DNA of 27,113 nucleotides, from positions 1-27,113 of IMG/VR virus record IMGVR_UViG_3300046009_008966; one strand, written 5' to 3'. The stretch's first letter is position 1, and each line of letters starts with the position of its first letter. Positions 1-27,113 of this stretch are shown here, piece after piece. A program made the translations under genes and the position numbers. The notes under the pieces were generated by a model. The model ran no database searches and was not told the origin of the DNA. It was given only the letters and a program-made list of their open reading frames with translations. Origin of the DNA: a virus.

Positions 1-218
1 TAATTAGTTCACAAATACAATCACTCCCCGATAATCTTAGAGTTGGAGGTGATTTGTATTTAGGTAATACACCAATCCAATCACTACCAAATGGTCTTAA
101 AGTTGGAGGTGATTTACTTTTATATGAGACACCACTATCTAAAAAATACACTACCAAAAAACAACTTAAAGCAGAATACCCTAATATAAAAGTAAAAGGA
201 GACATATATTTAAAATGA
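1..218 (+). CDS. Leucine-rich-repeat protein, 3' part only
   Basis: Open from the window edge (first whole codon at base 3) to a TGA at 216-218, leaving 71 residues. Two repeats of about 20 residues are visible, each with the pattern L-P-(D/N)-(N/G)-L-x-V-G-G-D-L-x-L, the leucine spacing of an LRR-type solenoid. They are followed by a charged tail ending in VKGDIYLK. The tail matches that of the next gene (NTPLSKKYT... to ...VKGNIYL), so the two are tandem paralogues. The stop overlaps the next start by 4 bases (ATGA), so the two are probably translationally coupled. The N-terminus lies outside the window, so any targeting sequence cannot be seen. Similar short LRR proteins are common, uncharacterised cargo in large marine and gut phages. 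The role is unknown. Confidence 0.75.
   Translation, partial: ISSQIQSLPDNLRVGGDLYLGNTPIQSLPNGLKVGGDLLLYETPLSKKYTTKKQLKAEYPNIKVKGDIYLK
73..116 (+). repeat. 44-bp exact repeat, copy 1 (LRR gene)
   Basis: Bases 73-116 are identical by eye to 372-415. They encode the same LRR unit in two neighbouring genes. Such long nucleotide identity points to recent duplication or gene conversion rather than protein-level constraint alone. Confidence 0.85.
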
Positions 219-688
219 TAAAACTACTCGACCTACTTAAGGAAACCCAAATCCTAGTTCCAAGACGCTCTTCCGAAGAACGCCAAAAGAACTATTTGAT
301 AGCCACTCAAAAGAAAATCCAACAGTATATTAAGGATGCTTTCTCTTTCCATTTAAATTTAAGTAATACATCAATCCAATCACTACCAAATGGTCTTAAA
401 GTTGGAGGTGATTTATGGTTAACGAATACCCCAATCCAATCACTTCCCGATGGTCTTGAAGTTGGACGTAGTTTAGATTTAGATAATTGTAAAAATCTTG
501 AATCACTTCCAAATGATCTTAAAGTTGAAGGTAGTTTATGGTTAACGAATACACCAATCCAATCACTTCCCGATGGTCTTGAAGTTGGAGTCAATTTAGA
601 TTTAAGTAATACACCACTATCTAAAAAATATACTGAAGAGGAAATTAAAGCAATGGCGCCTGGTGTAAAAGGAAACATATATTTATAA
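215..688 (+). CDS. Leucine-rich-repeat protein with candidate head-targeting N-terminus
   Basis: 157 residues. Residues 1-10 read MIKLLDLLKE, ending in L8-K9-E10. That is the I/L-x-E pattern cut by T4-type prohead protease, at the same position as in T4 internal proteins (known from T4; relevance here is inferred). Residues 11-45 are polar and probably helical. Residues 46-135 hold about four LRR-like units of 20-21 residues with the core SLPxGLxVGxxLxL. The C-terminus (TPLSKKYTEEEIKAM...VKGNIYL) resembles that of the upstream paralogue. The start overlaps the previous stop by 4 bases, and the stop shares one base with the next start. Two internal units (about 418-468 and 541-591) are nearly identical in DNA. 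Function is unknown; LRR proteins usually bind other proteins. Confidence 0.85.
   Translation: MIKLLDLLKETQILVPRRSSEERQKNYLIATQKKIQQYIKDAFSFHLNLSNTSIQSLPNGLKVGGDLWLTNTPIQSLPDGLEVGRSLDLDNCKNLESLPNDLKVEGSLWLTNTPIQSLPDGLEVGVNLDLSNTPLSKKYTEEEIKAMAPGVKGNIYL
372..415 (+). repeat. 44-bp exact repeat, copy 2 (LRR gene)
   Basis: Second copy of the repeat at 73-116, lying in the downstream LRR paralogue. Confidence 0.85.
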
Positions 689-1113
689 TGATAAAACTAC
701 TCAACATACTAAGCGAAGCTGAGCTAAACCAATGCCCAGCCCCAACTCAAAACATAGAGTTGAACTTACAAAACAGACAAAAAGCCATAAACGAATATGG
801 GTATGGTCCTTTAAATCCAAATGAACCCAACGAAAAATTTTGGCAAGCCAAAGTTGATATGTGGAAGCTTGATTCTATAGAAGAAGCTAAAACTTCCCGC
901 TGCGGTAATTGCGCCGCATTCGATATTACAACTAAAACATTGGATTGTATTGCTAAAGGGATAGGCAACGATAAAGGCACAGAAGATCCGTTCGATGTAA
1001 TTGAAGCGGGTAAGTTAGGATATTGTAGATTTTTAAAATTTAAATGCGCCGCAGCTCGAACTTGCGATGCTTGGGTTGTTGGAGGTCCTATTACAGATGA
1101 CAAAGCCGTATAA
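688..1113 (+). CDS. Cys-rich putative metal-binding phage protein
   Basis: 141 residues. The N-terminus MIKLLNILSE closely resembles that of the LRR gene upstream and again ends with L-x-E at residues 8-10, a possible T4-type head-targeting and cleavage site. The C-terminal half carries six cysteines: C72-x2-C75 in RCGNCAAF, then C87, C113 (GYC), C120 (FKC) and C126 (RTC), followed by DAWVVGGP. This spacing suggests a metal or Fe-S site. It recalls phage proteins annotated as HiPIP-like, but I cannot confirm that by eye. The start shares one base with the previous stop, and the 3' end overlaps the next gene by 17 bases. Mode of action is unknown. Confidence 0.75.
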   Translation: MIKLLNILSEAELNQCPAPTQNIELNLQNRQKAINEYGYGPLNPNEPNEKFWQAKVDMWKLDSIEEAKTSRCGNCAAFDITTKTLDCIAKGIGNDKGTEDPFDVIEAGKLGYCRFLKFKCAAARTCDAWVVGGPITDDKAV

Positions 1114-1360
1114 AGATATAGAAATCACAGACAGCTATATTATTCGTGAATTTGACGAAAATATAGACCCTATAGAACTACTTTGGCATCGAGACGATGA
1201 AAGCCGCATAGTAGAAATCATAGGCAAAACAGATTGGCAACTACAACTTGATAATCAATTGCCGACTTCCCTAAACTCTCATATATTTATACCCAGGCAC
1301 GAATATCATCGTGTTATAAAAGGAACAGGAACACTTAGATTAAAGATATACAAAGTATAA
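1097..1360 (+). CDS. Small conserved phage protein with WHRD and HR motifs
   Basis: 87 residues from the ATG at 1097. An in-frame ATG at 1067 exists, but it would add ten residues encoded by the overlapping Cys-rich gene. The 1097 start has GGAGG at about 1081-1085, one of the few clear Shine-Dalgarno sites here. Features: a motif LLWHRDDESR in the middle, DWQLQLDNQLP after it, and IPRHEYHRVIKG near the C-terminus. The paired H and R/D residues in a beta-rich context resemble a small cupin-like fold, as in a family common near tail genes of T4-like phages. The fold is inferred and no enzyme activity can be claimed. Confidence 0.7.
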   Translation: MTKPYKDIEITDSYIIREFDENIDPIELLWHRDDESRIVEIIGKTDWQLQLDNQLPTSLNSHIFIPRHEYHRVIKGTGTLRLKIYKV

Positions 1361-1363
1361 GAT

Positions 1364-3274
1364 ATGGCAGCACCCGGACCAGGAGGAGGAGCAACAGGCT
1401 CTCTTTTATTTTTTAGCCCTAGATCTGCACTAAGCACCCCAGGAGCAGATTCTGCTCTTTATAATTTAAATAGATACTACATAAGCTCTAGTGCTATTGC
1501 TACTCAAAGTAGTACAGGAACTGTTCCTATCCCTAATAATCCATTAGATACAAAACTATTTTATTTAGGCTCTGGGATTACAAATACTTCAAATGAAGCA
1601 GGAGGATGGTATGCATCTGAAACCTCTAGCTTTTCAGGATCTTTTCATGATAGACTATTTTGGATGTATGGAAATTCAAGTACCTTTCAAACAGATTATA
1701 GTAATTTATATTATATTACGTTTCAAACTAGGTCTCTTACTGCTACTACTTTTACTTCTGGAGCAATTTACCCATTAGCTTCTAAAGCAGAACCCCCTGT
1801 GATAGCTCCTTCTTATGGATATTTTTTAAATGTTACTACAGATGGCAATTCTATATCATTCGCCACAACAGATCCTCCCTTTTTTATACAAAATGGAAAC
1901 AAAGGGATTACCTTTGACTCACCATCTAATGATAGCCTCAGATCTGGATCTACTATAGCTGGGGGTATATTAAATCAATGGACTGGCAGCTCAGGAACAT
2001 ACAACTTTGTTAGAGGAAATTTTCCTAGCAACACAATGACCCCGGTTAGAGCATTACCTATAGAAATTACCTGCAGTTTTCAGGATATTTCAGGTCCAGG
2101 TAGCTTAACAGCTGATGAAGGATGGAAAGTATCATTAATATCAGGCTCAACAGTTATTGCATCTTCATCAGTACTTCCTGGAACATCATTCCCTGTAAAT
2201 AAAACAGTTAATTTTAGATTAGATATATACAGTGGATCTTCGATTAATGCAGATCCGCTTTTAGCTAAATCTTCCACATTAGGGAACACAGCCAGTATAG
2301 GCCCTAACTCAGATAATACTAAAATTAAATTTAGAATAGAACCTTTTGAAACTACAGGAACTGGTACTTATAATATAGAATTTATAAATATTTCTATAAA
2401 CCAACCCATGTCAGGACGACAAGTAGCTTTTGAAGTTCCATTAATTAATATATTTAACGTTACAAATACGCCTACCGCTAACGACACAGGAAGTTATTAT
2501 GTTATAACTCCTAATTTAAGAGCAGTAGACAATGTTCAGGTAGGAGTTCTACCTCAATCTAATTTTATAGGAGCTATATATTACTTCAAAACAGCATATC
2601 ATTTGTGGAGAGATGCGTGGCAAGTTCAATCTGCTGAGGGCGGACCTATATGCCCACAAGATGTATGGATATCTGCAAGCTCAAATCCATCGTGGGCTGC
2701 GTTCGATATAGGATCACCTGTTACTGTAGGATCAGTACTTACAAGAAATGAAAGCTATTTATATGCTTCTAGAAGCGCAGCAGAAGTTTTTATAGATTAT
2801 GGTACTTCATCTACAGATGCAGCAGTACGCAATAGATCATATGTTGGCATAACCGCAGAATTATTAGGGGGCTCTGAACTTATTAAGCATCTAAAAGGAA
2901 ATGCAGCTGGAACCATAAGTGCTTCTTTTCCTGGCAATAAATTTGGGGGTATGATAGTTGTAAAAGCTAGTAGAGTTAGTACTGATAGTACTACAGCAGC
3001 TGACAGATATTTTCCTGGAACAACATCAGTATCACCACCATTACCATCAACTTTTATATGGTACAAACCAGGATCAGGAGCTAATGGAGTACCATTAACA
3101 TATAAAAATATAGGATTACCATTTACCGAAGTAAATGATGGAGATGTAGTGCCTTTTTCTAATTTTGGATATCAATATAGCCCTGGAACTTACGCCCCTC
3201 AAAAATCTAATATGGATTGGCCATCAAGTATATCTTGGCCTCCTGCTAACCCTTATTCTTATGATCCTGGATAA
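1364..3274 (+). CDS. Large Ser/Thr/Gly-rich putative virion structural protein
   Basis: 636 residues, starting three bases after the previous stop. Composition is rich in Ser, Thr, Gly, Asn and aromatics with few charged residues, typical of beta-structured tail, fibre or baseplate proteins. The N-terminus is Gly/Pro-rich (MAAPGPGGGATGS). I see no signal peptide, membrane segment, coiled coil or catalytic motif. A central part (around residues 230-350) has alternating hydrophobic strands and reads like a jelly-roll or lectin-like domain, but that is only an impression. It is the last gene before a strong terminator, so it ends its transcription unit. It could be an adhesin, fibre or decoration protein; the exact role is unknown. 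Confidence 0.75.
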   Translation: MAAPGPGGGATGSLLFFSPRSALSTPGADSALYNLNRYYISSSAIATQSSTGTVPIPNNPLDTKLFYLGSGITNTSNEAGGWYASETSSFSGSFHDRLFWMYGNSSTFQTDYSNLYYITFQTRSLTATTFTSGAIYPLASKAEPPVIAPSYGYFLNVTTDGNSISFATTDPPFFIQNGNKGITFDSPSNDSLRSGSTIAGGILNQWTGSSGTYNFVRGNFPSNTMTPVRALPIEITCSFQDISGPGSLTADEGWKVSLISGSTVIASSSVLPGTSFPVNKTVNFRLDIYSGSSINADPLLAKSSTLGNTASIGPNSDNTKIKFRIEPFETTGTGTYNIEFINISINQPMSGRQVAFEVPLINIFNVTNTPTANDTGSYYVITPNLRAVDNVQVGVLPQSNFIGAIYYFKTAYHLWRDAWQVQSAEGGPICPQDVWISASSNPSWAAFDIGSPVTVGSVLTRNESYLYASRSAAEVFIDYGTSSTDAAVRNRSYVGITAELLGGSELIKHLKGNAAGTISASFPGNKFGGMIVVKASRVSTDSTTAADRYFPGTTSVSPPLPSTFIWYKPGSGANGVPLTYKNIGLPFTEVNDGDVVPFSNFGYQYSPGTYAPQKSNMDWPSSISWPPANPYSYDPG

Positions 3275-3334
3275 AAAATAAAAAATAATACAGACCGATT
3301 CATAGCCGGTCGCTTAACAAAAAAACTGACAGCT

Positions 3335-3374
3335 GTGGCGTCACCCCAATAAATTTGGAGACGCCACTTTTTTT
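3335..3374 (+). terminator. Rho-independent terminator after the structural gene
   Basis: An 8-bp perfect stem GTGGCGTC (3335-3342) / GACGCCAC (3360-3367) is followed by seven T (3368-3374). The loop can extend the stem through CCAA/TTGG. A weaker hairpin, GACCG (3293-3297) / CGGTC (3307-3311), lies upstream and has no T tract. Bases 3275-3441 hold these plus the promoter-like motif at 3422. Confidence 0.9.
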
Positions 3375-3421
3375 ATGTACATTTAATAGTTAACCGGAGG
3401 ATGGACAGATGGAATTTTAAC

Positions 3422-3431
3422 ATATGTATAA
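3422..3431 (+). promoter_or_regulatory. ATATGTATAA, variant of the recurring upstream motif
   Basis: Differs at one position from the ATATTTATAA element seen seven times here and is likewise followed by TAAAA. It lies 10 bases before the endonuclease ATG and just after a terminator. The ATG at 3424 is inside the motif, which argues against it as the start. Confidence 0.5.
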
Positions 3432-3441
3432 TAAAAACAAC

Positions 3442-4059
3442 ATGATTAAAATTTATATATTAGAAAGAAACGGAATCCCATTTTATGTTGGGAAGGCAAA
3501 AGATCCAACTAGAAGAAAACATTCTCATAGAAGAACATTTGGTTTAGATATTCAATCTTATATTATAGATGAAGTGGAAGATTGGAAGTTTTGGGAAAGT
3601 TACTGGATAGAACAATTTAAATGTTGGGGTTTTAAATTGGAAAATAAAAATAATGGAGGGGGTGGCCCTTCAAATTATACTGAAGAACAAAAACAAAAAA
3701 TGAAAGGACCACGCCCTGGAACCGGTGAAAAAATAAGTAAAACTTTAAGAGAAAGAAACCACTCTCAATATTATACAGATGAAATCAAGCAAAAAATTAG
3801 TCAAAACAATAAAGGAAAACTAAAACCATTCTCAGAATCCCATAAAATAGCAATGGGGATAGCAAAACGTAAACAAGCTAAACCAGTTTTGCAATGTGAT
3901 TTAGAAAATAATATTATTAAAGAATGGGAAAGCAAAGGACAAGCTGCGGTATGGATAAAAGAACAAACAAATAAAAAAAGTAACGTGACTTCTCAAATAA
4001 AGGATTGTATATTAGGGAGACAAAAAACAGCTTTTGGATATAAATGGAAATATAAATAA
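3442..4059 (+). CDS. GIY-YIG homing endonuclease
   Basis: 205 residues from the ATG at 3442. The in-frame ATG at 3424 falls inside the promoter-like motif and adds only six residues before the conserved start MIKIYI. The GIY-YIG nuclease domain spans residues 1-75: the two strands IYI (4-6) and FYVG (14-17), arginines 24-25, glutamate E52 in WESYW, and NKNNGGGG (69-75). The middle (about 79-145) holds two NUMOD3-like segments (TEEQKQKMKG and SESHKIAMG). The C-terminal part (150-205), ending FGYKWKYK, resembles the NUMOD1-type DNA-binding module. This layout is standard for free-standing phage homing endonucleases, which cut DNA of related phages lacking them. Key residues look intact. It sits directly after a terminator and leaves neighbours unbroken. 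Confidence 0.9.
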   Translation: MIKIYILERNGIPFYVGKAKDPTRRKHSHRRTFGLDIQSYIIDEVEDWKFWESYWIEQFKCWGFKLENKNNGGGGPSNYTEEQKQKMKGPRPGTGEKISKTLRERNHSQYYTDEIKQKISQNNKGKLKPFSESHKIAMGIAKRKQAKPVLQCDLENNIIKEWESKGQAAVWIKEQTNKKSNVTSQIKDCILGRQKTAFGYKWKYK

Positions 4060-4060
4060 T

Positions 4061-5422
4061 ATGAATAAATATACTAAAAAAATTGTAATTATTGGAGGAG
4101 GAGTAGCAGGGGCACATGCTGTAACAAAATTAATAGATAATGGCTACCCTGGAGAACTTATTACTATCATTGATATGGGAAAAGACCCATACCAACGTAA
4201 ACCTGAAGAAGTAATGTCAGGATGGCTAGGGAGTGGAGGGTTCTCTGATGGCAAATTAACCTATCATCATATGATTGGTGGTCAATTATCAAAATATTGC
4301 GGTAAAGAAAAAGCATACCAATTAATGAATGAAGTTATAGAAACATGGAAACGATTTCATCCTGATCCATCTAAAATTATGTACTCCAACCCTACCGAAG
4401 AGCCAGATTTCATTAAACCTTATTTCGGTTTACGTTTATTTGGGGTATATCATATTGGTACCGATTATCTCCACGAAATAGGAAAAAGATGGTATGATTA
4501 TTTAGTGTCTAAAGGAGTTAAGTTTGTATGGGAACGAAAAGTAGAATGGATCAATTTTAATAATAGTACCTTATTTTATAAAACATTAGATTCAATAGGT
4601 GGTTTAACTGTAGAATATGATGAACTCATCTTTGCAGTAGGCAAATCAGGCATTGACTTTGCCCAATCCCTCGCAAAACAATATGAACTCCCAGATGAAC
4701 CAAAATCAGTACAAATTGGAGTTCGCTTTGAAGCACCACAACACCATTTCCAAAAACTAATCGATATATCATATGATTTCAAACTTTATAGAAAATTTGA
4801 AGATAAAGGCGTTTCACTTCGCTCTTTTTGTACAAACAATAATGCAGCGTATGTTGCCGTAGAAGAAACATACGGCGATATTAGCTATAATGGACACGCT
4901 AAAAAAGATCCAAGATACAAAAATGACATGACTAATTTTGGTATTTTGATGGAAATTAATGGTATTGAAGATCCATTTGAATGGTCCCGCAATGTTGTTA
5001 ATCAATGTAACTTATCTGTTAATATTCCGGCATCTTATTCCCCCACAAAAGAAAATCTTTTATATAAAGCTGGTTTATATTATAGTCCTGGTTTTAGAGA
5101 ACCATCATTCACTTCTGAAAACGAGCCTGTTCGCGTTATAAGATTAACCGAACTTAGCAAAGTAGAAGAAATATTTCAAGGATACTTTAGCTATATTACA
5201 GATTTTATTGACGATATGAAAAAAGTATTTCCAACATTAGAAGATGATTGGGGGATATACATTCCTGAGGTAAAATATCTAAGCCCAGAACCTCTTGTAA
5301 ATTACAATGACTTATCATTAACAAAATACCCAAATGTGCACTTTATAGGTGATGCTTTATCAGCTCGTGGTATAACAGTTTCAGGAGCTCATGGTATTTA
5401 TGTAGCGGAAAGCTTAATTTAA
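4061..5422 (+). CDS. FAD-dependent oxidoreductase, COG2509-like
   Basis: 453 residues from the ATG at 4061, one base after the endonuclease stop; an in-frame ATG at 4034 would overlap that gene. The N-terminus has a Rossmann dinucleotide motif G12-G-G-V-A-G17 in IVIIGGGVAGAHA, followed by an acidic residue at the end of the second strand (TIIDMG). A second signature, LGSGGFSDGKLTY, matches the GxxGxFSDGKL stretch of COG2509 FAD dehydrogenases. The C-terminus has the FAD-closing motif FIGDALSARGITVSGAHG. Length is close to the bacterial family. The substrate is unknown. No membrane segment is seen, so it is probably cytosolic. This is an unusual gene for a phage structural region and a candidate auxiliary metabolic gene. 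It may be co-transcribed with its neighbours. Confidence 0.85.
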   Translation: MNKYTKKIVIIGGGVAGAHAVTKLIDNGYPGELITIIDMGKDPYQRKPEEVMSGWLGSGGFSDGKLTYHHMIGGQLSKYCGKEKAYQLMNEVIETWKRFHPDPSKIMYSNPTEEPDFIKPYFGLRLFGVYHIGTDYLHEIGKRWYDYLVSKGVKFVWERKVEWINFNNSTLFYKTLDSIGGLTVEYDELIFAVGKSGIDFAQSLAKQYELPDEPKSVQIGVRFEAPQHHFQKLIDISYDFKLYRKFEDKGVSLRSFCTNNNAAYVAVEETYGDISYNGHAKKDPRYKNDMTNFGILMEINGIEDPFEWSRNVVNQCNLSVNIPASYSPTKENLLYKAGLYYSPGFREPSFTSENEPVRVIRLTELSKVEEIFQGYFSYITDFIDDMKKVFPTLEDDWGIYIPEVKYLSPEPLVNYNDLSLTKYPNVHFIGDALSARGITVSGAHGIYVAESLI

Positions 5423-5435
5423 AAAAAATAACACT

Positions 5436-5678
5436 ATGGAAAAATGGGAACCTACCAAAAAACTTACTAAGCCTGATGGCACAATAGCATATTTGTGGGA
5501 CAACAAACTCCATAATTGGAATGGTCCTGCTTTAATACCCGAAGGCAATATGCGCAAACGTGAATATTACATTTATGGTTTTAAGAAAACAGAAAAAGAA
5601 TGGAAGGCTGCATTGAAAGATAGAGAAGGTCTTCCGTGGTATAAAAAACCTAGCATTACAGGAACAAGTAGATATTAA
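5436..5678 (+). CDS. Small conserved phage protein (NWNGPALIPEGN motif)
   Basis: 80 residues, 13 bases after the oxidoreductase. The body reads as one unit, LWDNKLHNWNGPALIPEGN then REYYIYGFKKTEKEW, followed by LPWYKKP. This resembles MORN-like or antitoxin-like GPA repeats seen in small T4-like phage proteins, where a strand pair is followed by a G-x-x-x-x-x-x-W turn. There is no cysteine cluster, membrane segment or catalytic motif. It is the last gene before the terminator at 5693, so it shares a unit with the endonuclease and oxidoreductase. The function is unknown. Confidence 0.7.
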   Translation: MEKWEPTKKLTKPDGTIAYLWDNKLHNWNGPALIPEGNMRKREYYIYGFKKTEKEWKAALKDREGLPWYKKPSITGTSRY

Positions 5679-5692
5679 AAATTACTTAAAGT

Positions 5693-5721
5693 AAAGCTTG
5701 GGAAACCAAGCTTTCTTTTTT
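5693..5721 (+). terminator. Rho-independent terminator with GAAA tetraloop
   Basis: A 9-bp perfect stem AAAGCTTGG (5693-5701) / CCAAGCTTT (5706-5714) is closed by a stable GAAA tetraloop and followed by C and six T. Confidence 0.92.
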
Positions 5722-5731
5722 ATATTTATGT
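5722..5731 (+). promoter_or_regulatory. ATATTTATGT, weak variant of the recurring motif
   Basis: The first eight bases match ATATTTAT. It lies directly after the terminator T tract and 16 bases before the next ATG, where a fresh promoter would be expected. Confidence 0.4.
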
Positions 5732-5747
5732 CAAAAAATATTATAAT

Positions 5748-6278
5748 ATGAAAATAGGATTTGCAGGAACTGTCTCGGTAGGCAAAACAACTTTAGTTAA
5801 TGCTTTAAAAGAGCATCCATCATTTCAACATTACAATTTCGCTACTGAACGTTCAAAATATTTGAATAGTTTAGGTATTCCATTGAACACAGATTCAACA
5901 CTTAAAGGACAGTTAATATTTTTAGCTGAGCGTTCTGCTGAATTAATGAATGATTATATTATAACAGACAGAACAGTTATTGATGTAATGGCATTTAGTC
6001 ATTGTTCTAATTCTATGACTCCTTATGAAAAAGAAACATTTGAAAATGTAGCTAAATTCTTAATAGAAGAATATGATTACATATTTTATGTTTCTCCTCA
6101 AGGAGTAGAAATAGAAGATAATGGTATTAGAGAAACTAATGAACAGTATAGAGAACAAATAGATACTACTATTTCATATATGCTAAGATTATATGGGCAT
6201 CGTGCCAAAAATATTATAGACATATCAGGCTCAACAGAGGAACGCATTAAGCAAGTTGTAAAACATGTTCTTTCCTAA
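5748..6278 (+). CDS. P-loop NTPase, small-molecule-kinase-like (AAA_28 type)
   Basis: 176 residues. The Walker A motif is G7-T-V-S-V-G-K13-T-T near the N-terminus. TERSKYLN (about residues 34-41) and IITDRTVIDVMAFS (about 71-84) match the base/substrate site and DR motif of nucleoside- and NadR-type kinases. EYDYIFYVSP gives the Walker-B-like strand, and NGIRETNEQYREQID looks like the LID with its catalytic arginines. Length fits small nucleotide kinases. Phages often carry such proteins for nucleotide metabolism or nicotinamide nucleotide salvage. Which substrate is used cannot be told from sequence. It is the first gene of a unit that runs on into the terminase operon. Start: no Shine-Dalgarno, with AT-rich sequence before the ATG. 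Confidence 0.8.
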   Translation: MKIGFAGTVSVGKTTLVNALKEHPSFQHYNFATERSKYLNSLGIPLNTDSTLKGQLIFLAERSAELMNDYIITDRTVIDVMAFSHCSNSMTPYEKETFENVAKFLIEEYDYIFYVSPQGVEIEDNGIRETNEQYREQIDTTISYMLRLYGHRAKNIIDISGSTEERIKQVVKHVLS

Positions 6279-6285
6279 AAAATAC

Positions 6286-6295
6286 ATATTTATAA
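6286..6295 (+). promoter_or_regulatory. ATATTTATAA upstream motif
   Basis: Exact ten-base match, followed by TAAAA, ending 12 bases before the ATG at 6308 in a short intergenic gap. Confidence 0.6.
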
Positions 6296-6307
6296 TAAAA
6301 CATAAAT

Positions 6308-7048
6308 ATGAAAATATCGGAATTAAAAAAATATATTAAAGAAGCTATCTTAGCTGAGTTAACAGTTACAAGTGATAAGAATACTGTTAAAAAACTTGCT
6401 GATCAAGGAATAGGTGTTACTTTTAACCCTAAAGCTAAAGATGAAAACAATTTAACTGAAATGGCCAAAATTGCTGGTGATTTAAAAACTGCTATTGAAG
6501 CAGTTATAGAAAAGAACCCTGAATTAACTGGATTAGATTTGAAAAAAGCAATTAAATCAGACTCAGATGTAAAAACAGCATTAGGTGGAGAATCACTTTT
6601 TGCTAATCAATTAAACCGATTTATAGATTTAGTTAAAGGTGAAAGAGAATTAAGTCAACGTGGTAGAAAACCAAACCCAAATACAGCAACTAAAAAATCA
6701 GAAGAAGATAAAAAAGATGAAAAACGTGGTAGAAAACCAAAACCAGAAGACGAAGATATAGAAATAGAATACACATATGGCCAACCAGATCCCGAAGACA
6801 TATCAAATGATAAAGAGCCATTACAAGTCAAAGACGATCCTTTTATTAAAAGAGAAAAAGGACAAATAGCTACTATTCAGGCCACATTAAAAGCTAACGC
6901 TAAAAAAACAATGGAGTATATCAAAACCCCAGAAAATAAAAGAACACCTGAACAAAAAGCTCATTTGAAAAAAATGGCTGATTTAACAAAAAAGTTAAGA
7001 AAATTAAAGAACCCAACTTTACAATCATTGATTGGGGATGAAGACTAA
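6308..7048 (+). CDS. Putative internal head protein with two AT-hook-like motifs
   Basis: 246 residues, highly charged and Lys/Glu-rich. The N-terminus MKISELKKYIKEAILAEL contains I10-K-E12 and L-A-E, both fits to the T4-type prohead protease consensus. Two RGRKP motifs (residues 118-122 and 140-144), each with acidic or basic flanks, resemble AT-hook minor-groove binders. A helical C-terminal part (about 185-246) carries many lysines. It immediately precedes the membrane-anchored protein and terminase. It could be a packaged DNA-binding head protein. It might also stand in for a small terminase subunit (none is recognised), though it is larger than T4 gp16. I do not recognise the family with certainty. 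The 3' end overlaps the next gene by 11 bases. Confidence 0.7.
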   Translation: MKISELKKYIKEAILAELTVTSDKNTVKKLADQGIGVTFNPKAKDENNLTEMAKIAGDLKTAIEAVIEKNPELTGLDLKKAIKSDSDVKTALGGESLFANQLNRFIDLVKGERELSQRGRKPNPNTATKKSEEDKKDEKRGRKPKPEDEDIEIEYTYGQPDPEDISNDKEPLQVKDDPFIKREKGQIATIQATLKANAKKTMEYIKTPENKRTPEQKAHLKKMADLTKKLRKLKNPTLQSLIGDED

Positions 7049-7622
7049 GATACCATATTATATTATAATAATATTTTTAATAGGAGTTATTATTTACTTA
7101 CTTACTTTACCTCCTGATATTAAAGAGGGTACTGTAATTACAAAGAAAACTATTGAGATGATACCTGTTACAATTGAAACACCGGTATATGTCCCAAAAT
7201 ACAGGACTCGTGTTGATACTATAACAGATATAGACACATTTATTGCATCTCAAGGTCCTATTGATACTAGCGAAATATTAAAAGATTATTATTCAACATA
7301 TGCTTATCAAGATACCATTCAAATTGATACATTTGGTAATATAATAGTAAAAGATACTATAACAAAAAATTATATTTTAGCTCGCAAAGTTCAATCAAAT
7401 TTAGAAATACCTAAAATTACAATTGAAAATACTGTTTATATAAATAATAGAGAATGGTATGCTGGTATAGGATTAGTTGGAGGTACAAATCAAATTAGTT
7501 ATATTGGTGCGGAAATGTTATACAGAACCAAGAAACGCAAAGCAATTGGAATAGGATTAGGAGTAAATCAAGATTTATTTCCACAAGCCTCGTTTAAATT
7601 GTTTTGGAAAATAGGCAAATGA
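7038..7622 (+). CDS. Membrane-anchored phage protein of unknown role
   Basis: 194 residues from the ATG at 7038; the upstream TTG at 7032 is less likely. Residues 7-24 (YYIIIIFLIGVIIYLL) form one clear transmembrane helix after a short basic start, predicting a cytoplasmic N-terminus and a large external or periplasmic part. That part is rich in Thr/Ile/Val/Asp in alternating strands (VDTITDIDT, DTIQIDTFG, VKDTITKNY). The C-terminus (REWYAGIGLVGG... to FKLFWKIGK) reads like short beta-barrel strands ending in aromatics. Similar single-TM proteins (DUF6549/DUF6808-like) are frequent in Bacteroidetes phages. A lysis role such as a spanin is possible but not shown; no lysin is visible. It overlaps both neighbours (11 and 4 bases), so it is coupled to terminase. 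Confidence 0.7.
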   Translation: MKTKIPYYIIIIFLIGVIIYLLTLPPDIKEGTVITKKTIEMIPVTIETPVYVPKYRTRVDTITDIDTFIASQGPIDTSEILKDYYSTYAYQDTIQIDTFGNIIVKDTITKNYILARKVQSNLEIPKITIENTVYINNREWYAGIGLVGGTNQISYIGAEMLYRTKKRKAIGIGLGVNQDLFPQASFKLFWKIGK

Positions 7623-9190
7623 GTGAACAACAAAATATAAAAGAAATACTCAAACAAGAGTATATAAAATGTGCTACAGATCCTGGCCATTTTATGCGCA
7701 AATATTGCCATATCCAACATCCGCAAAGAGGTAGAGTATTATTTAATCTATATCCTTTTCAAGATAAAGTATTAAAATTATGGAAAGAAAATCCATACTC
7801 TATAGTACTTAAATCAAGGCAGTTAGGTATATCAACATTAGCCGCAGGGTATTCTTTATGGTTAATGACTTTTCATAAAGATAAAAATGTACTTTGTATA
7901 GCTACAAAGCAAGAGACCGCACGTAATATGGTAACCAAGGTTAAGTTTATGTATGATAACTTACCATCATGGTTAAAGGTAGGAGCTGATGAAAATAATA
8001 AACTTTCATTGCGTTTAAGTAATGGCTCAATAATCAAAGCAACCTCTGCGGCTAGTGATGCTGGTCGATCAGAAGCAGTATCATTACTACTAGTGGATGA
8101 GGCAGCATTTATTGAAAATATTGGAGAAATATGGGCCTCAGCACAACAAACTTTAGCAACAGGTGGTGGGGCGATTGTGTTATCTACGCCATACGGAACA
8201 GGTAACTGGTTTCATCAAACATGGGTTAGAGCAGAGCAAGCAGACAACGATTTTTTACCTATTAAATTACCTTGGTATGTTCACCCCGAGCGAGATGAAT
8301 CTTGGAGAAAACGACAAGATGATTTATTAGGTGATCCTAGACTAGCAGCACAAGAATGTGATTGTGACTTTAACACATCTGGAGATGTAGTATTCTATAA
8401 TGAATGGATAGATTTTATTAAATCTACTACCATTAAAGATCCAATGGAACGCAGAGGAGCAGACCAGAATATATGGATATGGGAATCAGCAGATTATACT
8501 AGAGAATATATGGTAGTAGCGGATGTAGCTAGGGGGGATGGCAAAGACTTTTCTGCATTTCATGTAATTGATATAGCAACAAATTCTCAAATAGCAGAAT
8601 ATAGAGGCCAAATAAGCCCAAAAGAATTTGGTTATATGCTAGTTGCTATTGCTACTGAATATAACAATGCATTACTTGTTGTAGAAAATGCATCAATTGG
8701 ATGGGCTACTTTAGATTCTATTATTGAAAGAGGATATAGAAATTTATATCATTCGCCTAAATCCGATCAACTCACCGCAGAATCATACTTAAAAATATAT
8801 GAAGGGGATTCAAACATGACTCCTGGATTTACAATGTCTTTACGAACTCGTCCTCTTGTAATAAATAAAATGAGAGAATATATTGGAGACAGAAGTGTTA
8901 CAATACAATCCAAACGTTTACTAGAAGAAATGAAAGTATTCGTTTGGAAAAATGGTAGACCTGAGGCTCAACCCGGATATAATGATGATTTAGTGATGTC
9001 TTTTGCTACGGGAATGTTTTTGAGAGACACTTCATTAAAATTTCAACAACAAAGCTTAGATATGACTAGAGCCGCGCTTGGTGGTATTAGAAAAAACACA
9101 ACAGTAGGAGCATATAGCCCAAATACCACAAGAAACCCATATACAATAGAAACAAAATACGGGCAAGAAAACATTAATTGGCTTCTATAA
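7619..9190 (+). CDS. Terminase large subunit, T4 gp17-like
   Basis: 523 residues from the ATG at 7619, which overlaps the previous stop as ATGA; a TTG at 7604 is rejected. This is the packaging motor: ATPase plus nuclease. The ATPase domain has the P-loop K65-S-R-Q-L-G-I-S-T73, where the usual lysine before S/T is replaced by Ile and a lysine opens the motif. Walker B is LLLVD160-E161, and the coupling motif is LSTPYGTGN (188-196). The RNase-H-like nuclease domain has D302 in VVADVARGDGKDFS, E356 in LLVVENA, and D456-D457 in GYNDDLV, the three expected acidic groups. T4 gp17 is 610 residues, so this is shorter. The portal gene follows at once. No tail sheath or tube genes intervene, unlike T4. 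Confidence 0.95.
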   Translation: MSEQQNIKEILKQEYIKCATDPGHFMRKYCHIQHPQRGRVLFNLYPFQDKVLKLWKENPYSIVLKSRQLGISTLAAGYSLWLMTFHKDKNVLCIATKQETARNMVTKVKFMYDNLPSWLKVGADENNKLSLRLSNGSIIKATSAASDAGRSEAVSLLLVDEAAFIENIGEIWASAQQTLATGGGAIVLSTPYGTGNWFHQTWVRAEQADNDFLPIKLPWYVHPERDESWRKRQDDLLGDPRLAAQECDCDFNTSGDVVFYNEWIDFIKSTTIKDPMERRGADQNIWIWESADYTREYMVVADVARGDGKDFSAFHVIDIATNSQIAEYRGQISPKEFGYMLVAIATEYNNALLVVENASIGWATLDSIIERGYRNLYHSPKSDQLTAESYLKIYEGDSNMTPGFTMSLRTRPLVINKMREYIGDRSVTIQSKRLLEEMKVFVWKNGRPEAQPGYNDDLVMSFATGMFLRDTSLKFQQQSLDMTRAALGGIRKNTTVGAYSPNTTRNPYTIETKYGQENINWLL

Positions 9191-9199
9191 TATTTATAA
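9190..9199 (+). promoter_or_regulatory. ATATTTATAA upstream motif
   Basis: Exact match starting on the last base of the terminase stop codon, followed by CAAAA, and ending 9 bases before the portal ATG at 9209. Confidence 0.6.
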
Positions 9200-9208
9200 C
9201 AAAAAACA

Positions 9209-11098
9209 ATGGCAGATAAAAGTTTATTCACCCGATTACAGCGTCTATTTTCAACGGATGTTATTATTCGTAATCAAGGAGGGAACCAATTAAAAGTAAT
9301 AGATGTTGACTCTATTCAAACATCCGGGGATGTAGCAACAAACTCTATAATGGACAGATATAATCGTCTATACTCTCCATCCTCTACCTCCTTATTTGGG
9401 CAACAATTAAACATAAACTACCAATATCTTCGTACCATGATCTACTCAGATTATGATACTATGGATTATGATGCTATTGTTTCTTCTGCTTTAGATATTA
9501 TATCTGATGAATGTACTTTAAAAAATGATATGGGAGAAGTACTCCAAATCAGAAGCTCAAACGAAGACATACAAAAAATATTATATAATTTATTTTATGA
9601 TGTATTAAATATTGAATTTAATTTATGGTCTTGGATTCGCCAAATGAATAAATATGGTGATTTTTTCTTAAAACTTGAGATAGCTGAAAAATTTGGAGTA
9701 TATAATGTTATTCCTTATATGGCATATCATATTCAAAGGCAAGAAAATTATGATCCTGAACATCCAAATGCTGTAAGATTTAAATACTCTCCTGAAGGAT
9801 TTTATTCGGGGGGGTCCGGGTATTATGGTGTACCTAATACATTTGAAAAAGATCAAAATGCTATATATTTTGATAATTACGAAATGGCCCATTTCAGGTT
9901 ACTAACAGATGTTAATTATCTTCCATATGGTCGTTCATATCTAGAACCTGCTCGTAGGCTATTCAAACAATATATTCTAATGGAAGACGCGATGCTAATT
10001 AACAGAATAGCCCGCAGTCCGGATAGAAGAATATTTTATATTAATGTTGGTTCTATCCCTCCTGCTGAAGTAGAAAATTTTATGCAAAAAACTATTTCAA
10101 CATTAAAACGTACTCCATTAATTGACCACGAAACCGGCCAATATAATCTAAAATACAATATGCAAAACTTACTTGAGGATTTTTATATCCCTGTAAGAGG
10201 CAATGATACTGTAACTAAGATTGACACTGCTCAAGGCTTACAATTTGATGGTATTACAGACGTAACATATTTAAGAGATAAATTATTTGCTGCCCTTAAG
10301 GTGCCCAAAGCATTTATGGGGTACGAAAAAGATTTAACCGGTAAAGCAACATTAGCTGCTGAAGATATTAGATTTGCTCGCACAATTGATAGAATACAAC
10401 GCATTGCTCTTTCAGAATTATATAAAATAGCATTAGTACATCTTTATGCCCAAGGATATAATGGAGACGAATTAACAAACTTTGAGCTAGACTTAACAAC
10501 GCCCTCGATCATTTATGATCAAGAAAAAATAGCATTGTTAACCCAAAAAGTGGACCTAGCTCAAAAAATCTTAGAAACCAAATTACTTCCTAGTGATTGG
10601 ATTTACGATAATATCTTCCATTTAAGTGAAGATCAATATGAAGAATATAGAGACTTAATTATTGAAGATCAAAAACGTGCCTTTAGAAATAAACAAGTAT
10701 CTGAAGAAGGAAATGATCCTAAAATAACAGGAAAATCATATGGAACACCTCATGATCTTGCTTCTCTATATGGTAGAGGAAGATATGAAGATAATTCTGT
10801 TCCTGAAGGATATGATGAAAAAGTACCATTAGGCCGCCCTCAAGAAAAATCTACAAACAGAAACTCTCAGGAAAGCCCATTTGGAAAAGACCGATTAGGT
10901 AATAAAGGTGCAAAATTTGATGATAATGAATCAGATGATATACGCCCTCAATACAAAGGAGGCTCACCTTTAGCTTTAGAAGCAAAACAAATATATTTAA
11001 AAAATAAAAGTCTTATAGAAAGCCTAGCAAAAAGATCAAGTACTAGTAAAAAGAATGAAGAAATCTCATTTCTAGACGAAAATAACATAATGGAGTAA
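9209..11098 (+). CDS. Portal protein, T4 gp20-like
   Basis: 629 residues. The portal forms the dodecameric ring at the head vertex through which DNA passes. The sequence matches T4-type portals in order: NSIMDRYNRLYS and YDTMDYDAIVSSALDIISDECT near the N-terminus; a central wing region with FWSW-like aromatics (FNLWSWIRQMNKYGDFFLKLE); RIARSPDRRIFYINVGSIPP; and the stem/crown segment FMQKTISTLKRTP ... LQFDGITDVTYLRDKLFAALKVPKAFMG. The following ATLAAEDIRFARTIDRIQ is also typical. T4 gp20 is 524 residues. The extra length is a polar, Gly/Lys-rich C-terminal tail from about residue 500, probably disordered. The start follows the motif at 9190 and has no Shine-Dalgarno. Confidence 0.93.
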   Translation: MADKSLFTRLQRLFSTDVIIRNQGGNQLKVIDVDSIQTSGDVATNSIMDRYNRLYSPSSTSLFGQQLNINYQYLRTMIYSDYDTMDYDAIVSSALDIISDECTLKNDMGEVLQIRSSNEDIQKILYNLFYDVLNIEFNLWSWIRQMNKYGDFFLKLEIAEKFGVYNVIPYMAYHIQRQENYDPEHPNAVRFKYSPEGFYSGGSGYYGVPNTFEKDQNAIYFDNYEMAHFRLLTDVNYLPYGRSYLEPARRLFKQYILMEDAMLINRIARSPDRRIFYINVGSIPPAEVENFMQKTISTLKRTPLIDHETGQYNLKYNMQNLLEDFYIPVRGNDTVTKIDTAQGLQFDGITDVTYLRDKLFAALKVPKAFMGYEKDLTGKATLAAEDIRFARTIDRIQRIALSELYKIALVHLYAQGYNGDELTNFELDLTTPSIIYDQEKIALLTQKVDLAQKILETKLLPSDWIYDNIFHLSEDQYEEYRDLIIEDQKRAFRNKQVSEEGNDPKITGKSYGTPHDLASLYGRGRYEDNSVPEGYDEKVPLGRPQEKSTNRNSQESPFGKDRLGNKGAKFDDNESDDIRPQYKGGSPLALEAKQIYLKNKSLIESLAKRSSTSKKNEEISFLDENNIME

Positions 11099-11108
11099 AT
11101 ATTTCGAT

Positions 11109-11118
11109 ATATTTATAA
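11109..11118 (+). promoter_or_regulatory. ATATTTATAA upstream motif
   Basis: Exact match followed by CAAAA, in the 35-base gap after portal, ending 15 bases before the ATG at 11134. Confidence 0.6.
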
Positions 11119-11133
11119 CAAAAGCCTAGGCGA

Positions 11134-11994
11134 ATGAATATAAAACACTCAAAGGTAAAAAATACTGGGATATTGTTTGAACTTTTAGTTAGACAAATTA
11201 CCGCAGACACCTTATCTGGAAAGGAATCAGAGGCAATTAATATTTTAAAAAAATATTTTGTTAAGAGCGAATTAGGGAAAGAATATAAATTATATGAAAC
11301 CTTATCAAAACACAGAAACTTAACAGAAGGCAAAGCTGAAATAGTGATTAATTCTGTTATTGAAACTTCCAAAGGTTTAAACCGAGGAGCAATCAAAAGA
11401 CAAAAATATAATTTGATTAAAGAGATCTCTGCCCATTATAATATTGAAGATTTCTTTAAAACCAAACTACCTAACTACAAACTTCATGCCTCCCTATACA
11501 CATTACTAGAATTATATAACACTAATATAAACAACCCAGATCAACTTATCGAAAATAAAATTAATATTCTAGAATCATTAACGTCTAAATCTATTGATAA
11601 ACAAAAAATTAAAGATGATGTTCTTGTAGAATTTCAATCATACGATAAAGATCTTCGTATATTAACATATAGAGTTCTTTTAGAAAAATTTAATGAAAAA
11701 TACTCTTTATTAAATAATGACCAAAAAACAATATTAAAAGAATTTGTTAATTCTGTAGATTCAACTCCAAAATTAAGAGATTTTTATAATACTAAAATTG
11801 GAGAACTTAAAACAAAATTAACCACTTTATCTCCTAAAGTTGCAGATAAAGCTGTTCAAATTAAATTAGACGAAGTGATTAAATTATTAACCCCATTATC
11901 TAAATCACATAAAGTTAACGACGATAATTTAATTAATTTATTGCAATACTATGAACTTTTAAATGAAATCAAAAATATTCATGGGAAAACATAA
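11134..11994 (+). CDS. Conserved helical head-region protein, unknown role
   Basis: 286 residues, Lys/Leu/Asn/Glu-rich and almost entirely helical by composition. The start MNIKHSKVKNTGILFELLVRQ is followed by ITADTLSGKES, then a long helical body including YNLIKEISAHYNIEDFFKTK. Proteins with this start occur next to portal genes in marine T4-like phages, as far as I recall, without a known function. Its position (after portal, before protease) is that of the small core proteins gp67/gp68 in T4, but it is much larger and lacks their composition. No membrane segment or catalytic motif is seen. The 3' end overlaps the next gene by 14 bases. Confidence 0.75.
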   Translation: MNIKHSKVKNTGILFELLVRQITADTLSGKESEAINILKKYFVKSELGKEYKLYETLSKHRNLTEGKAEIVINSVIETSKGLNRGAIKRQKYNLIKEISAHYNIEDFFKTKLPNYKLHASLYTLLELYNTNINNPDQLIENKINILESLTSKSIDKQKIKDDVLVEFQSYDKDLRILTYRVLLEKFNEKYSLLNNDQKTILKEFVNSVDSTPKLRDFYNTKIGELKTKLTTLSPKVADKAVQIKLDEVIKLLTPLSKSHKVNDDNLINLLQYYELLNEIKNIHGKT

Positions 11995-12565
11995 ATATAA
12001 ATTAAAAGAAACAAATACTATAGCTAGTACTTCTGGTTTTACATCCGGAACTACAGGTGAAAATATTGCTACTCCTAGAGCATTTAAAAAATCTACAAAA
12101 GGAAATTATGGAGCATATACTCAAGTAGGATATAAACCAGTTAAAGAAGGCCCTGGAGCTAATATGGGCCCTGGTCCTAAAGCTGGTCCTAAAGGAGTAA
12201 CAGATAATACTTATGTAAAAACATTTAAATATAAATTAGTAAACCAACCTGCTTTAAACAAAGCAGCTAAAGGTATTGAAGTTAAACAATTATGGGAAAC
12301 TATAGAAGTAGAAGATTATCTAAATGCTTTAAATATATCTGACCCTTCAAGAAGAGAATTTTTAACACAACGCTTAGAAGGATTCAATATCTTAGAAAAA
12401 AAACTAAATCAATTAGTTCCATTATTGCAACAAGCAAGAAATAAAACCCTAGATTACTATAAAAATAACCCCAAATCATACGCCGTCATCTATTCAACTG
12501 ATTCTACAAACGAATTACTAGATGACATCATTAATTCATTCACCCCAGAAGACAATATAAAATAA
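11981..12565 (+). CDS. Unknown head-region protein with Gly/Pro-rich linker
   Basis: 194 residues from the ATG at 11981; an ATG at 11963 would extend the overlap with the previous gene. Residues 1-75 are low complexity and basic (MGKHKYKLKETN, then FTSGTTGENIATPRAF and a Gly/Pro/Lys linker GPGANMGPGPKAGPKG). Residues 95-190 are helical: KQLWETIEVEDYLNALN, then RREFLTQRLEGFNILEKKLNQLVPLLQQ. The disordered-then-helical layout suits a minor core or scaffold-associated protein, but I do not recognise the family. The stretch SGFTSGTTGEN is similar to SGYSVGTTGEN near residue 68 of the major capsid protein; this may be chance. Confidence 0.65.
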   Translation: MGKHKYKLKETNTIASTSGFTSGTTGENIATPRAFKKSTKGNYGAYTQVGYKPVKEGPGANMGPGPKAGPKGVTDNTYVKTFKYKLVNQPALNKAAKGIEVKQLWETIEVEDYLNALNISDPSRREFLTQRLEGFNILEKKLNQLVPLLQQARNKTLDYYKNNPKSYAVIYSTDSTNELLDDIINSFTPEDNIK

Positions 12566-12572
12566 TAATAAA

Positions 12573-12851
12573 ATGGCAGTAATAAATCAATTTTCAAACC
12601 CTTTTGGACTAGGTGGGGGAATATACTTATCTGGCTCAATAAGTGCTTCGGTAGCTTATAGCTTTGTTTATTATCCTATTACTACTACTGTAGCTAATAT
12701 TAAAATGAATAATATAACCAATGGCTCTTCTATTACTGGATCTTTTAGCCCAGGAATACCAATATATGGAACAATAACTCAAGTAACCCAATCATCAGGA
12801 ATTGCTTTTGTATATAGTGCTATACAAGACGCCTTAGACCCAGCTATATAA
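12573..12851 (+). CDS. Small beta-rich putative structural protein
   Basis: 92 residues, no cysteine, rich in Ser, Ile, Gly and Thr. The start MAVINQFSNPFGLGGGIYLSG is Gly-rich. The rest alternates short strands (SASVAYSFVYYPITTT, NITNGSSITGSF) with turns, typical of a small virion-surface or decoration protein. It begins 7 bases after the previous stop and ends 2 bases before the LamG-like gene, so the three are translated as a run. Not recognised. Confidence 0.6.
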   Translation: MAVINQFSNPFGLGGGIYLSGSISASVAYSFVYYPITTTVANIKMNNITNGSSITGSFSPGIPIYGTITQVTQSSGIAFVYSAIQDALDPAI

Positions 12852-12853
12852 AA

Positions 12854-13651
12854 ATGTTAGGATTTGGATTAAATCTTATTAATAATTCTTTTGAACCTTT
12901 TGGGGGGGCAGTGCGAGACTCTCTACAATTTTATGTAGACGGTGCTTTTTTTAATGGAGGGAGAGTATGGTACGATATAAGCGGGAACGAATATACTAGT
13001 TCTCTTAATTCATCTGCTTCTCCTGGTGTTTTTCCTTCATACACTTCAAGTTTTGGGGGAGGAATAACATTCACTACAGCTTCTCGCCAGTTTGCTACTA
13101 CTGGTAATATTTTACAATATACTACTCAAGAATCGTTTACAATGAATGTAGTGGCCCAAGTTACTAGAGTAGGAGATGGAACTACTACTGCTCAAAATAC
13201 TCCGGTATGGGGGCGAGGCTCTTTCTCTAATTCTGTAGGAATAGGTGCTCAGACAGACACAGGACCAGTAATAAAATTTAGGATGGGGGCACGAACCGGA
13301 TCAGATGCTACTTCTGATAAGTCTATTCTTTGGCCTAACGTAGGAATAAATACTTCACTTGCCTATAATCTTTGTGTAGTATATGATGGTGGTTCCCAAT
13401 TATTAACAAATGACCCTAAAGTATATGCCTATGCAAATGGGGAATTAGTATACTCATCCTCAGTACTAGAAGGAGGCCCAGGAGCCTTTGATACTGATGG
13501 TTATGCTTCTTTCCAATTAGAATCAGTAACAGGAGGAAACGCAGTATCCGGCTCAGGAGTTATATATGTAGCTAGTGTTTATGGAAAAGCATTATCAGCA
13601 GCTGAAATATCTCAAAATTATAATGCTATTAAAACTAGATTTAATCTATAA
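12854..13651 (+). CDS. LamG / concanavalin-like lectin-fold protein
   Basis: 265 residues. After a Gly-rich start (MLGFGLNLINNS, FEPFGGAVRDSL), it follows the pattern of LamG-like (Laminin_G_3) domains: LQFYVDGAFFNGGRVWYDISGN near the start; a central strand ESFTMNVVAQV; NLCVVYDGG then VYAYANGELVYSSS; and the ending VYGKALSAAEISQNYNAIKTRF, very like the usual final helix of this fold. Such domains bind glycans or act as structural caps. Placed among head genes, it may be a decoration or adhesin on the capsid rather than a tail fibre, which is an inference. T4 places Hoc and Soc elsewhere and neither has this fold. No signal peptide is seen. Confidence 0.75.
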   Translation: MLGFGLNLINNSFEPFGGAVRDSLQFYVDGAFFNGGRVWYDISGNEYTSSLNSSASPGVFPSYTSSFGGGITFTTASRQFATTGNILQYTTQESFTMNVVAQVTRVGDGTTTAQNTPVWGRGSFSNSVGIGAQTDTGPVIKFRMGARTGSDATSDKSILWPNVGINTSLAYNLCVVYDGGSQLLTNDPKVYAYANGELVYSSSVLEGGPGAFDTDGYASFQLESVTGGNAVSGSGVIYVASVYGKALSAAEISQNYNAIKTRFNL

Positions 13652-13660
13652 AAAATTATA

Positions 13661-13670
13661 ATATTTATAA
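13661..13670 (+). promoter_or_regulatory. ATATTTATAA upstream motif
   Basis: Exact match ending only 2 bases before the ATG at 13673. This spacing is too short for a usual promoter plus ribosome site. Confidence 0.5.
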
Positions 13671-13672
13671 TC

Positions 13673-14527
13673 ATGAAAACATTACAAAATCAATATATCG
13701 AAATTACAGAGGGTAAAGGAAATAAAGATCATTTTCTAAAACAAGCCCGCTACTTGTTCCCTGAACTTATTACTGTAAATAGCACATTTAAAGATACTAT
13801 TAAAATATTAAAAGGTAAAAGTATCCTAACAGAAGCAGTAGGCGGTATTGCAACACAAAACCCAAACAAACCAGATTGGTTTAAAATTTTTAATACAAAC
13901 ATAAAAGAAGCTGTAGGTGTTAAAGATAAAAAAGAATATGGTGATCAAAATACATTTGAGAAAATAGATAAAGATGTAGCTAAAGATTTAGAAAGCAATT
14001 TTGATAATAGCGATCCTAAAAATATAGACAATGTTTATGGTCAATCATTTTTAATGGGATATTTAGCTGAAATGGATGACCCTAAAAATGCTGATAAAAC
14101 TGTAGACGAATTGAAAAAAATTGTAGCCAAAAATATGGCTCAAGATATTAATTACTATGCTAAAAACGGAATGTTTGGTGTTAAGGGAATTGGTTTAGAA
14201 ACGTCTAAAGAACCTAAAGCACCAACAGGCAAATACAAGTCAAGTGGGTATGGTAATTTAAAAGAAAATAAACTCCGCTCTATCATCAGTGCTATCATTA
14301 GAGAAGAATTAAAAAATGAGTCTTATGACTATGAAACCCAAGCTGATTTAAGGGGCATGGCAAACGAAGAATCTTTAGCACAAGCTATAAAGTTAGCTAA
14401 AGCAATATCAAGAGAAGGAGTAGTACAACACGTTAACCAACGAGAAGATGGTTCCTATGAAGTATCAGATTGGTACGATTCAGACACAACTGTCTTTTCA
14501 TACGTAAACGGAGAAGAAAAAATATAA
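13673..14527 (+). CDS. Head-associated protein, possible protease substrate
   Basis: 284 residues. The N-terminus MKTLQNQYIEITEGKG has I11-T-E13 followed by G, a fit to the T4-type I/L-x-E cleavage rule; another, ILTEA, follows at about residues 50-56. The next segment KDHFLKQARYLFPELI recurs in phage proteins beside prohead protease genes, as far as I recall. The middle is Lys/Asp-rich. A Gly/Lys linker (TGKYKSSGYGNLKENK) leads into a helix ENKLRSIISAIIREELKN and a small C-terminal domain ending in YVNGEEKI. It lies 1 base before the protease gene, matching the site of T4 core proteins. It is probably an internal head or core protein; function is not established. Confidence 0.72.
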   Translation: MKTLQNQYIEITEGKGNKDHFLKQARYLFPELITVNSTFKDTIKILKGKSILTEAVGGIATQNPNKPDWFKIFNTNIKEAVGVKDKKEYGDQNTFEKIDKDVAKDLESNFDNSDPKNIDNVYGQSFLMGYLAEMDDPKNADKTVDELKKIVAKNMAQDINYYAKNGMFGVKGIGLETSKEPKAPTGKYKSSGYGNLKENKLRSIISAIIREELKNESYDYETQADLRGMANEESLAQAIKLAKAISREGVVQHVNQREDGSYEVSDWYDSDTTVFSYVNGEEKI

Positions 14528-14528
14528 T

Positions 14529-15131
14529 ATGAGACAGGTACTCATAGAAACCATCCCATTCAACGTATCTCCTGTTCAACTAACAGAAGGTATGAGAGCC
14601 CCATCAGGTAATCCGATGGTTGAAGGTATATTAGCTACAGCCGAAGTAAAAAACGGAAATGGCAGATACTACTCTAAAGATTTATGGGAACGCGAAATTG
14701 ATAAATACCAACAAGTTGTTAAAGAAAATAGAGCAACAGGAGAACTTGATCACCCTGAATCTTCAATCATAAACCTAAAAAATGTATCCCATATTATTAG
14801 AGAAATTTGGTGGAATGGCGATAAAGTACTAGGTAAAATAGAAATACTCCCAACTACTTCCGGTAATATTCTAAAAGCATTAATCGAAAATAATGTTATG
14901 GTTGGTGTTTCGAGTAGGGGGATGGGTTCATTAAAAGAAATAGGCGAAACATTAGAAGTACAAGACGATTTTGAATTACTGGCATGGGATTTTGTTTCTA
15001 CACCTTCTAACCCAGGTTCATACATGCACCTAATTAAAGAAGGCAAAGAAAACAACACTAACCCCTACTCAAAAGTAAATAGCATCCTCACAGATATCCT
15101 CTGTGCAAATGGAACTTGCCCTCTTTTTTAA
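14529..15131 (+). CDS. Prohead core protease, T4 gp21-like
   Basis: 200 residues (T4 gp21 is 212). This serine protease sits in the prohead core and cuts scaffold and capsid proteins after I/L-x-E during maturation. Candidate catalytic residues are H75 in GELDHPESS, S128-S129 in VGVSSRGMG and D154 in LLAWDFVSTPS. The motif NGNGRYYSKDLWE (about 42-54) is typical of the family. Candidate self-cleavage sites are L18-T-E20|G and I-K-E near residue 171. It precedes the scaffold and capsid genes as in T4, but an HNH endonuclease and a terminator separate them. The start is 1 base after the previous stop. Confidence 0.92.
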   Translation: MRQVLIETIPFNVSPVQLTEGMRAPSGNPMVEGILATAEVKNGNGRYYSKDLWEREIDKYQQVVKENRATGELDHPESSIINLKNVSHIIREIWWNGDKVLGKIEILPTTSGNILKALIENNVMVGVSSRGMGSLKEIGETLEVQDDFELLAWDFVSTPSNPGSYMHLIKEGKENNTNPYSKVNSILTDILCANGTCPLF

Positions 15132-15159
15132 CCCAACATAATTTTTCAAAATCTTTATA

Positions 15160-15169
15160 ATATTTATAA
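15160..15169 (+). promoter_or_regulatory. ATATTTATAA upstream motif
   Basis: Exact match with a partial extra copy (CTTTATAA) just upstream, ending 3 bases before the HNH gene ATG at 15173. Confidence 0.5.
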
Positions 15170-15172
15170 TAG

Positions 15173-15853
15173 ATGAAAAAATTATGTCCTACTTGCAAAC
15201 AAGAAAAAACTTTAGATAGTTTTAATAAGAACAAAACACGTAAAGATGGTTATCAACGTGAATGTAGAGAATGTTGTCATTCTCACCACAATAAACATTA
15301 CCATACTAAAAAATCTCCTCGATTAAAAGAAAATTTAAAAGAGGGATATAAAATATGTACTAGCTGCAATAAAGAATTACTATTTGCTAATTTTAATAAA
15401 CAAAAAGGGGGAAGATTTGGAATTAGCGGAGAATGCAAATCTTGTCTTTACTTTAGAAATAAAATATGGAAAGAAAATGGAGGAAAAGAATGGGAAAATA
15501 AGTGGTCTAAACTACAAAGACAAACCAACCCTCAATGGAAACTAAAAGCTAATCTTAGAAGTAGATACTTAGATGCGTTGAAACGCCATACCCGCGGAGG
15601 AAAAGTAAACAAATACCATTCAGCAATTGAATTGTTAGGATGTGATATAGAATTTTATAAACAGTATTTAGAACAACAATTTAAACCTGATATGACTTGG
15701 GAAAACCATGGAACATTATGGGAAATAGACCATATAAAACCATGCGCCGCCTTTGATTTAACAAATAAGCAACAACAACAAGAATGCTTTATCTATACAA
15801 ATACCCAACCATTATATTACTCAGATAATAGAATTAAAAAGGACAAATTTTAA
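15173..15853 (+). CDS. HNH homing endonuclease with two zinc ribbons
   Basis: 226 residues. The N-terminus has two zinc-ribbon-like units: C5-P-T-C8 with C31-x2-C34, and C62-T-S-C65 with C88-x2-C91, probably for DNA binding. The HNH nuclease is C-terminal: E184-I-D186-H187-I-K-P-C, then FDLTNKQQQQECF and YTNTQPLYYSDNRIKKD with N210 and N219, matching the H-N-N/H pattern. Catalytic residues look intact. It is a free-standing mobile endonuclease inserted between prohead protease and scaffold, with its own ATATTTATAA element and a terminator right after it. It does not interrupt either neighbour. Confidence 0.9.
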   Translation: MKKLCPTCKQEKTLDSFNKNKTRKDGYQRECRECCHSHHNKHYHTKKSPRLKENLKEGYKICTSCNKELLFANFNKQKGGRFGISGECKSCLYFRNKIWKENGGKEWENKWSKLQRQTNPQWKLKANLRSRYLDALKRHTRGGKVNKYHSAIELLGCDIEFYKQYLEQQFKPDMTWENHGTLWEIDHIKPCAAFDLTNKQQQQECFIYTNTQPLYYSDNRIKKDKF

Positions 15854-15880
15854 CTCCTCTATCGGTAGCTCCGTTAGACC

Positions 15881-15911
15881 AACCCTCCCCTAAAAAGGAG
15901 GGTTTCTTTTT
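15881..15911 (+). terminator. Rho-independent terminator after the HNH gene
   Basis: An 8-bp perfect stem AACCCTCC (15881-15888) / GGAGGGTT (15897-15904) has an 8-base loop and a T-rich tail TCTTTTT. It closes the long unit that begins near 5748. Confidence 0.88.
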
Positions 15912-15924
15912 GTAAATTTTTGCG

Positions 15925-16052
15925 ATTTTTATAAATTCCGATATATGTATCGATGTAATATGCTATCTACATATATAGCATCGATATTAATGTAATTTAT
16001 TACGCTTCACTGAATAAGCGTATTTCCCCTAAAAAATTTGAGGACAAGCAAA
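15925..16052 (+). promoter_or_regulatory. Structured leader and promoter region of the scaffold-capsid unit
   Basis: This gap between the terminator and scaffold start holds ATTTTTATAA (15925-15934, one mismatch to the recurring motif) and ATATGTAT (15943-15950). Two hairpins follow: ATGCTAT (15960-15966) / ATAGCAT (15975-15981), which can be extended or competed by ATCGATG (15949-15955) / CATCGAT (15979-15985); and TACGCTT (16001-16007) / AAGCGTA (16016-16022). A clear Shine-Dalgarno, GAGGA (16040-16044), precedes the ATG at 16053. Neither hairpin has a T tract, so they look like mRNA leader structure rather than terminators. Confidence 0.6.
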
Positions 16053-17066
16053 ATGAACAGCAACAGAGATTTGCTTAAAGAAGCAATCGCCGATGCTAAA
16101 GCTGTCAAAGAAACAGCAATAGCAAATGCAAAAGCCGCTCTTGAAGAAAGCTTTGGACCATTTTTGAGAGAAAAGTTAGCTGCAAAGCTATCTGAAATGG
16201 ATGAAATGGATGAAGCTAAAGAAGAGATGGAAGAAGGGTACGGGGAGGAAATGGAAGAGTCTTATAACATGGACGAAGCTGAAACTAAAATGGATGAAGC
16301 TGAGGAAGAAATGGAAGAAGGTCTTGACCTAGAAGCCCTCCTTAAAGAACTCGAAGAAGGAGATGAGATGGAAGAAGGTAAAACAGAAATGAACGAAGCT
16401 GAAGACTTACTTAACGACCCTAAGCGTTCTACTTCTCACGGAAACGTAGCTGAAGAAGAAATGGATGAAGAAGAAGAATTTAGCATTGAAGACATGTCTG
16501 AAGAAGACCTTAAAAGTTTTATCGAAGATGTAATCGCTGATATGGTTGAAGCCGGTGAATTAGAAGCTGGTGAAGATATGGAAGGCGAAGAAGAAAGTGA
16601 AGAGGAAATGATGGATGAAGAAGTTGATCTTGAAGAATTAATGGCTGAAGTTAAAAAAGCTAAAATTTCTGAAAAGAAAAAAGAAGAAGAAGGTAAAAAA
16701 GTAAAAGAAGTTGAAAAGAAACTTGAAGAAGCTTATAATACTATTAAAGAAATGAAAGCAACTTTAAGTGAAATTAATTTACTTAACGCTAAACTTCTTT
16801 ACACTAACAAAATCTTCAAATCTAAAAGTTTAACCGAATCACAAAAAGTAAAAGTGCTAACTGCTTTTGATAAAGCAACTAGCAAAAAAGAAGCTCAACT
16901 TGTATATGAAACATTACTTGAAGGTCTAAAAGAAAAGAAAGCCTCAATCAATGAATCAATGTTAGGTAGCGCTTCCAAAATAATTGGTGGTCCTGCCCCA
17001 AAACAACCTATCATCGAAGTAAACAATCAGTTTGCAAGATGGCAGAAATTAGCAGGTATTAAATAA
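16053..17066 (+). CDS. Prohead scaffold (core) protein, T4 gp22-like
   Basis: 337 residues from the ATG at 16053, preceded by GAGGA; the in-frame TTG at 16038 is rejected. T4 gp22 is 269 residues. The N-terminus MNSNRDLLKEAI carries L8-K-E10, a prohead-protease site. Residues about 50-200 are extremely acidic and repetitive (EMEEG, MDEAEEEMEEG, EEEMDEEEE), typical of a core scaffold that is digested. Residues about 205-250 form a Lys/Glu coiled coil (KKEEEGKKVKEVEKKLEEA). The C-terminus FARWQKLAGIK resembles the ARWQxLAGI ending of phage gp22 proteins. Function: an internal template for capsid assembly, cut up by the protease upstream. It is followed 32 bases later by the major capsid gene. 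Confidence 0.9.
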   Translation: MNSNRDLLKEAIADAKAVKETAIANAKAALEESFGPFLREKLAAKLSEMDEMDEAKEEMEEGYGEEMEESYNMDEAETKMDEAEEEMEEGLDLEALLKELEEGDEMEEGKTEMNEAEDLLNDPKRSTSHGNVAEEEMDEEEEFSIEDMSEEDLKSFIEDVIADMVEAGELEAGEDMEGEEESEEEMMDEEVDLEELMAEVKKAKISEKKKEEEGKKVKEVEKKLEEAYNTIKEMKATLSEINLLNAKLLYTNKIFKSKSLTESQKVKVLTAFDKATSKKEAQLVYETLLEGLKEKKASINESMLGSASKIIGGPAPKQPIIEVNNQFARWQKLAGIK

Positions 17067-17073
17067 TGTATAA
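17064..17073 (+). promoter_or_regulatory. TAATGTATAA, loose match to the recurring motif
   Basis: Spans the scaffold stop codon and keeps the TGTATAA half. It lies 25 bases before the capsid ATG and could give extra capsid transcripts. Weak. Confidence 0.3.
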
Positions 17074-17098
17074 CAATTTAAAAACCCTTTAAAAAAAC

Positions 17099-18832
17099 AT
17101 GTCACAAGTACAGCAATTATTAGAATCCGCAGCTGGCACGTGGAAAAATCTACAAAGCGACGCTGCTAAATTGGCCGGCAAATGGTCAAAAACAGGTCTC
17201 CTAGAAGGTCTAGATGAGATCAACAGAAACAATATGTCCCTATTGTTAGAAAATCAAGCCAAGCAATTGGTACTTGAATCTAACCAAATCACCTCTAACT
17301 CAGGATACAGTGTAGGAACAACAGGTGAAAACTGGGCAGGTATTGCTCTTCCTTTAGTGAGAAAAGTATTCGGTACTATCGTAGCTAAAGAATTCGTTTC
17401 TGTTCAACCTATGAACATGCCTTCAGGTCTTGTGTTCTTCTTAGATTTCCAGTATGGAAATACAAAGAATCCATTTACCTCAGGTCAATCTTTATATGGC
17501 CAAAGAAACTCATCAGGTCAATTCCCGTTCCAAACTACTGCAACTGATGGTGGTTTATATGGTGCTGGTAGATTTGCATATTCTACTAACCAGTTCTCCT
17601 CTTCAGTATGGGTATCTGCTTCTGTAAACAACATTTCTCCTACATTAGCGGCCGGTACCGGTAGTGTAGTATCTGCATCTTGGGCAGAATTAAATTTTGA
17701 TTCTACTTATTCTGCTTCCGCAGTTTCTGGTCAGATCTATAAATACACTATATCTGGTTCAACTATTAGTAATGTCTTTGATGAAGATGGTGTTAGAGCA
17801 TTTATCTTAACAAGTGGTTCATTATTTACTTCTGCAAGTATTTTACAGCAATTTACCACTTATAATTACACTGCAAATAGTATTTCATTCTTCTTTACAA
17901 GTTCTGCTAACTTTGTTGGAATTACTGCTGGAAATAATGCCTTTACTGTATTCTACAACAAAGCTACTAACTTGAACAACGAAACCTTAACCGGTAACGA
18001 TCAAAGAGGTGATTTTGAAGCAGATAGAACAGATGTATCTGTACCTAACAGCTTAAATGCTACCCAAATCGTCATCCCTGAGATTAACGTTAGAATGCAA
18101 TCTCAGCCTATCACAGCTAAAACCAAGAAATTGAAAGCTGTATGGACGCCTGAATTTGCACAAGACTTGTCTGCTTATCAGAACATCGATGCTGAAGCTG
18201 AATTAACAAACATCATGAGCGAGTATATTTCTATGGAAATTGACCTCGAAATTCTTGATATGTTAATTGAAGATGCAGCTGCTGGTACTGAATATTGGTC
18301 AGCTCTTAATAATCAGATTATTAATTCTACAGGTACCGCATTTGTAAACAACACAAGTGCTTTCTACAACACCCAAGGTCAGTGGTTCCAAACTCTTGGT
18401 ACTAAAGTACAAAAACTTAGTAACAGAATCCACCAGTTAACCTTGAGAGGTGGTGCTAATTTCATCGTTACTTCTCCAACTGTAGCAACTATCCTTGAAT
18501 CAATTCCTGGATTTGCTTCTACAAGCAATGGCGAAGCTGACCAAATGGAATATGCGTTTGGTGTTCAGAAAATGGGTTCATTAAACAGCCGCTATAAGGT
18601 TTACAAGAACCCATACATGACTGAAAACTTGATGTTGATGGGCTACAAAGGATCTCAGTTCCTAGAAACAGGTGCTGTATTTGCTCCTTATATCCCATTA
18701 ATCATGACTCCTCTTGTGTACGATCCTGATACCTTTACTCCAAGAAAAGGTCTATTGACTCGCTACGCTAAGAAGATGTTACGCCCTGAGTTCTATGCTA
18801 AGATTTATGTTAGTGGTTTAACCACTATCTAA
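17099..18832 (+). CDS. Major capsid protein, T4 gp23-like
   Basis: 577 residues (T4 gp23 is 521). The N-terminal propeptide contains GTWKNL and L-L-E sites. By eye, alignment to gp23 places the maturation cut near E60 (LVLE|SNQI), close to E65 in T4, although the residue three before the cut is Val rather than Leu/Ile. Strong gp23-type blocks follow: GIALPLVRKVFGTIVAKEFVSVQPMNMPSGLVFFLDFQYG, then in the C-terminal half MQSQPITAKTKKLKAVWTPEFAQDLSAYQNIDAEAELTNI, and NRIHQLTLRGGANFIVTSP. The ending FYAKIYVSGL is also family-like. Residues about 150-290 are a Ser/Thr-rich insertion-like region, probably surface-exposed. A strong terminator follows. Confidence 0.95.
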   Translation: MSQVQQLLESAAGTWKNLQSDAAKLAGKWSKTGLLEGLDEINRNNMSLLLENQAKQLVLESNQITSNSGYSVGTTGENWAGIALPLVRKVFGTIVAKEFVSVQPMNMPSGLVFFLDFQYGNTKNPFTSGQSLYGQRNSSGQFPFQTTATDGGLYGAGRFAYSTNQFSSSVWVSASVNNISPTLAAGTGSVVSASWAELNFDSTYSASAVSGQIYKYTISGSTISNVFDEDGVRAFILTSGSLFTSASILQQFTTYNYTANSISFFFTSSANFVGITAGNNAFTVFYNKATNLNNETLTGNDQRGDFEADRTDVSVPNSLNATQIVIPEINVRMQSQPITAKTKKLKAVWTPEFAQDLSAYQNIDAEAELTNIMSEYISMEIDLEILDMLIEDAAAGTEYWSALNNQIINSTGTAFVNNTSAFYNTQGQWFQTLGTKVQKLSNRIHQLTLRGGANFIVTSPTVATILESIPGFASTSNGEADQMEYAFGVQKMGSLNSRYKVYKNPYMTENLMLMGYKGSQFLETGAVFAPYIPLIMTPLVYDPDTFTPRKGLLTRYAKKMLRPEFYAKIYVSGLTTI

Positions 18833-18864
18833 TCTTAAAGTAAAAACTTTAGTGTGAGAAAAGA

Positions 18865-18890
18865 GCCCCGCAAATAGCGGGGCTTTTTTT
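18865..18890 (+). terminator. Strong rho-independent terminator after the capsid gene
   Basis: A 7-bp all-G/C-rich stem GCCCCGC (18865-18871) / GCGGGGC (18877-18883) with a 5-base loop is followed by seven T. Its G/C content stands out in this AT-rich sequence. Confidence 0.95.
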
Positions 18891-18891
18891 C

Positions 18892-18901
18892 ATATGTATA
18901 A
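18892..18901 (+). promoter_or_regulatory. ATATGTATAA, variant of the recurring motif
   Basis: Same variant as at 3422, directly after the capsid terminator and 4 bases before the ATG at 18906. The ATG at 18894 lies inside it. CATATG occurs on both sides as a short inverted repeat. Confidence 0.5.
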
Positions 18902-18905
18902 ACAT

Positions 18906-19160
18906 ATGTTTAATATTTTCGAGGAAATAACATGGTTGCAATTTACGAAATATCCTCGTATTGCTAAACTACCTCTTAATGAGCAAGTACAATATTACAA
19001 TCAATATTTATATGATTTATCTATTGCTAGAGCAAATTGGATAACATACCAAAATAAAGGAACTGTAGAACAATATTTAGCTCAAGAAGAATTTGATATT
19101 AATAGCGGAGATTATTATCTTATATTACAAGAAGATGGATCTAAAATTATAATAACTTAA
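18906..19160 (+). CDS. Small protein of unknown function
   Basis: 84 residues from the ATG at 18906. The ATG at 18894 is in frame but falls inside the promoter-like motif, four bases after the terminator T tract. Composition is aromatic-rich (MFNIFEEITWLQFTKYPRIAKL, YYNQYLYDLSIARANWITYQNKG) and predicts helices, with a short hydrophobic C-terminal strand pair (YYLILQEDGSKIIIT). No membrane segment or catalytic motif is seen. It starts the unit that follows the capsid gene and ends 2 bases before the next gene. Not recognised. Confidence 0.65.
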   Translation: MFNIFEEITWLQFTKYPRIAKLPLNEQVQYYNQYLYDLSIARANWITYQNKGTVEQYLAQEEFDINSGDYYLILQEDGSKIIIT

Positions 19161-19162
19161 AT

Positions 19163-19801
19163 ATGCCAAATTTACCAATATCCCAATTACCAGCAGCTGG
19201 TACTTTAACAGGACCAGAATTATTTGCTATCGTACAAGATGGTGTCACTAAACAAACTACCCTTGATGGAATTATATATGCCCAAGGAAATACTTATGGG
19301 TTATTTGCTCAAACCGATGATAGTACCCCAATAACAGGTACTACTGCAGAATTATCTTTAATAAATGGGGGGATAGGTACATTAACTGTACCCGCAAATG
19401 GATTTCAAATAGGTGATAGTTTTAGAGCAGATTTTGGTGGTCTACTTTCATCTAAAAATAATGATACTATACGAATTAGAATTAAAGCAGGTTCTGTAAT
19501 TCTAGCAGATAGTGGAACCCAAACCATGTCAACAGCCACAAACGATGTTTGGCAATTTTCTATTAATTTTACAGTTAGAACTTTAGGAGTAGCAGGTGTT
19601 GCATCAATTGTATCTCTTGGAGTATTTCATACTACAAAGCAATCTAACGGCGCCCCACAAGGATTCGCCTTTAATACAGTTAATAGTTCTAGTTTTGATA
19701 CTACAATTAGTAATACTTTAAATGTTACTGCCCAATTCAGCTCAAATGATGCATTAAATTCAATATACACAGACATATTTGTATTGAATAAAATTTACTA
19801 A
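19163..19801 (+). CDS. Phage tail or fibre-type structural protein
   Basis: 212 residues. The N-terminus PISQLPAAGTLTGPELFAIVQDGVTKQTTL is a pattern common at the start of phage tail-fibre and baseplate-attached proteins (ISQLPxxxxLtgxelxxvvQxGxTxqtT). From about residue 55, a single beta-rich domain follows (GTTAELSLIN, IRIRIKAGSVIL, NVTAQFSSNDALNSIYTDIFVLNKIY) that looks like a small jelly-roll receptor-binding or decoration domain. No cysteine cluster or membrane segment. It is 2 bases after the previous gene and is followed by a 73-base gap before the enzyme cassette. Confidence 0.75.
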   Translation: MPNLPISQLPAAGTLTGPELFAIVQDGVTKQTTLDGIIYAQGNTYGLFAQTDDSTPITGTTAELSLINGGIGTLTVPANGFQIGDSFRADFGGLLSSKNNDTIRIRIKAGSVILADSGTQTMSTATNDVWQFSINFTVRTLGVAGVASIVSLGVFHTTKQSNGAPQGFAFNTVNSSSFDTTISNTLNVTAQFSSNDALNSIYTDIFVLNKIY

Positions 19802-19844
19802 TTTAATTTTTTTATAACTTTCTGTACTTATAGGTATTTTTACT

Positions 19845-19854
19845 ATATGTATAG
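19845..19854 (+). promoter_or_regulatory. ATATGTATAG, variant of the recurring motif
   Basis: Nine of ten bases match ATATGTATAA. It lies in the gap at 19802-19874, 20 bases before the pentein ATG. No terminator is seen in this gap. Confidence 0.4.
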
Positions 19855-19874
19855 GAAACATAAAAATAGTTACA

Positions 19875-20789
19875 ATGAAAGAAACACCTTCACAGTTGCC
19901 ATTACAAAGTTATGTAATGAATTTCCCCTTTACTCTATCCACAGAAACTCCTAATAATGCTTGGATGGAAGAATTATCTCCTAAAGATTTACATATAAAC
20001 AAACGTAAAGCTTACAAACAATTTATGGATTTGTATAACTTTATGGCAGGACAATCTTTAGTGTATTTATTACCTTCAAAAGGTAATTTTCAAGACCAAG
20101 TATATGTTGCTAATTTAGGAATATATTTACCTCATATCGAAGGAGAAAACCACATTATATTATCTAATTTTACATCTAAACCAAGACAAGGTGAAGAGCT
20201 TATAGGACAAGAATTTTTTACACAACTTGGTTATACAGCAGCTATCTGCCCATTTAAATGGGAAGGCGAAGCTGATCTGAAATATCTATATGATAACATT
20301 TATATTGGAGGATATGGTATTAGATCTGAACTAGAAGCATACAAATGGATGGAAGAATCATATGACATGAAGATTATACCTGTTAATATGGTAGATAATT
20401 ATTTATATCATTTAGATTGCTCTATATTTACATTAAATTGTGAACAATCTCTCATATGCACTGAATTATTTGAAATCGAAGAACTCAAAGAAATAGAAAA
20501 ACACACAGAAATCATATCTGTCAGCACAGACGATGCCTTATGTGGCATCACAAACTCAGTTAGACTAGGTAATATGGTACTATGTGCTTCTAATATTCAC
20601 GAAATGAAACACACAGATGAATATTATCAAGAGGAAAAAAACAAAATAGCAACATTAGAAAAAGTATGCTCTGATGCAGCTATGGAGCCTGTATTTTTTA
20701 ACCTATCTGAGTTTATGAAATCAGGAGCATTGTTGTCCTGTATGGTAATGCATTTGAATAGAGTAGATCACAATAAAATCCTACTTTAA
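19875..20789 (+). CDS. Pentein-superfamily hydrolase/amidinotransferase (COG1834-like)
   Basis: 304 residues. Penteins act on guanidine groups (arginine, methylarginines, agmatine) through a Cys-His pair. The N-terminus PFTLSTETPNNAWM matches the N-P/A-WM start of dimethylargininase-like proteins. E130-G-E-A-D134 in KWEGEADLKYL is the acidic substrate-binding patch, followed by IYIGGYGIRSELEAY. H179 in YLYHLDCSIFTLN is the catalytic His, and C289 in SGALLSCMVMHLN near the C-terminus is the nucleophile. All expected active-site positions look intact, so the enzyme is probably active, but the substrate is unknown. No signal peptide or membrane segment. The stop overlaps the next ATG by one base, coupling it to the decarboxylase-like gene. 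Unusual for a phage. Confidence 0.85.
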   Translation: MKETPSQLPLQSYVMNFPFTLSTETPNNAWMEELSPKDLHINKRKAYKQFMDLYNFMAGQSLVYLLPSKGNFQDQVYVANLGIYLPHIEGENHIILSNFTSKPRQGEELIGQEFFTQLGYTAAICPFKWEGEADLKYLYDNIYIGGYGIRSELEAYKWMEESYDMKIIPVNMVDNYLYHLDCSIFTLNCEQSLICTELFEIEELKEIEKHTEIISVSTDDALCGITNSVRLGNMVLCASNIHEMKHTDEYYQEEKNKIATLEKVCSDAAMEPVFFNLSEFMKSGALLSCMVMHLNRVDHNKILL

Positions 20790-21508
20790 TGGCACAGAAA
20801 CTTGACGAATGGCTAAATGGCGAAGTTGCTGAACTATGTAAACTTCCTGTAGGAACTTTAAGTAATACTTTTTTCTTTAGAGACCCTGCCCGCCCTAACT
20901 ACACAGATTATACTCATTTCTTTGCACCAGCAGATGGCACTATATTATATCAAAAATATATTTACAATCCTAAAGAACCAGTAATAGAAATTAAAGGCGT
21001 AGAGTATACACTACAAGAAGTAATGTGCGACCCTGATTACAATAAACCATCGTTAGTAATCGGTATATTCATGTCATTTTACGACCCTCATATCATTCGC
21101 ATACCCTACCGCGGCACAATAAAATATGCGCATATAGACAGTATAGAATCATATAATATGCCAATGTTAGCGGTTGAAAAGGATTTATTACGTAAAGTTA
21201 TAAATCCAAATAATTTAGGTTATTTAAAAAATAACGAAAGAATGAAAATATCTGTTGAATCAAATCCATTGAATTATCAATATACAATGTGTTTAGTTGC
21301 AGATGAAGATGTAGATGTTATAGCTCCCTTTAAAGAACAACAAGAACTTTGTAATCAAAATGAAAGATTTGGATTAGTTAGATGGGGAAGTCAAACCGAA
21401 TTAATTTTACCATTTGACGATAGATTCGAATTTGAGTTATGTCAAGAAGATCATACCCACATTCAAGCAGGGTTAGATCCTTTGGTAAAATTAAATTTTA
21501 ATTTATGA
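20789..21508 (+). CDS. Phosphatidylserine-decarboxylase-like enzyme
   Basis: 239 residues. The protein matches the short, soluble PSD branch (archaetidylserine-decarboxylase-like) in order: FFFRDPARPNYTDYTHFFAPADG with D49; IKGVEYTL; IGIFMSFYDPHIIRIPYRGTI with H101 in H-x-x-R-x-P; NNERMKISVES; CLVADEDVDVIAPF; and NERFGLVRWGSQTELILPF with the self-cleaving G200-S201. In this family the serine becomes the pyruvoyl cofactor after cleavage, giving an alpha and a beta chain. The D, H and S needed for this appear present. There is no transmembrane segment, unlike some bacterial PSDs. The substrate may be phosphatidylserine or a related amino acid. It overlaps the pentein gene by 1 base and PhoH by 4. 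Confidence 0.85.
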   Translation: MAQKLDEWLNGEVAELCKLPVGTLSNTFFFRDPARPNYTDYTHFFAPADGTILYQKYIYNPKEPVIEIKGVEYTLQEVMCDPDYNKPSLVIGIFMSFYDPHIIRIPYRGTIKYAHIDSIESYNMPMLAVEKDLLRKVINPNNLGYLKNNERMKISVESNPLNYQYTMCLVADEDVDVIAPFKEQQELCNQNERFGLVRWGSQTELILPFDDRFEFELCQEDHTHIQAGLDPLVKLNFNL

Positions 21509-22173
21509 AAGAACCCAACAGGGAACGAAAAAGAGAAATAAAATCCATAAGCGCCGTGCAACTAAATCAAGAACAAAAAGAAGCAAAACAATTAATAATG
21601 GACAACCAAGTTGTTGTCATTACAGGTAGGGCAGGTAGCGGAAAGAGTTTAGTTTGTGCACAAGCCGCCCTAGACTTTCTTAAAAAGAAACAAATTAAAT
21701 GTATCTATAATACTAGAGCCGCTATCGAAGTTGGAAAATCACTAGGATATCTTCCCGGAGCTCTAAACGAAAAATTTGATCCTTATATGGAAGCTCTTGT
21801 AGAAAATCTAAGTAAATGTTGTACTAATAAAGATGAAGTTCCTAAATTAATACAAGAAGAAAAGGTTAAAGCTTTACCGGTGCAATTTATCCGAGGTAAA
21901 ACTATAGAAGACATATTAATTGTAGAAGAAGCTCAAAATTTAACCAAAGCTGAAATGTTAGCTATTTTAACTCGTTTAGGAAAAACTGGAAAAATAGTAA
22001 TAAATGGCGATAACGAACAAACCGATATAAGAACCCCAACTGGAGAAATAAATGGTTTATCATATGCTATTGAACTTTCTAAAAAAATAGAAGAAATCAA
22101 ATGGATTAAATTAAAAGAAAATCATAGATCTGATTTGGTTGGGAAGATATTAGACTATGAATATGGAGGTTAA
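21505..22173 (+). CDS. PhoH-like ATPase
   Basis: 222 residues. Walker A is G41-R-A-G-S-G-K47-S48 and Walker B is DILIVEEAQN (about 136-145), the VEEAQN form typical of PhoH. Other family blocks include NTRAAIEVGKSLGYLPG (about 69-85, with a KFDPYMEAL region after it), KALPVQFIRGKTIED, and NGDNEQTDIRTP (sensor-like). PhoH proteins are P-loop ATPases, often linked to RNA metabolism, and are very common in marine phages; their phage role is unresolved. The N-terminal 20 residues are basic. The start overlaps the PSD-like stop as ATGA, so the three genes 19875-22173 form one coupled cassette. Confidence 0.92.
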   Translation: MKEPNRERKREIKSISAVQLNQEQKEAKQLIMDNQVVVITGRAGSGKSLVCAQAALDFLKKKQIKCIYNTRAAIEVGKSLGYLPGALNEKFDPYMEALVENLSKCCTNKDEVPKLIQEEKVKALPVQFIRGKTIEDILIVEEAQNLTKAEMLAILTRLGKTGKIVINGDNEQTDIRTPTGEINGLSYAIELSKKIEEIKWIKLKENHRSDLVGKILDYEYGG

Positions 22174-22181
22174 AATCTTTC

Positions 22182-22191
22182 ATATTTATAA
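22182..22191 (+). promoter_or_regulatory. ATATTTATAA upstream motif
   Basis: Exact match followed by TAAAA, in the 26-base gap after PhoH, ending 8 bases before the ATG at 22200. Confidence 0.6.
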
Positions 22192-22199
22192 TAAAAAGC

Positions 22200-23399
22200 A
22201 TGAATATACCCATTTGGCCTGGCTCATCATCATTTGCTCAGGTTTCCGCTTCTTATTATAATACACCTTCAACAGGTAGTTCACCCACTCCTTTTGGCTT
22301 CTATGATAATGATACTGATTTCCAATCAGACGCTAATAAAGTAGCAAATTTCTGTGCTAGAAGATTAGGATATCCTATTGAAAATGTTGAATTACAAGAT
22401 TTAAATTTTTGGGCTGCTTTTGAAGAAGCTGTTACGGTATATGGAAACGAATTATATGCATATCAATTAAGAGATAATTATTTAACATTAGAAGGAGCAT
22501 CAACTTCATCCAATGTGAACCAAAAAGTTGTCACTCCTACTATGGCTGGTATTGTTAGATTATCTGAACAATACGGAGAAGAAGCAGGAGTAGGAGGAAA
22601 TGTAACTTGGTATAGTGGTTCTATTCCATTAACAGCAAGTGTTCAAACATATGATTTAAAACAATGGGCTTTAGATCAAAATATTACAGGTGGAATAGAA
22701 ATTAAATCTGTACTTTATCAACCTCTACCCGCTGTTTCACAATTATATTCTCCTTATATGGGAGGATTTGCTGGTTTAGGTGGAGTTCCTGCTATAGGAT
22801 CTGTAGGACTAGGATATGGATATGGAACATATACAGGCTATCTTATGATGCCTTTAAGTTTCGGCCTTCAAACAATCCAATCTATTGAAATGAACAACCA
22901 GGTTGGGTTCTCAAATTATACATTTGAATTAGTTAATAATCAACTTAAAGTATTTCCTATTCCTGGAACTGGAGACGATGGAGCTAATATGTGGTTCTAT
23001 TATATAAAAGATGATGACAGAATTAATTCTGCTTTTGGAGCTGACACTGGAACTAAAATAAATAATTTAGCCAAAGCACCATATGATAATCCAATATATG
23101 CCCAAATTAATTCTGTAGGCCGATCATGGATATTCGAATATACTTTAGCCTTAGCAAAAGAAATGCTAGGATATGTTAGAGGAAAATATACCCAAATACC
23201 AATCCCAGGCGCTGAAGTTACCTTAAATCAATCTGATCTATTATCATCAGCAACAGCAACTAAAGAATCATTAATAACAAAATTAAGAGAATATTTTGAT
23301 TCTACTTCTCGCCAATCCTTACTTGAAAGAAGAGCAGCAGAATCAACCGCTCGTCAACAAGAATTGAATCAAGTTCCAATGACAATTTATATCGGTTAA
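22200..23399 (+). CDS. Neck protein, T4 gp13-like
   Basis: 399 residues (T4 gp13 is 309). The N-terminal third has DANKVANFCARRLGYPIENVELQDLNFWAAFEEAVTVYGNELYAYQLRDN, the characteristic gp13 block. The C-terminal third has INSVGRSWIFEYTLALAKEMLGYVRGKYTQIPIPGAEVTLNQ and KLREYFDSTSRQ, also conserved. A Gly/Tyr-rich insertion (about 180-220: MGGFAGLGGVP, GLGYGYGTYTGY) is probably a surface loop. gp13 forms the ring that seals the portal vertex and joins head to tail with gp14. The following two genes keep the T4 order. Confidence 0.88.
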   Translation: MNIPIWPGSSSFAQVSASYYNTPSTGSSPTPFGFYDNDTDFQSDANKVANFCARRLGYPIENVELQDLNFWAAFEEAVTVYGNELYAYQLRDNYLTLEGASTSSNVNQKVVTPTMAGIVRLSEQYGEEAGVGGNVTWYSGSIPLTASVQTYDLKQWALDQNITGGIEIKSVLYQPLPAVSQLYSPYMGGFAGLGGVPAIGSVGLGYGYGTYTGYLMMPLSFGLQTIQSIEMNNQVGFSNYTFELVNNQLKVFPIPGTGDDGANMWFYYIKDDDRINSAFGADTGTKINNLAKAPYDNPIYAQINSVGRSWIFEYTLALAKEMLGYVRGKYTQIPIPGAEVTLNQSDLLSSATATKESLITKLREYFDSTSRQSLLERRAAESTARQQELNQVPMTIYIG

Positions 23400-23401
23400 T
23401 A

Positions 23402-23923
23402 ATGGCACTTTTCGGACAAGCTAGAGATATTTCAATGTTTAGATACATCAATCGCGAGTTGATGGGAAATATTATATCTCAACAAATAGTATATTATCAA
23501 TACGAATTAGCACAAACTAAAGTAAATATATACGGCGAAGCAGCAGAAGCTAGAAATTTCTTAGATCCTGTTATATTATTTGCTCTTATAGAACCTTCAG
23601 ACTTTAACTACCCCGAGAGTGATTTTGGTGTTGATTTTGACTGGCAAGTAACATTTAAATTTTTACGAGATGATTTAGTTGATGCTAGTATAGTTCCTGA
23701 AGTAGGAGATGTAATAATGTATCAAAATGGATATTGGGAAGTAGACGGAACAAATGCTACTCAATTTTTTGTAGGTAAAGACCCACAATACCCCTACACA
23801 GATTCAAATGGAAATAACCCATTAAATCCTGGATTAGATCAATTTGGTTACAACACCTCAGTAATATGTAAATGCCATTATGTTCCTGCTGACCGCATTG
23901 GTATTATACCTCAACGCTTATAA
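23402..23923 (+). CDS. Neck protein, T4 gp14-like
   Basis: 173 residues, two bases after gp13-like. T4 gp14 is 256, so this is a short form. Blocks that fit marine T4-like gp14: REL then NIYGEAAEARNFLDPV, LIEPSDFNYPESDFGVDFDWQVTFKFLRDDL, VPEVGDVIMYQNGYWEVD, and QFFVGKDPQYPY. It contributes the second neck ring. Identity also rests on position between gp13-like and gp15-like genes. Confidence 0.75.
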   Translation: MALFGQARDISMFRYINRELMGNIISQQIVYYQYELAQTKVNIYGEAAEARNFLDPVILFALIEPSDFNYPESDFGVDFDWQVTFKFLRDDLVDASIVPEVGDVIMYQNGYWEVDGTNATQFFVGKDPQYPYTDSNGNNPLNPGLDQFGYNTSVICKCHYVPADRIGIIPQRL

Positions 23924-23925
23924 AA

Positions 23926-24771
23926 ATGGCTAGAAAACCTACTCCTAAAACCCAAAGAGAGATTAGTAAATCTCAACACATTGCTACTGATGTGCAAATG
24001 GGAAATCCAAATAATTCTGCTCAAATTAATAATAGAGCAACGCAGGTTTCTTGGAAAGGAGACGATGTAAAGCCATTTTCTATAGGCATTCAAGATATAG
24101 ATGAAGCTATATTTTATTATTTTGGTAATGTTATAAAACCTTTTGTAATACAAAATGGAGAAAGATTACCGGTTCCTATAATATACGGTTCACCCGAAAA
24201 ATGGAAATCATTCCAAAAAGATGGATATTATAGAGATGAAAAAGGTAAGCTTATGGCTCCGTTAATCATGTTTAAAAGAGAATCTTTAGATAAAAATAGA
24301 TCTATTACAAATAAACTAGATGCTAACAACCCTAACAACTATCAAATATTAACCAAACCATACGATAATCGCAATGCTTACAGCCAATTTGCCGTATTAA
24401 ACAATCGTAAACCTGAAAAACAATATTATGCCGTAGTTGCTCCTGATTATGTTACATTAACATATAGTTGCGCGGTATTTACATATTACATTGAACAACA
24501 AAATAAAATAGTCGAAGCAATTCAATATGCTTCTGATGCTTACTGGGGTAATCCTCAAAGATTCCAATTCAAAGCAATGATAGATTCTTTTGCTTTCCAA
24601 ACCCAATTAGCCACAGACAATGAAAGAATTGTTAGAAGCACTTTTTCTTTAAAAATCAATGGATATATAATCCCAAATACAATACAAAAAGACACTACAG
24701 CTATTAATAAATTCTCCAACAAAACTCAGGTACTTATTTCAGAAGAAGCCGTTACTAATATAATTCCTTAA
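23926..24771 (+). CDS. Tail-completion / sheath stabiliser, T4 gp15-like
   Basis: 281 residues (T4 gp15 is 272). By-eye matches to gp15: VPIIYGSPEKWKS (T4 VPITYASKEHFM), PLIMFKRESL, YVTLTYSCAVFTYYIEQQNKIVEAI (T4 IYELSIFTRYEDDMFQIVEQI), FQFKAMIDSFAF and RSTFSLKINGYIIP (T4 WSLTFEVNGWMYP). gp15 caps the tail tube and docks to the neck. Its presence implies a contractile tail. The N-terminal 45 residues are polar and probably disordered. It ends the neck trio; a 64-base gap follows. Confidence 0.8.
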   Translation: MARKPTPKTQREISKSQHIATDVQMGNPNNSAQINNRATQVSWKGDDVKPFSIGIQDIDEAIFYYFGNVIKPFVIQNGERLPVPIIYGSPEKWKSFQKDGYYRDEKGKLMAPLIMFKRESLDKNRSITNKLDANNPNNYQILTKPYDNRNAYSQFAVLNNRKPEKQYYAVVAPDYVTLTYSCAVFTYYIEQQNKIVEAIQYASDAYWGNPQRFQFKAMIDSFAFQTQLATDNERIVRSTFSLKINGYIIPNTIQKDTTAINKFSNKTQVLISEEAVTNIIP

Positions 24772-24801
24772 AAATTCCCATAATAGTTATGCATTTTTCC
24801 A

Positions 24802-24811
24802 ATATTTATAA
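24802..24811 (+). promoter_or_regulatory. ATATTTATAA upstream motif
   Basis: Exact match followed by GGGATAACCC (a tiny hairpin), 24 bases before the fibre ATG at 24836. Confidence 0.6.
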
Positions 24812-24835
24812 GGGATAACCCGAACCTGAAGTTTA

Positions 24836-27113
24836 ATGGCTGAAAAACGAATAAGTGGTAATAACAGACTAGATTCACCTGATAAAGGGCGTGGGTTTTT
24901 TGACCAATCTCTTGGATTTAATAAAAGTAATTTACCCATTATCCAAGAAGGATGGCAGGGATATGTGCTAACAATAGATGACAATGGTGTTGTATCATTA
25001 GTAAAAATAAATGGTACATCCGGAGGATCAGGAACAGCAGGAACTTCAGGTACATCTGGCCTATCAGGCTCATCAGGTACTTCTGGTACTTCAGGCTCAT
25101 CAGGCACATCAGGCTCAGATGGTCTTAGTGGCCTATCAGGTCAATCAGCAACTTCAGGCTCATCAGGCTCATCAGGCTCATCAGGTACCTCAGGACAATC
25201 AGGTTCATCAGGCTCATCAGGTACTTCAGGTAGATCAGGCACATCAGGCACCTCAGGCGGTACAGGTGGTACTTCAGGTACTTCAGGTTCATCAGGTACA
25301 TCAGGTAGATCAGGTACTTCAGGTACATCAGGCGGTACAGGTGGTACATCAGGTACATCAGGCTCATCAGGTACTTCAGGTCGGTCAGGTACCTCAGGTA
25401 CATCAGGCGGTACAGGTGGTACTTCAGGCACATCAGGTTCATCAGGCACATCAGGCAGATCAGGCACATCAGGTACAAACGGTACATCAGGTACCTCAGG
25501 TACTTCAGGCTCAGATGGCCTTAGCGGTTTATCAGGTCAATCAGCAACCTCAGGCTCATCAGGTTCATCAGGCACTTCAGGTACTTCAGGTGTATCAGGT
25601 ACATCAGGTACATCTGGTTCATTAGGTACCTCAGGCATATCAGGCACATCAGGCACCTCAGGCGGTACAGGTGGTACTTCAGGTACTTCAGGTTCATCAG
25701 GCACATCAGGTAGATCAGGTACTTCAGGTACATCAGGCGGTACAGGTGGTACATCAGGTACATCAGGCTCATCAGGTACTTCAGGTCGGTCAGGTACCTC
25801 AGGTACATCAGGCGGTACAGGTGGTACTTCAGGCACATCAGGTTCATCAGGCACATCAGGCAGATCAGGCACATCAGGTACAAACGGTACATCAGGTACT
25901 TCAGGTACTTCAGGCTCAGATGGCCTTAGTGGTTTATCAGGTCAATCAGCAACCTCAGGCTCATCAGGTTCATCAGGTACTTCAGGTACTTCAGGTGTAT
26001 CAGGTACATCAGGCACATCTGGTTCATTAGGTACCTCAGGCATATCAGGCACATCAGGCACCTCAGGCGGTACAGGTGGTACTTCAGGTACTTCAGGTTC
26101 ATCAGGCACATCAGGTAGATCAGGTACTTCAGGTACATCAGGCGGTACAGGTGGTACATCAGGTACATCAGGTTCATCAGGCACTTCAGGTCAGTCAGGT
26201 ACCTCAGGTACATCAGGCGGTACAGGTGGTACCTCAGGTACTTCAGGTTCATCAGGCACATCAGGTAGATCAGGTACATCAGGTACAAACGGTACATCAG
26301 GTACCTCAGGTACTTCAGGCTCAGATGGTCTTAGTGGTTTATCAGGTCAATCAGCAACCTCAGGCTCATCAGGTTCATCAGGCACTTCAGGTACTTCAGG
26401 TGTATCAGGTACATCAGGTACATCTGGTTCATCTGGTACTTCAGGTTCGTCCGGCACTTCAGGTTCATCCGGTACATCAGGTACTTCAGGAAAAAGTAAT
26501 ACAGAATATTGCTGGGAATTTACATGGTTTGGAAAAAGTACTAATCCTGCTGTTGATGTAAATGCGCAAGGGCAAGCATATTCTGATGATGATAATTCAT
26601 CATTAATTGCTAGATTTTATATGTATCCGGATGCTTGTAGTCCATCAGACTTTAATGGATTTATATTAAATCTAATTACTGGGTACGGATTAACAGTTAA
26701 AGATAAAGTTAATAATACAAATGCATTATATACTGTAACAAGTGTTACTGATTTAGGAAGTTATTTGCAAATAGGTGTAACCTACATAAGTGGAACTATT
26801 CAAATAGGAACCACTCTTAATTGTGGGGGAGAAGGAACAGATCATACTTTTTGCTTTGATACTCCTTCTAGCGGCACATCAGGTACTTCAGGTACTAGCG
26901 GTAGATCAGGAACATCAGGTACTTCAGGCACATCAGGTTCATCAGGCAGATCAGGCACATCAGGTACAAACGGTACATCAGGTACCTCAGGTACTTCAGG
27001 CTCAGATGGTCTTAGTGGTTTATCAGGTCAATCAGCAACCTCAGGCTCATCAGGTTCATCAGGCACTTCAGGTACTTCAGGTGTATCAGGTACATCAGGT
27101 ACATCTGGTTCAT
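24836..27113 (+). CDS. Very long collagen-like Gly-X-Y fibre protein, 5' part
   Basis: Open from ATG 24836 to the window end (759 codons, no stop), so incomplete. Residues 1-59 are an ordinary polar domain (MAEKRISGNNRLDSPDKGRG to SLVKING), probably for attachment. From residue 60 (25013) to 551 nearly every third residue is Gly: GTS, GSS, GRS, GLS. Proline is almost absent, unlike animal collagen. Regular breaks occur: GQSATSG (Gly to Ala) and an extra Gly in GGTGG. Residues 552-679 (26489-26872) are a globular domain with TEYCWEFTWFGKS, DACSPSDFNGFILNL and CGGEGTDHTFCFDTP (four Cys), then the repeats resume. It sits after the neck genes, like T4 whisker fibritin near gp13, so a neck or tail fibre is likely. 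Proline-rich ORFs on the opposite strand here are artefacts. Confidence 0.85.
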   Translation, partial: MAEKRISGNNRLDSPDKGRGFFDQSLGFNKSNLPIIQEGWQGYVLTIDDNGVVSLVKINGTSGGSGTAGTSGTSGLSGSSGTSGTSGSSGTSGSDGLSGLSGQSATSGSSGSSGSSGTSGQSGSSGSSGTSGRSGTSGTSGGTGGTSGTSGSSGTSGRSGTSGTSGGTGGTSGTSGSSGTSGRSGTSGTSGGTGGTSGTSGSSGTSGRSGTSGTNGTSGTSGTSGSDGLSGLSGQSATSGSSGSSGTSGTSGVSGTSGTSGSLGTSGISGTSGTSGGTGGTSGTSGSSGTSGRSGTSGTSGGTGGTSGTSGSSGTSGRSGTSGTSGGTGGTSGTSGSSGTSGRSGTSGTNGTSGTSGTSGSDGLSGLSGQSATSGSSGSSGTSGTSGVSGTSGTSGSLGTSGISGTSGTSGGTGGTSGTSGSSGTSGRSGTSGTSGGTGGTSGTSGSSGTSGQSGTSGTSGGTGGTSGTSGSSGTSGRSGTSGTNGTSGTSGTSGSDGLSGLSGQSATSGSSGSSGTSGTSGVSGTSGTSGSSGTSGSSGTSGSSGTSGTSGKSNTEYCWEFTWFGKSTNPAVDVNAQGQAYSDDDNSSLIARFYMYPDACSPSDFNGFILNLITGYGLTVKDKVNNTNALYTVTSVTDLGSYLQIGVTYISGTIQIGTTLNCGGEGTDHTFCFDTPSSGTSGTSGTSGRSGTSGTSGTSGSSGRSGTSGTNGTSGTSGTSGSDGLSGLSGQSATSGSSGSSGTSGTSGVSGTSGTSGS
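25112..26480 (+). repeat. Nested tandem repeats in the fibre gene (9 / 75 / ~405 bp)
   Basis: Unit starts, marked by the GGCTCAGATGG element, lie at 25112, 25508, 25913, 26318 and again at 26999, giving spacings of 396, 405 and 405 bp. Inside units, a 75-bp sub-repeat (25 residues, opening GGCGGTACAGG) recurs, for example at 25256, 25331 and 25406. The base unit is 9 bp of the GGTACATCA type. All lengths are multiples of three, so the frame is kept. Confidence 0.9.
26873..27113 (+). repeat. Second Gly-X-Y repeat block, continuing past the window
   Basis: Resumes the same 9-bp pattern after the globular domain, with the large-unit marker at 26999, and is cut off by the window edge. Confidence 0.88.

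Follow-up and report, generated by a model that had tools for sequence, protein, structure and literature searches.

We found that a T4-like virus record encodes two adjacent enzymes, a pentein and a short decarboxylase of the phosphatidylserine decarboxylase (PSD) family, whose genes are kept together far beyond chance and form a conserved module. The module is present in many phages from the sea and the gut and in a small number of bacteria. Our preferred interpretation, which we consider somewhat probable, is that the pentein converts arginine to ornithine and the PSD-fold decarboxylase then converts ornithine to putrescine. Because the pair looks like an arginine-to-putrescine route, the product of the phage "phosphatidylserine decarboxylase" is probably an amine rather than a membrane lipid. 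We see about an even chance that the two genes constitute a complete, undescribed arginine-to-putrescine pathway whose parts travel together among bacteria and phages that are not related. The observations comprise the fold families of the two proteins, their conserved residues, their pairing and their operon contexts.

Organization of the locus

The window analyzed here is a complete IMG/VR virus record of 27,113 bases that encodes T4-type terminase, portal, protease and major capsid proteins. The pentein and PSD-family genes sit between the capsid gene and a neck gene, and a PhoH gene comes after them.

17099..18832, + strand: T4-type major capsid protein, a neighbor (PHROG 138, 9e-72)
19875..20789, + strand: pentein, arginine dihydrolase (ArgZ/AgrE)-like, 304 aa (NCBIfam 7e-23; PDB AgrE/ArgZ; PHROG 12759, 3e-60)
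20787..20791, + strand: TAATG stop/start junction, a one-base overlap coupling the pentein and PSD-family genes (from the sequence)
20789..21508, + strand: short soluble PSD-family (PF02666) predicted pyruvoyl decarboxylase, 239 aa (Pfam 1.4e-22; PHROG 12670, 1e-29)
21505..22173, + strand: PhoH-like ATPase, a neighbor outside the conserved pair (Pfam PhoH, 2.6e-50)

An initial annotation of this DNA had reported that these reading frames overlap, first by 1 base and then by 4, and the window sequence agrees. The 4-base overlap between the PSD-family ORF and the start of PhoH is present in the window but is not a general feature. The PhoH-like gene of most relatives is just 33-44% identical, its match begins further downstream, and the spacing varies. 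A search around the genes for TATAAATA, the late-promoter motif of T4, was uninformative (124 matches found, 123 expected by chance).

The pentein resembles arginine dihydrolases

The best NCBIfam profiles for the pentein were arginine dihydrolase (7e-23) and dimethylargininase (1e-22), and its only significant sequence relatives in the PDB were AgrE (1e-16) and ArgZ. A Pfam search returned no match for the pentein up to E 1, agmatine deiminase (PF04371) included. Its AlphaFold2 model (pLDDT 88) was closest to ArgZ (VIA Z 32.4, 263 residues, 2.0 Å), and Foldseek matched the model to ArgZ/AgrE structures at 3.4e-19. Lower VIA Z scores were obtained for succinylarginine dihydrolase (AstB, 26.9), DDAH (25.5), arginine deiminase (25.3) and agmatine deiminase (~20). 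Sequence and structure therefore both uphold the pentein assignment made in the initial annotation.

The protein shares with ArgZ/AgrE (Sll1336, Alr4995; PDB 6jv0, 6lrh) the pentein fold, a Cys/His/Glu center, the equivalent of Asn71 and two conserved arginines. It differs from them in being a stand-alone protein with ~24% identity whose gene is coupled to a decarboxylase gene; it stops at 304 aa and lacks the C-terminal ornithine cyclodeaminase domain. Against the curated arginine dihydrolase equivalog NF052232 it scored 81 bits, where the cut-off is 450, and we therefore do not class it as an ArgZ ortholog.

We counted residue conservation over 102 distinct pentein/PSD gene pairs. The pentein positions of interest were as follows.

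20112..20114, + strand: N80, aligned with N71 of ArgZ/AgrE, the dihydrolase asparagine (Asn in 101/102, Ser in one)
20184..20186, + strand: R104, equivalent to AgrE R90, predicted alpha-carboxylate contact (invariant, 102/102)
20322..20324, + strand: R150, equivalent to AgrE R139, second predicted alpha-carboxylate contact (invariant, 102/102)
20409..20411, + strand: H179, equivalent to AgrE H168, catalytic histidine (invariant, 102/102)
20739..20741, + strand: C289, at the C264 position of ArgZ/AgrE (named in PDB titles), nucleophilic cysteine (invariant, 102/102)

PDB entry 6juz is titled as ArgZ(N71S) with a trapped intermediate. E130 aligns with AgrE E118 and was also invariant (102/102). 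Three of the pentein residues highlighted in the initial annotation, C289, H179 and E130, are thus fixed, but D134 is not, being Asp in 93 sequences and Glu in 9. We take Asn at position 71 to be the mark of dihydrolases, with Asp at that position in DDAH and arginine deiminase. R104 and R150 presumably correspond to R85 and R132 of Pseudomonas DDAH, which hold the alpha-carboxylate. Because R104, R150 and N80 are invariant or nearly so, these residues point to free L-arginine as the predicted substrate and ornithine as the predicted product.

The partner is a short, soluble member of the PSD family

PF02666 was the sole Pfam family matched by the second protein (1.4e-22, 80.8 bits; gathering cut-off 22 bits), in line with its earlier assignment to the PSD family. 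GenBank and Pfam both label the phage protein as PSD. Its best score against the curated PSD equivalogs of NCBIfam was 64 bits, where the cut-off is 183. With both the pentein and the PSD-family protein scoring far below curated NCBIfam equivalog cut-offs, the substrate could have shifted. The active-site residues named in the initial annotation did not vary.

20933..20935, + strand: D49, catalytic aspartate of the PADG motif (invariant, 102/102)
21089..21091, + strand: H101, catalytic histidine (invariant, 102/102)
21386..21391, + strand: G200-S201, predicted self-cleavage and pyruvoyl site (invariant, 102/102)

The protein has no hydrophobic membrane helix: the highest 19-residue hydropathy was 1.07, located away from the N terminus. 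It may associate with membranes through an amphipathic surface.

Structural comparison gave a divided answer. Foldseek found no significant match in the PDB for the model (pLDDT 80), and a second look with VIA gave Z scores of 10.9 for E. coli PSD, 8.8 for PsiD and 8.0 for the arginine decarboxylase of Aspergillus oryzae (A. oryzae ADC). Support from structure is modest because the PSD rows in VIA were mixed with rows for other barrel folds, including IIA-Glc and peptidases. We took the likeness to IIA-Glc and peptidases as common barrel architecture.

The Asp/His/Gly-Ser site and the expected pyruvoyl cofactor are shared with the PSD family (PF02666; E. coli PSD 7cnx), PsiD and A. oryzae ADC. 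Unlike the PSD family, the window protein is short and soluble, lacks a membrane helix and occurs with a pentein. A. oryzae ADC is described as a pyruvoyl-dependent arginine decarboxylase of convergent origin (PMC12283126). PsiD acts on tryptophan and A. oryzae ADC on arginine; PSD-fold enzymes that use free amino acids therefore exist. The literature we searched contained no PSD-fold ornithine decarboxylase.

The pair is conserved across viruses

The initial annotation had treated the two genes as a coupled pair, and a survey for co-occurrence bore this out, with both genes together in T4-like loci, in Bacteroides and Campylobacter phages and in bacteria. The pentein gene was followed by the PSD gene in all 79 of the 79 assessable T4-like loci (window counted in). 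The two genes overlapped by one base in 74 loci, lay within three bases of each other in 4, and were separated by an insert of ~1 kb in the remaining one. Two more T4-like contigs stop 82 bases or less from the pentein and stand outside the 79. A wider scan yielded 251 viral stretches encoding pentein relatives. Viral scans that used one query sequence, either the PSD of the window or the pentein of Bacteroides phage DAC19, gave almost no matches because they covered short peptides only. Distances in the pentein and PSD trees were correlated (r 0.96 overall, 0.77 within the T4-like group).

Among 50,697 INPHARED records, 46 pentein and 45 PSD matches came from the same two groups, namely Bacteroides phages (6) and Campylobacter phages (40 for the pentein, 39 for PSD). 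The two genes are adjacent in DAC19 (MT074139.1), surrounded by DnaB-like, ligase and dUTPase genes. In Campylobacter phage NCTC12673 (Fletchervirus) they lie ~42 kb apart and both are retained; gp41 and gp45 flank the pentein gene, and the PSD gene adjoins GroES. We could detect no resemblance between the structural proteins of DAC19 and those of the marine T4-like group, so the two represent different phage lineages.

These contexts bear on a further argument of the initial annotation, which had connected polyamines to DNA packaging from the placement of the pair among virion genes. That argument does not carry over to other phages, with the genes located near replication or chaperone genes in DAC19 and Fletchervirus. 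Since the pair does not generally adjoin capsid genes, position does not support a role in packaging.

A phage-like contig in a verrucomicrobial genome (L232, G142:C341) carries a dUTPase-like gene, the pentein gene and the PSD gene in a row at 7015-9529; we called it phage-like from endolysin-like and dUTPase-like genes read by eye. DAC19 likewise has a dUTPase gene two genes upstream of its pair.

The phages encode few other polyamine genes. No PF02675 match, the family expected for AdoMetDC-derived pyruvoyl ODC/ADC, was present in the four phage genomes tested, and none of the tested phages matched PF02784. The remaining polyamine families that we searched were also missing from these phages, save for an agmatine-deiminase-like protein in DAC19. 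This PF04371 protein (agmatine-deiminase/PAD-like, 106338-107390, 6e-26) has an apparently intact GGCFNC motif and is encoded far from the pair.

Bacterial operons place the pair beside transport genes

A scan of 84,980 species genomes located the pair in 8 bacterial contigs, six from Verrucomicrobia and one each from Sulfurimonas and Methylococcaceae. The order is reversed in these contigs, with the PSD gene preceding the pentein gene, and the two are adjacent or overlapping. A MATE exporter gene is next in 7 of the 8, and a gene for a PotD/PotF-type (putrescine/spermidine-binding) protein comes after MATE in 5 of the 6 Verrucomicrobia. A representative binding protein matched PotD in NCBIfam (5.5e-53) and a polyamine-binding protein in the PDB (1.7e-58); MATE and PotD calls beyond the tested representatives were made by likeness to those. 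The pair is rare: with the seed genomes counted in, our samples had it in 2 of 289 genomes of Verrucomicrobiota and in 1 of 347 of Campylobacterota. A gene for a large sensor histidine kinase comes after the binding-protein gene at 12496-15177 of verrucomicrobial contig L121, with equivalents in L122 and L125, and may indicate polyamine sensing.

We searched the six verrucomicrobial carriers, which like the other bacterial carriers are MAGs that may be incomplete, for known polyamine genes. Profile searches found no AdoMetDC, arginase/agmatinase or agmatine deiminase, and no deoxyhypusine-synthase-like protein (PF01916). OKR-decarboxylase gave weak partial matches at most, and the PF02784 proteins, read by eye, were all diaminopimelate decarboxylases (LysA-type). 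With these families searched, the pair is the sole candidate for a putrescine route that we could find in the six genomes. The verrucomicrobial genomes also had no spermidine synthase at curated level, a point against the proposed pathway because it leaves the fate of putrescine in doubt. The Sulfurimonas and Methylococcaceae carriers encode SpeA and a PF04371 protein, and the pair is therefore not the sole putrescine route in those bacteria.

All eight bacterial carriers encode a second PF02666 protein, which scored 150-210 bits compared with 77-97 bits for the paired one. Phosphatidylethanolamine synthesis is therefore independent of the paired protein, each carrier having a separate, stronger-scoring PSD.

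Proposed pathway and alternatives

In the proposed pathway, C289 of the pentein would attack free L-arginine at its guanidinium carbon. Hydrolysis would take place twice, aided by H179, E130 and N80, and would release ornithine, CO2 and 2 NH3. The PSD-family protein would cut itself at G200-S201 to generate its pyruvoyl cofactor and would then decarboxylate ornithine to putrescine and CO2. During infection, host arginine would thereby be turned into putrescine (and ammonia) for the phage without PLP enzymes. We infer these substrates, the product, the order of the steps and their purpose in infection. The phage could possibly use putrescine in translation or on its packaged DNA, or could benefit from the release of ammonia. 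A joint role in amine or polyamine metabolism, one of two roles put forward in the initial annotation, is well supported by the binding-protein neighbors, the polyamine genes missing from six carriers, the dihydrolase features of the pentein and the precedent for amino acid decarboxylation on the PSD fold.

The two steps could also run in the opposite order, with the PSD-family protein acting as an arginine decarboxylase that makes agmatine and the pentein converting agmatine to putrescine or N-carbamoylputrescine. A. oryzae ADC provides a known PSD-fold arginine decarboxylase, the end product would still be a polyamine, and the genome context would fit equally well. We nevertheless consider this order unlikely: both predicted alpha-carboxylate-binding arginines of the pentein are kept in 102/102 sequences, and the fold's similarity to agmatine deiminases (Z ~20) is far below that to ArgZ (32.4).

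A second variant, which we judge quite improbable, has the pentein stop at citrulline and the PSD-like enzyme convert citrulline to N-carbamoylputrescine. Arginine deiminases also have the pentein fold, and one sampled pentein has Ser at the N80 column. Asn is kept at that column in 101/102, however, dihydrolases are the closest structures, and we recognized no N-carbamoylputrescine amidohydrolase by eye beside the pair.

There is similarly little probability that the PSD-like protein produces phosphatidylethanolamine or another membrane lipid in infection while the pentein acts separately. This model would agree with the Pfam and GenBank labels and with the interpretation of ocean viral psd as a lipid synthesis gene (PMC11360552). 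The absence of a hydrophobic segment or membrane helix, the higher-scoring PSD in all eight bacterial carriers and the strict pairing with an arginine-type hydrolase argue against it, and the membrane-phospholipid role that the initial annotation had also raised is disfavored on these grounds.

We assign the lowest probability to a role of the pair in modifying DNA bases (for example in a 7-deazaguanine or amino-acid-linked pathway, where the decarboxylase would act on an amino acid attached to the base): QueC is encoded by the five marine relatives tested and dADG is reported in some Campylobacter phages (PMC6884629), but DAC19 and NCTC12673 have the pair without QueC, and the bacterial operons hold transport genes and no base-modification genes that we recognized.

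Relation to known phage genes

Phage polyamine enzymes themselves are already known, and we regard the pair as a probable polyamine pathway of phages that combines enzymes in an unreported way. Li et al. 2023 characterized AdoMetDC-derived pyruvoyl ODC/ADC and PLP ODC from phages (PMC9992855). Those enzymes have other protein folds; what they have in common with the arginine-to-putrescine pair is a predicted rise of host polyamines and pyruvoyl chemistry. Neither phosphatidylserine nor dihydrolase is mentioned in their main text. An ocean AMG catalogue lists viral psd and amidinotransferase-type annotations and reads them as separate lipid and creatine genes and not as one arginine-to-putrescine module (PMC11360552); those entries may belong to the family described here. 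The literature we searched held no paper that describes the pentein-PSD pair or names both genes in Campylobacter phages.

If the arginine-to-putrescine reading is true, Campylobacter phages, Bacteroides phages and many ocean viruses have a compact, PLP-free route from arginine to putrescine in common. Ornithine decarboxylase would then have an additional, independent and convergent origin on the PSD fold. The database labels "phosphatidylserine decarboxylase" and "amidinotransferase" would need correcting, and viral psd genes in ocean catalogues may need rereading, as a widespread marine phage module would have been misread as lipid synthesis. Polyamine supply as a limit on phage growth or DNA packaging would become testable in culturable phages.

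Other features of the window and its relatives

The window also encodes an FAD-dependent dehydrogenase-like protein (4034-5422, + strand; PHROG 12409, 8e-20), a possible further partner of the pair. The marine T4-like relatives keep it, as does Campylobacter phage NCTC12673 (gp008), and it was not found in DAC19. Upstream of the terminase gene are a homing-endonuclease-like ORF (3424-4059, + strand; PHROG 314, 3e-8) and a gene for a thymidylate kinase-like protein (5748-6278, + strand; PHROG 2107, 1e-24).

Among the marine relatives, L042/G002 encodes QueC at 19222-19923 and, at 30845-32780, neighboring proteins of 96 aa and 544 aa that DAC19 also has. The two look like GroES/GroEL, a call based on the resemblance of the small DAC19 protein to the annotated GroES of NCTC12673. 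In a virus record of 268,739 bases (L003/G001), homologs of the T4-like terminase, portal, protease and capsid genes occur a second time at 228-238 kb, which suggests a chimeric or joined record.
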